Both the position numbers and the translations under genes were made by a program. This document shows positions 1 through 64,000 of a DNA stretch of 64,000 bases, one piece after another. Every line of letters starts with the position of its first letter. The first letter of the stretch is position 1. The notes below the pieces were generated by a model, which saw nothing but the letters and a program-made list of their open reading frames with translations, had not been told where the DNA came from and made no database searches. This stretch comes from Oscillospiraceae bacterium. GTDB lineage: Bacteria; Bacillota; Clostridia; Oscillospirales; Oscillospiraceae. The stretch lies in the NCBI GenBank assembly GCA_015068325.1, contig SVKQ01000012.1, positions 62,001 to 126,000 on the forward strand, read 5' to 3'.

Positions 1-926
1 AAACTGTGTATGCAGTCAATGGTGTCTCCCTTTCGCTGGAAAAAGGTGCAACGTTGGGCCTGGTGGGTGAGACCGGCGCCGGTAAAACCACGCTGGCGCT
101 GACGCTCATGCGCCTGCTGCCTGAGCGTACGGGCAAAGTCACTTCCGGTTCCATCACCTTTGAAGGCGACAGCATCGTAGATCTGCCGGAAACACAGATG
201 CGTAAGATCCGCGGCGATAAGATCGCCATGATCTTCCAAGACCCCATGACCTCCCTGAACCCGGTGATGACCGTGGGCGAGCAGATCGCCGAGGCGCTGT
301 TGGTCCACAATGAGGCCGGCCGTTCCAAAGAGGAGATCGAGGCGCGTGTTGACGAGACCTTGACGCTGGTGGGCATTCCGCCCTCCAGAAAAAACGAGTA
401 TCCCCATCAGTTCTCCGGCGGTATGCGTCAGCGTGTTGTGATCGCCATCGCCCTGTCCTGCGAGCCCGATTTGCTGATTGCGGACGAACCCACCACCGCG
501 CTGGATGTTACCATTCAGGCGCAGGTGCTGCTGATGATCCGCGATCTGCGTGACCGGCTTGGCACCTCGATGATCATGATCACGCACGATCTGGGCATCG
601 TGGCGCAGACCTGCGACAATGTGGCGGTTATGTATGCCGGCGAAATCATTGAGCTTGGTACCGCTGAGGATATTTTCACCCGGTCTCAGCACCATCCCTA
701 TACAGACGGTTTGTTTGGATCGCTGCCCAATCTGAAGACGAAGACAGACCGCCTGCACCCCATCGCGGGGTTGATGCCGGATCCTACCAATCTGCCCAAG
801 GGCTGCAAATTTGCGCCGCGCTGCGACAAGTGCATGCAGATTTGCCAGGAGGTACCTCCGGAGGTCTATACTGATGGCACGCACTCTATCCGCTGCCATC
901 TCTTTCACCAGGGAAAGGAGGACTAA
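1..926 (+). CDS. dppD: Peptide ABC transporter ATPase, DppD/OppD type (5' end off window)
   Basis: One of two ATPases that power uptake of di- or oligopeptides (or nickel, in some relatives) through an inner-membrane ABC permease. Counting from the GTG at 6, Walker A (GETGAGKTT) is near residue 22, the signature FSGGMRQR near 138, Walker B (LLIADEPT) near 158, and the Cys-containing C-terminal oligopeptide-transporter domain ([11 protein letters not shown]) near 265. The frame is open to the window edge and the GTG at 6 falls inside the expected N-terminal strand (TVYAVNGVS), so the true start lies to the left. It is followed after 3 nt by the partner ATPase. Permease and binding-protein genes should lie upstream. 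Substrate cannot be told from the ATPases. Confidence 0.93.
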
Positions 927-929
927 GCT

Positions 930-1901
930 GTGGCAGAAGAGAGAATCCCTCTGATTGAGACCAGAAACCTGAAGAAGTACTTCAAAGTTGGTGACAAGTC
1001 CTTCCTGCACGCGGTGGACGACATCAACATGAAGGTGTTCCCCGGTGAGACCATCGGCGTGGTGGGTGAGTCCGGCTGCGGAAAGAGCACGCTGGGGCGT
1101 ACTATTCTGCGCCTGATCGAGCCCACAGCCGGCCAGATCCTGTATAACGGTGAGGACATTACTCATTACAATGCTCACCAGATGAAGAAGATGCGCCAAG
1201 AGCTGCAGATCATCTTCCAGGATCCGTACGCAAGCCTTGATCCCCGTAAATCTGTCATTGAGATCATTGCTGAGTACATGGTCATCAATAAGACGTTGCC
1301 GACGAAGCGGGAGATTTATAACCGTGCCGCGCATCTGATGGATGTGGTGGGCCTGGCCCGGCGCTATGCGACGGCATATCCCCACGAGTTGGACGGCGGT
1401 CGCCGCCAGCGTATCGGTATTGCCCGCGCCCTGTCGGTCAACCCCAAATTCATCGTCTGCGATGAGCCTGTTTCAGCTCTGGACGTCTCCATTCAAGCGC
1501 AGATCCTCAACTTGCTGATGGATCTGCAGGATGAAATGGGCCTGACCTATATGTTCGTGACCCATGACCTGAGCGTTGTCAAGCACATCTCTGACAACAT
1601 CATGGTCATGTATCTGGGCCAGTGCTTGGAACTGACCAGCTCTGACGAACTGTTTGCAAACCCGGTGCATCCCTACACGCAGGCCTTGCTGTCCGCTATT
1701 CCGGAGCCGGATATTGCCATGCGCAGCAAGGAAATCAAGGTTATCAAGGGCGAGGTCGTCAGTCCCGTGGATCCCAAGCCCGGCTGCCGCTTTGCTGCCC
1801 GTTGTGACCTTTGCCAGGAGCGGTGCCACCACGAGGCTCCCGAGCTGAAGGAGGTTTCTCCCAACCATTTCGTGGCTTGCCACCTCTGCAGCGGAGAATG
1901 A
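930..1901 (+). CDS. dppF: Peptide ABC transporter ATPase, DppF/OppF type
   Basis: Second ATPase of the peptide importer, 323 residues, the usual family length. Walker [10 protein letters not shown] is at residues 46-54, the signature is LDGGRRQR (154-161) in place of LSGGQRQR, and Walker B FIVCDEP is at 174-180. The DGGRRQR variant is, as far as I know, common in clostridial DppF proteins and so is not decay. The C-terminal oligo-HPY domain with [11 protein letters not shown] follows. The start is GTG at 930, with an AGGAGG-type ribosome site just before it inside the end of the previous gene, so the pair is translationally linked. A strong terminator follows about 60 nt after the stop. Confidence 0.94.
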
Positions 1902-1958
1902 TCTTTCTACGAAGGTGTACCTTTCACAAGAAGTTATATTGATTCCGGAGATCATTAG

Positions 1959-1990
1959 GAAAGCAGCACGGCATTGCCGTGCTGCTTTTC
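1959..1990 (+). terminator. Rho-independent terminator of the dpp operon
   Basis: A perfect hairpin (arms AAGCAGCACGGCA and its complement) is followed by TTTTCTTT. It sits 58 nt after the dppF stop. Confidence 0.9.
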
Positions 1991-2075
1991 TTTATATCGC
2001 CAACCGAGAAAGCCGCCGACATATCGCTCCGTCGACATTTTAAAAAAATTCTTGTCGCTTTTTTGCGGATACCTA

Positions 2076-2121
2076 TTGAAATACCCGGCGGACTGTGGCA
2101 TAGTAGTTAGTGAGAACTAAC
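2076..2121 (+). promoter_or_regulatory. Promoter with palindromic operator before the HMA/ZIP operon
   Basis: A possible -35 TTGAAA (2076-2081) and a weak -10 CATAGT (2099-2104) are 17 nt apart. Directly downstream is the inverted repeat GTTAG-N6-CTAAC (2106-2121), placed where a repressor would block initiation. The arms resemble the TTAG/CTAA half-sites of DtxR/MntR-type metal regulators, but that assignment is a guess. The remaining sequence between 1902 and 2244 holds only the dpp terminator and an untranslated leader; no gene is seen. Confidence 0.5.
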
Positions 2122-2244
2122 AGAATGAAGAGAGCGCAGGATGAGGGGAGCATACGATATGGCTGCCGAGGGTATCGGTTGGGACCGCGGTTTTCGCGCG
2201 TGTGTCTGGAACACGATTTGAAATTCACATCAAGAGGGGAGCGC

Positions 2245-2505
2245 ATGAAGATGGACAAGATAACTGTGAAAATCGATGGTATGATGTGCGGGATGTGCGA
2301 GGCACATATCAAGGACGTGATCCGAAAAGTGTGCCCTGAGGCAAAAAAGGTGACTGCCTCCCACACCGCCGGTGAAGCCACGTTTGTCACCGATGGACCG
2401 GTGGATGAGGAACGTCTGCGCGCTGCCATCGACGAGACAGGCTACAGCTTTCTATCCGTATCCTCAGCCCCCTATGAGAAAAAGCGGTGGTTTGGCAGAT
2501 CATGA
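2245..2505 (+). CDS. Heavy-metal-associated (HMA/CopZ-like) metal-binding protein
   Basis: An 86-residue ferredoxin-fold HMA protein. The metal-binding loop is GMMCGMC (CxxC pattern, about residues 9-15), followed by the typical helix, strand and GYSF end. Such proteins carry Cu(I) or other soft metals in the cytoplasm. The ATG at 2245 is chosen because AAGAGGGGA lies just before it; the open frame extends 45 codons upstream without a ribosome site or family similarity. The stop overlaps the ATG of the ZIP transporter (ATGA), so the two are coupled. The pairing with a ZIP carrier rather than a copper ATPase is unusual, and the metal is unknown. Confidence 0.85.
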   Translation: MKMDKITVKIDGMMCGMCEAHIKDVIRKVCPEAKKVTASHTAGEATFVTDGPVDEERLRAAIDETGYSFLSVSSAPYEKKRWFGRS

Positions 2506-3281
2506 GCGGGGCGTTTTGGGGATTGTTGATCCCCTTTCTGGGAACAACTGCCGGCGCCGCTTGCGTGTTCTTTATGAGGCGGGCCTTGAGCCTGACTGTA
2601 CAGCGGGCATTGACCGGCTTTGCCGCCGGCGTTATGGTGGCGGCATCTATCTGGAGTTTGCTGATCCCCGCGATAGAGCAATCCGCCACGCTGGGGAAAT
2701 GGTCATTTCTCCCGGCACTGGCAGGCTTCTGGCTGGGCATTCTGTTCCTGCTACTGTTGGACCACACGATCCCTCATCTGCACCGGAACGCGGATCAGGC
2801 TGAGGGCCCCAGGAGCCGTCTTGCCCGCACCACCATGATGGTGCTGGCAGTGACGCTGCACAACATCCCCGAGGGTATGGCGGTGGGTGTGGTCTATGCA
2901 GGTCTGCTGCACGGCTCCACCGAGATCACCGCCGGCGGTGCTATGGCGCTGGCATTGGGGATTGCCATTCAGAATTTCCCGGAGGGCGCCATTATCTCCA
3001 TGCCTCTCCACGCTGAGAGGATGAGGAAGGGCAGGGCCTTTTTCTACGGCGTTCTGTCCGGCGCGGTGGAGCCGGTGTTCGGGGCACTGACCATTTTGGC
3101 AGCGGGATTGATCGTTCCGGCCATGCCCTATCTGCTCAGCTTCGCGGCAGGCGCCATGCTGTATGTGGTGGTAGAGGAGCTGATACCGGAGATGTCGGCA
3201 GGCAGACACTCCAATGTGGGCGTTATGCTGTTTGCTGTGGGGTTCACGTGCATGATGGCGCTGGATGTGGCGTTAGGGTAG
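2502..3281 (+). CDS. ZIP-family divalent metal transporter
   Basis: A 259-residue membrane protein with about eight hydrophobic segments. The ZIP binuclear metal motifs are HNIPEGMAVGV in TM4 and NFPEGAIISMPLH in TM5. Family members (ZupT and relatives) import Zn2+, Fe2+ or Mn2+ without ATP. The central TM3-TM4 loop contains DHTIPHLHRNADQ, a short His-bearing loop. ATG at 2502 overlaps the stop of the upstream HMA gene; an upstream in-frame GTG at 2487 lacks its own ribosome site. A bidirectional terminator follows. Family is certain, metal is not. Confidence 0.92.
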   Translation: MSGAFWGLLIPFLGTTAGAACVFFMRRALSLTVQRALTGFAAGVMVAASIWSLLIPAIEQSATLGKWSFLPALAGFWLGILFLLLLDHTIPHLHRNADQAEGPRSRLARTTMMVLAVTLHNIPEGMAVGVVYAGLLHGSTEITAGGAMALALGIAIQNFPEGAIISMPLHAERMRKGRAFFYGVLSGAVEPVFGALTILAAGLIVPAMPYLLSFAAGAMLYVVVEELIPEMSAGRHSNVGVMLFAVGFTCMMALDVALG

Positions 3282-3334
3282 GGGCGCTGCCTCGCACGAT
3301 CAGTTGCCGATGAAGAGGATGTATGAATGAGAGA

Positions 3335-3368
3335 GGAGGCCCTGCCGCCAGGCAGAGCCTCCTTTTTA
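3335..3368. terminator. Bidirectional terminator between convergent operons
   Basis: Hairpin with arms GGAGGC-CCTGCC and GGCAG-AGCCTCC, followed by TTTTTA. It separates the plus-strand ZIP gene from the minus-strand one-carbon cluster. Confidence 0.8.
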
Positions 3369-3396
3369 TCGCCCTGTATGCCGACTGAAGTCGGTA

Positions 3397-3999
3397 TCAG
3401 AACGCGGTCTGCAGTCCGGCTTCAGTCACGATATAGCGGATATCCCGGTCAGTCGCTTCTTTTACGATGCATGGGAGGCACTGGACCGCAAAGGCCACCA
3501 GGATCATCTGTGCCCGGCTGCACCGAGGCAGATAGCGGTCATAGTAGCCGGCGCCGTGTCCCAAGCGGCCGCCGTTCAGATCGAAACCGACACAGGGCAC
3601 CAGGACAGCGTCAATCTCCTCCGGCCGAATCAACTCTGACGCGTCTGGACGTGGCGCACGGATACCATAGGCGCCGGTCTCCCAGCTGTCTTCGCCGTGG
3701 GGAACAGCGGCCGTCATGAAACCCTCCCGGTGGGAGATGGGAAAGGCGACGATTTTACCGCACTCCACAGCCCAGCGGTGGAATACCTCAAGATCGACTT
3801 CGTCCCACGTGGCCGCGTAAGAGAAGATCGTTTTTGCCTGCTGTAGTGCAGGCATCTCCTGCAGCATCCGGCAGATCTGTCGGCTGTGTTCCCGACGCTG
3901 CTCGTCTGTCAGAGCCCTGCGGGCCTGCAGGCATTGCTGCCGCTGCAGCTGTTTGCGGGCCCAGACGTCGTCATATGCGGCAGGCAACTGATCACTCAT
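3397..3999 (-). CDS. fthC: 5-formyltetrahydrofolate cyclo-ligase
   Basis: Converts 5-formyl-THF to 5,10-methenyl-THF with ATP, rescuing the folate trapped by side reactions. The 200-residue product has the usual length and the family hallmark GHGAGYYDRYL near the C-terminus, with the GAYGIRAP segment before it. ATG at 3999 is preferred over an in-frame start eight codons upstream because AAGGGGG lies 5-6 nt before it. The start overlaps the end of the formate channel gene by 4 nt, making it the last gene of the panB-fhs-fchA-folD-FNT operon. Confidence 0.93.
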   Translation of the reverse strand: MSDQLPAAYDDVWARKQLQRQQCLQARRALTDEQRREHSRQICRMLQEMPALQQAKTIFSYAATWDEVDLEVFHRWAVECGKIVAFPISHREGFMTAAVPHGEDSWETGAYGIRAPRPDASELIRPEEIDAVLVPCVGFDLNGGRLGHGAGYYDRYLPRCSRAQMILVAFAVQCLPCIVKEATDRDIRYIVTEAGLQTAF

Positions 4000-4628
4000 G
4001 CCGCCGCCCCCTTTGCTGCCCACTTCCGCAGGAGCGGGATCAGCACGCCGCCCACAGAGTTGCCCAAAGTCATGAGAAGCACATAACCCAGCGTCCGCAG
4101 GCTCCAGGCATCCGCCATGGAAAAGTAATACATGTTGGCCACGCAGTGTTCAAAACCACAGAGGATGAACACCATCACGCCGAAAAACAAGGCCAGATAC
4201 TTGCCCGGTTCGTGAGGATTCCTGTTGTAGCCGTCCACAGCGATGAAGATGAGAACATTGCAGAAGACCGCTAGCAGAAAGATGCTCAGCAACTCGTCGC
4301 TGAGCTTTATCTCACACAGCGCCTGCGCCTTTGCCTCCAGTGCTTCGCCGATGCGGGTCTGCCGCTCCAGAAACGCGGTCAGCCATGCGCCGCACAGGTT
4401 GCCCAGCCAAATAAGCGGCAGATCCAGGGCGTATGCGCGGTCCCGCTCGAACACATAGCAGACCTTACCGGTGAAGAGATTGAAGCCGAAAGTGCAGACG
4501 GTGAACAGACCCACTGTAAAAAACAACGCACCCAGCACCTTGCTGTCCAGTGACAGGAAGACAGTCCCGCCGATGGAGATGCTGATGCCGGCCAATATGC
4601 CGTATACAAAAGTCCTCAGCTGCTTCAC
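3996..4628 (-). CDS. Formate/nitrite transporter (FNT) family channel
   Basis: A pentameric inner-membrane channel for formate or similar small anions. The 210-residue product has about six membrane segments and the FNT hallmark GFEHCVANMYYF (about residues 157-168), plus LGNSVGG near the end. It is shorter than the 260-280 residues of typical FocA/NirC, mainly at the N-terminus. The start is a GTG at 4628 overlapping the folD stop (GTGA), so the short form appears genuine. Placed directly in a formate-THF ligase operon, it most likely moves formate that feeds or leaves the one-carbon pathway. Confidence 0.9.
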   Translation of the reverse strand: MKQLRTFVYGILAGISISIGGTVFLSLDSKVLGALFFTVGLFTVCTFGFNLFTGKVCYVFERDRAYALDLPLIWLGNLCGAWLTAFLERQTRIGEALEAKAQALCEIKLSDELLSIFLLAVFCNVLIFIAVDGYNRNPHEPGKYLALFFGVMVFILCGFEHCVANMYYFSMADAWSLRTLGYVLLMTLGNSVGGVLIPLLRKWAAKGAAA

Positions 4629-5479
4629 GACGCCATCCGCTTTGCGGCCTCCACTACATGGCTGACCAGCACACTGGTGGTCACGCTGCCCACGCCGCCG
4701 GGCACGGGGGTGATGGCCGCCACAATGGGTTCAGCTTCTTCGTACAGCACGTCACCGCAGAGCTTCTGCTTTTCCTCACTCCAACCGATGCCCACGTCGA
4801 TGACGATCTGACCCGGCCGCAGGTAGGAGGCGTCTACACTCTCCATCTGACCGGAGGCGGCGATCACGATGTCGGCCTCCCGAGTGACAGATGGGACATC
4901 TGCCGTCCGGGTGTGACAGACGGTCACGGTGGCATTGGCGTGCATGAGCATCATTGCTGCCGGGCGGCCGATCACCAGGGAACGGCCGATGACGACCGCT
5001 TTTTTGCCAGTGGGATCAACACCGTAATATTTTAGAATCTCCATGGCCGCCTGTGCTGTACAGGGGGGGAACCCCAGCGGCGTATTGGTGAACACACCGG
5101 CCAGAGAGCCATCCGTGCAGCCATCCACATCTTTTTCCGGGGCCAGCAGCTTTCGGGCCTTCTCGCCGTCCAAGTGCTTTGGCAGCGGGCGGAACAGCAG
5201 GATGCCGTGGACGGAATCATCGCGATTTAAATCCTCCAGCGTGTGGAAAAAGGTGTCGCCATCCACATCAGCGGGCAGGACGACGCTTTTCACGGCCACA
5301 CCCACTTGTTGACACCGTTTCATGGCGCCGCGCTCATAGCTGAGGTCATCGGGCCGCTCACCGACGCGGAGAATAGCCAGCGTGGGCGTGATGCCCCGGC
5401 CCTTCAGCACCTCCACCTCCACAGCGGCGGCTTCGCTCAGCGCGGCTGCCACCGGCGCGCCTTTCCAAATCTCTGCCAT
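4625..5479 (-). CDS. folD: Methylene-THF dehydrogenase / methenyl-THF cyclohydrolase
   Basis: Bifunctional cytosolic enzyme interconverting 5,10-methylene-THF, 5,10-methenyl-THF and 10-formyl-THF with NAD(P). The 284 residues match the family. Visible motifs are the dinucleotide segment VVIGRSLVIGRPAAMML, DVDGCTDGS and the C-terminal PGGVGSVTTSVL. The catalytic Lys normally sits in a YxxxK motif; here the aligned segment reads YERGAMKRC near residue 49, so the Lys assignment is tentative. The start overlaps the fchA stop (TAATG). Because fchA encodes a separate cyclohydrolase, this FolD may mainly serve as the dehydrogenase. Confidence 0.95.
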   Translation of the reverse strand: MAEIWKGAPVAAALSEAAAVEVEVLKGRGITPTLAILRVGERPDDLSYERGAMKRCQQVGVAVKSVVLPADVDGDTFFHTLEDLNRDDSVHGILLFRPLPKHLDGEKARKLLAPEKDVDGCTDGSLAGVFTNTPLGFPPCTAQAAMEILKYYGVDPTGKKAVVIGRSLVIGRPAAMMLMHANATVTVCHTRTADVPSVTREADIVIAASGQMESVDASYLRPGQIVIDVGIGWSEEKQKLCGDVLYEEAEPIVAAITPVPGGVGSVTTSVLVSHVVEAAKRMAS

Positions 5480-6096
5480 TATTCCAACCTCCCGTTGATA
5501 TTCGCAAAGACCTCCTCCGCCAGCGGCAGATACTTCTGCAGTTGGGCTGCCACGTGGGCATTGATGCCCTCGGCGTATGGCCGGTCCTTCATCAAGCGGG
5601 TGTTGACCCGGACGTTGACCGCCGCACCCTGCATGGCACCGCGGCAGAGAGCGGCGCCGGTGGCGGCGTCGGATATGACGATCCGGCTGCCCTTGGCCGC
5701 AAAGAGCTGCAGCAGCTCAACGGCCTCGCCACACAGGTCGAGGATTTCCAGCGGTGCCGCAGCGGCTTCACGGAGGCACTGCTCCATGATCTCGTCCCGG
5801 CCCGGGGCGTCCTTTGGGATGGCATAGGCCCGGGATAGGGGCTCAAAGACCTCTGCGTCCTTTTCCACACAAGCGAGAAAGCGGAGGCGAAGCGCTTGGG
5901 CCCGGGTCATAGCGACACGCAGTTCGTCTTCCACATCCGCGTATTTCTTTTTGCCGACAGTCAGTTCACCTACCATATCACCCAAGGCGATGCCGATGGC
6001 ACCGACCAATGCGCTGGCTCCGCCGCCCCCGGGGACGGGGGCGGCGGAGGCCAACTGCTCGGTAAAAACTGTCACATTTTGTGAAAGCAATCCCAT
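5479..6096 (-). CDS. fchA: Methenyl-THF cyclohydrolase / formimino-THF cyclodeaminase family
   Basis: A small all-helical enzyme of the FTCD C-terminal/FchA family that converts 5,10-methenyl-THF to 10-formyl-THF, or releases ammonia from 5-formimino-THF. The 205 residues carry the family glycine-rich loop PVPGGGGASALVGAIG (20-35). An AAGGAG ribosome site precedes ATG 6096. It lies between fhs and folD, the arrangement found in clostridial acetogens and purine or glycine fermenters, which favours the cyclohydrolase role. No histidine-degradation genes are nearby. Confidence 0.9.
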   Translation of the reverse strand: MGLLSQNVTVFTEQLASAAPVPGGGGASALVGAIGIALGDMVGELTVGKKKYADVEDELRVAMTRAQALRLRFLACVEKDAEVFEPLSRAYAIPKDAPGRDEIMEQCLREAAAAPLEILDLCGEAVELLQLFAAKGSRIVISDAATGAALCRGAMQGAAVNVRVNTRLMKDRPYAEGINAHVAAQLQKYLPLAEEVFANINGRLE

Positions 6097-6138
6097 GATT
6101 GTACTCCTTATCGCTGTCCGCTGTACGCGGAGCAGATC

Positions 6139-7815
6139 TTAGAACAGGCCGGTGATCACACCGTTTTCGTCCACGTCGATCTTCTCAGCGGCGGGGACCT
6201 TCGGCAGACCCGGCATGGTCATGATGTCGCCGGTCAGCGCCACGATGAAGCCGGCGCCGGCGCTGACCTTCAGGTTCCGCACCGTGACGGTGAAACCCTT
6301 GGGAGCGCCCAGCAGGGCGGGATCGTCGGAGAAGGAATACTGGGTTTTCGCCATGCAGATGGGCAAGCTGCCGAAGCCCAACTCCTCCAGCTGCTTGGCC
6401 TGCTTCACAGCAGCACCCACCAGCTGCACGCCGTCGGCGTGGTAGATCTTGGTGCAGATGGCGTTCAGCTTCTCCGTGATGGACAGATCCAGCTCATAGC
6501 TCTGGCGGAAGTTATTGGACTGCTCACACAGACGTACCACCTCTTCGGCCAGAGCCTTGCCGCCCTCGCCGCCCTTGGCCCACACCTCGCTGAGGGCTAC
6601 GTTTACACCCAGCTCGTTGCAGCGCTTTTCCACCAGAGCCAACTCGGCTTCGGTGTCGGTAGGGAAGGCGTTGATGGCCACCACGCAGGGCAGACCGAAC
6701 ACGTTCTTGATATTGTCCACGTGCTGCAGCAGGTTGGGCAGGCCCTTCTCCAGAGCCGTCAGGTTTTCGTTATTCAGATCCGCCTTGGCCACACCACCGT
6801 GGTACTTCAGGGCGCGGACAGTGGCCACAATGACCACGGCAGAGGGGTGGAGGCCGGCCATGCGGCACTTGATGTCCAGGAACTTCTCAGCACCCAGGTC
6901 AGCGGCAAAACCCGCCTCAGTAACGGCATAGTCCGCCAGCTTCAGCGCCATGCGGGTGGCGGTGATGGAGTTGCAGCCATGGGCGATGTTGGCGAAGGGG
7001 CCACCGTGGATGAAAGCAGGGGTCCCCTCCAGGGTCTGCACCAGATTAGGCTTCAGGGCGTCCTTCAGCAGAGCGGCCATCGCGCCCTCGGCCTTCAGGT
7101 CGTGGGCGGTGACAGGTTTGCCGTCATAGGTATATCCCACGATGATCCGGGCCAGGCGGGCCTTCAGGTCAGTGATGTCGCTGGCCAGGCACAGGACGGC
7201 CATGATCTCGCTGGCCACGGTGATCTCAAAGCCGTCCTCGCGGGGTACACCCTGGACCTTGCCGCCCAGACCATCCACGATATGGCGCAGCTGGCGGTCG
7301 TTCATATCCACGGCCCGCTTCCAGGTGATCTGCTTGGGATCGATGCCAAGGCTGTTGCCCTGCTGGATATGGTTGTCCAGCAGGGCTGCCAACAGGTTGT
7401 TGGCGGCACCGATGGCGTGGAAGTCGCCGGTGAAGTGGAGGTTGATGTCCTCCATGGGCACCACCTGCGCATACCCGCCGCCGGCTGCGCCGCCCTTGAC
7501 GCCGAACACGGGGCCCAAAGAGGGCTCACGCAGTGCCACGATGGCGTTTTTGCCGATCTTACGCAGACCATCCGTCAGCCCCACGCTGGTGGTGGTCTTG
7601 CCCTCGCCGGCCGGGGTGGGGGTGATGGCGGTGACCAGGATCAGCTTGCCGTCCGGCTTGTCCGCCAAATCACGGAGCAAGCGGTAGTCCACCTTGGCTT
7701 TGTAGTTGCCGTACTGCTCCAGGTATTTCTCGTCTACGCCCGCTGCCTTGGCGATTTCGGTGATCGCTTTCTTTTCGCAGGCCTGAGCGATTTCGATATC
7801 CGATTTGAAACTCAA
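6139..7815 (-). CDS. fhs: Formate-tetrahydrofolate ligase
   Basis: Activates formate with ATP and THF to give 10-formyl-THF, the entry step of the methyl branch of the Wood-Ljungdahl route and of clostridial one-carbon metabolism. The 558 residues match the family. The P-loop TPAGEGKTT is near residue 67 and EPSLGPVFG is near 98. The start is a TTG at 7815 placed 9 nt after GGGAGG, which gives the expected N-terminus [11 protein letters not shown]. The gene follows panB by 53 nt on the same strand. Confidence 0.97.
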
Positions 7816-7868
7816 TTTATTATTCCTCCCAAGAATACAACTACTGTGTGGAGACGCGGCAGAGTCAA

Positions 7869-8738
7869 TTACTTGCCGAACCGCTCGGCGATCAACGCCT
7901 CGATGGCGGCAGCCTCGTCCGGATTGATCTTGTAGGCGTGGACGCTGTCATCGGGGAAGCTGCCGCTGCGGACCTCCTCGGCATACTCGGTGAACGCGCG
8001 CAGCAGCTCGCCGCCCACGTTGCCGTACCGCTTGACGAACTTGGGGGTGAAATCGTCAAAGTAACCCACCATGTCTGCATAGATCAGCAGTTGGCCGTCG
8101 GTATAGGAGCCGGCGCCGATGCCCAGAATGGGGATGTTGGCCTGCTCGGTGATGGCCTTGCCCACCACGGCGGGAACGCCCTCCACCAGGATGGAGCAGG
8201 CACCGGCCTCCTCGATGCGCTTGGCGCCTTCGATCAGCTTCAGGGCTGCCTCATAGCTCTTTCCCTGGGCCTTGTTGCCGCCCATCTGCGCGCCGAACTG
8301 GGGCGTCAGGCCGATGTGGCCCATGACCAGCATGCCGGCGTCATTGATGGCCCGGATGCGCTCGATGCAGGAGTCGGTAAGGCCCTCCAGCTTCACGCAG
8401 TCGGCACCGGCCTCCTTGACGAAGCGACCGGCGTTGGCGACGGCCTCCTCATTAGAGACCTGATAGGACATGAAGGGCATGTCGCCGACGATGAAGGTGT
8501 TGGGGGCGCCTCTGCGGACTGCCTTGCAGTGGATGATCATATCCTCCATGGTGACAGGATAGGTGCTGTCGTAGCCGAGTACTACGTTGCCCAGGGAGTC
8601 GCCCACCAGGATCATATCGACGCCAGCGCGCTCCTCGTATTTTGCGGTCAGATAATCGTAGCCGGTCAGGTATACGATCTTCTCACCCTCTTTTGCCATG
8701 CGGCGAAAATCAATGATTGTCTTTTTCTTGGAAGCCAT
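7869..8738 (-). CDS. panB: 3-methyl-2-oxobutanoate hydroxymethyltransferase
   Basis: Transfers a hydroxymethyl group from 5,10-methylene-THF to alpha-ketoisovalerate, giving ketopantoate for coenzyme A synthesis. The 289-residue TIM barrel has the metal-binding [13 protein letters not shown] segment near residue 46 and GHIGLTPQ near 138. ATG at 8738 is chosen because GAAAGGAG lies 8 nt upstream; an in-frame TTG six codons earlier would place that ribosome site inside the gene. It heads the one-carbon operon, and panC or panD are not in the window. The link to fhs and folD is through the shared cofactor. Confidence 0.94.
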
Positions 8739-8810
8739 GATAAGAACTCCTTTCAAAATTTACGTCCCTCCGCAGAGGAGGGCGAACGTACAATGACCGT
8801 CTAATTCATA

Positions 8811-8839
8811 ATTATAACATATTATCCTCCGATTTCCAC
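8811..8839 (-). promoter_or_regulatory. Possible promoter of the panB-fhs operon
   Basis: On the minus strand a perfect -10 TATAAT (8816-8811) is preceded, 17 nt away, by a weak -35 GTGGAA. It lies about 75 nt before the panB start. Confidence 0.4.
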
Positions 8840-8952
8840 AGGTTTCTTGCAATATCATGAAAATTTTTTTCTATCGCTGTGAAAAAATTATTATATGCTA
8901 TGAAAGAGAGGGGATGGCTGCTGACAAGGCAGATAACCTGCTTTGCACCCCT

Positions 8953-9000
8953 TGACAAATACCCCTTAGGGGTATATAGTAAAAATACCCTAAGGGGGTA
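8953..9000 (+). promoter_or_regulatory. Copper-responsive promoter with two CsoR operators
   Basis: -35 TTGACA (8953-8958) and -10 TATAGT (8975-8980) are 16 nt apart. The spacer is filled by the palindrome TACCCCTTAGGGGTA (8960-8974). A second site, TACCCTAAGGGGGTA (8986-9000), covers the start region. Both match the known CsoR operator pattern of G/C tracts flanked by TA. CsoR bound here would exclude RNA polymerase, and Cu(I) would release it. Confidence 0.9.
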
Positions 9001-9021
9001 TTTTTCGAGAGGAGGCACGAC

Positions 9022-9330
9022 ATGGACTGCGACAAGAGATGCGCCTGCTGCGAAAAGAGAACGGAGCGCTCCGAGGAGGAACGCAAAAAGCTGCTCAACC
9101 GTCTCAGTCGCATTGAGGGACAGGTGCGCGGGCTCACCGGCATGATCGAACGGGATGCCTACTGCGCCGATATACTGACTCAATCGGCAGCTGTGACGGC
9201 GGCTCTCAATGCCTTTAACCGGGATCTGCTGGCGCGGCACATCCGCTCCTGCGTGGTGCGGGATCTGCGGGAAGGTGATGACAGCGTGGTAGACGAACTG
9301 GTGAACACGGTGCAGAAGTTGATGAAATGA
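9022..9330 (+). CDS. csoR: CsoR-type copper-sensing repressor
   Basis: All-helical metalloregulator (DUF156 family) of 102 residues. The Cu(I) ligands of the family are present with the right spacing: Cys48, His73 and Cys77 (C-x24-H-x3-C). The N-terminus is additionally Cys-rich (Cys3, 7, 9, 10), which is unusual and could bind more copper. AGGAGG lies before ATG 9022. It is the first gene of the operon with the membrane HMA protein and CopA, and its own operators lie in the promoter just upstream, so it should be autoregulated. Confidence 0.94.
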   Translation: MDCDKRCACCEKRTERSEEERKKLLNRLSRIEGQVRGLTGMIERDAYCADILTQSAAVTAALNAFNRDLLARHIRSCVVRDLREGDDSVVDELVNTVQKLMK

Positions 9331-9364
9331 ACTGAGTGCGGGAACAATAGAAAGGGATAGAAAT

Positions 9365-9745
9365 ATGGGTTGGATCAATTATGTGCTGGTCGCCGCAATC
9401 GCGGCCGCCGCCATGGGCGGCATTTACAGCCTGGTCAAGCACGCCAAGGGACAGGGAGACTGCTGCGGCGGAGGTGGTAATATCGTCGATTCCTGCGAAA
9501 AAAAGACGCTGGAGGGGCCTGCGCTGGGCCGTTACATTCTGCACGTGGAGGGCATGCACTGCGACAACTGCCGGCGGACCGTAGAACGCCGACTGGACAA
9601 GTTCGACGGGGCTGTGTGCCGGGTGGATCTGAACAGAAAGACCGCCACCGTTACCTATGACCGGCCGGTGGACCCGGAGCAGCTGCGCCTGGCGGTGACG
9701 ATGATGGACTATCAGGTGACAGGCATTGACCGGGAAGAGGTGTAA
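9365..9745 (+). CDS. Membrane-anchored Cys-rich HMA copper-binding protein
   Basis: A 126-residue protein with three parts: an N-terminal membrane segment (about residues 4-24), a Cys/Gly linker (DCCGGGG, then DSC) and a C-terminal HMA domain with GMHCDNC (about 64-70). The N-terminal half resembles the small Cys-rich membrane proteins found with FeoB, here joined to a copper-chaperone domain. Between csoR and copA, it most likely hands Cu(I) to CopA at the membrane. The ORF begins 34 nt after csoR and ends 3 nt before copA. The function is inferred from domain and position. Confidence 0.82.
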   Translation: MGWINYVLVAAIAAAAMGGIYSLVKHAKGQGDCCGGGGNIVDSCEKKTLEGPALGRYILHVEGMHCDNCRRTVERRLDKFDGAVCRVDLNRKTATVTYDRPVDPEQLRLAVTMMDYQVTGIDREEV

Positions 9746-9748
9746 GGT

Positions 9749-12262
9749 ATGACACAGTACAACGTGACGGGCATGAGCTGCGCGGCCTGCAGCGCCCGGG
9801 TGGAAAAGGCGGTATCCGCCGTGCCGGGTGTTACATCCTGTTCGGTGAGTCTGCTGACCAATTCCATGGGCGTGGAGGGCACGGCCACGGCGGAGAGCAT
9901 CATCGCCGCCGTGACGAATGCCGGCTACGGTGCCAGTGTCAAGGGAACTGCGAGAGCCGCAGCCGCTGAACCGGATGAGCTGCGGGACACGGAGACGCCG
10001 AAGCTGAAGAGGCGACTCCTGTGGTCTCTGGCTTTTTTACTGGTACTGATGTATGTCTCCATGGGCCATATGATGTGGGGCTGGCCGCTGCCTGCGTTTT
10101 TCGACGGCAACCACGTGGCCATGGGACTTTTGCAGCTGCTGTTGGCGGCCATCGTTATGGTCATCAATCAGCGGTTCTTTGTCAGCGGCTTTCGGGGCCT
10201 GCTGCACCGTGCACCCAATATGGACACGCTGGTGGCACTGGGTTCGGCAGCGGCCTTCGGCTACAGCACTTATGCGCTTTTTGCCATGACCGGGGCACAA
10301 CTCCGGGGCGACGGGGCGGCGGTTATGGATTACATGCACGAGTTCTACTTCGAGTCCGCGGCCATGATTCTGACGCTGATCACCGTAGGCAAGATGCTGG
10401 AGGCCCGCTCCAAGGGAAAGACCACCGATGCGCTGAAGAGTCTGATGAAGCTGTCGCCCAAGGTGGCTACCGTGGTGCGGGACGGCCAGGAGCTTGAATT
10501 GCCCATTGAACGGGTACAAAAAGGCGACACGTTCGTGGTGCGGCCGGGTGAGAATATCCCGGTGGACGGCGTGGTGACAGAGGGTACAAGCGCTGTCAAT
10601 GAGAGTGCCTTAACAGGTGAGAGCCTGCCGGTGGACAAGGCGTCAGGCGACGTGGTGTCTGCCGGCACCATCAACCAGTCCGGACTGTTGCGCTGCAGCG
10701 CCACCCGGGTGGGGGAAGACACCACCCTCAGCCAGATCATACAGATGGTCAGTGATGCGGCGGCCACCAAGGCCCCCATCGCTAAAGTGGCGGACAAGGT
10801 TTCCGGCGTGTTTGTGCCAGTGGTCATTGCCATCGCCGTCGTGACGACACTGGTCTGGACGCTCATCAGCGGTGATTTCGGCTATGCGCTGGCCCGGGGG
10901 ATCTCCGTGCTGGTGATTTCCTGTCCCTGTGCGCTGGGGTTGGCCACGCCGGTGGCCATCATGGTGGGCAACGGCGTGGGCGCCAGGAACGGCATCCTGT
11001 TCAAAACGGCCGTTTCGCTGGAGAACGCTGGAAAGACCGGTATCGTGGTGCTGGACAAAACCGGCACCATTACCGCCGGTGAACCCCGGGTCACGGATGT
11101 GGTGCCCGTATCCACTGATGAAACGGAGCTGCTGACATTGGCCCTGTCGCTGGAGCGGAGCAGCGAGCATCCGCTGGCCCGGGCCATCGTGGCCGAGGGG
11201 GAGCGCCGGGGTCTGTCCCCCCGGGTGGTGGAGGAGTTCCACGCGCTACCCGGCAATGGGCTGGAGGCCTTCTGCGGCGGCGAAAAGTTGCTGGGCGGCA
11301 GCCTGGCCTTTATCGGCGGGCAGACCAAATTGCCGGAGACGGTACAGCGCCGGGCGGAGGAACTGGCCGGACAGGGGAAGACCCCGCTGCTGTTTAGCCG
11401 CGGCGGGGAACTGCTGGGCCTTGTCGCAGTGGCGGACGTCATCAAGGAGGACAGCCCCGAGGCCATCCGCCAGCTGCGGAACATGGGCGTCCGGGTGGTG
11501 ATGCTGACCGGCGACAATGAGCGGACTGCCCGGGCCATCGGCAATCAGGCCGGCGTGGATGAGGTCATCGCCGGCGTGCTGCCGGAGGGTAAAGAGAGTG
11601 TCATCCGCCGCCTGCGGGAACAGGGGCGCGTGACCATGGTGGGTGACGGCATCAATGATGCCCCGGCTTTGACCCGCGCCGACATCGGTATCGCCATCGG
11701 CGCCGGTACCGATGTGGCCATTGACGCGGCGGAGGTGGTACTGATGAGGAGCCGCCTCATCGATGTGGCGGCTGCCATTCGACTCAGCCGCGCCACGCTG
11801 CGGAACATCCATCAGAATCTGTTCTGGGCGTTCTTCTACAACACCATCGGCATTCCGCTGGCAGCGGGTGTGTTGATCCCCCTGGGCCTGACGCTGAACC
11901 CTATGTTCGGCGCGGCGGCCATGAGCCTCAGCAGCTTCTGTGTGGTCACCAATGCCCTGCGGCTGAACCTGTGCAGGCTCTACGATCCCAGCCGTGACCG
12001 GGCGAAGATGACGCTTCTCACGGCGGAGCTGACTGCCTCGCCGGAAGAAGACATCGTCACCATGCGCATTGAGGGCATGATGTGTCCCCACTGCGAGGCG
12101 ACGGTGAAGGGGGCCCTGGAGCGCATACCCGGCGTGGCCTGTGCCCAGGCCAGCCACACCGACGGCACCGCTGTGGTGCGGCTCAGCGGACCGACCGACC
12201 GCGAGGCCATGCGCCGGGCGGTGGAGGCGGAGGACTATGCCGTACTGTCCATTGAGGGATAG
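9749..12262 (+). CDS. copA: Copper-exporting P1B-type ATPase with N- and C-terminal HMA domains
   Basis: Inner-membrane pump that exports Cu(I) using ATP, 837 residues. In order: N-terminal HMA (GMSCAAC, residues 5-11), membrane helices, the TGES actuator loop near 289, the CPC metal site in SCPCALG near 391, the phosphorylated DKTGT near 436, the HP motif [15 protein letters not shown] near 631, last helices, and an extra HMA domain at the C-terminus (GMMCPHC, about 775-781). N-terminal HMA domains are usual; one at the C-terminal tail is uncommon and may be a fused chaperone. It is the third gene of the CsoR-controlled operon. Confidence 0.96.
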
Positions 12263-12332
12263 CAAAGGCATCCAAAGCGGGCTGTTTCCGCGGCGAGATG
12301 TATGATATCATCCGATATGAGGGGGGAGGCTC

Positions 12333-12992
12333 ATGAAGCGCGTATTACCCATTACGGACCCGGTTCGCCATGCCGCGGCCCTGACAGGCCGCAGTTGCCG
12401 GTTGCTCTCCGACGACTGCCCCTGGCGGGAGGATATGGCATTCCATACAGTGAATGAGTTCGGGGGTTTAGGCCGCGGCTTCCACCAGCACTGCGGGCCC
12501 ACCGCCGTTACCAATCTGGTCTGTGCCGCCGTTCGTCGGCGGGACCCGGCCCATGCAGAGGACGTGGATCCGGCCCGCATTTTCAGCCGGGCAGCGGACA
12601 TCGGCCGCCGCAGGCTCACCTATTGGAACATCCACGAGCGCTTTCATGTGGGGGGCACGTCCTATCTGCTGCTGCGGGCCTACGTGGCCGCCTGCCTGCG
12701 GCAGTTCGGCATGTCCGGTGCCCGTGTCACTGCGCGGTTGAAAGCTTCTCCGGAAAAGATGGCTGAGGAGATCCGCAGGGGGCGGCTGCTGTGCCTGGCG
12801 ATGTACCGCCACCGGTGCTATGGCTCCCATCTGGTGGTGGCCTATGGCGCAGTGCAGGTGGCGGTGGAGGGAGAGGCTGTACCCCGACTCTACTTCCGCG
12901 TGGCGGACGGCTGGTCTACCACACCCCGCTATATCCTCGCTGATTCCCTGCGTTTGTGCTCCTGCATTTCGGTGGAGCTGCAGCAGCTATGA
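12333..12992 (+). CDS. C39-like papain-fold protein, function unknown
   Basis: A 219-residue protein without signal peptide or membrane segment. A papain-fold triad can be read: Cys54 in QHCGPTAVTNLV, His166 in GSHLVVAYG and Asp192 in RVADGW. This order and spacing match C39-like peptidase domains (PF13529 type). Arg and Cys content is high, and there is no ATP-binding or transport domain, so it is not a bacteriocin exporter. It begins 70 nt after copA with a strong GGGGGGAGG site and may be co-transcribed. Catalysis is unproven; the substrate is unknown. Confidence 0.6.
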   Translation: MKRVLPITDPVRHAAALTGRSCRLLSDDCPWREDMAFHTVNEFGGLGRGFHQHCGPTAVTNLVCAAVRRRDPAHAEDVDPARIFSRAADIGRRRLTYWNIHERFHVGGTSYLLLRAYVAACLRQFGMSGARVTARLKASPEKMAEEIRRGRLLCLAMYRHRCYGSHLVVAYGAVQVAVEGEAVPRLYFRVADGWSTTPRYILADSLRLCSCISVELQQL

Positions 12993-13079
12993 GCGGATGA
13001 AAGACGCTGGCACAGTTTTTTGATAAAGGAAAAATTTGTGGAAAATAATTATGATTTGGTTACAATTTCGCACCCTTCA

Positions 13080-13108
13080 TTGACCTTTCTGCGGGAAAGG
13101 AATACAAT
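13080..13108 (+). promoter_or_regulatory. Sigma-A promoter of the lipoprotein gene
   Basis: -35 TTGACC (13080-13085) and -10 TACAAT (13103-13108) are exactly 17 nt apart, 43 nt before the start codon. Confidence 0.75.
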
Positions 13109-13150
13109 GGTCGCAAAGCGGAGACCGGATGCCGAAAGGAGGGATCGGCG

Positions 13151-14035
13151 ATGAGACGAATTGCGGCGCTGTTACTGGCCCTGCTGACGGTGATGAGCCT
13201 GACCGGCTGCCTGGGGAGAACTCCGGAGGAAGAGGAGCAACCGGATATGGGTACGATCAACGTGCTGCGGCTGATCCAGCGGGCGGATGCCACCGATTTT
13301 CCGGTAGATGAGGAGTTCGCGGACAAAAAGGTGACCAGATTTCAGCTGGCCCAGGCACTGCAGGAGGCAGCGGCCAAGCCGTTGGACGCCGCCGTCGGCA
13401 TAAATGCGGGTCTGGCCCCGGGGCAGGATGGATATTGGAGCCGCTCAGCCCATCTGGAAGGCACGGCGGAAGGCTTTTCACCGAAGGATCTGTGGCTCGA
13501 GATGACCTGCGGCCTGACGGAGAATGTGGTCCGCGTTACGGCCCACCAAGGCTCGGAGTGGGGCGCCTGCTATGTGCGGGGTCCGGAGCTGTACACGATG
13601 CTGCGCCACTGGCGGGATCGCGAACTGGAGATAGACGAGGAAGCCTATGAGAAGGTCCGGGAGCAGGTGGACAGCGCCATCGAGGCGATTTGCCAATCGG
13701 AAAAAGCGACAGGACAGCCCTATACCGGTTGGGAGCTGACAGAGTTCCGGTGGCTCACCGATTATGTGGACACCAGCGACGACAGCACCATCCATATCTA
13801 CTCTGTGGACTACGCCATGCTGACTGACGATCCCGGCAGCGTGAAGTGGAGCGGCGATATGGCGCTGGACAGTGCAGGCCGCGTGGAGAATGTAGGCGAT
13901 TTTGGCCGCCTGGCCACCCGCTGGTGGTGGTGGGGCAGCGTCAACGAGACGGCGATCCTGGGCCGGGACAGAGACCCGGAGACGGAATTTGAGGAGGCCC
14001 GCACCGCCCTGAATGAAAACAATCCCCGCAGCTGA
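13151..14035 (+). CDS. Putative lipoprotein, function unknown
   Basis: A 294-residue exported protein. The signal peptide ends in the lipobox LTGC (Cys20), so the mature protein should be lipid-anchored outside the membrane. An acidic linker (TPEEEEQPD) follows, then a soluble domain I do not recognise. It is rich in Trp and acidic residues and contains four Trp in a row near residue 258. GGAGG lies just before ATG 13151. It has its own promoter and terminator, so it is monocistronic. Confidence 0.75.
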   Translation: MRRIAALLLALLTVMSLTGCLGRTPEEEEQPDMGTINVLRLIQRADATDFPVDEEFADKKVTRFQLAQALQEAAAKPLDAAVGINAGLAPGQDGYWSRSAHLEGTAEGFSPKDLWLEMTCGLTENVVRVTAHQGSEWGACYVRGPELYTMLRHWRDRELEIDEEAYEKVREQVDSAIEAICQSEKATGQPYTGWELTEFRWLTDYVDTSDDSTIHIYSVDYAMLTDDPGSVKWSGDMALDSAGRVENVGDFGRLATRWWWWGSVNETAILGRDRDPETEFEEARTALNENNPRS

Positions 14036-14060
14036 CGGGCTGACCTGCGGAGCATAGTGA

Positions 14061-14097
14061 ACGGAGCAGATCGCAAAAGCGATCTGCTCCGTTTGTT
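14061..14097. terminator. Bidirectional terminator
   Basis: Perfect 14-bp hairpin (ACGGAGCAGATCGC, AAAA loop, complement) followed by TTTGTT. It lies between the lipoprotein gene and the convergent patB gene. Confidence 0.85.
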
Positions 14098-14120
14098 ATA
14101 TGGTTTGACTGAAAAACGGC

Positions 14121-15302
14121 TTACTCCATCCCGACAGCCCGACGGATACGGCGAATACCCTCCGACAACACACTGCGGGGGCAGGCGAAGTTCAGGCGCA
14201 TGAAGCCCTCGCCTCCTTGACCGAACATGGCACCGTTGTTGAGCCACACGCCGGCCTTCTTCAAAAAGAGGTCGTCCAGCCCGCTGCTGTCCAGCCCCAG
14301 ACTGCGGCAATCCAGCCAGGCGAGATATGTGCCCTCCAGATCCGACGCATTGATAGGGGCGCCGGCGGGGAAGGATTGCAGCAGCAGATCCAGGTTGCCC
14401 CGCAGATAGTCCAGCAGCCCCTCCAGCCACGGCTCGCCGCAGCTGTAGGCGGCCCGGGACGCAGCCAGCGGCATGATGCCGCCGCTTCCGTGGCCGACAG
14501 CGGCACAGATCTCGCGAAAACGACTGCGCAGTGCTGCGTTGGGAATAATGGCCTGCGCGGTGGGAACGCCGGCCAGATTGAAAGTCTTGGTGGGGGCCAT
14601 GCAGGTGATGCTGCGTGCGGCCGCCTCCTCCGACACGGCGGCGATGGGGATGTGTCGGTTGGGCGTATAGACCAGGTCGGCGTGGATCTCGTCGGAGATG
14701 ATGGTAATGTCGTACCGGCAGCAGAGCTCTACCAGCCGGGTCAGCTCTTCCCGAGTCCAGACGCGACCTCCGGGGTTATGGGGTGAGCAAAGGAGAAATA
14801 CTTTACACTCCTTTTGCTGCAACTGTCGTTCCAAATCATCAAAGTCCATCGTGTAGCGGCCATCCTCCCAGTGAAGAGGACTGACCATGAGGCGGCGGCG
14901 CAGGCCCTTGACGATGCTGGCAAAGAGATGGTAGACCGGCTGGCACAGCAGCACACCGTCACCCGGTTCCGTCGCCATCTGGATGCCCGCCGACACGGCA
15001 GACAGCACGTTGGGGAGGGGGATGAACCAATCGGGATCCGCCCGCCAGCCCATACGGCGCGCATACCAGTCGACCAACAGGGTCCAGTAGTCGCTCCCAA
15101 CGTCGGTATACCCGAAGATGCCCTGCTGCGAGGCCTTTTCAAGCGTCTCTACAATGACCGGGGAGGTGGGGAAGTCCATGTCGGCCACCCACATGGGCAG
15201 CAGATCCTCCGCCGCGCCAGCGGGCCGACGGTCGTATTTCATGGAGCCGGTGCCCTGTCGGGAATATACGGTGTCAAAAAAAGAATGGTCAAAGCGTTCC
15301 AT
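14121..15302 (-). CDS. patB: MalY/PatB-type PLP-dependent C-S lyase / aminotransferase
   Basis: Fold-type I PLP enzyme of 393 residues. PatB/MalY proteins cleave cystathionine or cysteine to a thiol, pyruvate and ammonia. The PLP-lysine segment is APTKTFNLAGVPTA and the substrate-carboxylate segment SDEIHADLVY precedes it; the N-terminus MWVADMDFPTSP is typical. ATG 15302 has GGAGG 7 nt upstream; an in-frame ATG six codons earlier has none. It lies 43 nt after an Rrf2-type regulator and is probably co-transcribed, suggesting control by iron-sulfur or cysteine status. Confidence 0.9.
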   Translation of the reverse strand: MERFDHSFFDTVYSRQGTGSMKYDRRPAGAAEDLLPMWVADMDFPTSPVIVETLEKASQQGIFGYTDVGSDYWTLLVDWYARRMGWRADPDWFIPLPNVLSAVSAGIQMATEPGDGVLLCQPVYHLFASIVKGLRRRLMVSPLHWEDGRYTMDFDDLERQLQQKECKVFLLCSPHNPGGRVWTREELTRLVELCCRYDITIISDEIHADLVYTPNRHIPIAAVSEEAAARSITCMAPTKTFNLAGVPTAQAIIPNAALRSRFREICAAVGHGSGGIMPLAASRAAYSCGEPWLEGLLDYLRGNLDLLLQSFPAGAPINASDLEGTYLAWLDCRSLGLDSSGLDDLFLKKAGVWLNNGAMFGQGGEGFMRLNFACPRSVLSEGIRRIRRAVGME

Positions 15303-15345
15303 GTGAGTCCTCCAATTCAATCGATGGGGCAGATGCGTGCCATCG

Positions 15346-15780
15346 TCAGATCACGTAGTCTCCGCCGCTCTGCCGCTGTTGGTCCAGTATGTCCTGTAGG
15401 GTGACGCCGTTGAGATACTGCTCCACCACCGTTTCCAGTCCCTGCCAGACAGGCAATGTGAGGCAGCTGAACCGCTGGGGGCAGTCGTTCGCTTCACCCT
15501 CCAGGCAGGCTACCGGCGCCAGAGTTCCCTCAGTAGCTCGCAGGATCTCGCCCACGGTATACTGCTCCGGCGGCTTGACCAGGCGGTAACCGCCCTGGTA
15601 GCCCCTGGTGGTCTGTAGCAGATGTGTCCGGTTCAGCACGGGAATGATCTGTTCCAGATATTTTTTGGAGATGCTCTGACGCTGGGCGATCTCCTTCAGG
15701 GCCACATAGCCGTCTCCCTGGTGTTGGGCCAGATCCAGCATCATGCGCAGGGCGTACCGCCCCCGGGTGGATATCATCAT
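15346..15780 (-). CDS. Rrf2-family transcriptional regulator (IscR/CymR type)
   Basis: A winged-helix DNA-binding protein of 144 residues. The N-terminal helix-turn-helix (MMISTRGRYALRMMLDLA, with SISKKYLEQI) is typical. The three Cys of the [2Fe-2S] site of IscR-like members are present in CLEGEANDCPQRFSC, which argues for an iron-sulfur sensor over the cluster-free CymR. GGGAGGTG lies 8 nt before ATG 15780. Immediately followed by patB on the same strand, it probably controls sulfur or cysteine metabolism. Confidence 0.88.
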   Translation of the reverse strand: MMISTRGRYALRMMLDLAQHQGDGYVALKEIAQRQSISKKYLEQIIPVLNRTHLLQTTRGYQGGYRLVKPPEQYTVGEILRATEGTLAPVACLEGEANDCPQRFSCLTLPVWQGLETVVEQYLNGVTLQDILDQQRQSGGDYVI

Positions 15781-15902
15781 ATCACTGTCACCTCCCTGCA
15801 AAAAACTACTGCGCCGATAAGTTTTTCTGTTTTTTCATTATATCTCACCGACACCGCCCTTGCAAGTGGTATTTTAAGAGAACAGTTTTTGCACAAACCC
15901 GA

Positions 15903-15931
15903 TTGCACACGGCGCCAATAACTGGTATAAT
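15903..15931 (+). promoter_or_regulatory. Sigma-A promoter of the clostripain gene
   Basis: -35 TTGCAC (15903-15908) and -10 TATAAT (15926-15931) with a 17-nt spacer, about 40 nt before the start codon. Confidence 0.8.
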
Positions 15932-15971
15932 TGCAGAGGAAAACGCGATTCGATATGGGGAGGCAGATACG

Positions 15972-18437
15972 ATGGATAACAGGCCAAGCGGACGCGAGAA
16001 AAACGTGACAGGTAGGGGCAAGGGCCTCTATAAGCGGGGCGACGGACTGAACACCGGCGGGCCTGTCGGCAAGCAGGACGGGTATCAAGGGCGAAAGGAG
16101 AGCGGCAGCTCCTCCGGGGGCGGCAAGCGCTCCGGCGGAGGAGGCAGCAAGCTGCTGATTCTGATCCTGGCGGCGGTGGTTCTGCTGGGCGGAGGCGGCG
16201 GTCTCAGCGGCCTCTTCGGCAATCTGCTGGGCGGCGCTGGCAGCAGCAGCGATGCTCAGAGCGGCTATACCCAAAACAACACGCAAAATAACACACAGAA
16301 TAACAGCCAGCAGGGCTCCGGGCAGAGCGGTACATCCCAGAGCGGCCTCCTCAGCGGTAGTTCCATCCTCAACAGCCTGCTGGGCGGCAGCAGTGCCGGC
16401 TACAGCGGCAGCGGCACTGTGTCCACCGGTTGGACAGGCAACGCCAACACCGGCCGGCTGAACACCTCTGTGGCGGCCGGCTCCCGGGCCAAGCGCACCC
16501 AGATCCTGGGGAACGGCCGGGATGTGGTCACGATGATGGTCTACATGTGCGGCACCGACCTGGAGTCCCGCAGCAAGATGGGTACCTCGGATCTGCAGGA
16601 GATGCTCAACGCCACCACGGACAACACCAACCTGAACATTCTGGTCTACACCGGTGGATGCAAGCAGTGGCAGAACAATCTGGTCAGCAGCACCAACAAC
16701 CAGCTCTATCAGATCCGAGGCGGTCAGATCTCCCTGCTGGGCGAGGAGAGCGGCCGACCCATGACCGATCCCAATACGCTGGTGGGCTTTATCAAAACCT
16801 GTGCCCAGGCCTTCCCGGCCAACCGCAACATCCTGGTCTTTTGGGATCACGGCGGCGGCTCCCTCAGCGGCTACGGCTATGATGAAAAGTACGCCTCCTC
16901 CGGCTCCATGACCTTGTCCGGCATCGACAAGGCCCTGTCGGCCGCCGGCGTTACCTTCGACTTCATCGGCTTTGATGCCTGCCTCATGGCCACGCTGGAG
17001 ACTGCGCTGATGCTGGAGCCCTATGCCGATTACCTGATCGCCTCTGAGGAGACGGAGCCCGGTGTGGGCTGGTACTACACCAACTGGTTGACGGAGCTCA
17101 ACAAAAATACCTCCATGTCCACCCTGGAGATCGGCAGGAACATCGTGGATGACTTCGTCACCGTCTGCGGCCAGAAGTGCCGGGGCCAGAGCACCACGCT
17201 GTCGCTGGTGGATCTGGCGGAGCTCAGCAACACCGTGCCCGACAAGCTGAAGGATTTTGCCGCGGGCACCAGCAAACTGTTGCAGGGCAACCAGTACCAG
17301 GTGGTATCCAACGCCCGCAGCAGCACCCGGGAGTTTGCTGCATCCAACAGGATCGATCAGGTGGATCTGGTTCACCTGGCCTATAATCTGGACACCAACG
17401 AGAGCAAAGCGCTGGCCAATGCACTGCTGGGCGCGGTGAAGTATAACCGCACTTCCTCCGGCATCACCAACGCCTATGGCCTCTCCATCTATTTTCCGTA
17501 CAAGAGTGCTTCCAAGGTGAACAGCGCCGTGGCCACCTACGAAGCCATCGGTATGGACAGTGACTATGCCCGCGTCATCCAACAGTTTGCCAGCATGGAG
17601 ACCGGCGGCCAGACGGTGGCCGGCGGGACAGCTTCGCCGCTGGCGGCCCTGCTGGGCGGCGGCTCTACCGGCTCCAGCAGCAGTGGGCAGGTAGGTATGG
17701 ATGCCATTGTGGACATTTTGGGAGCCTTGATGGGCGGTGGCTCCGGCTCTGCCTTTGGCCGATCGCTGGATGTGAACGAGGCGGCTTCCTTCATCGCTGA
17801 CCACCAGCTGGATGCCTCGCAGCTGGCGTGGGCCAGCTCCGGCGGCGTGACGCAGCTGCGGCTGAGCGAGGAGCAGTGGGCCCTGGTCCATGATCTGCAG
17901 CTCAACGTATTCTATGACGACGGCGAAGGATACATCGACCTGGGCCTGGACAACGTCTACCAGTTTACCGAGGACGGTGCCCTGCTGGGCGAGTTCGACG
18001 GCACCTGGCTGGCGGTGGATCAGCAGCCAGTGGCCTACTACTACATGGACAGCACCTTTGACGGCGACGACTATACCATCAACGGCAGGATTCCTGTGCT
18101 GCTCAACGGCCAGCGGGCCGAGCTGTTGGTGGTGTTTGACAACGACGATCCATACGGCACCATTACAGGCGCACGGGCCGTCTATGCTGACGGCGAGACC
18201 GAGACGGTGGCCAAGGCCGTCACCGAACTGAATGCAGGCGACACCATCGACTTCATCTGCGACTATTACACCTACGACGGTGACTATCAAAACACTTATA
18301 TGTTGGGTGAACAGATGATCTGGAGCGGAGACCACGAGATCAGCAATGTGATTCTGCCGGACGGTGAGAACGCCGTGGCCACCTATCTTCTGACTGACAT
18401 CTATCACCAGGAGTACTGGACGCCCACCCTGCCATGA
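15972..18437 (+). CDS. Clostripain-family (C11) cysteine protease, membrane-anchored
   Basis: An 821-residue protein. After a basic cytosolic tail there is one membrane segment (about residues 57-71, LLILILAAVVLLGGG), then a long Gly/Ser/Asn/Gln low-complexity linker with repeated TQNN units (about 98-112). The C11 domain follows, with catalytic His293 in FWDHGGGS and Cys337 in FDACLMA. Clostripains cleave after Arg or Lys. The C-terminal 300 residues form a further domain I do not name. GGGGAGG precedes ATG 15972. The protease domain should face outside the cell. Confidence 0.9.
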   Translation: MDNRPSGREKNVTGRGKGLYKRGDGLNTGGPVGKQDGYQGRKESGSSSGGGKRSGGGGSKLLILILAAVVLLGGGGGLSGLFGNLLGGAGSSSDAQSGYTQNNTQNNTQNNSQQGSGQSGTSQSGLLSGSSILNSLLGGSSAGYSGSGTVSTGWTGNANTGRLNTSVAAGSRAKRTQILGNGRDVVTMMVYMCGTDLESRSKMGTSDLQEMLNATTDNTNLNILVYTGGCKQWQNNLVSSTNNQLYQIRGGQISLLGEESGRPMTDPNTLVGFIKTCAQAFPANRNILVFWDHGGGSLSGYGYDEKYASSGSMTLSGIDKALSAAGVTFDFIGFDACLMATLETALMLEPYADYLIASEETEPGVGWYYTNWLTELNKNTSMSTLEIGRNIVDDFVTVCGQKCRGQSTTLSLVDLAELSNTVPDKLKDFAAGTSKLLQGNQYQVVSNARSSTREFAASNRIDQVDLVHLAYNLDTNESKALANALLGAVKYNRTSSGITNAYGLSIYFPYKSASKVNSAVATYEAIGMDSDYARVIQQFASMETGGQTVAGGTASPLAALLGGGSTGSSSSGQVGMDAIVDILGALMGGGSGSAFGRSLDVNEAASFIADHQLDASQLAWASSGGVTQLRLSEEQWALVHDLQLNVFYDDGEGYIDLGLDNVYQFTEDGALLGEFDGTWLAVDQQPVAYYYMDSTFDGDDYTINGRIPVLLNGQRAELLVVFDNDDPYGTITGARAVYADGETETVAKAVTELNAGDTIDFICDYYTYDGDYQNTYMLGEQMIWSGDHEISNVILPDGENAVATYLLTDIYHQEYWTPTLP

Positions 18438-18457
18438 GCGGGAGAAAGGAGAACGCC

Positions 18458-18934
18458 ATGTTTCGCGAGATGGTGCGAAAGAAGCAGCAGCTGTCCGACG
18501 CCGAGTGCGTGGAGGTCCTGCGGCGGGAGAAGCGGGGTGTGCTGTCCGTCCTGGGGGACGATGGCTATCCATACGGTATGCCCCTGAACCACTGGTACTG
18601 TCCAGAGGACGGCCACATCTATTTCCACAGCGGCTCCGCGGGGCACAAGATCGATGCCATGCGCCGCTGTGACAAGGTCTCCTTCTGTTTGTATGACGAG
18701 GGTTATCGGCAAGAAGGGGAGTGGGCGCTGCATATCAAGAGCGTCATCGTGTTCGGTAAGGTGCGTATGGTGGAGGATCATGAGCGGGCCATTGAGATCA
18801 GTCGCCGTCTCAGCTACAAGTTCACCGATGACACGGACTACATCGAGGAGGAGATTCGCCGCTCCGGTGCCCGGGTGCTGTGCTTTGAACTGATTCCGGA
18901 GCAGATCACCGGTAAACTGGTCAAGGAGTCCTGA
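18458..18934 (+). CDS. Pyridoxamine-5'-phosphate-oxidase-fold flavin-binding protein
   Basis: A 158-residue split-barrel protein of the PNPOx-like/NimA type, which binds FMN or related cofactors. Typical segments are the start MFREMVRKKQQLSDAECV, the strand RGVLSVLGDDGYPYGMPL and IYFHSGSAGHKIDAM. Members act in nitro or flavin chemistry, or are uncharacterised. ATG at 18458 is chosen because AAAGGAG lies 7 nt upstream. It follows the clostripain gene by 20 nt and may be co-transcribed, though a functional link is not evident. Confidence 0.88.
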   Translation: MFREMVRKKQQLSDAECVEVLRREKRGVLSVLGDDGYPYGMPLNHWYCPEDGHIYFHSGSAGHKIDAMRRCDKVSFCLYDEGYRQEGEWALHIKSVIVFGKVRMVEDHERAIEISRRLSYKFTDDTDYIEEEIRRSGARVLCFELIPEQITGKLVKES

Positions 18935-18946
18935 TCGAAAGATGAC

Positions 18947-18980
18947 AGAGGCCTTCGAAGCGCAGCTTCGAAGGCCTCTT
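18947..18980 (+). terminator. Hairpin terminator
   Basis: Perfect 14-bp hairpin (AGAGGCCTTCGAAG and complement) 12 nt after the stop codon. The trailing T-run is short. Confidence 0.7.
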
Positions 18981-19077
18981 GATGTATCCGACCGCGATAG
19001 GATAGTTTGCGCCCAAAGGGGAAAAGCTATGGAATGACACCCGCCGGGGCGGGAGAACAGGACGGAGGTACAGCTGT

Positions 19078-21060
19078 ATGAATCGCCTGCAGTATGAAAA
19101 GTCCCCCTATCTGCTTCAGCACGCTGACAATCCGGTGGATTGGCGACCCTGGGGAGAGGAGGCCTTCGCGGCCGCCCGGCAGGAGAATAAGCCTGTGTTC
19201 CTCAGCATTGGCTACTCTACCTGTCACTGGTGCCATGTGATGGCACGTGAGTCCTTCAGCGACGAGGCGGTGGCCCGCGCCATCAACGACGCATTTATCC
19301 CTGTCAAGGTGGACCGGGAGGAGCGTCCCGATGTGGACGCCGTGTATATGGCCGCCTGCATCGCCATGAACGACTCCGGCGGCTGGCCGCTGACAGTGCT
19401 GCTGACGCCGGAGCAAAAACCCTTTTGGGCGGGTACCTATCTGCCCAAGGGGCAGCTTTTGGCACTGGTGGAAGAGGTGGGGCAGCTGTGGCAGGAGGCT
19501 CGCGAAACCGTGTTGGCAGCCGGCAGCGCGCTGACCGAGCACCTGCGCCAGGCGGGAGAGGCGGAACCGGGCAGACCCAGCCGGGCACTGGCGGAGGAGG
19601 GCGCAAGTGCCTTTGTACGCATGCTGGACCGGGAGTGGGGCGGCTTCGGCCGGGCCCCTAAGTTTCCGGCCGCCCACAACCTGTTGTTCCTGCTGCGCTA
19701 TGCCCGGCTGGCGGAGGATGACCGTACCCGGGAGGCAGCGGAGCTGACGCTTTCCCATATGTACCGGGGCGGCATCTTCGACCACGTGGGCGGCGGCTTC
19801 TCCCGTTACGCCACCGACAGGCGGTGGCTGGTGCCGCACTTTGAAAAAATGCTCTATGACAACGCCTTGTTGGCCATGGCCTATACGGAGCTTTGGCAGG
19901 AGAGCCAGCAGGACTGGTGCCGCCGGGCGGTCTGCCGCACGCTGGACTACGTGCTCGCCGAATTGACCGATCCGGCGGGCGGGTTTTACTGCGGCCAGGA
20001 TGCCGACAGCGAGGGACAGGAGGGCCTGTACTATGTGTTCACACCCGAGGAACTGTGCGATGTGCTGGGTGGAGAGGCGGAAGGCTTTTGCCGCCGCTAC
20101 GGGGTGACGGAGCAGGGTAATTTCCATGGGAAGAACATTCTTCATCTGCTGGAGGCGGTGGACTGGCAGCAGCTGCCTGGGGGTATGAATATCCTGCTGC
20201 GGCGGCTGTATGACTACCGGACTGCCCGGGCGAAGCTCCACCGGGATGACAAGGTGCTCACCGCCTGGAATGGCTTGACCATTGCCGCGTTGGCCCGGGC
20301 CGGTCTGGTGTTGGAGGAACCGGCGTACCTGGCAGCCGCGGAGAGGGCGGTATCCTTCATCGACAGGCACCTTCGCGGGGAGAACGGCACTCTGCTGGCC
20401 CGTTGGCGGGGCGGAGAGGCGGCCTATGCCGGTAAGCTGGAGGATTACGCCTTTTACGTCTGGGGATTGCTGGAGTTGTACGGCGCTACATTCCGTGTGG
20501 AGCTGCTGGAGGAGGCCTGTCAACTGGCAGAGATGCTGTTGGAGAAGTTTTTTGATCCGCAGCAGGGCGGTTTTTACCCCTATGCTGCGGACGGCGAACA
20601 ACTGATTACCCGCATCAAGGAGACCCGGGATGGGGCTATACCGTCCGGCAACGCAGTGGCGGCACTGGTGCTCTCGCGGTTGGGACGGCTCACCGGTGAG
20701 CAGCGCTGGCGTGAGGCGGCGCAGATGCAGCTTCGGTACCTGGCCGGTGCCATCGGCAGCTATCCGTCGGAGCACAGCTTCACTCTGTTGGTGCTGCTGG
20801 AGGAGTTGTGGCCCACGGCGGAACTGATCTGCGCGGCGCGGAAGGTTCCGACGGACCTGCGTGATTTCCTGCGGCGAAGGCCACGGCCCAATCTCACCGC
20901 GCTGGCAAGAACGGAGGAGAACGCGGCACGCCTGGCAAAGCTGGCACCCTTCACTGCGAGCTATCCCATTCCGTCGGAGGGTGTACGGTATTACCTCTGC
21001 CGCAGCGGCAGCTGCAGCCGTCCCGTCGCGTCACCGGGGGAACTGGAGAAGTTGCTGTAA
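19078..21060 (+). CDS. YyaL/DUF255 thioredoxin-domain protein
   Basis: A 660-residue cytosolic protein of the spermatogenesis-associated-20/YyaL family. The N-terminal thioredoxin-like domain has CHWC at residues 49-52 and the family strings [14 protein letters not shown] and [12 protein letters not shown] long (alpha/alpha)6 glycosidase-like domain follows ([26 protein letters not shown]). The biochemical function of the family is not established. GGAGG lies before ATG 19078. It is a single-gene unit. Confidence 0.92.
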
Positions 21061-21070
21061 CAAAAGTGAA

Positions 21071-21115
21071 AGTCCCCCCGCAGCGGCATTGGCCGTTGCG
21101 GGGGGCTTTGTTGTG
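21071..21115. terminator. Bidirectional terminator
   Basis: Hairpin CCCCCCGCAGCGGC/GGCCGTTGCGGGGGG followed by CTTTGTTGT. It lies between yyaL and the convergent MmgE/PrpD gene. Confidence 0.85.
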
Positions 21116-21130
21116 TTGTTTTGCAGAGAG

Positions 21131-22486
21131 TCAGCAGGTCTGCGCCATTACCGCGCGGATATCAGTGACGGATTCCAGCTTCATCAGCACGTCATACAGG
21201 GCCTCAGAGGGCGCCTGCCCCAGCGTGGGAACGGTACAGGTGAGGAACTTGGCCTTCAGATCCCCGTCGGAGATGGGATCAGTCAGGTGCCCCACGGGGA
21301 AGGCACGCTCCCGGGTAAAGGAACGACCGTCCTTGCAGGTGATGGTGATGAAGGCCGGTCCGGCACCGGCGTCGGAGGGCAGATCGTCATAAGCAGTCTC
21401 GTGATACATCACAGTGCGCTTGATGATGTTCTGGATCTCCGGCAGGCGGATGATCTCCGTGGTGTAGTTGTAGGCAGCGTTTTCCCGACCGCTCAGGTAC
21501 AGACCCACCTGGAAGCCCACGCTGAACTTGGCCTCCTCACCATCCCTGGGATCAGGGGTGATCAGTTCACGCAGCGGCGTGGCGCCGAGTCCGATACGGA
21601 TCGACTCGATTTCCTCCGCGGCGATCTGATGGGCCTGCAGCGTCTCCAGGATGGCGTCCAGCGGCCGGTGGCAGCTGCTGCAGGAGGGCCAGCGCTTCAG
21701 CGTAAAGCCCGGGGCACAGATGTCCCAGTCGCGGCCCATAGAGGCCAGGATGGTATGGAACGCGTCATCCTGCTCCCGCAGATCGGCGTACTCATAGAGG
21801 AAACCCTCACGGCCCTCCAGTGCCACGGGCGAGGACGTGAAGCCGGCCTGAGCCAGCTTGGCAGCCCGATAGCCGTCCTCCGCCACTTTGCCGATGTGGA
21901 CGGACTTGGTCAGCGTGCCGAAATTCTCCCGTATACCGGAGGCCATGGAAGCGGCGATGCCGATGGCGTGGCAGATCTGTTCCCGGTCCAGCTCCAACAG
22001 GTAGGCACAGCCGGCGGCAGCGCCCAGTCCGGCGGTGATACTGCTGCAGTGCCAGCCCTTTTCGTGGAGCTTGTGGGCGCAGATGCGGCCAACCTTGCAG
22101 GTGACCTCGGTGGCGATGAGAAAGCTCTCCAGCAATCTCTGCCCGGAGCAGCCGATCTCCTCGCCTACGGCCAGCAGAGCCGGCAGCACAGCCACGGTGG
22201 GATGACCCAGGTTGGAGGACGACGTGTCGTCCAACTCCAGCTCATGGCCGGAGATGCCGTTGACGAAAGCGGCGTCGCGGCCGCTGAGCCGCTGGCCGCT
22301 GCCCACCACGGTGCAGCATCCGGCCCCGTCGGCCACGGCCAAAGCCGCCTTGACGGCAAAGGTCTCGCTGCCGATGACCATGGCACCCACGGTATCCAGA
22401 ATGGACCGTTTGGCCAGGTACAGGGCCTGCTCTGTAAAGGGGGCGGGGCGGAGGACGAACTCCGAGATCATCTCTTGCAGTGTCAT
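21131..22486 (-). CDS. MmgE/PrpD-family protein (dehydratase or epimerase)
   Basis: A 451-residue protein of the family that includes 2-methylcitrate dehydratase (PrpD), cis-aconitate decarboxylase and the iminodisuccinate epimerase of Agrobacterium. Family segments seen include the helical start (AKRSILDTVGAMVIG), GHELELDDT, HPTVAVLPA and the second domain (SCHRPLDAI, KFSVGFQVG). No 2-methylcitrate genes are nearby. ATG 22486 lies 4 nt after the stop of the C-N lyase, whose last codons form its ribosome site. It is the third gene of the sigma-54 operon. In this context an epimerase acting on the lyase substrate is plausible, but unproven. Confidence 0.85.
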   Translation of the reverse strand: MTLQEMISEFVLRPAPFTEQALYLAKRSILDTVGAMVIGSETFAVKAALAVADGAGCCTVVGSGQRLSGRDAAFVNGISGHELELDDTSSSNLGHPTVAVLPALLAVGEEIGCSGQRLLESFLIATEVTCKVGRICAHKLHEKGWHCSSITAGLGAAAGCAYLLELDREQICHAIGIAASMASGIRENFGTLTKSVHIGKVAEDGYRAAKLAQAGFTSSPVALEGREGFLYEYADLREQDDAFHTILASMGRDWDICAPGFTLKRWPSCSSCHRPLDAILETLQAHQIAAEEIESIRIGLGATPLRELITPDPRDGEEAKFSVGFQVGLYLSGRENAAYNYTTEIIRLPEIQNIIKRTVMYHETAYDDLPSDAGAGPAFITITCKDGRSFTRERAFPVGHLTDPISDGDLKAKFLTCTVPTLGQAPSEALYDVLMKLESVTDIRAVMAQTC

Positions 22487-22490
22487 TGCT

Positions 22491-23990
22491 TTATGCCTCC
22501 TCGGCAATACGCTTCGCCATGGCGAACAGCTCAGCCCTCTTAGCGGTTAGGAACGCCTTCTTGCTCTGCCAATCGGCCTCCAACTGCTCCAACAGAACAT
22601 AATCCTTGTCGATCATCTCCTGCACCCGCTCAGGGCTGGGCCCGCCGATGATGGTACGGCGACGCACGTTTTCCACCGGATCCAGCGCATGGCGGATCTC
22701 ATCCTCAGGCATGGCCAGATTGAGATCCAGCACCTCCTTGGCGGCGCGGGCCACCACAGCGGAATCCACGGCGCTGATGGGCAGCTTCTCGTCGTGGGAC
22801 ATCGTGACCACGCGGCCCACGATCTTCTTGGCGGCGGAGAAGGACAGCCCGTGGTGCTGCACCATGGCGTCGGCCAGGTCTGTCACAGTGGAGAAGCCCT
22901 CCGCCGTTACCTGCAGCGCGCGATCCTTGTCCACTTCCAGCGTGCGGACGATGCCCTCCAGCAGATAGGTGCTGTCGATCATGCGCTGCACGATCTCGTA
23001 GTACAGGCTCACCACAAAGCCCGGCTCGCGGCCGTTTCCTTGGGGATAGGCCTTCATGGCGGTGAACATGGTGTTCAGTGCGCCGTAGGTGAACTCGCCT
23101 GTGTAGCGCAGCGTCTCCAGCGCCACGGGATTGCGCTTCTGGGGCATGATGGTACTGTAAGAGCAGTACTGAATGGCCAGGCGGGAGATGCCCACCTCGT
23201 TGAGGTTCCACAGCAGCAAACTCTCCACCATGCGGCCGATGTTGCAGGCGTAGATGGCCATGGCGGCGGCTGGCTCATAGGCGAAGTCCACCGTTGCGCA
23301 GGCGTCCATGGAATTCTCCAAGATACCGTCGAAGGCCAGCAGCTCCGCCACTCGTTCCCGGTTTACCGGAAAGCTGGTGGTAGCGCAGGCGGCACCGCCC
23401 ATGGTGCTCAAATTCACGCGGGCATAGCTCTCCAGAATCCGCCGCAAGTCGCGCTCAAACATCTGGAAACAGCTGGTGTAGAAATGGCCCAGGGTGACGG
23501 GCTGTGCCTGCTGGGAGTGGTGAGTATAGGCGGGGATGACAGTGTCCTTGTGGGCTTCCGCCTGTACCAGCAGCGTGCGCAGCAGCAGCGTCATGGCTTC
23601 ACACAACTCCAGAATGGTGTCACGCACGTGACTTCTCTCAATGGTGGAATTCATGTCGTTGCGGGAGCGGCCGGTGTGGACACGGCCTCCCACGTCGATG
23701 CCCAGCTCATCAATGAGCCAGGCCTCGACGTTGGAATAGAGGTCGGTCAGGCCGGGACGGTAGGGGATCTTGTCCGGGCCCATCTCCTTCAGCCGGAACA
23801 GCGCTTTCAGAATGGCGGCGCCATCCTTTTCACTGATGATATTCTGCTCACAGAGCATGATCACGTGGGCGAAATGGTTCTCCAGCTGACTGTCGAAGGA
23901 CTGGATATCCTCGGCGATGGTGTCCCTGGCGTGGTTGTCCAGAATGACGGTATCCCGGCCTTCATATGCCTTGTAATAGTCCTTGTTCAA
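22491..23990 (-). CDS. Argininosuccinate-lyase-like C-N lyase
   Basis: A 499-residue member of the fumarase/aspartase superfamily, closest in layout to argininosuccinate lyase. Seen are HTGRSRND (105-112), YTHHSQQAQP (155-164; ASL usually YTHLQRAQP) and the signature loop IMPQKRNP (281-288). The usual Gly-Ser-Ser before that loop is Tyr-Ser-Thr (278-280). Superfamily members reversibly remove fumarate from N-substituted aspartates. The absence of argG or other arginine genes, and the neighbouring NhaC carrier, MmgE/PrpD protein and sigma-54 promoter, suggest a catabolic lyase similar to the EDDS or iminodisuccinate lyases. A true argininosuccinate lyase is not excluded. Confidence 0.85.
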   Translation of the reverse strand: MNKDYYKAYEGRDTVILDNHARDTIAEDIQSFDSQLENHFAHVIMLCEQNIISEKDGAAILKALFRLKEMGPDKIPYRPGLTDLYSNVEAWLIDELGIDVGGRVHTGRSRNDMNSTIERSHVRDTILELCEAMTLLLRTLLVQAEAHKDTVIPAYTHHSQQAQPVTLGHFYTSCFQMFERDLRRILESYARVNLSTMGGAACATTSFPVNRERVAELLAFDGILENSMDACATVDFAYEPAAAMAIYACNIGRMVESLLLWNLNEVGISRLAIQYCSYSTIMPQKRNPVALETLRYTGEFTYGALNTMFTAMKAYPQGNGREPGFVVSLYYEIVQRMIDSTYLLEGIVRTLEVDKDRALQVTAEGFSTVTDLADAMVQHHGLSFSAAKKIVGRVVTMSHDEKLPISAVDSAVVARAAKEVLDLNLAMPEDEIRHALDPVENVRRRTIIGGPSPERVQEMIDKDYVLLEQLEADWQSKKAFLTAKRAELFAMAKRIAEEA

Positions 23991-24008
23991 CGCGATACAC
24001 CTTCTCTG

Positions 24009-25526
24009 TCAGGCAATCTTCTTGCCAAAGAGCTTGGTGGCGCAGAAGAACAGAACGGCCATGACGACCAGGGCGATGAGCAGAGAGACAAGGGCACCCA
24101 GCTGGCCCACGCCGACGATCAGATAGGCAATGAAGCTGGAGATGGCGGCCAGCAGGGCATAGGGGATCTGGGTACGCACATGGTCAATGTGGTTGCAGCC
24201 GCCGGCCATGGAGGACATGACGGTGGTGTCGGAGATGGGAGCGCAGTGATCGCCGAACAGGGAGCCGGACAGCACCGCGGCGATGGTGATGGCCTCAGAA
24301 ACACCGAAGGAGTAGGCCATGTTGATGCCCAGCGGCAGCAGGATGGCCATGGTGCCCCAAGAGGTACCGGTCGCGAAGGAGATGACCGAGCCGATGAGGA
24401 ACAGCAGAGCGGGCACCAGAGCGGGGGACAGGAAGCCGATGGTGGAGTCCACCACGAACTGGGAGGTGCCGATCTGGGAGCAGACGCTGCCCACGCCCCA
24501 GGCGGCGATGATGATGGCCAGGATGCCGGCCATCTTCTTGACGCCGTTGACCCAGGTGTCCACGACCTCGGTGAATGTCATGACCTTCTTGACGATGACC
24601 ATGATGGCAATGCAGATGGTGGCCAGCAGGTAGCCGGAGGTCAGGGCAATACGGATCTTGGAGCCGGGCACGTTCTGGGTGGGGAAGCCCCAACCGATGA
24701 ACATGATGAATATGGTGGCGAACATGACGATCAGAGGCAGGATCATCATCCAGGCGTTGGACTTGTTGGCGTTCTCTACTTCAACGATGGCCTTGTCAGA
24801 CTCCAGCTCGATGGGGGTGGGGCCATTCTCCAGAGCGTACTGCTCTGCTTTGGCCATGGGGCCGAAATCACGCTTGCTGAACGCGATCAGGGGAATGAGC
24901 AGCAGGGCCAGCAGGGCGTAGAACTGATAGGGAACGGCGGACATGAACGCGGAGGCGTCACTGGTGTTGATGCCCAGGTTTTCGAACTCCGTGGCGATGA
25001 TGCCCATGATGTACACGCCCCAGCCGGTAACAGGGACCAGGATGCAGACGGGGGAAGAGGTGGAGTCCAGGATGTAGGACAGCTTGGCGCGGGAGATGCG
25101 CAGCCGGTCGAAGATGGGCCGGAAGATGGGGCCCAGGATCAGGCTGTTGCCGGAGTCGGAGAAGAAGATGGCCAGACCGCCCAGCCAGGCAACGCCCTGG
25201 GCAGCACTACGGCTGCTCACCTTGCGGGCGATAGCCGAGGCGAAGGCTTTGGCACCTCCCGAAGCCTCAATCAATGCCACGAAGCCTCCCACGAAGGACA
25301 TCATGATGATGGTCTGTGCGTTGGAGGAGCCGGTCAGGTCAACGAACAGATGCTCGCTGAACATGCCCTGCATGGCGGTCCAGGGATTCCAGTTGGCGAT
25401 GATCAGACAGCCTACATAGAGAGCGGTCATCAGAGAGATGATGACGTTCTTGGTCCAGAAGGCCAGAATGACCGCCAGCAGCGGGGGGATCAGCGAAAGG
25501 ATACCATAGGATACAGCTTCTTCCAT
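24009..25526 (-). CDS. NhaC-family Na+-coupled carrier
   Basis: A 505-residue membrane protein with about 12 hydrophobic segments. The family strings FFSDSGNSLILGPIFRP, SVISFATGTSWGTMAILLPLG and GDHCAPISDTTVMSS are clear. NhaC-family members exchange Na+ and H+, but several (for example MleN) move organic acids or amino acids in exchange with ions. As the first gene of a sigma-54 operon with two catabolic-looking enzymes, it is most likely the substrate importer; that is an inference. The C-N lyase begins 18 nt downstream. Confidence 0.9.
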   Translation of the reverse strand: MEEAVSYGILSLIPPLLAVILAFWTKNVIISLMTALYVGCLIIANWNPWTAMQGMFSEHLFVDLTGSSNAQTIIMMSFVGGFVALIEASGGAKAFASAIARKVSSRSAAQGVAWLGGLAIFFSDSGNSLILGPIFRPIFDRLRISRAKLSYILDSTSSPVCILVPVTGWGVYIMGIIATEFENLGINTSDASAFMSAVPYQFYALLALLLIPLIAFSKRDFGPMAKAEQYALENGPTPIELESDKAIVEVENANKSNAWMMILPLIVMFATIFIMFIGWGFPTQNVPGSKIRIALTSGYLLATICIAIMVIVKKVMTFTEVVDTWVNGVKKMAGILAIIIAAWGVGSVCSQIGTSQFVVDSTIGFLSPALVPALLFLIGSVISFATGTSWGTMAILLPLGINMAYSFGVSEAITIAAVLSGSLFGDHCAPISDTTVMSSMAGGCNHIDHVRTQIPYALLAAISSFIAYLIVGVGQLGALVSLLIALVVMAVLFFCATKLFGKKIA

Positions 25527-25599
25527 TGTGATTTTTCCTCCTCAATAGAGAATTTTGTTTGGCGGTAATGCCTCTCTCCGCCAACATCTATATTTATGA

Positions 25600-25615
25600 G
25601 CAATATCTGTGCCAA
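25600..25615 (-). promoter_or_regulatory. Sigma-54 (-24/-12) promoter of the nhaC-lyase-mmgE operon
   Basis: Read on the minus strand the site is TTGGCACAGATATTGC, which matches the consensus TTGGCACG-N4-TTGC with exact spacing. It lies 74 nt before the nhaC start. The neighbouring rpoN and activator genes support it. Confidence 0.92.
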
Positions 25616-25734
25616 CTCAAGAAAATGGGCGAAAAATGATGGAAAAGTTTTTTGTGAAAAATGCCAAGAGAATGAAAGACCCCGATGCTGCCGTACCCGG
25701 AGCCTTTTGCCGGACACGATTCAAGAAAACGGAG

Positions 25735-25774
25735 CCGGGCCCTTTGCGACGAATTTTCGTCGCAAAGGGCCCGG
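25735..25774 (-). terminator. Long hairpin, terminator of the activator gene
   Basis: Near-perfect hairpin of about 19 bp (CCGGGCCCTTTGCGACGAA and complement). On the minus strand it is followed by CTCCGTTTTCTT. It would end transcripts from the activator gene before the nhaC promoter. Confidence 0.7.
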
Positions 25775-25819
25775 TAAAAGCGCCTTTCAGGAGGGAAGTG
25801 TCAATATAGATAGGGAAGA

Positions 25820-25847
25820 ATGACGGAAATCGGTCATAAATGACGGA
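25820..25847. promoter_or_regulatory. Possible upstream activator-binding site
   Basis: Between the activator stop and the nhaC promoter are two copies of ATGACGGA (25820-25827 and 25840-25847). The first also pairs with GTCAT (25833-25837) as ATGAC-N8-GTCAT. This is 205-245 nt upstream of the -24/-12 site, a typical distance for sigma-54 enhancers. The rest of 25527-25847 holds only the promoter, the hairpin and the leader. Confidence 0.45.
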
Positions 25848-27260
25848 TTACCGTCTCTTAATGCCGTGCTTTTCCAGCTTATACTGGAGGCTGGTGCGAG
25901 GAATCTTCAGCCGTCTGGCGGCTTCCACGATCTTCCAGTTGCTGGCTCGCATGGCATCCAAGATCAGCCGCCGCTCGTAGGCCTCCATAGACTCATTGAG
26001 GGAGGGCGACAGCTGGTCGTATTTCTCCTTGGTGATCTCCGAGGGCTCCTCCGCCTCAAAGAGGTAGATGGGCAGCTTGTCCATACGGATGTCGGCACCG
26101 TCTTCGGTGATATTGACAGCGGATTCGATTACGTGTTCCAGTTCCCGGACATTGCCTTTCCAGGGACGCTCCATCAGCACCTCCAGTACCTCACTTGAGA
26201 TTCCGGCCACCTGCTTGCCCATCTCCCGGTTGTATTTGGCCAGAAAGGCCTCAGACAGGATGGGAATGTCGCTGAGCCGTTCCCGCAGAGGTGGGATATG
26301 GATGCTGATGGTGTTGAGGCGATAGAGGATATCCTCCCGCATCTGGCCGGAGTTGATCAGTTCCTGGATGGGACGGTTTACCGAGGCGATGATGCGCACA
26401 TCCACGGGGATGGGCTTGGAGGCTCCCAAAGGGGTGACTGCCTTTTCCTGCAGCACCCGCAGCAGCTTGGCCTGCAGCAGGAAGGGCATGGAGTTGATCT
26501 CGTCCAGATAGATGGTACCTCCGTTGGCCTCGGCAAAAAGACCCTTCTTGTTTTCTGCACCGGTGAAGGCGCCGCGCTGTGAGCCGAAGAGAAGCCCCTC
26601 CAGGATGCTCTCCGGCAGAGCAGCGCAGTTGACGGCGATGAAGGGTTTGCTTTTTCGGCTGCCGGCGTTATGGATGGCGGAGACCACCAGTTCCTTGCCG
26701 GTGCCGGTCTCGCCGTATACCAGCACAGAAGAACGGCTGTCGGCGATTTTTTCGATAGTACTTTTTAACTCCAGCATAGAGGGGTCCTGCGTAACGATGT
26801 CATCCAGCGTCCACCGGGCGCTGCTGGTGTTGGCGGCAGCCGGCCCCGGTCGGGCGACGCCCCGGGGCAGCTCGCGTCCCTCGATGTGTGTTACGTCTCG
26901 GCTGATTTCCAGCGCGCCGATGATCTTGCCGCGGCTGATGATGGGAAAAGTGATGTTGTTGGTGACGGACTTTTTGCCGGAGTGGTTGATGGTGACCTGC
27001 TCCTCCTCATAAATCAGGTCACCGCTGCTGAGTGCCTGTAGCAGGGAACTGTTTTTGTGGTTCAGGGTGGGGAAGGCCTCCAGCAGGTGCTTGCCCACGC
27101 ACCACTCATTGTCGATAGCGTTCTCTGTTTCGGAAAAGCGTGGGTTGAAGCGGGCCTTGCAGGTGATGCGGCCGGTGTTGTCCACCATGGTGACGGAGTC
27201 GATGTAGTTGAAGTTATCCAGCAGCCAGCGCAGACGCTCGTCGTTTCGCTTCATGTCCAT
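25848..27260 (-). CDS. PAS-AAA-Fis sigma-54 activator (RocR-like)
   Basis: A 470-residue enhancer-binding protein. An N-terminal PAS-like sensor occupies about residues 10-125. The AAA+ domain has Walker A GETGTGKE (183-190), the sigma-54 contact loop GAFTGA (230-235) and Walker B GGTIYLDE (247-254). A Fis-type helix-turn-helix closes the protein (about 440-470). There is no receiver domain, so it should sense a ligand directly, as RocR does in arginine catabolism. Starts at 27260 or 27254 share one ribosome site. It lies between two sigma-54 promoters that it probably controls, 40 nt after the proline-racemase-like gene, which may be in the same transcript. Confidence 0.94.
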   Translation of the reverse strand: MDMKRNDERLRWLLDNFNYIDSVTMVDNTGRITCKARFNPRFSETENAIDNEWCVGKHLLEAFPTLNHKNSSLLQALSSGDLIYEEEQVTINHSGKKSVTNNITFPIISRGKIIGALEISRDVTHIEGRELPRGVARPGPAAANTSSARWTLDDIVTQDPSMLELKSTIEKIADSRSSVLVYGETGTGKELVVSAIHNAGSRKSKPFIAVNCAALPESILEGLLFGSQRGAFTGAENKKGLFAEANGGTIYLDEINSMPFLLQAKLLRVLQEKAVTPLGASKPIPVDVRIIASVNRPIQELINSGQMREDILYRLNTISIHIPPLRERLSDIPILSEAFLAKYNREMGKQVAGISSEVLEVLMERPWKGNVRELEHVIESAVNITEDGADIRMDKLPIYLFEAEEPSEITKEKYDQLSPSLNESMEAYERRLILDAMRASNWKIVEAARRLKIPRTSLQYKLEKHGIKRR

Positions 27261-27300
27261 CCATTCCTTTCACAGTCTGCAGGAGGATCACAGCGGTAGA

Positions 27301-28275
27301 TCAATCCACATAGAACCCCTCGCGCAGATCGTCATTTTCCGCAAAAACGAATTTATGGAAGCCGGTGATGCGGGCCTGGCCGGTGATCTCAGTGATGTAC
27401 TCCGTGCGGCCGTTGCACTCCTCCACGCCCCGCACCGTGCCGATGAAGGGGGCGTCCACGATGCCCTCGTGTACGAAGGGCTGATCGATGGCCAGCTTGC
27501 CGTTGGCACACAGCCACGCCACCTTGGCGCTGGTGCCGGTGCCGCCGGGAGAGCGGTCGGGAGAGCCATAGCCGGAACTGTGCACCACGCGCAGATCTGC
27601 GTCCTTGGCCTTGGGTACATCATACCATTGAACCAGATTGACCGCAATGCCTTTTTCCGCGATGATCTGGCGGATGCGGGCGGAATAGTGCTTGATCCGC
27701 TCCAGATAGGACAGCTCCACCTTGATGCCGAACAGAGCTGCCGGCACGATGGCGAACACGTTGCCGCCGTAGGCCAGGTTCACAGGTACATCCTTCACCT
27801 CGTCCACGTCGATGCGCAGCTCGTTCTCGATCACATAGCTGTTCACGTTGCGCACAGTGGTGCTGTAGACATACTCATCCTTGAAGTTGTTCTTGATCCA
27901 CACGAGGCCGGCGGGCGTCTCAATGGCGTAGCGATCCCGGTGCGCCTTGGGCACCATGCCGATCTCCTGCAGGGCGGTGCCTACACCGATGGAGGCGTGG
28001 CCGCACATGTCCAGATACTGGACGTCGTCCATGTAAAAAATGCCGAAATCAGCCTCCGGCATGGTGGGCGGGACCACTGCGGCGCACAGCATGCCGGCGT
28101 GGCCCCGAGGCTCATAGGTCAGCCGGGTGCGGATATAGTCGTAGTGCTCCTTAAAAAAGTCGCGCTTTTCGCGAACGGAATTACCCTCCAGCTTCGGAAT
28201 ACCGCTGAGGATGATGCGGGTGGGTTCACCGCCGGTGTGGGTGTCGACAGTATCGATCATCTCCTGAAAACGCAT
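27301..28275 (-). CDS. Proline racemase-family protein lacking the second catalytic Cys
   Basis: A 324-residue protein of the proline racemase/hydroxyproline epimerase/trans-3-hydroxyproline dehydratase family. The first catalytic Cys is present (Cys91, in DMCGHASIG). The second site, DRSPCGTGT in racemases, reads DRSPGGTGT, so Gly244 replaces Cys. Dehydratases of the family have Thr at that place. A two-base racemase mechanism is therefore unlikely; a dehydratase, lyase or other one-base reaction is possible. It has its own sigma-54 promoter, 73 nt upstream, and is followed by the activator gene. Confidence 0.88.
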   Translation of the reverse strand: MRFQEMIDTVDTHTGGEPTRIILSGIPKLEGNSVREKRDFFKEHYDYIRTRLTYEPRGHAGMLCAAVVPPTMPEADFGIFYMDDVQYLDMCGHASIGVGTALQEIGMVPKAHRDRYAIETPAGLVWIKNNFKDEYVYSTTVRNVNSYVIENELRIDVDEVKDVPVNLAYGGNVFAIVPAALFGIKVELSYLERIKHYSARIRQIIAEKGIAVNLVQWYDVPKAKDADLRVVHSSGYGSPDRSPGGTGTSAKVAWLCANGKLAIDQPFVHEGIVDAPFIGTVRGVEECNGRTEYITEITGQARITGFHKFVFAENDDLREGFYVD

Positions 28276-28347
28276 GATTCTACCTCCATTTTTTCGAGTG
28301 TGATGTTAAAAATTACGCTAAGATCATTAAATCTGTTATTTTTATTA

Positions 28348-28363
28348 GCAAGAAATGTGCCAT
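28348..28363 (-). promoter_or_regulatory. Sigma-54 promoter of the proline-racemase-like gene
   Basis: On the minus strand the site reads ATGGCACATTTCTTGC, with the invariant GG and GC at -24 and -12 and correct spacing. It lies 73 nt before the start codon. It is divergent from the rpoN promoter. Confidence 0.9.
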
Positions 28364-28397
28364 AAGTCAAGTGCGGGAAAAGAGTGTGCAAAGAAAG

Positions 28398-28426
28398 TTG
28401 TCTGGAAACTACTGATGTGATATAAT
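28398..28426 (+). promoter_or_regulatory. Sigma-A promoter of rpoN
   Basis: -35 TTGTCT (28398-28403) and -10 TATAAT (28421-28426) with a 17-nt spacer, 20 nt before the rpoN start codon. Confidence 0.8.
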
Positions 28427-28446
28427 AACAATGTGGAGGTGAGTAT

Positions 28447-29787
28447 ATGGCGGAACTGCGGATGAAGCAGGAACTGCAGCAGAAGCTGTATCTGTCTCCA
28501 CGCATGGTGCAGAGCATGCGGATCCTGCAGATGAATGCACAGAGCCTGCAGGAATACCTGTTGGACTTGAGCCGGGAAAACCCCGCACTGGAGCAGGAGG
28601 AGTCGAACGTGCCGGAGGAACTGGTGGCGCTGCGCCATAAGGCTGCAGCCCAGCAGATGGGTGGCCGCCCTCTCGCACCGGATGACGACATGGCTGCCCG
28701 GGAGCCGGGCGTATGGGTGCAGGAGTCCCTGGCAGATTATCTGCGGCGACAGCTGGAGTGGCGCGGCCTGCCGGAGCCGCTGCGGCGGCTGTGCGGCTAT
28801 CTGGCCGAGCAACTACAGGAGAGTGGCTATCTGGCAGAAGAGGATCTGGAGGAGACAGTCCGCATGGGCGTGCCGGAGGAATTGTGCCGTCAGGCGGTAT
28901 CCGTGCTGCAGAGTCTGGATCCGGCCGGTGTGGCTGCCTCCGATCTGCGTACCTGCCTGCTGCTGCAGCTGGATCGCCTGCCGGGACAGCACCCAGTGGA
29001 GCGTGCCATCGCGACAGACTGCATGGAGTTGCTGGCCAAGCACCGCTATGCCGCTATCGCCCGGACGCTGGGCGTGTCACAGAAAACCGTGCAGGAGGCG
29101 GAGCGGACGCTGAAGGGGCTGGACCCCCGCCCAGGCGCCGCCTGGGTGCGGGACGAGGTGACGGAGTACATCTGCCCCGATCTGGTGATCGAACAACGGC
29201 CGGAGGGCCTTGCGCTGTGGCTGGACGAGCGGTATCTGCCCCGTGTATCGGTCAGCGATTATTATACCCGCCTGTGGCGGGAGACAGAGGACCCGGAGAC
29301 CAAAGCGTATTTGAAGAAAAAAATCGGTCAGGCCAACTGGGTGATCGACTGCCTGAACCGTCGTCAGGAGACGCTACGAGCCTGCGGCGAGGTGATCCTG
29401 GAGTTTCAGCAGGCGTATTTTTCCGGCCATACCGACCGGCTGCGGCCCATGACGCTGGAGGATGCAGCAGCGCAGATGGGGGTGCATCCCTCTACGGTGA
29501 GCCGCTGTATCCGGGACAAGTATCTGCAGAGTCCGCGGGGGCTGGTCCCGCTGCGGAGCCTGTTCTCCCAAGCAGTGGGTGGACAGGATGTATCCGCTCA
29601 GGCAATCCGCACGGAAATCGCCCGGCTGATCCGGGCGGAGGACGGCGCACACCCCTTCAGCGACCAGCAGCTGTGCCGCATGCTGCAGGAGAAGGGAATC
29701 ACGGTGGCACGCCGCACAGTGGCCAAATACCGGGAGATGTTGGGGATCCCTCCCTCCTCACGGCGGCGGACGCCAAATGGAATATGA
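28447..29787 (+). CDS. rpoN: RNA polymerase sigma-54 factor
   Basis: A 446-residue sigma-54. The Gln-rich N-terminal activator-contact region is clear (LRMKQELQQKLYLSPRMVQS), followed by the core-binding domain. The central helix-turn-helix reads VHPSTVSRCIRDKYLQSPRG, and the diagnostic RpoN box ARRTVAKYRE is at residues 421-430. It binds -24/-12 promoters and needs an AAA+ activator. It is transcribed divergently from the proline-racemase-like gene and lies within 5 kb of three matching promoters and one activator, which suggests a locally dedicated sigma-54 circuit. GGAGGTG precedes ATG 28447. Confidence 0.97.
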   Translation: MAELRMKQELQQKLYLSPRMVQSMRILQMNAQSLQEYLLDLSRENPALEQEESNVPEELVALRHKAAAQQMGGRPLAPDDDMAAREPGVWVQESLADYLRRQLEWRGLPEPLRRLCGYLAEQLQESGYLAEEDLEETVRMGVPEELCRQAVSVLQSLDPAGVAASDLRTCLLLQLDRLPGQHPVERAIATDCMELLAKHRYAAIARTLGVSQKTVQEAERTLKGLDPRPGAAWVRDEVTEYICPDLVIEQRPEGLALWLDERYLPRVSVSDYYTRLWRETEDPETKAYLKKKIGQANWVIDCLNRRQETLRACGEVILEFQQAYFSGHTDRLRPMTLEDAAAQMGVHPSTVSRCIRDKYLQSPRGLVPLRSLFSQAVGGQDVSAQAIRTEIARLIRAEDGAHPFSDQQLCRMLQEKGITVARRTVAKYREMLGIPPSSRRRTPNGI

Positions 29788-29822
29788 AAACACACACCAC
29801 GGCACGCGGTGTGTGTTTTTGT
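29787..29822. terminator. Bidirectional terminator
   Basis: Hairpin AAAACACACACC / GGTGTGTGTTTT with a 9-nt loop, ending in a T-run on the plus strand and A/T-rich on both. It separates rpoN from the convergent MATE gene. Confidence 0.85.
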
Positions 29823-29839
29823 TCGTCTGCGGACTGACA

Positions 29840-31207
29840 CTACTTCGTCTCATCTGTTAGGTTATGGAGCCATTTGCCGGAGCGGTAGCGCCAGTAGCCC
29901 AGAACGATCCGCGTTACCTGCTCGGTCTGTACCAATACATACAGCACCGGCAGGGAGGTGATGCCGAGCAAGTAGATGCCCCCAAAGGCCAGGGGGATGC
30001 CCAGTGACCAGACCAGACAGCTGTCCAGAAACATGAGGAATACCGAGTCACCTCCGGCCCGGAGCGCTCCCATCAGGATCACGTTGAATATGCGTGTGAC
30101 GATACGGATGGAAAAAAGACGAACCATAAGAACTGTCACAGGCCACAGAGACGGCGAGGAGAGGGAGAACAAGCTCACCGCAGGACGGGCAATGACCATC
30201 ATAACGCCGGTCAGCAGCAGACTGAACACGACGCCTATGGGGAAGAACCACCTGACGCTGCGGCGCGCCTCGTCGTATTCTTTCCGGCCCAGCAATTCAC
30301 CGGTGATCACCATGCAGGAGTTGTATATGCCCGGGTTGATGGCATAGGGGATCGTACTGATGGCAAAGGCCACCTTATAGGCCTCCAGCATGTCCATGCC
30401 CAGTGTGCCGTAAGCTTTGATGTAGAAGGTATCGCCCAGGCCGAACAAAATCTCGTTGGCGGCCAGGGGCGCCATACGGCGCAGGATAGGCCGAAGGAAG
30501 GCGCGTGGCCAGTCGGTGAGCTCCCGCACCGTGCCCAGAAAGATCTGACGGGTGCAAATGGCGTAAAGGATATGCACCAGCAGCCCCAGACCAATTGCGA
30601 TAGAGGTGGCAAGAGCGGCGCCGCGCACACCCAGGGCCGGCAGACCCATTTTACCGAAAATCAGCAGATAGTTGAGCCCGGCATTGATCACATTGACGCC
30701 GATGCCGATCATCATGGGTATCTTGGTGCGCTGAATACAGCGGTAGATAAACGTGAAAGCGGCAGTCAGAGACCGGAAGAAGAAGGCGTAGCTGCTGATG
30801 GACAGGTATTCCCACGCCTGCCGCAGCAGAGCCTCATCGCTGCTGTAGAACCGCAGCAGTCCGGTGCGGCCGATGTTGGCAATGAGGAAAAAGACGGCAC
30901 CGCCGATCAGGTTGACCAGCAAAAAGAGACCAAAGGCCCGCTTGAGATTTTTGCTGCTGCCCGCACCGTAGAACTGGGCGGCGTAGATGCTGATGGCGGA
31001 ATTGAAGCCGAAAGCCATGATGAACAGCAGATTGTCCAGCTGGGTAGCCACCGTGACGGCGCTGACACCGTTCACATAGCTGACCATCAGCGTATCCAGC
31101 AATCCCGCACCATAGTCCAGGATCTGCTGCAGGCAGATGGGAACGGCGACGCGCGCCACCTTCCGGTAAAAAGAAGCAGGTGCGATATATCGCTGCAACA
31201 TATCCAT
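29840..31207 (-). CDS. MATE-family transporter
   Basis: A 455-residue membrane protein with about 12 hydrophobic segments in two halves, typical of multidrug and toxin extrusion carriers driven by Na+ or H+. Family segments include YRKVARVAVPICLQQILDYG, FGFNSAISIYAAQFYGAG and ALGVRGAALATSIA. It begins 33 nt after the fumarase beta gene with an AAGGAGG site and no terminator between, so it is probably the last gene of the sigma-54-controlled fumarase transcript. Its cargo is unknown; export of a pathway product is one possibility. Confidence 0.9.
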   Translation of the reverse strand: MDMLQRYIAPASFYRKVARVAVPICLQQILDYGAGLLDTLMVSYVNGVSAVTVATQLDNLLFIMAFGFNSAISIYAAQFYGAGSSKNLKRAFGLFLLVNLIGGAVFFLIANIGRTGLLRFYSSDEALLRQAWEYLSISSYAFFFRSLTAAFTFIYRCIQRTKIPMMIGIGVNVINAGLNYLLIFGKMGLPALGVRGAALATSIAIGLGLLVHILYAICTRQIFLGTVRELTDWPRAFLRPILRRMAPLAANEILFGLGDTFYIKAYGTLGMDMLEAYKVAFAISTIPYAINPGIYNSCMVITGELLGRKEYDEARRSVRWFFPIGVVFSLLLTGVMMVIARPAVSLFSLSSPSLWPVTVLMVRLFSIRIVTRIFNVILMGALRAGGDSVFLMFLDSCLVWSLGIPLAFGGIYLLGITSLPVLYVLVQTEQVTRIVLGYWRYRSGKWLHNLTDETK

Positions 31208-31240
31208 ATCCTGTTAATGACGCCTCCTTGCTGCCGGCGG

Positions 31241-31759
31241 TCATACGATGGAGCGGCCGGTACTGTCGATGCCCACGATGGCATAGAAATCCCGCACCTC
31301 CAACCGGCATACGGCCTCGGTGCCCAGATCCTCATAACAGACGGGTTCTTTGGCGGTGATGGTGTCGGCGATCAGAGCGGCGGCGCCGCCGATGGCCAGG
31401 AAGTATACAGCCCTGTTGCGGACGATGGCATCCACTACCGGCTGGGACCGGCGGCCCTTGCCGATCATGCCCGCCATGCCGTTGTCCAGCAGCAGAGGGG
31501 TATAGGGATCCATGCGGTAGCTGCTGGTGGGGCCGGCGGGGCCGATGACCTGACCGGGACGGGCCGGGGCGGGACCCACATAGTAGATGACCTGGCCCCG
31601 CAGGTCAAAGGGCAGAGGATCGCCCCGCTCCAGGCACTCTGCCAGTCGCTTGTGAGCAGCGTCGCGGCCGGTATACAGGGAGCCGGAGAGCAGCACTTCG
31701 TCTCCGGCGCGCAGCTGCGCGACGTCCTCCGGACGCAGCGGAAGTTGCAGATGGATCAT
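31241..31759 (-). CDS. fumB: Fumarate hydratase class I, beta subunit
   Basis: C-terminal half of iron-sulfur fumarase (or of L(+)-tartrate dehydratase) as a separate 172-residue subunit. The signature stretch GPAGPTSSYRMD continues into PYTPLLLDNGMAGMIGKG. With the alpha subunit it interconverts fumarate and L-malate in the cytoplasm. It follows the alpha gene by 10 nt. Tartrate dehydratase is the main alternative, since sequence alone rarely separates the two. Confidence 0.9.
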   Translation of the reverse strand: MIHLQLPLRPEDVAQLRAGDEVLLSGSLYTGRDAAHKRLAECLERGDPLPFDLRGQVIYYVGPAPARPGQVIGPAGPTSSYRMDPYTPLLLDNGMAGMIGKGRRSQPVVDAIVRNRAVYFLAIGGAAALIADTITAKEPVCYEDLGTEAVCRLEVRDFYAIVGIDSTGRSIV

Positions 31760-31769
31760 GACACACCTC

Positions 31770-32621
31770 CTACAGGACCACCCGGCTGTGACGATAGGCG
31801 TGACAGCAGATGTTCACGGCCACCGGCAGGCCGGCGATATGTGTGGGGAAGGTCTCGATGTGTACGGCCAGCGCCGTGGTTTTGCCGCCCAGCCCTGCCG
31901 GACCGATATCCAGTCCGTTGGCGGCGGCGAGCAGTTCACGCTCCAGCGCGGCGTAGTCCGGATCCGGGTTGACCGTGCCCAGATCGCGCATCAGGGCGAA
32001 CTTGGCCAGCTGGGCACACTTTTCAAAGGTGCCGCCGATACCCACACCCACTACCATGGGAGGGCAGGGATTGGGACCGGCGCGGCGGATGGTGTCCAGC
32101 ACAAAGCGGCGTACGCCCTCTGCGCCGTCAGCCGGCTTCAGCATGGAGACGGCGCTCATGTTCTCACTGCCGAAGCCCTTGGGACTGAAGGTGATGGTCA
32201 GCCGGTCGCCATCCACCCACTCGTAGTAGATGATGGCAGGGCTGTTGTCGCCGGTGTTGACGCGGCGGAACACGGGGTCGGCCACCACCGATTTGCGAAG
32301 ATAGCCGTCCCGATAGCCATCGGTCATTCCCTGTTGTATGGCTTCCTCCAGTGAGCCGCCGGTAAACACCAGCTCGCTGCCCATCTGCACACGAAAGACC
32401 GCCATACCGGTGTCCTGGCACATGGGCACCTGACGTACCCGGGCCAGGGTGTCATTGTCCACCAGCTTGCCCAGAATGCTGCGCGCCAGCGGCCGTTCCT
32501 CACGGGTCTGACACTCTGCCAGACAGGCCAGCATGGCCTCGCCGATGTCGCAGTTGGCTTCGACCACCATTCGGGCTACGGCCTGCCGCACGGTATTGAT
32601 ATCCAGTTCCCGCATGGTCAT
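31770..32621 (-). CDS. fumA: Fumarate hydratase class I, alpha subunit
   Basis: The [4Fe-4S]-binding subunit, 283 residues. Cluster ligands fit Cys68 (PMCQDTG), Cys186 (PNPCPP) and Cys272 or Cys273 (NICCHAYRH); the oxygen-labile cluster fits an anaerobe. ATG 32621 is chosen because AAAGGGGTG lies just before it; the GTG two codons upstream is part of that ribosome site. A sigma-54 promoter lies about 80 nt upstream. Joint control with a fumarate-releasing C-N lyase suggests that it drains that lyase's product. Confidence 0.92.
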   Translation of the reverse strand: MTMRELDINTVRQAVARMVVEANCDIGEAMLACLAECQTREERPLARSILGKLVDNDTLARVRQVPMCQDTGMAVFRVQMGSELVFTGGSLEEAIQQGMTDGYRDGYLRKSVVADPVFRRVNTGDNSPAIIYYEWVDGDRLTITFSPKGFGSENMSAVSMLKPADGAEGVRRFVLDTIRRAGPNPCPPMVVGVGIGGTFEKCAQLAKFALMRDLGTVNPDPDYAALERELLAAANGLDIGPAGLGGKTTALAVHIETFPTHIAGLPVAVNICCHAYRHSRVVL

Positions 32622-32703
32622 TTTCACCCCTTTGCATTTTCTGCGGCGTCTCTACCGCCAAAAAGGGCTTGGGAGCCCCGGATGAATTCGAAAAAGACAA
32701 ATA

Positions 32704-32719
32704 GCAAGATCCGTGCCGA
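32704..32719 (-). promoter_or_regulatory. Sigma-54 promoter of the fumarase operon
   Basis: On the minus strand TCGGCACGGATCTTGC keeps GG at -24, GC at -12 and the exact spacing of the consensus. It lies about 83 nt before the fumA start. Confidence 0.85.
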
Positions 32720-32852
32720 AATCGACCGGATCAAAAAAATGATTCGGATCAGGACGTAAACGCCGGCTGCGCAGTTTCTTTATACCACAAACAGAGGTCC
32801 GGCACAAGAGGAGGGAGTGAGCAGGGGGAATATTCCGTCGCTTAGATTGTCT

Positions 32853-32881
32853 TTGCTTTTTCGGCAGCGATATGGTATAGT
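32853..32881 (+). promoter_or_regulatory. Sigma-A promoter of the LOR/SDH gene
   Basis: -35 TTGCTT (32853-32858) and -10 TATAGT (32876-32881) with a 17-nt spacer, 30 nt before the start codon. Confidence 0.7.
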
Positions 32882-32911
32882 GAGGGCAGAAACGATGAGG
32901 AGGCGATATGG

Positions 32912-34000
32912 ATGGCTTTTCAGTTGAGAACATATCATGAGCCGGACTTTTCCGCGGACCCGCTGCGCAATGCGCCGGATGCCGTGCTTTGTGAAGCCCC
33001 GGCCGACCGGGTGGCGCCGGAGAACTACCACGCCATGAGCATTTTCCCGGAGTACTTCAAGCTTGACGGCCGCTGGGTGCTGGCCGAGGAGAGCCGTATG
33101 GACTGCGTGCCCGTGTGGGAGGGGGAGTGCATCCACGTGCGGGAGTTTCGTCATCTGAAAAAGGGCGATCTGATCGTGACGGGCCGTACGGAGGATGGCT
33201 CGGAGGGCATCTATGTCCACGCCAACGGCTTCCGTGAGACGACAGGTGCCGGCGATGTGTTCGCCTTCCGCCAGGGCCGTTCCCGCGAGACGGCTTTCTC
33301 CCGGGACTACGACGAGTTGTACGAGTTGCTGAAGCACGAGCGGGATCACGGCAGGATCGTGTGGGTCATGGGTCCGGCCTTCGCGTTTGACTACGACGCC
33401 CGGGTGGCCTTTTCCAAGCTGATCGAAAACGGCTATGTCCACGCGGTGCTGGCGGGGAACGCCTTGGGCACCCACGACTTGGAGGCCGCCTATCTGCAGA
33501 CCGCTCTGGGCCAGGATATCTATACCCAGGAGAGTCGTCACAACGGCCACTACAACCACCTGGATACCCTGAACCGGGTGCGGCTGTACGGCAGCATCCC
33601 CGCCTTTATCGAGGGTGAGCATATCGACAACGGCATCATCTACAACTGCGAGAAGTACCACATCCCCTATGTGCTGGGCGGCTCTATCCGTGACGACGGG
33701 CCGCTGCCCTGCGTCTACGGCGACGTGTATGAGGCGCAGGACCGTATGCGCGACCAGGTGCGCGGCGCCACCACGGTGCTGAGCATGGCCACCATGCTCC
33801 ACTCCATCGCCGTGGGCAATATGACACCCTCCTTCCGGGTGATGCCGGACGGGACGGTGCGGCAGGTCTATTTCTACTGTGTGGATGTGGCCGAGTTCAC
33901 CGTCAACAAGCTCAGCGACCGGGGCAGTCTGTCTGCCAAGGGCATTGTCACCAACGTGCAGGACTTTATCGTGACGCTGTGCAAGGGCCTGGGCCTGTAA
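32912..34000 (+). CDS. LOR/SDH-domain protein (ornithine-cyclodeaminase-like, TIGR00300 type)
   Basis: A 362-residue soluble protein that resembles the LOR/SDH family, named after lysine-oxoglutarate reductase/saccharopine dehydrogenase. Archaeal members and the C-terminal half of cyanobacterial ArgZ/AgrE convert ornithine to proline. Recognisable parts are the N-terminal FPEYFKLDGRWVLAEESRMD, the NAD-binding region around VMGPAFAFDYDARVAF, and HAVLAGNALGTHDLEA and YVLGGSIRDDGPLP. It lacks an arginine dihydrolase domain and is somewhat shorter than archaeal forms. ATG 32912 fits GAGGAGG; an ATG 4 nt earlier is out of frame. It stands alone with its own promoter and terminator. Confidence 0.75.
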   Translation: MAFQLRTYHEPDFSADPLRNAPDAVLCEAPADRVAPENYHAMSIFPEYFKLDGRWVLAEESRMDCVPVWEGECIHVREFRHLKKGDLIVTGRTEDGSEGIYVHANGFRETTGAGDVFAFRQGRSRETAFSRDYDELYELLKHERDHGRIVWVMGPAFAFDYDARVAFSKLIENGYVHAVLAGNALGTHDLEAAYLQTALGQDIYTQESRHNGHYNHLDTLNRVRLYGSIPAFIEGEHIDNGIIYNCEKYHIPYVLGGSIRDDGPLPCVYGDVYEAQDRMRDQVRGATTVLSMATMLHSIAVGNMTPSFRVMPDGTVRQVYFYCVDVAEFTVNKLSDRGSLSAKGIVTNVQDFIVTLCKGLGL

Positions 34001-34015
34001 AAGAGAAAAACGGGA

Positions 34016-34053
34016 CAGACCGCCGATCCGTAGGGATCGGCGGTCTGTTGCTT
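34016..34053. terminator. Terminator between LOR/SDH and larE
   Basis: Perfect 14-bp hairpin (CAGACCGCCGATCC and complement) followed by TTGCTTT. Confidence 0.85.
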
Positions 34054-34070
34054 TGAGCAGGTGAGGGGGC

Positions 34071-34895
34071 TTACGCGTCTGCGCCGGCTTGAAGATCCAG
34101 CGTGCGGTTCATGCTGCCCATCCGGTAGCCGCCCAGATCCAACGTGACGTAGAGAAAACCCAACGCGCGCAGATCCCGGTCCAGCTCCGCCGCCGCGGCG
34201 ATGAGGCGGGGAAACTCCTCCGGCAAAACCTCAATGCGGGCGATGTTGCCGTGGATGCGCACCCGCACTTGGCGAAAGCCCATATCCAGCAGCCGCTGCT
34301 CCGCCCGGTCCACCATAGAGAGCTTCTCCTCGCTGATGGTCTCACCGTAGACGAAGCGGCTGGCCAGGCAAGCGAAGGAGGGCTTGTCCCAGGTGGGGAG
34401 GCCCATCTCCCTGGACAGCAGACGGATCTCATCCTTGGTCAGCTCCGCCTGCCGCAGCGGGCTCTCAATGCCCAGCTCCGCCACGGCCATCAGACCGGGG
34501 CGGTAGTCGCCGTTGTCGTCCATATTGGAGCCCTCGGCCACGTGGTCGATGCCGTGTGCGGCGGCGACGGCGAGGATTTTTGTGAACAGCTCACGCTTGC
34601 AGAGGTAGCAGCGGTTTTTCGGATTCTGGCGGAAACCGTCGATATCCAGCTCCTCAGAATCCACAATGACCTGTTCGATCCCCTCATCCACGCAGAAACG
34701 GGTGGCCTCATCCAGCTCCCGCCGGGGGAAAGAACAAGAGCGGGCGGTGATGGCGATGGCGCGGTCACCCAGCACGTTGTGGGCCACCTTCAGCAGAAAG
34801 GTAGAGTCCACGCCGGAGGAGAAGGCCACGGCCACACTGCCCAGCCGGCGCAGGCATTCCTCCAGATGTTGCTTTTTCTGATGTAACGTATCCAT
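34071..34895 (-). CDS. larE: Nickel-pincer cofactor sulfur transferase LarE
   Basis: ATP-dependent PP-loop enzyme (274 residues) that adds sulfur to the pyridinium dicarboxylate intermediate of the nickel-pincer nucleotide cofactor. The PP-loop is SSGVDS at residues 26-31. Three cysteines, Cys96 and Cys99 (RCYLC) and Cys176 (FACLASR), match the LarE class that can hold a [4Fe-4S] cluster, unlike the single-Cys sacrificial form. ATG 34895 has GGAGG 8 nt upstream. It lies 23 nt after larB on the same strand. Confidence 0.93.
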   Translation of the reverse strand: MDTLHQKKQHLEECLRRLGSVAVAFSSGVDSTFLLKVAHNVLGDRAIAITARSCSFPRRELDEATRFCVDEGIEQVIVDSEELDIDGFRQNPKNRCYLCKRELFTKILAVAAAHGIDHVAEGSNMDDNGDYRPGLMAVAELGIESPLRQAELTKDEIRLLSREMGLPTWDKPSFACLASRFVYGETISEEKLSMVDRAEQRLLDMGFRQVRVRIHGNIARIEVLPEEFPRLIAAAAELDRDLRALGFLYVTLDLGGYRMGSMNRTLDLQAGADA

Positions 34896-34918
34896 GGCAA
34901 TTCCTCCGGAATGCAATG

Positions 34919-35671
34919 CTATTTCTTTGGCCGGATGTGGTTGATGCGGCTGGCCAGGAAGCCGGCGCCGAAGCCGTTGTCGATGTTGACCACGGAGACG
35001 CCGGAAGCACAGGAGTTCAGCATGGACAGCAGTGCCGACACGCCGCCGAAGGAGGCTCCGTAGCCCACGCTGGTGGGCACGGCGATAACCGGGCAGTCGG
35101 CCAGACCGCCGATGACGCTGGCCAGCGCGCCCTCCATGCCGGCAACGGCGATAATAACGCCGGCACCCATGATGTCGTCCATGTGGTGGAGCAGGCGGTG
35201 CAGGCCTGCCACGCCCACGTCGTAGAGTCGCACCACCCGGTTGCCCAGTACCTCAGCTGTCAGTGCGGCCTCCTCCGCTACCGGGATGTCGGAAGTGCCG
35301 CCGGTGGCGATCAACACAGTACCCAGGCCGTCCGGCTCCGGCGGTGTACCTACAATGCCGATCCGTGCCGAATCGTGATAGGTCAGGGGGAGCTGCTCTG
35401 CCACCTGTTCCGCGGCGGCGTTGTCCAGCCGGGTGATGAGGACGGGGGCGTCAGAGCGCCTTCGCATGGCCTCCGCGATGCCGATGATCTGCTCCGGCGT
35501 CTTGCCGGCGCCGTAGATCACCTCGGCCGCCCCCTGGCGCAGCGTCCGGTGCAGGTCTACCTTGGCATAACCCAAGTCGGCAAAGGGCTCCTCCTTCAGC
35601 CGCAGCAGGGCATCATCTACCGACAGGACGCCGCTTTGCAGCTGTTCCAGTATTTCGCGGGTATGATTCAT
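34919..35671 (-). CDS. larB: Nickel-pincer cofactor carboxylase LarB
   Basis: A PurE-like enzyme (250 residues) that carboxylates and hydrolyses nicotinic acid adenine dinucleotide to start cofactor synthesis. The N-terminal helical part (LEQLQSGVLSVDDALLRL) and the PurE-like half (GTSDIPVAEEAALTAEVLG, DDIMGAGVIIAVAGMEGAL, PTSVGYGASFGG) are typical. ATG 35671 has GGAGGTG just upstream; the open frame extends further without support. It begins the larB-larE unit downstream of the nickel transporter operon, with a hairpin between. Confidence 0.93.
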   Translation of the reverse strand: MNHTREILEQLQSGVLSVDDALLRLKEEPFADLGYAKVDLHRTLRQGAAEVIYGAGKTPEQIIGIAEAMRRRSDAPVLITRLDNAAAEQVAEQLPLTYHDSARIGIVGTPPEPDGLGTVLIATGGTSDIPVAEEAALTAEVLGNRVVRLYDVGVAGLHRLLHHMDDIMGAGVIIAVAGMEGALASVIGGLADCPVIAVPTSVGYGASFGGVSALLSMLNSCASGVSVVNIDNGFGAGFLASRINHIRPKK

Positions 35672-35726
35672 GTGACACCTCCGGTTGTGTCTGGCGCGAA
35701 CAGAGCTCCGGTAAAAAGGAGAAAGA

Positions 35727-35753
35727 CGCGCCGGGTCTTCATAGCCCGGCGCG
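35727..35753 (-). terminator. Hairpin between cbiO and larB
   Basis: Arms CGCGCCGGG and CCCGGCGCG with a 9-nt loop. On the minus strand TCTTTCTCCTTTTT follows. It may end or attenuate the cbiMQO transcript before larB. Confidence 0.65.
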
Positions 35754-35840
35754 CTTTTGATGGCTGTTTTACCGTACGTCGGCCCTGTGGAAACCTCTCG
35801 TTTCACCATATCGCAAACGACCCGATTTGTCAACGGTGTC

Positions 35841-36566
35841 TTACAGGCCGTTCCCGCTGAGGGAGAGGGGGAGCTCCATACGGTGCCGCTCCAGCAGGGT
35901 TCTGTCCCGCAGGATGGTCTCTGCCGGTCCGTCGGCGGCAATCTGCCCGCCGGAGAGCAGGATCACCCGCTCACAGGTGTCCAGGATCATGTCCAAATCG
36001 TGGGAGGTGATGATCTTCGTCTGCGGCAGTTCCCGAATGGTGCGGATAACGATCCGGCGGTTATAAGGGTCCAGAGCGGAGGTGGGTTCGTCCATCAGCA
36101 CGGCCTCCGGCTCCATGGCCAGCACGGTGGCAATAGCGGCCATGCGCTTTTCGCCGCCGGAGATCTTGTGGTTGTACCGTTCCTTCAACTCCTGCAACCC
36201 CAGCCGCTCCAGCACGGCGTCTGCCAGTGTCTCCGCCTCCGGCCGGGACAGGCCGTAGTTGAGAGGGCCGAAGAGCATGTCCTCATATACCGTGGGCATG
36301 AACATCTGGTTGTCGGAGTTCTGCAGCACGAAGCCCAGCTTGCGGCGAATCTCCGGCAGCGTCTTTTTTGAAAGCTCCGCACCGTCCACCAGTATCCGCC
36401 CTTCGCAGGGCAGCAGGCCCAGCAGTGCCTTCATGACGGTGGTCTTGCCGGCGCCGTTGGCGCCGATCAGCCCCACGGCCTCGCCACGCCCGATGCGGAA
36501 AGAGAGATCCCGCAGCACAGACTGTCCTTTTTCATACTGGCAGGTGACATTCTGAAATTCGATCAT
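35841..36566 (-). CDS. cbiO: ECF transporter ATPase for nickel/cobalt (CbiO/NikO)
   Basis: Energy-coupling ATPase, 241 residues. Seen are Walker A GANGAGKT, the signature ISGGEKRMAAIA and Walker B AVLMDEPTSALD. With CbiQ it drives metal uptake through CbiM. ATG 36566 is 5 nt after the cbiQ stop with a GAGGTGAGGG site. Its place beside the lar genes makes nickel the likely metal. Confidence 0.93.
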   Translation of the reverse strand: MIEFQNVTCQYEKGQSVLRDLSFRIGRGEAVGLIGANGAGKTTVMKALLGLLPCEGRILVDGAELSKKTLPEIRRKLGFVLQNSDNQMFMPTVYEDMLFGPLNYGLSRPEAETLADAVLERLGLQELKERYNHKISGGEKRMAAIATVLAMEPEAVLMDEPTSALDPYNRRIVIRTIRELPQTKIITSHDLDMILDTCERVILLSGGQIAADGPAETILRDRTLLERHRMELPLSLSGNGL

Positions 36567-36571
36567 CGCCC

Positions 36572-37375
36572 TCACCTCACAAACAGACTGCCCAACAGCT
36601 GGGCCACGTTGACCAGTCGGCACAACAGAAATGCCCCAGCGCAGATGATCAGATAGACCGCATCCCCTGGGGTGCAGGGCGCCGCCGCGGCGTAGTGGAA
36701 TTCGCCGCGAAAGCCCCGCAGCTGCATGCCGGTATACAACTCACCGGCCCGGTCCATGCTGCGCAGCAGGAGTTGGCCCAGAAAGGAGCCCCAGGCGGAG
36801 CGGTGGATACCCCGCTGGCCGGGGGCCCGGAGGTGGTATGCATCCGTCATCACGGCCAGCTCCTCCGTCATCACCCCCACGTAGCGGTAGGTGAGCAGCA
36901 GCAGCGTCACCAGCATGCCCGGCAGGTGCAGCCGGCGCATTGCGGCACACAATGCGTCGATGGATGTAGTGGCCATCAACAGGAAGGAGGCCATCAGGCA
37001 CAGCACACCCTTGGTCATCAGCGTCAGCATGCTCACCGCGCCGCTGGATATGGTCAGCGTACCCACCGTCAGCAGCGGCGTGCGGTCGAACAGCGGATTG
37101 AAAAGGCCTACAGCCATCACCAGCGGCAACACGAAACGCAGCTTGTAAAAGCATGTGCTGACGGGAATGCCGCTGAGCTGGAACAGCAGCACCGGGTACA
37201 GCACCATCACCGCTATGCCGGCCAGATCGTACTTGCCGAAGGAAACCACGGTGATGATATATGCAATTGTGGTCAGCAGCTTGACCAGCGGGCAGAGGCG
37301 GTGGATCGGCGAATCCCCGGCGGCCAGCGTGTCCATCTCCCGCAGTTCACGGAGCGAGCGTTCCATTTTGTTCAT
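36572..37375 (-). CDS. cbiQ: ECF transporter transmembrane protein for nickel/cobalt (CbiQ/NikQ)
   Basis: A 267-residue membrane coupling subunit with about five to six helices. The two Arg-bearing coupling motifs that contact the ATPase are approximated by MRRLHLPGMLVT and MQLRGFRGEF. The ATG at 37375 is preferred over a GTG three codons upstream that belongs to the AAAGGTG ribosome site. It stands between cbiM and cbiO in one minus-strand operon. Confidence 0.9.
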   Translation of the reverse strand: MNKMERSLRELREMDTLAAGDSPIHRLCPLVKLLTTIAYIITVVSFGKYDLAGIAVMVLYPVLLFQLSGIPVSTCFYKLRFVLPLVMAVGLFNPLFDRTPLLTVGTLTISSGAVSMLTLMTKGVLCLMASFLLMATTSIDALCAAMRRLHLPGMLVTLLLLTYRYVGVMTEELAVMTDAYHLRAPGQRGIHRSAWGSFLGQLLLRSMDRAGELYTGMQLRGFRGEFHYAAAAPCTPGDAVYLIICAGAFLLCRLVNVAQLLGSLFVR

Positions 37376-37442
37376 GGCGGACACCTTTAAATGGCAGCAA
37401 GGAGCATCCGCGGATGCCCCTTGTGCGACAAAATCGCAGGTA

Positions 37443-38504
37443 TTATGCGGCGGTGCGTTTTTTCCGGAAGAAGCCGCCGACCAGACAGATCAACGCGGCC
37501 ACGCCTGCCACCAGGGCCGAGCCCACCAGGCCGGACACAGTGGTGCCGGCGGCACTGTCGCTGTCGGGGAAAGCGTAGTCGGGCAGGAAGGACGTGGCCT
37601 CCTGAATGGAGCCGGCGGTGTCGGCGGCTTTGCTGTCCACACCGAAGCTATCCTCGTCCAGCCCCATGTTCTGACTGTAGCCGGATTCCTCGTTGCCGAA
37701 GAGTGCCCACTCCAGCCCGTCGGGGTCGGAACTGGCCACCAGAGACAGCCCACCGCCCACCACGGCCACCACCACGGCCAGAATGACCAGCGTGCTTTTC
37801 AGGGAGCGCCGGGCGCTCACGCGGCTGTCGGAGATGTTCACATCCCGGAGCAGCTCAGGCCGGGACTCATAGATGAACACCAACACCGCCGCCGTGACAA
37901 TGCCCTCGATGAGGCCAATAGCCAAGTGGATGGGCTGCATCAACGCCACGAAAGCGCTGAAAGGCAGTTCGGTGATGCCGGAGAGGGTGGTCTCCAGCAC
38001 CACGGAGAAGGCACCCAGCTGCAGCGTCAGCACGCAGCCGATCACCGAAGCGGCAATGATCCGTGTCCGCTGGGCGGATCGGGTGCCGAGGCTGGAGAAC
38101 CATTTGCCGCGCAGGATGGGGCGCCAGATCAGATAATATCCCACGAAACAGCCGTAAAAGGACATGTTCCACACGTTGGCACCCAGCGCCATCAGTCCGC
38201 CGTCCGCAAAGAACAGGCACTGTATGGCCAGGATCACGATCATGGACAGAAAGCCCGCCTGGGGCCCCAGCAGGGCCGAGAGCAGCATGCCGCCGCACAT
38301 GTGGCCGGAGGAGCCGGTGCCGGGGATGGTGTAGTTGATCATCTGCCCGGCGAATACCAGTGCCGCAGAAACCGCCATGGTGGGCAGTTTCCGGGGGTCG
38401 TCATCCTTCTTCAGTTGGTGGATGGAGATACCGGCCGCGGTGCCGGAGGCCACGTACATGGCAGCCGCCGCGGCAGGGGCAAGCAGCGCGTCAGCCATAT
38501 GCAC
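37443..38504 (-). CDS. cbiM: Nickel/cobalt ECF substrate-binding protein, CbiM-PDGLE fusion
   Basis: A 353-residue membrane protein. The CbiM part spans about residues 1-220 (HMADALLAP, GHMCGGMLLSALLGPQAGF); a C-terminal PDGLE domain (SSDPDGLEWAL, about 260-270) ends in a last helix and replaces the separate CbiN/NikN protein. The GTG at 38504 is selected because AAAGAGGTG lies 6 nt before it and because it yields Met-His-Met, keeping the His2 that helps bind Ni or Co in this family. It heads the cbiMQO operon, with a regulator site over its promoter. Confidence 0.92.
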   Translation of the reverse strand: MHMADALLAPAAAAAMYVASGTAAGISIHQLKKDDDPRKLPTMAVSAALVFAGQMINYTIPGTGSSGHMCGGMLLSALLGPQAGFLSMIVILAIQCLFFADGGLMALGANVWNMSFYGCFVGYYLIWRPILRGKWFSSLGTRSAQRTRIIAASVIGCVLTLQLGAFSVVLETTLSGITELPFSAFVALMQPIHLAIGLIEGIVTAAVLVFIYESRPELLRDVNISDSRVSARRSLKSTLVILAVVVAVVGGGLSLVASSDPDGLEWALFGNEESGYSQNMGLDEDSFGVDSKAADTAGSIQEATSFLPDYAFPDSDSAAGTTVSGLVGSALVAGVAALICLVGGFFRKKRTAA

Positions 38505-38544
38505 AAAAAGCACCTCTTTCGTAAAGTGATGTGATACTGCCGTT

Positions 38545-38591
38545 ATTATAGCTTTCGACGCAGACGGCGTACAAGCCCCAGGGGGGGTTGT
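38545..38591 (-). promoter_or_regulatory. cbiMQO promoter with CsoR/RcnR-type operator
   Basis: On the minus strand: -35 TTGTAC (38574-38569), 18-nt spacer, -10 TATAAT (38550-38545). A 21-nt inverted repeat (38571-38591) overlaps the -35: ACAA and TTGT ends around C4 and G7 tracts, the pattern of CsoR/RcnR-family operators. The His-rich regulator at 39969 is the natural candidate to bind it. Confidence 0.75.
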
Positions 38592-38624
38592 TTTTTCGGG
38601 AAATTTTTGTTTGGCCCGATTTTA

Positions 38625-38653
38625 TTGACTTTACAGCCGCCCCAAACTATAAT
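38625..38653 (+). promoter_or_regulatory. Sigma-A promoter of larC
   Basis: -35 TTGACT (38625-38630) and -10 TATAAT (38648-38653) with a 17-nt spacer. It is divergent from the cbiM promoter; the operator lies 34 nt upstream of this -35. Confidence 0.85.
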
Positions 38654-38751
38654 GGAGCTGCCGATCAAGGCCGGAGCGCGGCATAAAAAGCTGCCCTCTG
38701 CAGCAATACCAGCCATGCCAGATATTGGCAGCGGAAGGGGAGAAGAGGACC

Positions 38752-39951
38752 ATGAGAACACTGTATATCGACTGCGGTATGGGCGCTGCCGGCGACATGC
38801 TGACCGCCGCCCTGCTGGAGCTGCTGCCAGAGCCCGATGCATTTATTGAGAAGCTGAACACCCTGGGCATCCCGGGGGTGGAATATATCTGTGAGCCGTC
38901 TGTCAAGTGTGGTATCCGGGGCACCCATGTGTCCGTCCGGGTACACGGCGTCGAGGAGGGCGATGAGGCCCGTCACCATGACCGTGCGCATGGACACGAC
39001 CATGGATATCACCATCACAGCGGCTTGAGCGACGTGGAGCATATTCTGTCCCATTTGTCCCTGTCGGACAAGGTGCGTGGCGACGCGCTGGCGGTCTACG
39101 GCCTGATCGCTGAGGCCGAGAGCCATGTGCACGGTGTACCGGTGACGGAGATCCACTTTCATGAGGTGGGCACGCTGGACGCCATTGCCGATGTGACAGC
39201 GGTGTGTCTGCTGATAGATGAACTGGCACCGGACGAGGTGGTGGTCTCGCCCATCCATGTGGGTAGCGGGCAGGTCCGCTGTGCCCACGGAATCCTGCCG
39301 GTGCCGGCGCCGGCCACGGCACATATCCTGCAGGGCGTGCCCATCTACGGTGGGCAGATCGCAGGCGAGCTGTGTACACCCACCGGCGCGGCGCTGCTGC
39401 GCCACTTTGCCGCCCGATTCGGTCCCATGCCGGTGATGCGGACGGAGTCCATCGGCTACGGCATGGGCAAAAAAGATTTCCCGGTGGCCAACTGTGTCCG
39501 CGCCCTGCTGGGCGAGACGGCGGATGGCGGTGACATGGTGGCGGAGCTGTCCTGCAATGTGGACGACATGACAGGGGAGGACATCGGCTTTGCCATGGAG
39601 AGACTCTTCGAGGGCGGTGCGCTGGAGGTATATACTGTGCCGGTGGGCATGAAGAAGAACCGTCCGGGTACGCTGCTGTGCGTTCTGTGTGCGCCGGCAG
39701 ACCGGGAGAAGATGGTGGAGCTTCTGTTCCGCCACACCACCACCATTGGCCTGCGAGAGACGGCGTATCACCGCTATACCCTGGAGCGGCGCACAGAGAC
39801 CAGGGAGACGCCGCTGGGGCCGGTGCGGATCAAAAAGACCGCTGGCTACGGCGTTTGCCGCGAGAAGGCAGAGCATGACGACCTGGCGCGCCTGGCCAGC
39901 GAGAACGGACTCAGTCTGGCAGAGGTGCGCCGGCGGATCGAATGGACCTGA
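38752..39951 (+). CDS. larC: Nickel insertion protein LarC
   Basis: CTP-dependent cyclometallase (399 residues) that inserts nickel into the pincer nucleotide. The start is typical (MRTLYIDCGMGAAGDMLTAALLEL). A His/Asp-rich loop at about residues 75-89 (HHDRAHGHDHGYHHH) probably stores nickel. The coding frame is continuous, so no programmed frameshift is needed, unlike larC1/larC2 of Lactobacillus. ATG 38752 follows GGGGAGAAGAGG. It is followed 17 nt later by the metal regulator. Confidence 0.95.
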   Translation: MRTLYIDCGMGAAGDMLTAALLELLPEPDAFIEKLNTLGIPGVEYICEPSVKCGIRGTHVSVRVHGVEEGDEARHHDRAHGHDHGYHHHSGLSDVEHILSHLSLSDKVRGDALAVYGLIAEAESHVHGVPVTEIHFHEVGTLDAIADVTAVCLLIDELAPDEVVVSPIHVGSGQVRCAHGILPVPAPATAHILQGVPIYGGQIAGELCTPTGAALLRHFAARFGPMPVMRTESIGYGMGKKDFPVANCVRALLGETADGGDMVAELSCNVDDMTGEDIGFAMERLFEGGALEVYTVPVGMKKNRPGTLLCVLCAPADREKMVELLFRHTTTIGLRETAYHRYTLERRTETRETPLGPVRIKKTAGYGVCREKAEHDDLARLASENGLSLAEVRRRIEWT

Positions 39952-39968
39952 GCAGGGAGGACAGCGAG

Positions 39969-40283
39969 ATGCATGAACATACCCATGACCACGATCACAC
40001 CCACAAGCATGCCCATGTCCACAGCCACCAGCACACCCAGGCTGTGCTGAACCGCCTGTCCCGGGCCGTCGGGCACCTGGAGTCCGTGAAAAAGATGGTG
40101 GAGGACGGCCGCGACTGCTCGGAGGTGCTGATCCAGCTGGCGGCGGTGCGTTCAGCGCTGGGCTCGGTGAGCCGGATTATCCTGAAGGATCACATCGAAC
40201 ACTGCGTGGTGGACGCGGTGGAGAGTAATGACCAGGCGGCGCTGGATGAACTGAGCGCTGCCATCGACCACCTGTTCAAGTAG
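39969..40283 (+). CDS. CsoR/RcnR-family metal-sensing repressor, His-rich (InrS-like)
   Basis: A 104-residue all-helical regulator. The N-terminal 22 residues are almost a His/Thr/Asp tract (about nine His). The CsoR ligand pattern is kept: Cys50, His75, Cys79, the same spacing as the copper regulator at 9022. His-rich N-termini together with Cys-His-Cys are known in nickel sensors such as cyanobacterial InrS. Between larC and a radical SAM gene, and opposite the nickel transporter, it most likely represses nickel uptake. GGGAGG precedes ATG 39969. Confidence 0.88.
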   Translation: MHEHTHDHDHTHKHAHVHSHQHTQAVLNRLSRAVGHLESVKKMVEDGRDCSEVLIQLAAVRSALGSVSRIILKDHIEHCVVDAVESNDQAALDELSAAIDHLFK

Positions 40284-40296
40284 GCAGGGACACGAC

Positions 40297-41178
40297 ATGG
40301 ACTACGAGGGACGGATCTGCCGGGCCCCCATGGAGCGGGGGTCATTCATGCTGCCGGTCACTGTGGGGTGTCCCTACAACCGCTGCTCCTTCTGCAGCCT
40401 GTTCCGTGACTTGTCCTTCCGGCGGCTCCCGCTGGAGCAGATCGAGGGGGAGCTGCAGCGGGTGCGGTCGGTGAACGGCACGCCGAAAACGATTTTTCTG
40501 GGCGATGGGAACGCTTTTGCCCTGCCGGCGAAGGAACTGCATGAGATCCTGGCGCTGATCCGCCGGTATTTCCCCGGCGTGGAACGCATCCGCTCCGATG
40601 CCACCGTCACCAGTATCCTGCGCAAATCGGACGAGGAACTGGAGTCGCTGGCCCGGGCAGGCTACAGCCTGCTCTATATCGGCGTGGAGACGGGGTTGGA
40701 CGACGTGCTGACTTTCATGCACAAGGATCACACGTCGGCCCAGGCCCACGAGGCCGTAGAGCGACTCCATCGAGCAGGATTGCGGTATGCTGCCCACATC
40801 ATGACCGGCGTCGCTGGCAGTGACCGCGGACTGGAGAACGCAGAGCAGACAGCGGCCTTTCTCAACGCCACCCAGCCGGAGCACATCGTGAACTTCTCCA
40901 TGATGATACATGCCGGCACACCGCTGGCGGCGGCCGTGCGGGCCGGAACATACCGGCAGGCAACGGAACTGGAAAACCTGCGGGAGGGCCGCCGGCTGGT
41001 GGAACTGCTGGATCCGGGGCCGGCGCACACCTTTGACTATGACGGCATGCACGACCGGATCGAGGTGCGGGTGCGGGGCCGTCTGCTCCGGGACCGGGAA
41101 CGGATGCTGCGGGAGTACGACAAGAAGATCGCCCTGTTCCGGGAAAAAGAGCCGATCCACGCCTGGATCGAGGAGTGA
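40297..41178 (+). CDS. Radical SAM protein, unknown substrate
   Basis: A 293-residue radical SAM enzyme. The cluster motif is Cys25-x4-Cys30-x2-Cys33 (GCPYNRCSFC), one residue longer than the classic Cx3Cx2C; that variant occurs in an uncharacterised subfamily whose motif is followed by a short aromatic stretch. SAM-binding segments follow (FLGDGNAF, IGVETGLDD). It begins 13 nt after the nickel regulator and appears to be the third gene of the larC operon. A role in nickel-cofactor or metal metabolism is suggested by position only. Confidence 0.82.
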   Translation: MDYEGRICRAPMERGSFMLPVTVGCPYNRCSFCSLFRDLSFRRLPLEQIEGELQRVRSVNGTPKTIFLGDGNAFALPAKELHEILALIRRYFPGVERIRSDATVTSILRKSDEELESLARAGYSLLYIGVETGLDDVLTFMHKDHTSAQAHEAVERLHRAGLRYAAHIMTGVAGSDRGLENAEQTAAFLNATQPEHIVNFSMMIHAGTPLAAAVRAGTYRQATELENLREGRRLVELLDPGPAHTFDYDGMHDRIEVRVRGRLLRDRERMLREYDKKIALFREKEPIHAWIEE

Positions 41179-41227
41179 GAGCTTGCTGCCGGGCATCTTG
41201 CGCAGCGGCTGATTCGGCAATCAAAAA

Positions 41228-41271
41228 ACACAGGGGCGGCGGAGAGCCAAGTCTCCGCCGCCCCTGTGTTA
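41228..41271. terminator. Strong bidirectional terminator
   Basis: Perfect 18-bp hairpin (ACACAGGGGCGGCGGAGA and complement, 6-nt loop) ending in GTT. It closes the larC operon and faces the convergent lipoprotein gene. Confidence 0.88.
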
Positions 41272-41347
41272 TACGTAGAGCTATTACCGAGAAATATGTC
41301 TGTTTGCAACCCATGAAAAGCAAAAATACTTGTCAACAAGCAGGCCT

Positions 41348-41761
41348 CTATTTCATGTAGAGACCGCAGATCCGTCCCGCCTTGTCTACGCTGATGGTGT
41401 AAGTAGCCGTGCCGTTTTGGTATTGGCAGCCCAGCACCGCCACGGCGTAGTCTCCGATTTCACTACTGTTGGCACCGGAGACGCTTTCTGAGGTGAATTT
41501 GTCGAAATCGCCCAGCTCTGTCAGCAGGGGATCCAGCACCTCCTCCAGCTTTTTGGCGTCGAGCTCTTTCATCTCCGAAGAGAACTGGGCAGCGACTCCG
41601 TCGTAGTCCCGTTCATTCAGCAGCCCTACCGCGGTTTTGGCGGTGTTGATGACCTCGTTTTTCTCAAAGCCCGCTGGTAATTGCTTCTTGCCGCAGGCGG
41701 TCAGAAGGAGTGCCAGGCAGAGCAGGCTGATGAAAACGGCAATTTTCCTTTCGTATATCAT
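41348..41761 (-). CDS. DUF3887-like lipoprotein
   Basis: A 137-residue exported protein. The signal peptide ends in the lipobox LLTAC (Cys23), followed by a small alpha/beta domain resembling DUF3887 (NTAKTAVGLLNERDYDGVAAQF, typical of NTF2-like folds). AAAGGAGG lies before ATG 41761. The start overlaps the stop of the upstream membrane-protease gene by 4 nt, so the two are coupled. Function unknown. Confidence 0.8.
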   Translation of the reverse strand: MIYERKIAVFISLLCLALLLTACGKKQLPAGFEKNEVINTAKTAVGLLNERDYDGVAAQFSSEMKELDAKKLEEVLDPLLTELGDFDKFTSESVSGANSSEIGDYAVAVLGCQYQNGTATYTISVDKAGRICGLYMK

Positions 41762-42456
41762 ATTGTTGCCTCCTTTGCGTTGGGTTTCCACAGGTAAACA
41801 GACAGCAGAAGAATACACGCTGCAAAACCGGCGACAGCGCCCTCCGCTGCCCAGAACCCCGCGCCCAGCCGTAACAGCAGCGCGGCGCTCAGATCCAGCA
41901 GCGCATGCATTACCACCGCCAGCGGCAGCAGCCAACCGGAGTCCTTCCGCTGCGAGCGCAGTACGATCAGGGACAGACCGACATGCGCGGCCATGGCCGA
42001 CAGGCGCTCTGCGGCCGAGGCGAGGAACATCTCCGGGGCAATGCTGTGCAGAAACGCCGGTCGGAACAGCAGCGATGCCGCGCTGACGCCGACCAGGAGT
42101 GCCGCCTCGATCCCGCCGTGGCCGATGCCGAAGGCGACGCCCTGGACCGGACGCCGCTGCCTTCCCAGGCGCAGGAACAGATAGCGCCCGCACTCCTCCG
42201 CTATACCGGCTGACAGCGCCAGCAGGATCATATATGCCACCGGATGTGTGCTCTGGAAGACCACGTATCTGGCGGACAGGGGGAGCACATGCTGCAGGAG
42301 GGGGATGCGAATGCACAGCTGTGTCACCGTAAAGCAGGCCGCGCCCAACAGAACGGGCGCCGCACTCCCCACCCGCCGCGATGCGATCACCGCAACCGCC
42401 GGAGGGAAAAGGCATGTGACAGCAAGAAGCAGGACGTACGCGGCCAAACGGATCAC
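41758..42456 (-). CDS. YhfC-family intramembrane metalloprotease
   Basis: A 232-residue membrane protein with about seven hydrophobic segments. The CPBP-type catalytic residues can be read: Glu87-Glu88 (AEECGRY), His113 and Glu117 (GIGHGGIEA) and a later His near 180 (VVMHALLDL). Family members are predicted membrane-embedded proteases or stress proteins. It is transcribed divergently from a PrsW-like protease 226 nt away, a suggestive pairing, and is coupled to the DUF3887 lipoprotein. Confidence 0.85.
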   Translation of the reverse strand: MIRLAAYVLLLAVTCLFPPAVAVIASRRVGSAAPVLLGAACFTVTQLCIRIPLLQHVLPLSARYVVFQSTHPVAYMILLALSAGIAEECGRYLFLRLGRQRRPVQGVAFGIGHGGIEAALLVGVSAASLLFRPAFLHSIAPEMFLASAAERLSAMAAHVGLSLIVLRSQRKDSGWLLPLAVVMHALLDLSAALLLRLGAGFWAAEGAVAGFAACILLLSVYLWKPNAKEATI

Positions 42457-42682
42457 CTCAGCTTTCGATGAGCGGGAGGAGCAGAGGATATCTGCGGTAT
42501 CTGCCGCAGTCGAGGGAACGGCCCCTTTATCCCTATTATAGACGGATTAACCAACGGAGAACTAACATCTGTTCCTGCATCCGCCCTGATTTTCCACAAA
42601 ACTTGCACTGCCCGCCGGGGCATGCTATACTATGACAAAATGTTCGGTTTCGTGTCGCTGTTTCTGGAAATGAGGTATTGCC

Positions 42683-43387
42683 ATGCATGGAATTCTGATT
42701 GCCGCAGCAGTGCTGCCCGCCATCTTCCTGTTGGTGCGGATCTATCGGGCCGATAAGCTGGAGCATGAGCCGCCGCGTCTGATCCTGCAGCTGGTGCTGC
42801 TGGGTATTCTCTCCACACTGCTGGCCACCGCTGCGGAGGAGGTGGGTCAGTGGCTGCTGGTGCGCGTCTATCAGGCGGGCCTGCTGCCGTATCTGGTGGT
42901 CAACCTGCTGCTCTATTTCGTGGTGGTGGCCCTGTCAGAGGAGGGCTTTAAGTATCTGGTGCTGTACCGCCGCACCTGGCGTTCGCCGGAGTTCAACTGC
43001 CGCTTTGACGGCGTGGTATATGCCGTGTCTGTCTCATTGGGCTTTGCACTCTGGGAGAACATCATCTACGTGCTGCGCTACGGCCTGGTCACGGCGCTGC
43101 TGCGGGCCATCACCGCCGTGCCGGGCCACGCCTCCTTCGGCGTGTTCATGGGGGTGTGGTACGGCGCCGCCAAGAGCTATGAGGTCGCCGGTCAGCCTGA
43201 AAAAGCAAAGCGCTCCTGCCGCCTGGCCGTGGTGGTGCCCACGCTGCTCCATGGCTGTTACGATTTTATCGCCACCATGGAGAGCGAGCTGTTCTCTCTG
43301 ATTTTCTTTGCCTTCATCATTGTGGTCTTTGTCTTTGCCCTTCGCCTGGTGCGGGTGACCTCCCGCAACGACACGTATCTGGAGTGA
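42683..43387 (+). CDS. PrsW-family intramembrane metalloprotease
   Basis: A 234-residue membrane protein. Catalytic motifs of PrsW are complete: Glu86-Glu87 (SEEGFKYLVL), Glu125 (LWENIIYV), His149 (VPGHASFG) and HGCYDF near residue 200. PrsW cuts anti-sigma factors such as RsiW in Bacillus to release ECF sigma factors. No anti-sigma gene is adjacent, so the target here is unknown. The ribosome site before ATG 42683 is weak (GAAATGAGG). A terminator follows. Confidence 0.92.
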   Translation: MHGILIAAAVLPAIFLLVRIYRADKLEHEPPRLILQLVLLGILSTLLATAAEEVGQWLLVRVYQAGLLPYLVVNLLLYFVVVALSEEGFKYLVLYRRTWRSPEFNCRFDGVVYAVSVSLGFALWENIIYVLRYGLVTALLRAITAVPGHASFGVFMGVWYGAAKSYEVAGQPEKAKRSCRLAVVVPTLLHGCYDFIATMESELFSLIFFAFIIVVFVFALRLVRVTSRNDTYLE

Positions 43388-43434
43388 CAGGGCGGCGGAA
43401 ACAAGAGGGGAACTCCATTATCGAACAAAACAGC

Positions 43435-43470
43435 AAGCCCGCGGAGGCATTTGCCTTCGCGGGCTTCTTT
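43435..43470. terminator. Bidirectional terminator
   Basis: Hairpin AAGCCCGCGGAGGCA / TGCCTTCGCGGGCTT followed by CTTTG, between prsW and the convergent MTHFR gene. Confidence 0.85.
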
Positions 43471-43514
43471 GTCGCTTGTATAGCTGCAAAGCTGCTTGCA
43501 TCATCGCCAGAAGA

Positions 43515-45293
43515 TCACAACTCCCGCGGCACGGTCTTCTGCCGGATCCGCTCTATGATACGGGCGACCAATTCTGTGCGGCCAAAAGGCGTGATCAGAT
43601 AGTAGCCGTCCACGTAGGGGGCGATCCGTTTTGCCACCTCCGCCGAAATATCCACGGCCAGTTCCTCGCCGCGGGCGCGGTCGGCGTTCTCATAGAGGGC
43701 GATGACTTTTTCGTCCACGGTGATACCGGCGATCTCACTGTTCATAAAGAGCGCGTTGCGGTGACTGATCACAGGCATGATCCCGCCCAAGATCCTGCCG
43801 TGGAGGGTTTCCCGTGCGAGCTGCAGGTTTTCAAAGGCCTGCTCCGTCAAAATGGGTTGCGTCAGAAAACCCACCGCCCCGACCTCCTCCTTCTGCCGCG
43901 CCAGATCCAACTGGATGCGGAAATTGCGCGCGTTCAGATTCAGCGCGGCAAACAGCCGAAACGGGGTCGGCAGAAGGGTTTGGTTCAGACCATCCACATA
44001 TTTGATCAGCTTTCGGGAGTTGAAATGATACACATTCTTGACTTCGTCCCGGCTGGCGGCCGGCACCGGATCACCCGTGACCAACAGAACGCTGCCGATC
44101 CCCTCTGCGCAGAGCCCCAGCAGCAGGGCCTGTGTGGCGTTGAGGTTTCGGTCCCGACAGGTCATATGGGGCAGGACGTCGATGCCCAGCTCCCGGTGCA
44201 GCTTGCAGGCCAGGAGGCTGGAGTCGATCCGGACGCGGGCCACCGGACAATCGGCGATGGTGATGACGTCCGCACCGCAGTGCTGGAGTTGCCGGGCATG
44301 CTCCATGAACCGGCTCACGTCGGCGTTTTCCGGTGGGTCCAGCTCCACGGCAAAGGGCTTCCGGCTGTCGTCACAGAGGGCAGTCCAGAATGAGTCATCT
44401 CGCGGCTCAACCGGCGCGGCGGCAGCGTGTGAAAACCGCTTTATGCGCCTTGGCGCCGGCAGGCGCAGCGCCTCGACCATGGCGGCGATGTGCTCCGGCG
44501 TCGTGCCACAGCAGCCGCCCAGGATGATGACCCCTTGGGCACGCAGCGTGGCGGCCTGCATGGCAAAATAACGGGGATCGCTGTCATAGAATACCCGGTT
44601 GGCGCGCACGGTGGGATAGCCAGCCACAGGCATGGCGGAGAGGGGCTTTTCCACAGGACCCAGCTTCTCCAACAGATCCACCATCTGGCGGCCGCCGGAG
44701 AGGCAGTTCAGCCCCACCGCGTCGATCTCCGGAACTGCCGTCGCCGATTGCATCAGTTCACGGAGCAGGCGGCCGTCCCGCGTGAAGCCGTCTGGCTGTA
44801 CGGCAAAGGAGACCAGCAGGAAGGCCTCCGGCTGTTTCTCCTTGATGTGCCGCGCAATCTCCGGAAGAAAGCGGTCGTTTCCCAGGGTTTCCAGCAGGAA
44901 ATGCGCTGCACCGAGGGCGAGAAAACAGTCCACCACAAAAAGGTATTCTGCCAGGATATCCATGTCGCCCTGGGGATCGATCGGCCCGATATCTGCGAAG
45001 ACATAGGCGTTTTCGCCCGCTGTCTGCCGCGCGAGCTCATATCCGGCCTTCAGCAGGGAGGCGCACTCCGCCCCGGAGAAGTTCAAGCGGTTGACGGCAT
45101 ATGTGTTGGTCTTGATGGCGCCGCACCCGGCAGCCAGATAGGCGCGGTGGATCGCAGCAATCTCCTCCGGCGCGGTGCGGTTCGCCCGCTCACAGCCCTG
45201 ATGGATGCTGCGGCTGCGGGCGGCGTAGTAAGTGCCCATGGCTCCGTCGAAAACAAGCGGGCCGTCTTGTAAGTATTCCCGTATTGGCTTCAT
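43515..45293 (-). CDS. Bifunctional homocysteine S-methyltransferase / methylene-THF reductase
   Basis: A 592-residue fusion. The N-terminal half (about 1-290) is a zinc homocysteine methyltransferase barrel with Cys in GLNCLSGG and the pair in GGCCGTTPEH. The C-terminal half (about 310-590) is a MetF-like barrel (VELDPPENAD, HMTCRDRN, GVLLVTGDP-type segment, QPILTEQAFE). YitJ of Bacillus has the same layout. In the operon it would make 5-methyl-THF for MetH. The start overlaps the metH stop by 4 nt. Confidence 0.93.
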   Translation of the reverse strand: MKPIREYLQDGPLVFDGAMGTYYAARSRSIHQGCERANRTAPEEIAAIHRAYLAAGCGAIKTNTYAVNRLNFSGAECASLLKAGYELARQTAGENAYVFADIGPIDPQGDMDILAEYLFVVDCFLALGAAHFLLETLGNDRFLPEIARHIKEKQPEAFLLVSFAVQPDGFTRDGRLLRELMQSATAVPEIDAVGLNCLSGGRQMVDLLEKLGPVEKPLSAMPVAGYPTVRANRVFYDSDPRYFAMQAATLRAQGVIILGGCCGTTPEHIAAMVEALRLPAPRRIKRFSHAAAAPVEPRDDSFWTALCDDSRKPFAVELDPPENADVSRFMEHARQLQHCGADVITIADCPVARVRIDSSLLACKLHRELGIDVLPHMTCRDRNLNATQALLLGLCAEGIGSVLLVTGDPVPAASRDEVKNVYHFNSRKLIKYVDGLNQTLLPTPFRLFAALNLNARNFRIQLDLARQKEEVGAVGFLTQPILTEQAFENLQLARETLHGRILGGIMPVISHRNALFMNSEIAGITVDEKVIALYENADRARGEELAVDISAEVAKRIAPYVDGYYLITPFGRTELVARIIERIRQKTVPREL

Positions 45294-47653
45294 CCCAACA
45301 CCTGCCTTGCAATATCCGCGCTCTGCTTTGCGTCCCCGGCATAATAGTCCGCGCCGATCTGCTCAGCGTAATCCGGCGTCAGCACAGCGCCGCCCACCAT
45401 GATCTTGCAGACGTGTCCGCTCCTGCGCAGAGCGGCGATGGTCTCCGCCATGCTGGACACCGTAGTGGTCATCAGTGCTGACAGGCCTACAAGCTTTACA
45501 TCCTCCCGGAGCACAGTCTCTACAACATCCTCCGGCGGTACATCGCGTCCCAGATCGATCACGGTGTATCCGTAGTTTTCCAGCACGACGCGGACGATGT
45601 TTTTCCCAATGTCATGTATGTCGCCGCGGACAGTAGCCAGCACGATCTTCCCCTTGGACAGAGACACCGCCCCGCGCCGTGCCATACGCTTTTTGATGAT
45701 CTCAAAGCCCTCGCAGGCGGCGTTGGCGGCGTTGATGAGCTGCGGGAGGAAGATCTCCTGCTGTTCATAGCGTTCGCCCACCTGATCCAGTGCCGGGATC
45801 AGCAGTTCATTCACCACGTCCAACTCCGATCGCGTCTCCAGGGCCCGGGCGGTGAGCATGGCCGTTTCCCGCCTGAGGCCCAGCATGACTGCCTGCCGGA
45901 TGCTCAGATCCTTTTCCTGTACAGGGGCGGAATGTGATTCCGGTGCCGCGGTGGAAAAGCGCGCGATGTAGGATGCGCTGTCCCTGTCCTGCCCGGAGAG
46001 CACGCGGCAGGCCGCCACCGCATCCATGATCGCGCTCTGATTCGGGTTCACGATGGGCAGATCCAGACCGGCCTGTACTGCCTGGATCAGAAAGTTCACC
46101 GTGATGTGTTCCCGGGCCGGCAGACCAAAGGAGATGTTGCTGACCCCCAGTACCGTATGCAGGCCAAGCTCCTCTTTTACATAGCGGACGGCCTGCAGCG
46201 TCTCCACGGCCTGCTCCTGCTGAGCAGATACAGTCAATGTGAGACAATCGATCAGCACATCGCTCCTGGGGATGCCATGACGCAGCGCAGCATGCAGGAT
46301 CCGTCCGGCAATGGCTGCCCGTTCCTGCCAGCTCTGCGGGATGCCGTTGTGATCCATGCACAGGCCCACGACAGCCGCACCGTACTTTTTACACAGAGGC
46401 AGGATGGCCTCCAACGAATCCTCATTCCCGTTCACGGAGTTGACGATAGCCTTGCCGTTTACCGCCCGCAGTCCCGCCTCGATGGTCACCGGGTCAGAAG
46501 AATCGATTTGCAGCGGCAGGTCGACCGCCGCCTGCAGGGCTTTTACGACGCGGACCATCGTGGCTGGCTCATCCAGGCCGGGAAGCCCTACGTTCACGTC
46601 CAGGATCTCCGCACCCGCGTCCTGCTGCTCGATAGCCAGCTGAACGATATAGTCGATATCATGTTCCCGCAGCGCCTGCTGAAAGCGTTTTTTCCCCGTC
46701 GGATTTATGCGCTCTCCGATGACGTGGACCCCATCAAAAGCAGTTGCGCTGGTGGCTGAGCAGACGCCGGAACGATCGGCCGGAGCGCGCGGCGCCGCTT
46801 TCTTGCCCGCCAGTGACTGCGCCAGGGCCCGGATGTGATCCGGGCCTGTGCCGCAGCAGCCGCCGAAAATGTGTACACCGCTGGCCAACGCCGGGCAGAG
46901 CTCCTCCGCAAACGCCTCCGCAGTGATCTTGTATGCTCCGGTGACGGGGTCGGGCAGACCCGCATTGGGCTTGAGGATCAGCGGCAGATCCGTCCAGCGG
47001 CGGAGCTCCCGCACCATCGGCAAGAGCTCTTTGGGCCCGAGACTGCAGTTGAAGCCTAGCGCATCCACCCCGAGACCTGTCAATGTCAGAGCCATGGCTG
47101 GCACTGTCACGCCCACAAAGGTGCGTCCGCTCTGCTCAAAGGTCATGGTGACCCAGACCGGGAGCTTTGTGTGCTCCTTTGCCGCCAGTACGGCTGCTTT
47201 GACCTCATAGAGGTCGCTCATGGTCTCAAAAACGATCAGATCCGCCCCGGCCTCTTCTCCGGCCACGACCATTTCACGGAAGACATCATAGGCGTCTTCA
47301 AAGCGCAGCGTGCCCAGCGGCTCCAAAAGCTGACCGATGGGCCCCACATCGAGCGCGACCTTGATGTCCCCCGTACCGGCTGCTGCCCGTGCGCACCGCA
47401 CGCCGGCCGCGATCAATTCTGCCGGACTGTGCCCGCATCTGGTCGCCTTGTAACGGTTTGCGCCGAAGGTGTTTGTATAGAGCACCCGGCTGCCCGCCTC
47501 CACATAGCGGCGATGGATCGCGGATACCTTCTCCGGCTCTGTCAGGTTCCAGAGTTCCGGGGAAACACCCACAGGGAGTCCGGCCTCCTGCAGCATGGTG
47601 CCCATGCCGCCGTCGAGCAATAGTATATCAGGCCTTTCCACAGTCCTTTCCAT
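45290..47653 (-). CDS. metH: Cobalamin-dependent methionine synthase, lacking the activation domain
   Basis: A 787-residue enzyme that moves a methyl group from 5-methyl-THF via cobalamin to homocysteine. In order: homocysteine/zinc barrel (GFNCSLGPKE, GGCCGTGPDH), pterin-binding barrel from about residue 315 (VIGERINPTGKK), cap, and B12 domain with the cobalt-ligand motif DIHDIG near 677. It ends after the B12 domain; the C-terminal reactivation domain of E. coli MetH is absent and is encoded by the gene just upstream. The exact start is uncertain (ATG 47653 or GTG 47641), as the ribosome site overlaps the end of that gene. Confidence 0.94.
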   Translation of the reverse strand: MERTVERPDILLLDGGMGTMLQEAGLPVGVSPELWNLTEPEKVSAIHRRYVEAGSRVLYTNTFGANRYKATRCGHSPAELIAAGVRCARAAAGTGDIKVALDVGPIGQLLEPLGTLRFEDAYDVFREMVVAGEEAGADLIVFETMSDLYEVKAAVLAAKEHTKLPVWVTMTFEQSGRTFVGVTVPAMALTLTGLGVDALGFNCSLGPKELLPMVRELRRWTDLPLILKPNAGLPDPVTGAYKITAEAFAEELCPALASGVHIFGGCCGTGPDHIRALAQSLAGKKAAPRAPADRSGVCSATSATAFDGVHVIGERINPTGKKRFQQALREHDIDYIVQLAIEQQDAGAEILDVNVGLPGLDEPATMVRVVKALQAAVDLPLQIDSSDPVTIEAGLRAVNGKAIVNSVNGNEDSLEAILPLCKKYGAAVVGLCMDHNGIPQSWQERAAIAGRILHAALRHGIPRSDVLIDCLTLTVSAQQEQAVETLQAVRYVKEELGLHTVLGVSNISFGLPAREHITVNFLIQAVQAGLDLPIVNPNQSAIMDAVAACRVLSGQDRDSASYIARFSTAAPESHSAPVQEKDLSIRQAVMLGLRRETAMLTARALETRSELDVVNELLIPALDQVGERYEQQEIFLPQLINAANAACEGFEIIKKRMARRGAVSLSKGKIVLATVRGDIHDIGKNIVRVVLENYGYTVIDLGRDVPPEDVVETVLREDVKLVGLSALMTTTVSSMAETIAALRRSGHVCKIMVGGAVLTPDYAEQIGADYYAGDAKQSADIARQVLG

Positions 47654-48311
47654 CCTTTCTGTACTGGCAGCTTTCGGCCAGAGCACAGGCATTGCAGCCG
47701 CCGCGCCGCTTTGGCTGCGGCTGTGCCGAGACCCCGATCAGCGCTGTGACCGTCTTTTGCGGGATCAGAAGACCACTCTCTGACAGGCTCACGCCGAGCC
47801 GTCGGGTCACGTCCAGAGCCTCGCACAGCGCCGCCTGTTGAGAGAGCGGCAGATCCCCGTAACCGGGGCTGAAGCGATCCGTCAAATATCGCGGTGCCAG
47901 AAGCTCGGCCAGGTCTGCACAGAGATTGTCGCAGACATTTTCAACGGCGGCGCTGCCGGCGGCGTCCAGGATCACGGCGTCAGCCATGTCACTCACCTGT
48001 GCCCGGCGCAGCAGGACCTCCACCTCGCTGCCCAGCGTGACTGCCATTAAAATGACCTGCGTACTGCTCTTCAGCAGCCTCTCCACGTCGCCTCCCAACG
48101 GCCGGAAGACCGTCCCCGCCAAACGCCCGTCCGGCAGCCGGTCAAACAGTTTCCACAACGCCCGGGGCCTTGCTGCGGCGAGGAGCCGCTGCTCACAGCG
48201 GTCAAGGTCTGTGCTGATTTTTTCCGGAACAACTCCGCCCCGAAATTGCAAGTATTGCAGGGTCACCCTGCGGTCGATCCCTGTCAGGCGGGCTTCCACG
48301 GTACACCACAT
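47628..48311 (-). CDS. Methionine synthase activation-domain protein
   Basis: A 227-residue stand-alone version of the MetH C-terminal SAM-binding activation domain (Met_synt_B12 family), needed to re-methylate oxidised cobalamin. Family segments are VTLGSEVEVLLRRAQ, DAAGSAAVENVCDNLC and RFSPGYGDLPLS. A Cys-rich tail (GCNACALAESCQYRKDGKDC) resembles an iron-sulfur or zinc site and is not part of the E. coli domain; it may supply electrons. It overlaps the metH start, and a promoter lies 80 nt upstream. Confidence 0.88.
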   Translation of the reverse strand: MWCTVEARLTGIDRRVTLQYLQFRGGVVPEKISTDLDRCEQRLLAAARPRALWKLFDRLPDGRLAGTVFRPLGGDVERLLKSSTQVILMAVTLGSEVEVLLRRAQVSDMADAVILDAAGSAAVENVCDNLCADLAELLAPRYLTDRFSPGYGDLPLSQQAALCEALDVTRRLGVSLSESGLLIPQKTVTALIGVSAQPQPKRRGGCNACALAESCQYRKDGKDCGKA

Positions 48312-48391
48312 CCTTTTTTCTGACGGTCGGTTTAGAAAAAAGAGGTCTGAAAACGGAACGTTTCAAACCCCAAAACACTGAAAACAAGCCT

Positions 48392-48420
48392 ATTCTATTC
48401 CATACAAGGTGGAAAGTCAA
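48392..48420 (-). promoter_or_regulatory. Promoter of the metH operon
   Basis: Minus strand: -35 TTGACT (48420-48415), 17-nt spacer, -10 TAGAAT (48397-48392). The spacer contains TTCCA-N7-TGGAA, an inverted repeat that could be an operator. No SAM or cobalamin riboswitch fits in the 80-nt leader. Confidence 0.7.
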
Positions 48421-48500
48421 CTCATTCTTTCCGGCTTTCCGGGACGCCAGATCCGCTCCGACAGCGGTCCCTGGCACAAAAAGTATATGTTCAAATGAAG

Positions 48501-48533
48501 AAGGACCGCAGGGAGTGTTTCCCTGCGGTCCTT
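48501..48533. repeat. Long hairpin in intergenic region
   Basis: Arms AAGGACCGCAGGGA and the complement around a 5-nt loop. A second imperfect hairpin (CCAAATCGAA... GGTTCGATTTGG) lies at 48591-48625. No gene is seen in 48421-48712; this stretch holds hairpins and the tRNA terminator only. Confidence 0.6.
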
Positions 48534-48652
48534 CTGCGGTAAAACCGCAAATGGTCGGAGTGAAATTATAGGACTTGGACGCGTCCAAAACCAAATCGAA
48601 GCCCAGCGGAGCGGGTTCGATTTGGAGAGGAGGAGACACGAAGCACAGATGA

Positions 48653-48686
48653 AGAAATGGCAACCGCCTAAGCGGTTGCCATTTCT
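48653..48686 (-). terminator. Terminator of the tRNA-Pro locus
   Basis: Perfect 15-bp hairpin (AGAAATGGCAACCGC and complement, 4-nt loop), 27 nt downstream of the CCA end of the tRNA fragment on the minus strand. Confidence 0.75.
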
Positions 48687-48712
48687 GAGCCGTGCGGAGT
48701 GAGCTCCGACGT

Positions 48713-48757
48713 TGGTCCGAGTGGTGCGACTCGAACGCACGGTCTCTTGACCCCAAA
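48713..48757 (-). pseudogene. 3' fragment of tRNA-Pro(UGG): attachment site of the mobile element
   Basis: Read on the minus strand the 45 nt are, in order: anticodon loop TTTGGGG (UGG anticodon), anticodon stem TCAAG, variable region AGACC, T-stem and loop GTGCG-TTCGAGT-CGCAC, acceptor CACTCGG, discriminator A and an encoded CCA. Every segment has the tRNA-Pro length. The 5' half is missing: the sequence above 48757 does not pair with the anticodon stem or supply CCGAGTG. The break at the anticodon loop coincides with a change to AT-rich sequence, as expected for an att site of an element that recombines in this tRNA. An intact tRNA-Pro should exist at the other end. Confidence 0.8.
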
Positions 48758-48972
48758 GGGACTCGAACCTGGTGTTACATGTGCATGAAAAACATTTGGC
48801 GCTGTTTAGTCCAGAAAACTTGCTCTCCGGCGCTCTTTTCTCCACTGTCTCCACGTCCTCCGGAGGCGGTTGTGGTCAAACATGTGGTCGTACAGCAACG
48901 CTCCCGTGGATTCGCGGTGTTTTGCCGCGATCCCCGGGATCGTTTGGATTGTAGCTTGGGGTGCAAGATTAG

Positions 48973-49290
48973 TCAAGTAATTATTTGCAGGTATCCTACG
49001 AGAGAGATAAGAAAAGCGACGCCATCCACTACAATACGGACTCCTTTGCTTTTAAGGTGCCGTCCCAGCAGCACTTCAATGATTCCCGCGACAATAAAGG
49101 AAATGAACATTCCTATCAGCCAGTCACCAAAGCCAACTAATTCAAGAAAGGCAGGAACGGTATTCGATCTAAAGAAAAACTGCCAGGCAACTGAAAAACC
49201 ATCACAATACCAAACTAGGGAAAAGAAAGCTACAGCGATAAATATAATACAGGCTACTACCGACCAGATTTTCTTCGCAATAGATTCCAA
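48973..49290 (-). CDS. Small membrane protein, unknown
   Basis: A 105-residue protein with three to four hydrophobic segments (about 8-30, 45-72 and 85-104). The start is a TTG at 49290 placed 6 nt after GGAGG. No family is recognised. It is the first gene inside the element and its codons are AT-richer than those of the chromosome to the left. The following stretch 49291-49613 contains no gene, only the promoter of the Fic gene. Confidence 0.6.
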   Translation of the reverse strand: MESIAKKIWSVVACIIFIAVAFFSLVWYCDGFSVAWQFFFRSNTVPAFLELVGFGDWLIGMFISFIVAGIIEVLLGRHLKSKGVRIVVDGVAFLISLVGYLQIIT

Positions 49291-49542
49291 TGATATCCTC
49301 CATGTAAAAAAATAGAATTCTTGACTTTTTTAAAATAATAGCACTTTTTTTCGGATATGGTGGACTGATTGTAAATTATACATAGATAGCATGTCAGGAG
49401 ACAGACGTCATCTTTTCTGGGTCGCAGTAAACAAAGAAATACGGCGAGAAATGATGAGAGATGGCTTAACGACAGATTATCGGTGTGCACGAAAACTTGC
49501 CGAAAGAAGGAACGGAATAAAAGCGAAGAGGACAAAAACGTG

Positions 49543-49571
49543 TTGATATTGTTCCGATCATGTGATATACT
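49543..49571 (+). promoter_or_regulatory. Promoter of the fic-hsd operon
   Basis: -35 TTGATA (49543-49548) and -10 TATACT (49566-49571) with a 17-nt spacer, 42 nt before the fic start codon. Confidence 0.75.
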
Positions 49572-49613
49572 GAATATGAATTATAGTAACTTGTTCAAAA
49601 AGGGGGCTACAGC

Positions 49614-50543
49614 ATGAAGTATCTTTCTGCAGCGGAGTTCGCGCAGAAGCACGGCGTTTCAGATCGCTATATTCGTCGGCTTTGTGCTGACGGAAAGATA
49701 GAGGGTGCTGAGCGGAGTGGGAAAGCATATCGGATTCCCGAAACAGCTGAGCTCCCTGCGGATCGTCGCCACTTGCGAGGGAAGACTGTTCCGGATCATT
49801 TTGTCGACTTGTTTGCTGCCATCGACGAAAAAAGGTCGCAGCTGAACGAGCGTCGACCAATGACTGCGGGAGAAGTTGCAAGGCTGCGGGACGAGTTCAT
49901 GGTGGATTACACCTATAACTCCAACGCCATCGAGGGAAATACCCTGACGCTGAAGGAAACGGCTCTAGTGCTTCAGGGAATGACCATCGACCAGAAACCG
50001 CTGAAGGATCATTTGGAAGCCGTAGGACATCGCGATGCTTTCCTATACATGGAAGAGCTGGCGCAACGCAAAGCCCGCCTGAGGGAATACGAGATCAAAA
50101 CCATCCACTCTCTTGTACTGATGGACAAGCCCGAGGATCGCGGTGTATACCGCCGCGTGCCTGTCACGATTGCCGGCGCGTATACACAGCCGGTTCAGCC
50201 GTATCTGATTCAGCCTAAGATGGAAGAACTTTTGCGGAATAATGAAGACCGCAAAAAAAAGATGCATCCTATCGAGCGCATCGCAAGATTCCACCTGGAA
50301 TTTGAAGGGATCCATCCTTTTATCGACGGCAACGGCCGCACGGGGCGCCTCGTTATGAACCTGGAGCTGATTCGCAGCGGGTACCCTACCATCAATGTAA
50401 AGTTTACAGACCGAAAGAAGTACTATGAGGCTTTTGATGCGTACTACCGTGACGGCAACGCGGATACGATGATCGAACTAATTGGGGAATACTGCTTGGA
50501 AGAGCTGAATCGATATCTGGATGTTTTATGTGCGGCTGAATAG
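49614..50543 (+). CDS. Fic-domain protein with N-terminal helix-turn-helix
   Basis: A 309-residue protein. Residues 1-45 form a MerR-like or excisionase-like helix-turn-helix (SAAEFAQKHGVSDRYIRRLC). A Fic N-terminal domain with the autoinhibitory motif TYNSNAIEGN (100-109) follows, then the catalytic HPFIDGNGRTGR at 234-245, fully conserved. Fic enzymes attach AMP or other nucleotides to proteins; the inhibitory helix keeps them in check. AAGGGGG precedes ATG 49614. It is 34 nt upstream of hsdR and likely in the same transcript, so it may regulate or guard the restriction system. Confidence 0.92.
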   Translation: MKYLSAAEFAQKHGVSDRYIRRLCADGKIEGAERSGKAYRIPETAELPADRRHLRGKTVPDHFVDLFAAIDEKRSQLNERRPMTAGEVARLRDEFMVDYTYNSNAIEGNTLTLKETALVLQGMTIDQKPLKDHLEAVGHRDAFLYMEELAQRKARLREYEIKTIHSLVLMDKPEDRGVYRRVPVTIAGAYTQPVQPYLIQPKMEELLRNNEDRKKKMHPIERIARFHLEFEGIHPFIDGNGRTGRLVMNLELIRSGYPTINVKFTDRKKYYEAFDAYYRDGNADTMIELIGEYCLEELNRYLDVLCAAE

Positions 50544-50577
50544 CCCCGTGTTGTTGCAACAGATAGGGAGGGATTAA

Positions 50578-52923
50578 ATGAACCCGATTATAGATAAAAA
50601 GCAAATGACCGAGGAGGATATCAAGCTGCAATATATAACTCCGGCCATTACTTCCAAGTGGGACATCCGTAAAGTCACGATGGAAACTCAGATTACGGAT
50701 GGCAAAGTCAACCTGAAGGGGAATCTTGTGTTCCGTGAAAAGCCCAAACGGGCGGATTATATCCTTTACCTGAATGCCAACAACCCCATTGCAGTCGTTG
50801 AAGCTAAGGACAATAATCATAGCATTTCTTTTGGCCTGCAGCAGGCCATGACCTATGCGCAAATGCTGGACCTCCCGTTTGCCTATAGCTCCAATGGCGA
50901 CGGCTTCATAGAGCACGATTTTCTGACCGGCCAGGAACGAGAGTTCGGACTCGATGAGTTCCCCACAGAAAAAGAATTGATCGTTCGCTACAAGGCAGAG
51001 CGTAACAATGGCGATGGACTTACCCCGGCACAGCAGACGATCTTGGATCAGCCCTACTACAGCAGCCAGAACACCTATCCTCCGCGTTATTATCAGCGTA
51101 TTGCCATAAACCGCACGCTGGATGCAATTGCCAGAGGACAGGACCGGATTCTGCTTGTCATGGCTACCGGTACAGGCAAGACCTATACGGCGTTCCAGAT
51201 CGTGTACCGTCTTCTGCAAAGCGGGATGAAGCGGAAGATCCTCTATCTGGCTGATCGCAATATTTTGGTTGACCAGTCTATCCAGCAGGATTTTGCTCCA
51301 CTGGAAAAAGTGATCCACAAGATCAACTTTGCCAAGGATGACCGCAGCACTGTTACCTCTCATGAGGTTTACTTCTCCCTTTACCAGCAACTCGTCGGCG
51401 ATGATGATCAGGAGCATTTCTCCGAGCTGTTCAATCCGGACTTCTTTGATCTGATTATCGTGGACGAGTGCCACCGCGGTTCTGCCAAGGAGGAGAGCCG
51501 TTGGCGCCGCATCTTGGAGTATTTCAGCTCCGCTACGCAGATCGGCATGACGGCCACACCCAAGGAGACCAAGTACATCTCCAATACAACCTATTTTGGT
51601 GATCCCCTTTATACGTATAGCTTGAAAGAAGGCATAGACGACGGTTTTCTTGCCCCGTTTAAGGTCATCGACATCACTACAGATATCGGTGACGGTTGGC
51701 GTCCCAGGAAGGGGCAGTTGGACAAATACGGAAACCCCATTGAGGACCGAATTTATAATAACAGCGACTACGATTACAGCATCGTAATTGAAGATCGTAT
51801 CCAGCAGGTGGCTTCCGAGATTACAAAGTACCTCAAAGCGACCGATCGTATGGCGAAGACTATCGTCTTTTGTGCGACGGAGGATGCTGCTGAGCGAATG
51901 CGGATCGCGCTGGTGAACCTGAATGCAGATATGGTAAAAAAGAATCCTGACTATGTGGTCAGGATTACTGGAAGCGATGTATACGGTAAGAGCAAGCTGG
52001 ATTATTTCATCTCTGTCGCTGCGGCGTACCCGGTCATTGCCACCACGTCCAAGCTTCTTTCCACCGGCGCAGACTGCAAAATGACCAAGTTGATTGTGCT
52101 GGATGAGATGATTGGCTCCATGACAGAGTTCAAGCAGATCATTGGGCGTGGAACCCGTCTGCGGGAAAAAGACGGCAAAACCCATTTTGTGGTGATGGAT
52201 TTCCGTAAGGTCACTCGGCTGTTTGCCGACCCGGAATGGGACGGCCCAATAGAAGTTCACCCCGGTTTTGGAACGGGGAACGGTAACGGCGGTACGCCGC
52301 CCATTCCTCCGATACCGCCTATTGATTCGCCCAACCCGCCGAGAATCAAACCCATTGTCGACAAAACCGGCTGCCGGGTGGAGATTATCCACAAGACGGT
52401 CTCTGTCTACGACACGAACGGCAAACTTCTTCGGCAAGAGAGCATCACCGATTACACCAAAGAGAACGTCCGGGGCGAATATGCTACGCTGGATGCCTTT
52501 ATCCGGGAGTGGAGGAAGGACCCACAAAAGGAGAAGATTCGCGATATGCTCCGGGAACGCGGCATCGATCTGGAGGCGATGAAAGCCGACCAGGGCATGA
52601 CGGATGTGGATGATTTTGACTTCATTTGCCATGTTGCCTATGACAAAAAGCCGCTTACCCGGAGGGAGCGGGCCAACAACGTGAAGAAACGGGATTTCCT
52701 CAGCAAGTACAGTGGTGTAGCCCGGGAGATCCTGGAGGCCTTGTTGGAGAAGTATATGAATCTCGGCGTTTATGAAATCGGCAAGGCTGAGATACTGAAG
52801 CTTGATCCGTTTTTGAAGTATGGTAAGCCTGCAAAGATTTCCTCCTATTTTGGCGGAAAAGCCGGATACATGAAGGCTGTGCAGGAGCTTGAAGATGCAC
52901 TCTATTCGGACGAGGTAGGATAA
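50578..52923 (+). CDS. hsdR: Type I restriction endonuclease, HsdR subunit
   Basis: A 781-residue motor and nuclease subunit. The N-terminal nuclease domain has a PD-(D/E)XK-type core (RADYILYLN ... PIAVVEAKDNN, about residues 53-82). The SF2 helicase has Walker A ATGTGKT (196-202), DECH (296-299), TATP and the arginine-finger segment QIIGRGTRLRE. A Pro-rich hinge (PPIPPIPPIDSPNPP) leads to the C-terminal HsdM-binding part. Layout matches EcoEI-type HsdR. It cuts unmodified DNA in complex with HsdM and HsdS. The next gene begins directly at its stop codon. Confidence 0.95.
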   Translation: MNPIIDKKQMTEEDIKLQYITPAITSKWDIRKVTMETQITDGKVNLKGNLVFREKPKRADYILYLNANNPIAVVEAKDNNHSISFGLQQAMTYAQMLDLPFAYSSNGDGFIEHDFLTGQEREFGLDEFPTEKELIVRYKAERNNGDGLTPAQQTILDQPYYSSQNTYPPRYYQRIAINRTLDAIARGQDRILLVMATGTGKTYTAFQIVYRLLQSGMKRKILYLADRNILVDQSIQQDFAPLEKVIHKINFAKDDRSTVTSHEVYFSLYQQLVGDDDQEHFSELFNPDFFDLIIVDECHRGSAKEESRWRRILEYFSSATQIGMTATPKETKYISNTTYFGDPLYTYSLKEGIDDGFLAPFKVIDITTDIGDGWRPRKGQLDKYGNPIEDRIYNNSDYDYSIVIEDRIQQVASEITKYLKATDRMAKTIVFCATEDAAERMRIALVNLNADMVKKNPDYVVRITGSDVYGKSKLDYFISVAAAYPVIATTSKLLSTGADCKMTKLIVLDEMIGSMTEFKQIIGRGTRLREKDGKTHFVVMDFRKVTRLFADPEWDGPIEVHPGFGTGNGNGGTPPIPPIPPIDSPNPPRIKPIVDKTGCRVEIIHKTVSVYDTNGKLLRQESITDYTKENVRGEYATLDAFIREWRKDPQKEKIRDMLRERGIDLEAMKADQGMTDVDDFDFICHVAYDKKPLTRRERANNVKKRDFLSKYSGVAREILEALLEKYMNLGVYEIGKAEILKLDPFLKYGKPAKISSYFGGKAGYMKAVQELEDALYSDEVG

Positions 52924-53436
52924 ATGAAAACAATCAGCTCATGGCACGTGGGCGTTGCTGCGGAGGCTTATGCAGCAGCGGTTTTCGCTCGATACGGATA
53001 CGACGTATCTGTGCAGTATGGTGCAAATCAGCCAGAGTATGATTTGATCGCCGTATCTGGTGACAAGATGCTGAAAATCTCTGTGAAGGGTAGCCAAGAC
53101 GGTGGCTGGGGATTGACGCAGGGTTACAAAAAGGGCTGTGATTATCATGAAGCCACCAAGAAGTGGTTAGCCGCCCATCATAGAAAAACGTTTTTTTGCC
53201 TGGTTCAGTTCCAAGACACAGCGCCAAATGAGATGCCGCGGATCTATCTGGCGTCACCGGAGGAAATTGCAAATCTTCTCGATGCGTCTGCTGGAGGCCG
53301 GGGGGAGACCGTTTTGCGGGAGAACCACACCTGGGGCCCTCGTGCTGCAGGCAGAGGAACAACAGATCGTATCCCGGACGAGTGGGTGATCTCTGCCCAA
53401 CGTCTGGAGCAAATGTTCAACACTTACGGTCAGTAA
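52924..53436 (+). CDS. PD-(D/E)XK nuclease-like protein inserted in the hsd operon
   Basis: A 170-residue soluble protein. The N-terminal half resembles the Holliday-resolvase/group I intron endonuclease fold: helix (GVAAEAYAAAVFARYGYDVSV), Asp40 in PEYDLIAV, and Ser53-x-Lys55 in KISVKGSQ, where nucleases usually have Glu or Gln before x-Lys. An acidic residue may therefore be missing. ATG 52924 abuts the hsdR stop and hsdM begins 15 nt after its end, so it is in the same operon. It may be an accessory nuclease or an inactive DNA-binding helper. Confidence 0.65.
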   Translation: MKTISSWHVGVAAEAYAAAVFARYGYDVSVQYGANQPEYDLIAVSGDKMLKISVKGSQDGGWGLTQGYKKGCDYHEATKKWLAAHHRKTFFCLVQFQDTAPNEMPRIYLASPEEIANLLDASAGGRGETVLRENHTWGPRAAGRGTTDRIPDEWVISAQRLEQMFNTYGQ

Positions 53437-53451
53437 AGAGAGGAAAACACA

Positions 53452-54930
53452 ATGGCAAATCTGTCTGGTTTTGTAAAACGGCTCCGCGACATCATGCGCA
53501 ACGACGCCGGTATCAACGGCGATGCCCAGCGCATCGAGCAGATCGCGTGGATGCTGTTTTTGAAAGTGTACGACGCCAAGGAACAGGACTGGGAGTGGGA
53601 CGATGAAAGCTATGTTTCCATCATTCCGGAGGAATGCCGCTGGGCCAATTGGGCACATGATGACAAATCCGGCAAGGCAATGACCGGCGAGCGGTTGCTG
53701 GACTTCGTGAACAATACACTGTTCCCCACACTGAAAAAGCTGCCTGTGGATGCCTCTACGCCTATCAAAAAAGCCATTGTGCAGACCACCTTTGCCGATG
53801 CCAATAACTACATGAAGGACGGCGTTCTGCTCCGTCAGGTGATCAACGTCATCGATGATCTTGATCTCAGCGATTATGAGGAAAGCCACGCCTTTGCGGA
53901 GATTTACGAATCTATACTGAAAGAACTGCAGAGTGCGGGCAGCGCCGGTGAATTCTATACCCCCCGTGCCGTCACCGAGTTCATGGCCCGCATGATCGAA
54001 CCGCAAATCGGGGAGCATATGGCGGATTTCGCCTGCGGCACCGGCGGCTTCCTCACGTCCTGGCTTTCGGAGCTGAAGAAGAAAGTCCACACAACGGATG
54101 ATGAGGCAGCCTACAGCCATTCCATCTACGGCATTGAGAAAAAGCAGTTCCCGTATATGCTCTGCATCACGAACATGCTGCTCCATGATCTGGACGTGCC
54201 CCGGGTGTTCCATGACAACTCCCTCCTGCGGGACGTGCTGGACTACACCGCGGACGATCAGTTTGACGTGATCCTGATGAATCCCCCTTACGGCGGCAGT
54301 GAGAAGGCCGAGGTCAAGAACCACTTCCCGGCGGACCTGGCCAGCAGCGAGACCGCTGACCTCTTCATGTCCGTCATCATGTACCGGCTGAAAGAGAATG
54401 GCCGTGCGGCGGTGATCCTGCCCGATGGCTTCCTCTTTGGCACCGACAACGCCAAGATCAACATCAAGAAAAAGCTCCTGTCGGAGTTTAACCTCCATAC
54501 TATTGTCCGTATGCCCGGCAGCGTCTTCTCTCCCTATACTTCCATCACCACGAACATCCTGTTCTTTGACCGCACCGGCCCTACCAAGGAGACCTGGTTC
54601 TATCGACTGGACATGCCGGAGGGATACAAGCATTTCTCCAAGACCAAGCCCATGAAGCCGGAGCACTTCGACCCGGTGGTGGCCTGGTGGAACGACCGGC
54701 AGCCCCTGAACGTGGACGGCTTTGACAAGGCCCGGTGCTATACCGTGGAAGAACTCTCGGTTGACCTGGGCTACAATCTGGATCAGTGCGGCTTCCCCCA
54801 TGAGGAAGAAGAGATCCTCGCCCCCATGGATCTGATCCGGCGCTATCAGGAGGAGCGGGCTTCCCTGAACGCGGAGATCGACAGGGTACTGGCCGAGATC
54901 ACCGCCAAGCTGGGAGGGGCAGAACTATGA
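53452..54930 (+). CDS. hsdM: Type I DNA methyltransferase, HsdM subunit
   Basis: N6-adenine methyltransferase, 492 residues. SAM-binding motif I is DFACGTGGFL (from residue 192) and the catalytic motif IV is NPPYGG (277-282). The N-terminal helical domain (LSGFVKRLRDIMRND) is typical. It methylates the target chosen by HsdS and protects host DNA. The stop overlaps the hsdS start (ATGA). Confidence 0.96.
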   Translation: MANLSGFVKRLRDIMRNDAGINGDAQRIEQIAWMLFLKVYDAKEQDWEWDDESYVSIIPEECRWANWAHDDKSGKAMTGERLLDFVNNTLFPTLKKLPVDASTPIKKAIVQTTFADANNYMKDGVLLRQVINVIDDLDLSDYEESHAFAEIYESILKELQSAGSAGEFYTPRAVTEFMARMIEPQIGEHMADFACGTGGFLTSWLSELKKKVHTTDDEAAYSHSIYGIEKKQFPYMLCITNMLLHDLDVPRVFHDNSLLRDVLDYTADDQFDVILMNPPYGGSEKAEVKNHFPADLASSETADLFMSVIMYRLKENGRAAVILPDGFLFGTDNAKINIKKKLLSEFNLHTIVRMPGSVFSPYTSITTNILFFDRTGPTKETWFYRLDMPEGYKHFSKTKPMKPEHFDPVVAWWNDRQPLNVDGFDKARCYTVEELSVDLGYNLDQCGFPHEEEEILAPMDLIRRYQEERASLNAEIDRVLAEITAKLGGAEL

Positions 54931-56324
54931 CGCCCCAGGAACTGAAAAACAGCATCCTGCAGCTTGCCATTCAGGGGAAGTTGGTCGAGCAGCGCCGGTC
55001 AGAGGGTACGGCGGAGGAACTGTATAAACAAATTCAAGCCGAAAAGCAGGCGCTCATCAAGGCCGGGAAGATCAAAAAAGAAAAGCCCCTGCCGGAGATC
55101 ACGGAGGATGAGATTCCTTTTGAGATTCCGGAGAGCTGGATGTGGGTGCGGCTTTCAGATTTGTGTTCCATTGTAACAGGAAAACGTGACGCTAATTATG
55201 GGGCTCCTGATGGCGAGTACTTCTTTTTCACGTGTGCAAAAGAACCCATCAAATGCTCCTCATTTTCCTTTTCTGGAGAATCAATTCTTTTAGCTGGCAA
55301 TGGAGATATCGGCAATATATCCTACTATTGGGGACAGTTCGAGGCTTACCAGCGGACATATGTGCTCCAACCGTATATAGAGAATTCCTATTTGACCTAT
55401 TTGTTCTACCATTTGCAATGTAATTGGGTGCAGTATAACAGGGGGATGGTGTTTGGAACAGCAATACCATATATAAGGCTAGGTAATGTCCAGAACTATC
55501 CTATTGCTCTCCCGCCGCTGGCCGAGCAGAAGCGCATCGTGGCAAAGATTGAGGAGCTGCTGCCGCTGATCGAGCGCTACGAAAAGGCGTGGAGCCGTCT
55601 GGAGGATTTCAACAAGCGCTTCCCCGGGGATATGCAGAAGTCCATCCTGCAGATGGCCATCCAGGGCAAGCTGGTGGAGCAACGTCCCGAGGAAGGCACC
55701 GGCGAGGAACTCTACCGCCAGATCCAGGCCGAGAAGCAGGCCCTCATCAAAGCCGGGAAGATCAAAAAAGAAAAGCCCCTGCCGGAGATCACAGAGGATG
55801 AAGTACCGTTTGAGATTCCGGAAAGCTGGAAGTGGTGTTATGTTGGGGATTTGTTTCAGCATAACACAGGCAAAGCCCTGAACAGCTCTGACAAAAGCGG
55901 AACACCGATGACATATATCACGACCTCCAATCTTTACTGGAATCGTTTTGAACTTGAAAAGCTAAAAGAAATGCCTTTTACAGAATCAGAAGTAGAGAAA
56001 TGCACAGTCCAAAAAGGTGATCTTTTGGTTTGTGAGGGCGGTGATTATGGACGATCCGCTATATGGCCGTATGAATGCCCGATGCGGATTCAGAATCATA
56101 TTCACCGGCTTAAGGCGTATGGGGCAATCTCGGTTCGATTTTTTTACTATTGCTTCTATCTTTATAAGAATGCCGGAATGATAGCGGGTAAAGGAATTGC
56201 TATTCAAGGGTTATCGTCTAATGCCCTCCATTCTCTTAAAATGCCCCTCCCGCCGCTTGCCGAGCAGAAGCGCATCGTCGCCCGGCTGGAAGAACTTCTG
56301 CCCCTGTGCGAGAGATTGAAATAA
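54927..56324 (+). CDS. hsdS: Type I specificity subunit HsdS
   Basis: A 465-residue DNA-recognition subunit with two target-recognition domains (about 70-190 and 300-425) separated by conserved helices. Each half starts with the same block (SILQLAIQGKLVEQR ... KPLPEITEDE) and ends with LPPLAEQKRIVA. The two blocks are near-identical at DNA level, so halves can recombine and change specificity. The recognition domains themselves are more AT-rich than the rest, a sign of exchange. The stop overlaps the next start. Confidence 0.94.
   Translation: MTPQELKNSILQLAIQGKLVEQRRSEGTAEELYKQIQAEKQALIKAGKIKKEKPLPEITEDEIPFEIPESWMWVRLSDLCSIVTGKRDANYGAPDGEYFFFTCAKEPIKCSSFSFSGESILLAGNGDIGNISYYWGQFEAYQRTYVLQPYIENSYLTYLFYHLQCNWVQYNRGMVFGTAIPYIRLGNVQNYPIALPPLAEQKRIVAKIEELLPLIERYEKAWSRLEDFNKRFPGDMQKSILQMAIQGKLVEQRPEEGTGEELYRQIQAEKQALIKAGKIKKEKPLPEITEDEVPFEIPESWKWCYVGDLFQHNTGKALNSSDKSGTPMTYITTSNLYWNRFELEKLKEMPFTESEVEKCTVQKGDLLVCEGGDYGRSAIWPYECPMRIQNHIHRLKAYGAISVRFFYYCFYLYKNAGMIAGKGIAIQGLSSNALHSLKMPLPPLAEQKRIVARLEELLPLCERLK
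55062..55111 (+). repeat. Direct repeat within hsdS, copy 1
   Basis: 50 bp repeated at 55752-55801 with a single mismatch, 690 nt (230 codons) apart and in frame. It encodes AGKIKKEKPLPEITEDE in both halves. Confidence 0.95.
55752..55801 (+). repeat. Direct repeat within hsdS, copy 2
   Basis: Second copy of the 50-bp repeat; the first 41 bp are identical. Recombination between copies would delete or swap one target-recognition domain in frame. Confidence 0.95.
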
Positions 56325-56656
56325 TGTATAGAATTATTTATTTGGCAGGTTTTTTGATTCGCCAGTTTGCGTTACCAAATCCGTTTACTCCATTCGGGAA
56401 TAACGCAGAATTGATAAACCTAATAGTCGGCGGTGTGTTCGTTCCTCTTTCCTATTTTATGGTTGGTTTGATTTACGAAAGAGGGAGCGCACCTGCTTGG
56501 GGATCAATCCTTTTTACGATCGTATATGCGATTAACACCGGCGTAACCTATCTTGTTTGTTTGGTTTATCCGACCATATGGTTGATGGTTTTAATTGCTG
56601 TTGCCTATTTTGCATTGTATTTATTTGTTGCTTGCAAGATAAGGGAGGCACAATAA
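56324..56656 (+). CDS. Small membrane protein, unknown
   Basis: A 110-residue protein with three to four hydrophobic segments. The start ATG overlaps the hsdS stop (TAATG). Its codons are much more AT-rich than hsdS. No family is recognised. It and the next gene lie between the end of hsdS and a decayed copy of that end, so they appear to be inserted cargo. Confidence 0.65.
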   Translation: MYRIIYLAGFLIRQFALPNPFTPFGNNAELINLIVGGVFVPLSYFMVGLIYERGSAPAWGSILFTIVYAINTGVTYLVCLVYPTIWLMVLIAVAYFALYLFVACKIREAQ

Positions 56657-57490
56657 ATGAAAAAGTGGGAACTTGCAAGATACTTAATTGATGCTAAAAA
56701 ATGTGTAGACAGTATTCTGTATATTTCCAACCACGCTGATCAGTTGCGGTATTATGATTTGCGTGAATTGATAGATGGCAAGAGAAATACATTCTACATA
56801 AATTGCTGTGCGGTTATTGATAAAACGATTGTATCGAAAAAAATAAATAAGCATACTTTGTGCGAAGAAGATCCAATAGTTGATCTTCTTTACTTGGAGC
56901 GTGACAAAAATAGCGCTCATAAGGATGATGCCTATATCCCGCAGTCTTTTGATAAAATCGAAGCAATTGCTTTTCAAATGAAAGAGCAGATTATCCATAT
57001 TCGAGAACTTTGTAAAGACCATCTCCCAAAAGAAATAACACTCGATTTTGTACCGCACGATAAGGCGCTGTTTCGAGCTGTCCACAAATTGCTTGCAGAT
57101 GATGAAGAAAAAATACTTAATGAGAAACATCCTTTAAGGAAAACAATGGTTCCCCAAGGCGAAAACACTAAATCTTTCACTATACTACACGATCTCCTTG
57201 ATTTGAGAACGGTTCCAGAAGAAGCTCGTAAAGATTACTGTGTTGTTTTCAATAATGGAATTAACTTGTATGAGGGTATTCAAGAACGGCAGGATGGTGC
57301 AATAAAGGCCAATCTTCTTCATGGTAAAAATATGTGGTGCTCAGTGAGTAAGGAAAACTTGGAAGAATATCAGGAACTTGAGAGGTTAGGTGTTTTTGAC
57401 GATTTCAGTATTCCACAACCGCTGCCCAAAGACCCAATATTAGCTAACATCATTATGAAGAAACTCAATAAGCAAAAGAGCGTTAAATAA
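56657..57490 (+). CDS. Unknown AT-rich cargo protein
   Basis: A 277-residue soluble protein, Lys-rich and without signal peptide or membrane segment. The N-terminal half is helical and contains ERDKNSAHKDDAY (near residue 82), which resembles the RxxxxH/HEPN-like RNase arrangement, but I cannot confirm that. The C-terminal half (GINLYEGIQERQDGAIKANLLHGKNMWCSVSKENLEEYQELERLG) is not recognised. Its ATG directly follows the stop of the small membrane protein, so the two are coupled. Its place in a defence region suggests, but does not show, a defence role. Confidence 0.65.
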   Translation: MKKWELARYLIDAKKCVDSILYISNHADQLRYYDLRELIDGKRNTFYINCCAVIDKTIVSKKINKHTLCEEDPIVDLLYLERDKNSAHKDDAYIPQSFDKIEAIAFQMKEQIIHIRELCKDHLPKEITLDFVPHDKALFRAVHKLLADDEEKILNEKHPLRKTMVPQGENTKSFTILHDLLDLRTVPEEARKDYCVVFNNGINLYEGIQERQDGAIKANLLHGKNMWCSVSKENLEEYQELERLGVFDDFSIPQPLPKDPILANIIMKKLNKQKSVK

Positions 57491-57537
57491 CTGTATTATT
57501 GTATTGGTGAGATGAAGGGGAAACATTGAATTGTATT

Positions 57538-57605
57538 CTTGCCGGGCAAAAAACACATCGTCGCCCGGCTAGAAGAACTTCTCTCCCTGTGCGAGAGATT
57601 GAAAT
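57538..57605 (+). pseudogene. Decayed copy of the hsdS 3' end
   Basis: About 68 nt match the last bases of hsdS (56257-56323) with seven or so substitutions and one inserted base, which breaks the frame. Both end in CTGTGCGAGAGATTGAAAT. It marks a former hsdS end, or a duplication made when the two preceding genes entered. Confidence 0.9.
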
Positions 57606-57617
57606 GAGGTAAATAAT

Positions 57618-57854
57618 ATGATTGATTATCTTAATCTAAAGAACAGCTATGTTGCAGCAATTCAAATGGGATTGGCATTAAATGCGAGCATTGAGGAAGC
57701 AAAACGAGGGAACGACCTTCTTCACAAGTTTTGTGAAAAATGCATTGAGAGCAGCAACTACAGTGAGATTGACAAGCAAAACATGAAACACGAACTGGAA
57801 CGCATTAAAGAAACGCTTTCCCAGGAGATAGACCGCTATTATCATAATGCGTAA
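57618..57854 (+). CDS. Small hypothetical protein
   Basis: A 78-residue, mostly helical and charged protein (start MIDYLNLKNSYVAAIQMG). GAGGT lies before ATG 57618. It directly follows the hsdS remnant and precedes the DUF4238-like gene by about 45 nt. No family is recognised. Confidence 0.5.
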   Translation: MIDYLNLKNSYVAAIQMGLALNASIEEAKRGNDLLHKFCEKCIESSNYSEIDKQNMKHELERIKETLSQEIDRYYHNA

Positions 57855-57898
57855 CAATAAAGCCATATTTGTTTGTGGTTAAACAAGGAGTTTTTCAA

Positions 57899-58675
57899 GT
57901 GGCAGAAGATGGAATCAATTCACACATTCAAATGCCCAAAAGCGTGCTAAAACGATTTGAGAATCTGCACCATAAGTTCTTCTATTACGACGTTAAGAAT
58001 AATCGAATTGGGAACAACGGGCATGCTGGAAGTATCAACACTTCACGTGGGTTCTTTTCAAAAGAGATTGAGATCTTTCTAAACGCGAATGTTGAAAAAC
58101 CACTTAGTAATCTGTTTTCTATCATTGATGAGATTAGCATTGATCCCCCGAAAGGACATATCGATTCAAAATTCGACTATGTGGCAAAAAGATTTGTTTA
58201 TGCCCTTTTGTCAAGGAACCCGGACAAGGTTGATAGCATTTGTGACTATCCTTCTATTGCAGACGCGCTATCTCCTCAACAATTCCGCGATATAGGGGCG
58301 GTTCTGGGATTAGCGGCGGAAATCAAGAAAAACCAACTTGATTCCTATGGCACAACGATTGCTGTAAATTCAACAATAATGCCATTTGTTCTGCCTACAT
58401 GCGGTGCATATTATATGAAGATTCGAGACATTGAACACGTTGTCTTGCCAGTGTCTCCCAAAAAAGCAATCGTGTTTGTAGAAGAAAAGGGGAAAGATGA
58501 AATAATTTGCGATGGAATTGTCCATCCATACTCTATTACTGACATTCTGGACGTTCATCAGTTAAACATAGGGGCTGTTTTTGCTCAATGTAGATACGGA
58601 AACGGATATGTTGTTTCACCACAAAGAGAAGCGCTGGAATACGCACGTAGCGTAGTAATGCAAAAAACTGTCTAA
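57899..58675 (+). CDS. DUF4238-like protein
   Basis: A 258-residue soluble protein. The start HIQMPKSVLKRFEN and the later AIVFVEEKGK and LDVHQLNIGAVFAQCRYG pattern resemble DUF4238, a family often found in mobile or defence regions, with unknown activity. The GTG at 57899 is chosen because AAGGAG lies 8 nt upstream; the in-frame TTG ten codons earlier has no ribosome site. It precedes the SEFIR gene by 26 nt on the same strand, so the two may form a unit. Confidence 0.65.
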   Translation: MAEDGINSHIQMPKSVLKRFENLHHKFFYYDVKNNRIGNNGHAGSINTSRGFFSKEIEIFLNANVEKPLSNLFSIIDEISIDPPKGHIDSKFDYVAKRFVYALLSRNPDKVDSICDYPSIADALSPQQFRDIGAVLGLAAEIKKNQLDSYGTTIAVNSTIMPFVLPTCGAYYMKIRDIEHVVLPVSPKKAIVFVEEKGKDEIICDGIVHPYSITDILDVHQLNIGAVFAQCRYGNGYVVSPQREALEYARSVVMQKTV

Positions 58676-58701
58676 AGAAAAAGGTAATCTTGAGGTGGCA
58701 T

Positions 58702-60156
58702 ATGACAAAGAGAAAAATTGAACATCCGAAAGTCTTCATTTCGTATGCATGGGCGGATGAGGCCTATGAAAAGCTGGTTCTTGGATTTGCCAGCCAACTT
58801 ATGAGTGACGGAATAGATGTCATTTTTGACAAATGGGACCTAACTGAAGGTAATGATACCTATGCCTTCATGGAAAGGTGCGCATCAGATCCATCTGTCA
58901 CGAACGTACTGATGCTTCTGGATCCTGTATATGCGACAAAAGCTGATCAGCACTCTGGTGGTGTGGGAACCGAGACACAAATTATTTCTGCAAAAGTTTA
59001 TAATGAAGTAACCCAAGATAAGTTTATCCCCGTAGTTATGAAACGTGATCCTGAGGGGAATGTATGCAAACCAACCTATCTCCAAGGCCGGCTTCACTTT
59101 GATCTTTCAACTCCTGAGAAATATGACACAGAGTATCCAAGGCTAGTGAAGACACTCTACGGCGAAGAAATCTACGCAAAACCGGAATTGGGCCCAAAAC
59201 CTTCCTGGGTAGAGAAACCAATTGTTGTTATTCCGAAGGCATTGATCTCCTATGATGCACTGAAAGGAACACAGCCACAAAAAGAGAAAAGCAGGGCATT
59301 TGCCATTGCGCTTAATAAGATCTCAGATAAGCTGAAGACCTTTGCGGACAGAATGGAAGGTGATATCCTCGAACCGAATGACTATATTGCTTTGTATGAT
59401 GAAACTGAATCTATCAGATCCGATTTTCTTCAGTTAGTAAGCTATGCTCTATATGTCGAGGAAAGCCATCGATGCCTCGCTGATTTTTTCGAGGAGAATG
59501 AAAACTATCTGCCGCAGCACGGTAACAGCCATTGTTCTGATATCGTAAAGATCCGGATCCATGAATTGTTTATTTATTCGATAGCGTTTTTTCTCAAAAA
59601 CAAGGATTATTCAGCTGCCGGCTATTTGCTCGGGAGGACGTATTATAACACCAATAATCGTTTGACCGACTATGGCGCTGATTCCTATGCAATGTTTTAC
59701 AGCGGTGCAGAACATCAGGGTTTAGACCAATCAATTGATGCGAGGGATGACAAAAGGTATCTTTCAGGTACGGGGAAATATTGGATTGAAACACTGGATC
59801 CTGCTTTTTGCTCAAAAGAACAGTTTGTTTTTGCAGATTTGATTTGCTTTAACTATTCCGTATATGGGAGTGACTATAGGAATCTGTTCCTTTGGTTTCC
59901 AATTACGTATGTCTACAGTAATCGCTATAACAGTGAAATAGAACGATTCAGCAAAAAATTGACCTCGCATGAATTTGCTCAGGAAGTATTGCCTCTTTTT
60001 GGAACAGAAACTGTTGCAGATTTTTATAAAAAAGTGAAGGAAATAGAAGATGGTTCCCAGGAGAAATACAGGGAAATGAGATACCGAGGGTGTTTTGAAA
60101 GCGCACCCCTACTGGGCAATTATATCAAAGCAAAAGACATTGGTAGTTTTCGGTAG
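58702..60156 (+). CDS. SEFIR (TIR-like) domain protein
   Basis: A 484-residue protein. Residues 9 to about 140 are a SEFIR domain (KVFISYAWADEAYEKLVLGFASQL, GIDVIFDKWDLTEGNDTYAFME, NVLMLLDPVYATKAD), the TIR relative used in bacterial anti-phage systems for signalling or NAD cleavage. The rest is a unique region with no transmembrane segment. GAGGTG precedes ATG 58702. Together with the preceding DUF4238-like gene it sits in a restriction-modification island, which supports a defence role. The effector activity is unknown. Confidence 0.85.
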   Translation: MTKRKIEHPKVFISYAWADEAYEKLVLGFASQLMSDGIDVIFDKWDLTEGNDTYAFMERCASDPSVTNVLMLLDPVYATKADQHSGGVGTETQIISAKVYNEVTQDKFIPVVMKRDPEGNVCKPTYLQGRLHFDLSTPEKYDTEYPRLVKTLYGEEIYAKPELGPKPSWVEKPIVVIPKALISYDALKGTQPQKEKSRAFAIALNKISDKLKTFADRMEGDILEPNDYIALYDETESIRSDFLQLVSYALYVEESHRCLADFFEENENYLPQHGNSHCSDIVKIRIHELFIYSIAFFLKNKDYSAAGYLLGRTYYNTNNRLTDYGADSYAMFYSGAEHQGLDQSIDARDDKRYLSGTGKYWIETLDPAFCSKEQFVFADLICFNYSVYGSDYRNLFLWFPITYVYSNRYNSEIERFSKKLTSHEFAQEVLPLFGTETVADFYKKVKEIEDGSQEKYREMRYRGCFESAPLLGNYIKAKDIGSFR

Positions 60157-60245
60157 AATGCTTTTGGGTTAATTTTCTCTTTTTCCTCTGGACTTCTGTC
60201 CTTCTTTGTGGTAGTTGTTTGTACTACGCGAAAGGAGGAAGAAAA

Positions 60246-60500
60246 ATGGCAAAAATCACACTGGAGGAACTGTACCGCGGCGAGGGCGGCGGTGCAAAGT
60301 ATGGCGCTGGCGGGATCATGGGCGCAGTGATGCAAGAGCTCTTCTCCCATGGGGTTCCAACGGAGTATGATGATCGGACCTACATCGAGCTTCTGATTGT
60401 CAAGCACACGCTGATTGCAGCGGAACAAATGAAAACCGAGGGCGACTTTGTGTCGGGGATGACCGGCACGGAGTCGCCCTCTTGCTATGAGGAGGTGTGA
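60246..60500 (+). CDS. Small element protein, unknown
   Basis: An 84-residue protein with start MAKITLEELYRGEGGG, preceded by an excellent AAAGGAGG. Composition returns to higher GC than the defence genes. Proteins with similar starts occur in clostridial integrative elements. The stop is followed immediately by the next gene. Confidence 0.6.
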   Translation: MAKITLEELYRGEGGGAKYGAGGIMGAVMQELFSHGVPTEYDDRTYIELLIVKHTLIAAEQMKTEGDFVSGMTGTESPSCYEEV

Positions 60501-60501
60501 G

Positions 60502-60786
60502 ATGAGGATTCTGGAAGAACTGTGGTACGGAAATGTGACGCCCGGCGAGCGAGAGGTGGAGAAGGGCGGCCGTATGTGGAACCTGGGAAGGCTGATTCTA
60601 CAGAATGAAGAAGAGTTGGAGCCGCTGCTCTCGGAAAAGGCAAAGGAAGTGCTGGAAAAGCTGAGGGACAACCAGACGGAAATGAACGGTATCAATGAAT
60701 GCGAGATATTTGTCTGCGGATTCCGGCTCGGTGCCAGGATCATGCTGGAGGTGCTGGACGGCAGCGACAGGTGGGGAGAAGACTGA
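60502..60786 (+). CDS. DUF6809-like element protein
   Basis: A 94-residue acidic, helical protein (start MRILEELWYGNVTPGERE), resembling DUF6809 proteins common on clostridial conjugative elements. GAGGAGGTG lies directly before ATG 60502. It follows the preceding small gene by 1 nt and forms a pair with it. Confidence 0.65.
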   Translation: MRILEELWYGNVTPGEREVEKGGRMWNLGRLILQNEEELEPLLSEKAKEVLEKLRDNQTEMNGINECEIFVCGFRLGARIMLEVLDGSDRWGED

Positions 60787-60940
60787 GGCCCCCCACAACT
60801 CGGCCGGGGAGGGACGACGATTTCCGAGAGGAGGTCGCCGCCTCTTTTGCCTGCAAGCGATTTTTCTCTATAAAATAATTGAAAAGCAGGGGTGAATTCT
60901 GTATACTCATGCCAACAGGATAGAAGTTGTGAGGGCAGAA

Positions 60941-61384
60941 ATGAACATTTTTCAGGTGAAAGAGAATAAAAAAGAATATCTTTCGCTTCTCCTGCTGGCA
61001 GATGAACAGGAGGACATGATCGACCGGTACCTGGAGAGGGGCGTCATGTTCGTATTGGACGATGATGGTGTCAAGGGAGAATGTGTCATCACCGACGAGG
61101 GGGACGGCGTCCTGGAGATCAAAAACATTGCCGTCGCGCCGGGTCACCAGAGGAAAGGGTATGGCAAGGCCCTGATCGAGTATATCGCCGACAGATACCG
61201 GGAGAGGTATTCGATTTTGCAGGTCGGCACAGGCGACAGCCCTCTGACCATCCCGTTCTATGAGGAATGCGGCTTTGCACGCCATCATATCGTGAAGAAC
61301 TTCTTTACAGACAACTACGACCATCCGATCTATGAGTGCGGCGTGCAGCTTGTGGATATGGTATATCTGCGCAAAGCGCTATGA
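60941..61384 (+). CDS. GNAT-family N-acetyltransferase
   Basis: A 147-residue acetyltransferase. The acetyl-CoA loop reads VAPGHQRKGYGKALI (about residues 63-77), followed by the typical VGTGDSPLTIPFYEECGF. Substrate unknown; relatives act on small molecules or proteins. ATG 60941 follows a moderate GAGGG site. It is the first of three GNAT genes or remnants in 2 kb. Confidence 0.88.
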   Translation: MNIFQVKENKKEYLSLLLLADEQEDMIDRYLERGVMFVLDDDGVKGECVITDEGDGVLEIKNIAVAPGHQRKGYGKALIEYIADRYRERYSILQVGTGDSPLTIPFYEECGFARHHIVKNFFTDNYDHPIYECGVQLVDMVYLRKAL

Positions 61385-61434
61385 ATGCTGAAACACGATG
61401 AGGAAGCCAGGAAGCATAAGGAGAAAAACCATAC

Positions 61435-61893
61435 ATGATTCGTGTGATAAATGATGCGCAGGAAAAACAGAGGATTTCCCGCTTCATTCTTGAAAGCCTT
61501 TCGGAATGGTTCGGTATCCCGGAAGCGAGAGAACAGTACATCCGTGAGAGTGGCGATGAGATCGTGCTTGCATCCGTGGAAGACGATCAGCCCAACGGAT
61601 TTCTTTGCCTAAAAGAAACCGGAAAGGACACCGTTGAGCTGGCTGTGATGGGCGTTCTGAAGGAATGCCACCGCAAAGGAATTGGTCGGGAGCTGTTTGA
61701 GCACGCAAAGCAAATTGCTGTGGAGAAGGGCTACTCCTTCTTACAGGTGAAAACCGTTCAAATGGGACGGTATGAGGAATATGACAATACAAACCGGTTC
61801 TATTTGAGCCTTGGGTTCAAGGAGTTTGAAGTGCTCCCCACGCTGTGGGATGAATGGAATCCCTGCCAGATCTATGTGATGGCTCTGCGTTGA
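61435..61893 (+). CDS. GNAT-family N-acetyltransferase
   Basis: A 152-residue acetyltransferase. The acetyl-CoA loop is VLKECHRKGIGRELFEHA, and NTNRFYLSLGFKEFEVLPTLWDEWNPCQIYVM is a common GNAT ending. An AAGGAG site precedes ATG 61435. Substrate unknown. Confidence 0.9.
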   Translation: MIRVINDAQEKQRISRFILESLSEWFGIPEAREQYIRESGDEIVLASVEDDQPNGFLCLKETGKDTVELAVMGVLKECHRKGIGRELFEHAKQIAVEKGYSFLQVKTVQMGRYEEYDNTNRFYLSLGFKEFEVLPTLWDEWNPCQIYVMALR

Positions 61894-61924
61894 CTCGGAA
61901 TTGTGGGAGGCTAAGGATGCAAAG

Positions 61925-62467
61925 ATGTTTGACTACGAAAGATATTTCAATCAATACCGCGATGATAATAAACTAGACTTGATGTTATCCTTCAATATGC
62001 CGGCGGGATATGAAACCGCTAACGGAACTTTTGATGTTGAGTCAAAAACGGTATTCATAAATGCAGATTATTTGAAAGAAGCGCCTGATTATGAAAAAGC
62101 TTTTTACCTTTTTCATGAATTGAGACATTCTTCACAGTATCTTTGCCCCGATCTATTTAGCAGTGTGATCAATCGCAGTATTCAATACGTTGTTATGTAT
62201 GATGGCACTTGTTATAAGATCATTAACGGAAAGTACTACGAGTGTAAATTAGAAGGTGGCGTAGATTTTTTTACAAATATCTACCTTGGACAGCCGTATG
62301 AAGTTGACGCCAATAAATACGCTTATGAACAGGTAAAAAAGATCTGTGGGGATTCGGATGACCTGCGTAAACCGTATGAATTCTGGATACCCAGTCAGCC
62401 TGTGCCAGATGACGCTTATGATTTGGTATATGCTTTGATTGACGAAAAAATACAGATGAAAGATTAA
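61925..62467 (+). CDS. Putative zinc-metallopeptidase-like protein (HELRH)
   Basis: A 180-residue soluble protein. YLFHELRHSSQY contains a His-Glu-x-x-His metal motif (near residue 60) of the type seen in ImmA/IrrE-like and other small peptidases in mobile elements. A third metal ligand could be Glu or Asp in GGVDFFTNIYLGQPYEVDANKYA. ATG 61925 is preceded by AAGGA; the open frame extends eight codons to a TTG without support. Activity is unproven. Confidence 0.65.
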   Translation: MFDYERYFNQYRDDNKLDLMLSFNMPAGYETANGTFDVESKTVFINADYLKEAPDYEKAFYLFHELRHSSQYLCPDLFSSVINRSIQYVVMYDGTCYKIINGKYYECKLEGGVDFFTNIYLGQPYEVDANKYAYEQVKKICGDSDDLRKPYEFWIPSQPVPDDAYDLVYALIDEKIQMKD

Positions 62468-62528
62468 GCGACAAATCCTGGTTTTGTAGGTGTTTCTAAC
62501 AACCCGGGATTTACTGAGGAGAAACAAT

Positions 62529-62744
62529 ATGTCAATACGAACAGATTTGGAGCGCGTTGCCAGCGCGTCGCGGTCCGACGATCATGTATGCATCAAGCCG
62601 ATGGAAACGCAGGATGATTTGGTGTATGCACTCTTTGGGTGCCAACTTACCGAAGAGCAAAAAGAACTTGTCAATCCGGCAGGCTTCTCCATCGGAAGAG
62701 CATATTTGTTCAGAGAAGACAACCTTCGTTCAATGATTTTTTGA
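62529..62744 (+). pseudogene. N-terminal fragment of a GNAT acetyltransferase
   Basis: 72 residues from MSIRTDLER to a premature stop. VNPAGFSIGRAYLFREDN matches the front half of a GNAT family; the acetyl-CoA loop is missing. At about 62715-62725 the sequence passes out of frame into the end of a different GNAT gene. Confidence 0.7.
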
Positions 62745-62995
62745 GAGTATATGGCGGTAACATTGGGTATTCCGTCAGGCCTTCTGAGAGAAGAAAAGGG
62801 TATGCGAAGTGGATGCTTTCTCAAGCACTCGTTTATTGCAGGAAAATAGGCATGAGCAAGGTCTTGATTAACTGTCTTGAGAAGAATGAGGGAAGCAGGA
62901 GAACAATTCTTGCAAATGGCGGCAAATATGAAAGTACTATATATGTGCCCGGAGAAAACGTTAATCTTGAACGATATTGGATTGAATTAGAATGA
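62719..62995 (+). pseudogene. C-terminal fragment of a second GNAT acetyltransferase
   Basis: From FNDFLRVYGGNIGYSV onward the acetyl-CoA loop RPSERRKGYAKWML and the usual ending LINCLEKNEGSRRTILANGG are intact, but the first half of the enzyme is absent. The frame differs from the preceding fragment, so neither part should be functional. Confidence 0.75.
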
Positions 62996-63078
62996 CAAAT
63001 TCCGGTTTATCTATCCGATTCTCTGAAAACCCTTGATTTTCCTGCGTTTCCTGCAGGTCTGCTACCATAATAAGCTCC

Positions 63079-63124
63079 GTTTTCCCTTGTTTTTGCCCTT
63101 GTGGGGCAAAACAAGGGAAACTTT
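63079..63124. terminator. Bidirectional terminator next to the integrase
   Basis: Hairpin GTTTTCCCTTGTTTTTGCCC / GGGCAAAACAAGGGAAAC followed by TTTTT on the plus strand, and A/T-rich on the other side. Confidence 0.85.
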
Positions 63125-63127
63125 TTA

Positions 63128-64000
63128 TCAGTTGCCGCCTACTACCTTATCCAGCAGGCGGGCCGAGGAGCGTTTCGCTTCCCTCGTCGAGTGAGCGTAG
63201 ATATTCATGGTGGTACTGACGTCGGCGTGTCCCAAGAGCTCTTGTACGTCCTTCGGCGCTGCCCCGTTTGAGAGCAGATTGCTGGTGAACGTGTGGCGAA
63301 GCTGATGGAAGTGGAAGCCCTCAAGCCCCGGAATCTTCTTTGAGGCTGTCCGGCAGACGATGCTGACCGTGCTGGACGATTCAAAGCATCCATCCGGGCG
63401 GAGACAAACGAAGTCGATCTCCCGGTAGTCCTCCGGCACTTCCTCCAACCTTTGCAAACTGTACAGCTCATAGTAACTGCGGCCCTTCTCCTGTACTTGC
63501 CTGTAGTAGTTCAGACTGTAAAGCTCGCCGTACTTGAAGCGGTTTTTGTGCTGCTCGGTCCTGGCTGCCTTGAGGATCACCGCCAGCGTGTCGCAGAAGT
63601 CCACCGTGCGGATTTTACTCCGCTTGGTGGTGCCGACCTCCGTCTTGTGCCTCGCCCCGTTGTAGCGCATACTACGCCGCACCGTGATGGTCTGCTCCTT
63701 GAGGTCAATGTCCTGCCATGTGAGGGCACAGACCTCGCCGATCCGAAGCCCGGTGTAGTAGGCGATCTGGATGGGCAGGAGCGCCGGATTCTCTTTTTTT
63801 TTCAGATAGTCCGTCAGCGCCTTGTACTGCTCGTAGGAGATCGTCGGGACGGTCAGCCCGTCCTCGCTGTCTTCGTTGAACAGTTCATAGGTTTCCTGCT
63901 TGTGCCTAATCTTGACGTACTGCATCGGGTTGAAGGTCAACAGCCGCTTGGGGAAGACCGCAAATCGGAACGCTCCCTGCATCACCGCCGAGAACTGCCG
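63128..64000 (-). CDS. int: Tyrosine recombinase/integrase (5' end off window)
   Basis: C-terminal part of a phage/Tn916-type integrase, at least 290 residues. The catalytic set is visible: Arg in [13 protein letters not shown], His and Arg in [12 protein letters not shown], His in [10 protein letters not shown] and the nucleophile Tyr in TMNIYAHS. The frame is open to the window edge ([11 protein letters not shown]), so the N-terminal DNA-binding domains lie to the right. It should catalyse integration and excision of this element, presumably at the tRNA-Pro site. It points leftward, toward the element interior. Confidence 0.93.

Follow-up and report, generated by a model that had tools for sequence, protein, structure and literature searches.

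A candidate sigma-54-dependent module for the degradation of N-substituted aspartates in a gut Oscillospiraceae bacterium

Genes and regulatory sites of the locus

The DNA analysed here (the window) is a stretch of 64,000 nt from Oscillospiraceae bacterium (GTDB lineage Bacteria; Bacillota; Clostridia; Oscillospirales; Oscillospiraceae), corresponding to positions 62,001-126,000 of the forward strand of contig SVKQ01000012.1 in assembly GCA_015068325.1. The feature occupies 21131..32719, counted from the first letter of the window as position 1, and its genes and sites are listed in Table 1. Clear matches to Pfam or NCBIfam profiles were found for all genes of the locus, and every gene named there by a first-pass annotation is present, rpoN and the activator gene included. 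GAFTGA was read in the activator translation, and its PAS domain matches PAS_4 weakly (E 0.0017, 19 bits against a cut-off of 23.1); the best NCBIfam model for this protein is PrdR, under its cut-off (341 of 795 bits). The NhaC-family carrier also has a weak DcuC match in Pfam and had no match among PDB sequences at E 0.001.

Table 1. Genes and predicted regulatory sites of the locus, with positions in the window
Feature	Position	Strand	Evidence or remark
MmgE/PrpD-family protein, predicted epimerase of succinyl part	21131..22507	-	Pfam MmgE_PrpD_N/C
ASL-superfamily lyase, predicted fumarate-releasing	22491..23990	-	Pfam Lyase_1 and ASL_C2; best PDB match EDDS lyase
NhaC-family carrier, head of nhaC-lyase-mmgE operon	24009..25526	-	Pfam Na_H_antiporter E 3.4e-56
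Sigma-54 -24/-12 site of nhaC, TGGCACAGATATTGCT	25599..25614	-	0 mismatches to TGGCACN5TTGCW
Intrinsic-terminator-like hairpin after activator gene	25735..25774	-	18-pair stem
Predicted activator binding site (UAS), TGACCGATTTCCGTCA	25821..25836	-	about 220 bp before -24 box of nhaC
Second UAS-like site, overlapping 3' end of activator gene	25841..25856	-	one mismatch; motif scan
Sigma-54 activator (EBP): weak PAS, AAA+ with GAFTGA, Fis-type HTH	25848..27260	-	Sigma54_activat E 2e-62; HTH_8
Proline-racemase-family protein, Cys/Gly active site	27301..28275	-	Pro_racemase E 4.1e-82; 40 bp before activator gene
Sigma-54 -24/-12 site of racemase-homologue (probably also activator) operon	28347..28362	-	0 mismatches; at most 1 in 5/5 loci
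rpoN (sigma-54)	28447..29787	+	TIGR02395 375 bits, cut-off 277
MATE-family transporter	29840..31207	-	Pfam MatE
Class I fumarase, beta part	31241..31759	-	Fumerase_C E 2.7e-56; NF005310 250 bits, cut-off 238
Class I fumarase, alpha part	31770..32627	-	NF004885 379 bits, cut-off 276
Sigma-54 -24/-12 site of fumarase-MATE operon, CGGCACGGATCTTGCT	32703..32718	-	1 mismatch (CGGCACN5TTGCT)

The three -24/-12 promoters that had been proposed, before nhaC, the racemase homologue and fumA, were all recovered. In the genome of the window (labelled G000, 95% complete), TGGCACN5TTGCA with at most one mismatch gave 25 matches against 16 for the reversed control, so that one sigma-54 site alone means little. 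Across orthologous loci, a site with at most one mismatch was found at 14 of 15 operon heads and at 1 of 35 other gene starts (Fisher 2e-10), in a comparison of related loci for which operon heads were assigned by the analyst, partly after the sites had been seen. Before nhaC, a site occurs in all eight loci with at most two mismatches and in seven of them with at most one, and the malic enzyme-fumarase operon of G007 has one with a single mismatch. The rpoN gene is present in 5/5 genomes that carry the module and in 5/27 other genomes of the genus.

A palindrome upstream of nhaC was found in all eight loci, with at most one mismatch in one of two forms, and is likely to be the site of the activator. 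Exact TGACN8GTCA occurs five times in the 171,874 bases of the eight loci, each time upstream of nhaC, and the degenerate form has a single exact match in the genome of the window, TGACCGATTTCCGTCA. No UAS was found at the five racemase-homologue promoters, the fumA promoter of the window or the transporter promoter of L074, and the malic-enzyme promoter of G007 has one poor match (one mismatch). Common promoter-like sites and synteny speak for the proposed co-regulation of the three operons; a convincing activator site is seen at nhaC only. Because of the promoter type, and because the locus activator is the sole sigma-54 activator among four PF00158 matches in this nearly complete genome, we infer that it may control all three promoters.

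Sequence features of the three enzymes

A PDB sequence search gave EDDS lyase (6g3d/6rx8, E 7.9e-71) as the best solved relative of the lyase, and C-N lyases are far nearer to it (E 1e-70) than trans-aconitate decarboxylase, a weak match (E 8e-6). The catalytic Ser and the active-site residues common to ASL-superfamily C-N lyases were found by alignment. In EDDS lyase numbering, taken from the alignment to this best match, R112, N113, T158, S280, M283, K286 and N288 are retained in all nine lyase orthologues, and Q159 is His and D290 is Val in the same nine; S281 is Thr in the lyase, and GNGREPG stands in place of the Y320 stretch. Ser280 of EDDS lyase is what we take to be the catalytic base, and the roles of the remaining active-site residues are likewise assumed. 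R112, N113, Q159, N288, D290 and Y320 are named near the substrate in the available part of the source (PMC12363623).

The lyase passes the NCBIfam argH model TIGR00838 (345.1 bits, cut-off 279.5) and shares with ArgH a Thr-His pair, which corresponds to Thr-Gln in EDDS lyase. Percent identity cannot tell it apart from ArgH, being 33% with EDDS lyase, 32% with T. thermophilus ASL and 30-35% with 24 ArgH-like rows. In a tree of 47 rows, the nine orthologues form their own clade (100/100) outside a 23-row ArgH clade (100/99) that includes 2e9f and three argG-adjacent lyases, with weak support for the deep forks around the lyase clade; grouping with biosynthetic ArgH, which the first-pass annotation had named as evidence against its reading, was thus not seen. 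The ArgH motif (NPD and YNKD(M/L)QEDK) is found in 0/9 orthologues, NPD being NPV and the longer stretch being replaced in every one, and both parts are found in 2e9f ASL and in 22 of the 24 ArgH-like rows (L015 and L096 are without them). With this motif absent, argininosuccinate itself, which had been put forward as a substrate, appears unlikely. A search for argG (PF00764) in 40 genomes, a set without G028, gave no match in G000 and none above cut-off in the 100% complete G007 or in G009, where matches were partial and sub-cut-off only. G023 (75% complete) has argG and, as its sole lyase match, the module lyase orthologue, and G028 has a separate ArgH-like gene besides the module lyase.

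For the MmgE/PrpD protein, whose called start is TTG with an ATG seven codons in, the best PDB match is iminodisuccinate epimerase (2hp0, E 6.9e-66), and identity is about 33% both to this enzyme and to B. subtilis 'IRG1'. His99 and Tyr145 are proposed as the two bases of the epimerase in the accessible portion of PMC7347537; in the aligned orthologues His99 is retained (6/6) and Tyr145 is His (6/6). A four-carbon dicarboxylate is common to the known MmgE/PrpD substrates, as far as the available text of PMC12290011 goes.

The racemase homologue retains the first catalytic Cys, the second being Gly in 5/5 orthologues, and it scores 271 bits with the NCBIfam proline racemase model, under the cut-off of 556. 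Identification as proline racemase, for which two catalytic Cys are required, was rejected. The protein is probably an accessory enzyme with one catalytic Cys that acts as an eliminase or dehydratase and not as a racemase, and any role of it in the route is a guess.

Certain synthetic chelators are food for soil bacteria, and the module looks similar to their chelator-degradation pathway but with enzymes altered at key positions. Each enzyme departs from characterised relatives at one conserved position: Asp290 to Val in the lyase, Tyr145 to His in the MmgE/PrpD protein and Cys to Gly in the racemase homologue.

Recurrence, predicted route and alternatives

The activator-NhaC-lyase set recurs in seven of nine related gut loci, mostly with MmgE/PrpD, and fumarase, malic enzyme, MATE and the racemase homologue join it in part of the nine. 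In G028, nhaC-lyase-mmgE-malic enzyme-fumA-fumB-MATE share a strand and follow a single sigma-54 site. The MATE gene follows fumarase (G028, G023, L077) or malic enzyme (G009) in four of nine loci, and fumarase in the window. Malic enzyme adjoins fumarase in three loci, a link seen in relatives and not within the window, which supports conversion of fumarate through malate to pyruvate. Both genes are likewise found near a more distant lyase, that of G772, and neither was nearby in nine of the ten lyase paralogue loci read. In the other two loci, the lyase gene lies between genes for a cell-wall-binding protein and a thioesterase (L073), or after an alpha/beta hydrolase and before fumarase (G023); no activator, NhaC or MmgE/PrpD was found in the available stretch of either, nor matches at E 1e-3, and this looser synteny has lowered our confidence in the main reading slightly.

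We consider it somewhat probable that the locus is a dedicated sigma-54 catabolic module. The PAS-type activator would sense the substrate and switch on nhaC-lyase-mmgE, perhaps being autoinduced via the racemase-homologue promoter upstream of it. The carrier would import an N-(1,2-dicarboxyethyl) compound, namely an N-substituted aspartate of iminodisuccinate/EDDS type, the MmgE/PrpD protein would invert the succinyl stereocentre, and the lyase would eliminate fumarate and free an amine or amino acid, after which fumarase and malic enzyme would carry fumarate to pyruvate. The analysis supports much of the pathway first proposed. It favours one regulated catabolic module, the best PDB matches of the lyase and the MmgE/PrpD protein are EDDS lyase and iminodisuccinate epimerase, and the linked fumarase and malic enzyme back fumarate as lyase product; argininosuccinate as the substrate is not supported.

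The racemase-homologue arm may be a separate pathway of sugar acid or hydroxyproline type, with two adjoining regulons sharing the activator, a serious possibility that we place somewhat below even and that is compatible with the other readings. The homologue is missing from the G028, G009 and L077 loci, in which activator, carrier, lyase and MmgE/PrpD are present, and no match at E <= 1e-60 exists anywhere in the genomes of G028, G009 and G023. A GPH/MFS_2-type transporter gene precedes it in L074, L079 and L080, in the last with an MR_MLE (galactonate-dehydratase-like) gene in between, and its promoters have no UAS. On the other hand, all five loci having it place it immediately before the activator gene, with a sigma-54 site, and among 119 relatives it occurs (E <= 1e-60) in two only, both module carriers.

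It is unlikely that a module of the same logic cuts a C-S or C-O bond, releasing fumarate from a thiol-succinate adduct, e.g., S-(2-succino)cysteine, or from another substituted succinate. Fumarase and malic enzyme would fit equally, the lyase differs from EDDS lyase at Q159 and D290, and a lyase class I enzyme converting N-acetyl-S-(2-succino)cysteine to fumarate and N-acetylcysteine is described in the available part of PMC9706529; however, the route given there requires an acetyltransferase and a deacetylase, neither of which is among the scanned module genes, and the best solved relative of the lyase is a C-N lyase. Still less probable is a carbon-branched or hydroxylated di- or tricarboxylate without an amine, for which MmgE/PrpD would be a dehydratase, isomerase or decarboxylase, and fumarase and malic enzyme would handle a C4 acid. 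The family includes 2-methylcitrate dehydratase, cis-aconitate decarboxylase and methylsuccinate isomerase (PMC12290011, in part), and the weak trans-aconitate decarboxylase and DcuC matches agree with such a reading, but the lyase is far nearer C-N lyases and the PrpD equivalog model is far under its cut-off (50 of 950 bits). Most improbable is an argininosuccinate lyase, as biosynthetic ArgH or for salvage of imported argininosuccinate: the argH model, the Thr-His pair and G023 favour it, but the tree, the replaced motifs, the argG search and the separate ArgH-like gene of G028 speak against it.

Returning to an N-(1,2-dicarboxyethyl) substrate, we offer one extension tentatively and with some doubt: N-(1,2-dicarboxyethyl) amino acids may be a regular nutrient class of the animal gut, used by rare Clostridia with a private sigma-54 system and three re-tooled enzymes, namely a lyase whose amine pocket is its own, an MmgE/PrpD epimerase in which His takes the place of the Tyr base, and a racemase-superfamily member with a Cys/Gly pair and a reaction new to that superfamily. 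To our knowledge, this class is absent from lists of gut substrates. The module would point to such a class. Its predicted route leads from uptake as far as pyruvate, and its three enzymes are separately testable. The locus further cautions that a gene above the cut-off of the standard argininosuccinate lyase model can occur in a genome lacking argG and probably serve another function.

Comparison with known systems

Iminodisuccinate degradation in Agrobacterium tumefaciens BY6 reportedly consists of an epimerase and a stereoselective C-N lyase. The module likewise pairs a predicted MmgE/PrpD epimerase with a predicted C-N lyase; it differs in having His at the second proposed base, in a comparison covering the epimerase sequence, in its linked genes for an NhaC carrier, a sigma-54 activator and fumarase, joined in relatives by malic enzyme, and in its host, a gut anaerobe. 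EDDS lyase of Chelativorans sp. BNC1 (PDB 6g3d-6g3i, 6rx8) shares seven active-site residues with the module lyase, and the low identity and four replaced sites given above set the two apart. As in the S-(2-succino) lyase pathway (yxe/2SL), compared here by description, a lyase class I enzyme would release fumarate from a succinated compound (PMC9706529, available part), and the module differs from it in having neither an acetyltransferase nor a deacetylase among its scanned genes. The racemase homologue retains the first Cys like ProR, 4HypE and t3HypD of its superfamily; its Cys/Gly pair differs from the Cys/Cys, Ser/Cys, Ser/Thr and Cys/Thr pairs in the available part of PMC4113996, which also notes clusters without one or both Cys.

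The Clostridiales sigma-54/EBP amino-acid regulons (PrdR, OrdR and others) have a PAS-type one-component EBP, a UAS mostly 100-250 bp upstream and an adjacent target operon (PMC6615313, as far as available), and the module has the same arrangement with sigma-54 promoters. A lyase/MmgE/fumarase operon is in none of the 39 EBP groups of Table 1 in that source. The UAS of the module is TGAC-N8-GTCA or TGTCG-N6-CGACA, that of PrdR and 14 other groups being TGT-N10-12-ACA in the same available part, and the motif comparison covers these 15 groups. The clostridial sigma-54 set would gain a very small regulon with a readable predicted activator site, and the module resembles OrdR in that nhaC is also among the OrdR targets (PMC6615313, available part).

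Organization of the module

The module (window 21131..32719; see the table for its genes) most plausibly serves to break down a substituted succinate, releasing fumarate. This reading has been adopted because the activator, carrier and lyase genes are found in seven of nine related loci as well as in the window, MmgE/PrpD is present in those seven wherever the contig continues, fumarase and malic enzyme occur in about half of the loci, and two genomes of 95-100% completeness lack argG (judged by PF00764). The nine loci compared were those of genomes G007, G028, G009 and G023 (the latter three being the same genomes as L075, L076 and L078, and counted once) and the DNA stretches L073, L074, L077, L079 and L080.

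The co-occurrence of lyase, MmgE/PrpD, NhaC and activator genes expected by the first-pass annotation was found in part. The order activator-NhaC-lyase is kept in seven of the nine loci, and a complete MmgE/PrpD gene follows the lyase in five of these (G007, G028, G009, L077, L080); the L074 contig ends at the start of mmgE and that of L079 stops within the lyase. The other two lyases lack these partners: that of L073 has a cell-wall-binding protein gene on one side and a thioesterase gene on the other, the remaining module genes being absent from 12.4 kb, and that of G023 is preceded by an alpha/beta hydrolase and followed by fumarase and MATE, with activator, NhaC and MmgE/PrpD absent from 14.2 kb. 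These exceptions count against an obligate module, and the lyase may work without an epimerase or with one encoded elsewhere.

Four loci each contain fumarase A and B (G007, G028, G023, L077), MATE (G028, G009, G023, L077) and malic enzyme (G007, G028, G009, L077), the last adjoining fumarase in G007, G028 and L077 and being confirmed by Pfam in G007, to which the other copies are 75-76% identical. The window has every module gene except malic enzyme, and in G028 the genes nhaC-lyase-mmgE-malic enzyme-fumA-fumB-MATE are consecutive on a single strand. The rpoN gene is a neighbour of the module in the window and in L077 but in none of the other loci compared.

Beside the module stands a putative nickel-pincer-dependent ornithine cyclodeaminase gene (NF052526, 610 over 440 bits), together with LarE, LarB, LarC and a metal uptake system of the CbiM/CbiQ/ABC kind; the nickel-pincer set is thus self-contained and includes uptake of the metal. 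A tie of the module to these genes was rejected, since queries with ornithine cyclodeaminase, LarE and LarB matched none of the nine loci. Elsewhere in the window, a region may be foreign or mobile DNA, because its ORFs are mostly lower in third-position GC than the remaining window.

Coordinates of module genes and of related or neighbouring features
Feature	Sequence	Position	Strand	Remark
MmgE/PrpD	window	21131-22507	-	overlaps lyase gene
Lyase	window	22491-23990	-	18 bp from NhaC gene
NhaC	window	24009-25526	-	head of nhaC-lyase-mmgE
Activator	window	25848-27260	-	sigma-54 activator
Proline-racemase-family protein	window	27301-28275	-	Cys/Gly homologue
Sigma-70-like site, extended -10	window	28398-28426		directly 5' of rpoN
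rpoN	window	28447-29787	+	
MATE, fumarase beta, fumarase alpha	window	29840-32627	-	
Nickel-pincer genes	window	32912-39951		adjoin module
Low third-position GC region	window	~49257-62527		
268-aa ORF	window	57869-58675	+	
Exact -24/-12 site	window	58348-58363	+	within 268-aa ORF
Lone lyase orthologue	L073	957-2447		
Lone lyase orthologue	L063 (G023)	4899-6353		
GPH/MFS_2-type symporter region	L080	618-3251		also a dehydratase-like MR_MLE gene, split over two ORFs
GPH/MFS_2-type symporter region	L079	732-2138		
GPH/MFS_2-type symporter region	L074	4192-5583		
Distant lyase, malic enzyme, fumarase B/A	L114 (G772)	8120-14893		
Selenoprotein reductase cluster	L132 (own genome, contig C14, ~298160-306750)	6165-14755		glycine/sarcosine type

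Promoters and activator sites

Three -24/-12 promoters had been claimed in the first-pass annotation, with rpoN and one activator inside the same locus, and both statements were borne out. The pattern TGGCACN5TTGCW was found 5' of nhaC in all eight loci showing the region, with no mismatch in the window, G028, G009, L077 and L079, one in G007 and L080, and two in L074. It also precedes the racemase homologue in five of five loci (window, L074 and L079, no mismatch; G007 and L080, one) and, with one mismatch each, the window fumA and the malic enzyme-fumarase operon of G007. Sites with at most one mismatch occur at 14 of 15 operon heads, which we picked partly once sites were visible, versus 1 of 35 other gene starts, the single positive being an L074 transporter gene whose start was placed only roughly. 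A third exact site in the window, within a 268-aa ORF, was taken as chance.

Predicted activator binding sites (UAS) were found at least once in each of the eight loci. Exact TGAC-N8-GTCA occurs five times in 171,874 bases (window and seven loci), always before nhaC (window 1, G007 1, L080 3); with one mismatch allowed, 11 of 47 sites fall in the 450-bp stretches leading up to the nhaC -24/-12 sites in the eight loci, where about 1 is expected. Likewise, six of the nine TGTCG-N6-CGACA sites are in these stretches (0.2 expected). Neither the racemase promoters nor the window fumA yielded a UAS-like site. In the own genome, the degenerate UAS form is present exactly at the module locus only, and with up to one mismatch it gives 11 rows at 8 places versus 2 for a reversed control. 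The one-mismatch sites at six places beyond the locus were set aside; the two examined lie, by eye, within a leucine-rich-repeat-like stretch (contig C15) and within a terminator-like hairpin (contig C6).

The own genome has a single sigma-54 activator (PF00158, 213 bits); its three other PF00158 matches (26-29 bits; Pfam cut-off 20.2) were rejected, two being Clp-type ATPases and one a protein of Mg-chelatase type. The racemase-homologue promoter may also drive the activator gene, because the gap between the two genes is 40 bp, and between the activator gene and nhaC lies a terminator-like hairpin whose stem has 18 pairs. A sigma-70-like site before rpoN is only a hint of constitutive expression, since five such sites were found in the scan versus 4.2 in shuffles.

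Lyase and associated enzymes

The best PDB sequence for the lyase is EDDS lyase (7.9e-71), followed by argininosuccinate lyases (2.4e-56 and weaker); 6g3h, the EDDS lyase according to PMC12363623, shares its sequence row with the match labelled argininosuccinate lyase in the PDB. Identities of 33.0% to EDDS lyase, 32.2% to the Thermus thermophilus argininosuccinate lyase and 29.7-34.8% to 24 ArgH-like rows do not by themselves decide the class. A biosynthetic ArgH was rejected because of the tree, the motif and the missing argG. The grouping with biosynthetic enzymes considered in the earlier annotation was not obtained: the nine orthologues form a 100/100 clade (stem 1.74) outside the ArgH clade (23 rows including 2e9f and three argG-adjacent lyases), which is closed at 100/99, the deep forks near EDDS lyase and the orthologue clade being weak. 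In all nine orthologues, YNKD(M/L)QEDK of ArgH is replaced by a stretch with GNGREPG, and R112, N113, T158, S280, M283, K286 and N288 (numbered as in EDDS lyase from the PDB-match alignment) are conserved, whereas S281, Q159 and D290 of EDDS lyase are Thr, His and Val. The predicted action on a C-N bond is based on the nearest solved relative of the lyase and on its partnership with an MmgE/PrpD protein that resembles an epimerase.

A search of 398 genomes of the phylum returned nearer lyase paralogues, for which 10 loci with flanks were examined of 30 returned. The Asp of ArgH is found in none of the 10, KRNV as in the orthologues in seven, and MmgE/PrpD or NhaC at none. Only in genome G772 does the stretch also carry malic enzyme and fumarase, and fumarate-releasing catabolism may be wider within its lyase group. 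The own genome's only other Lyase_1 gene is purB (379 bits over 326), with a neighbour that is purA-like by eye.

For MmgE/PrpD, the best PDB sequences are iminodisuccinate epimerase (6.9e-66; 32.5% identity) and Bacillus subtilis 'IRG1' (1e-53; 32.8%), the latter probably having a different function according to PMC12290011. G-W-H, T-K and the K preceding a P-S-C stretch are conserved. The epimerase bases proposed in PMC7347537 are His99 and Tyr145; in six of six orthologues His99 is conserved but Tyr145 is His.

The racemase homologue (G007, L074, L079 and L080 among the nine loci) has a proline racemase as its closest solved relative (6.8e-66). In all five homologues, including the window and L059 of G007, the Cys of D-M-C-G-H is conserved and the second Cys is Gly in D-R-S-P-G-G-T-G. 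Since single-Cys dehydratases with Thr in this position are described in PMC4113996, we infer that the protein may carry out a one-base elimination. The Cys/Gly pair could mark a new activity in the superfamily. Symporter genes precede it in L074, L079 and L080, with an MR_MLE-like gene in L080, hinting at a second substrate. A tie to D-proline reductase was rejected, the genome's single PF09338 match having its top score against the sarcosine-reductase model (461 bits; cut-off 780) and a poor one against PrdA (64 bits).

The organism probably carries out Stickland fermentation, because its genome has a glycine/sarcosine-type selenoprotein reductase cluster (GrdE/GrdG-like, GrdB-like and SelB by Pfam; thioredoxin-like and SelA-like by eye).

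Distribution and relation to known systems

The own genome (1.96 Mb, 95% complete) contains the window in contig C11. Lyase orthologues (65-80% identity) were found in four further genomes among 32 of the genus, and in a class-wide sample (E <= 1e-110) in 1 of 391, the own genome. One pattern scan, run over 84,980 species genomes, missed G007 and is thus not exhaustive; it gave eight lyase loci, three repeating genus members. All eight records are MAGs, and where a source is given it is the gut or faeces of an animal (duodenum of sheep, cecum of goat, faeces of horse). Among 119 relatives (E <= 1e-60), the racemase homologue is in the own genome and G007 only. A full rpoN match is present in five of five carriers of the lyase versus 5 of 27 other genus genomes (Fisher p 0.00125, relatedness ignored; weak partial matches of G021 and G026 left out).

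The combination, of which the first-pass annotation knew no description in gut anaerobes, was absent from the open-licence papers among the literature hits listed and from Table 1 of PMC6615313, which covers 39 clostridial activator groups. Among plasmid relatives, the three lyases examined (of 40 listed, 287 records) are accompanied by genes for ABC transporters, and MmgE/PrpD is not annotated within 8 kb of them; for MmgE/PrpD, one was examined of 20 listed among 484 records. Iminodisuccinate breakdown likewise pairs a lyase with an epimerase.
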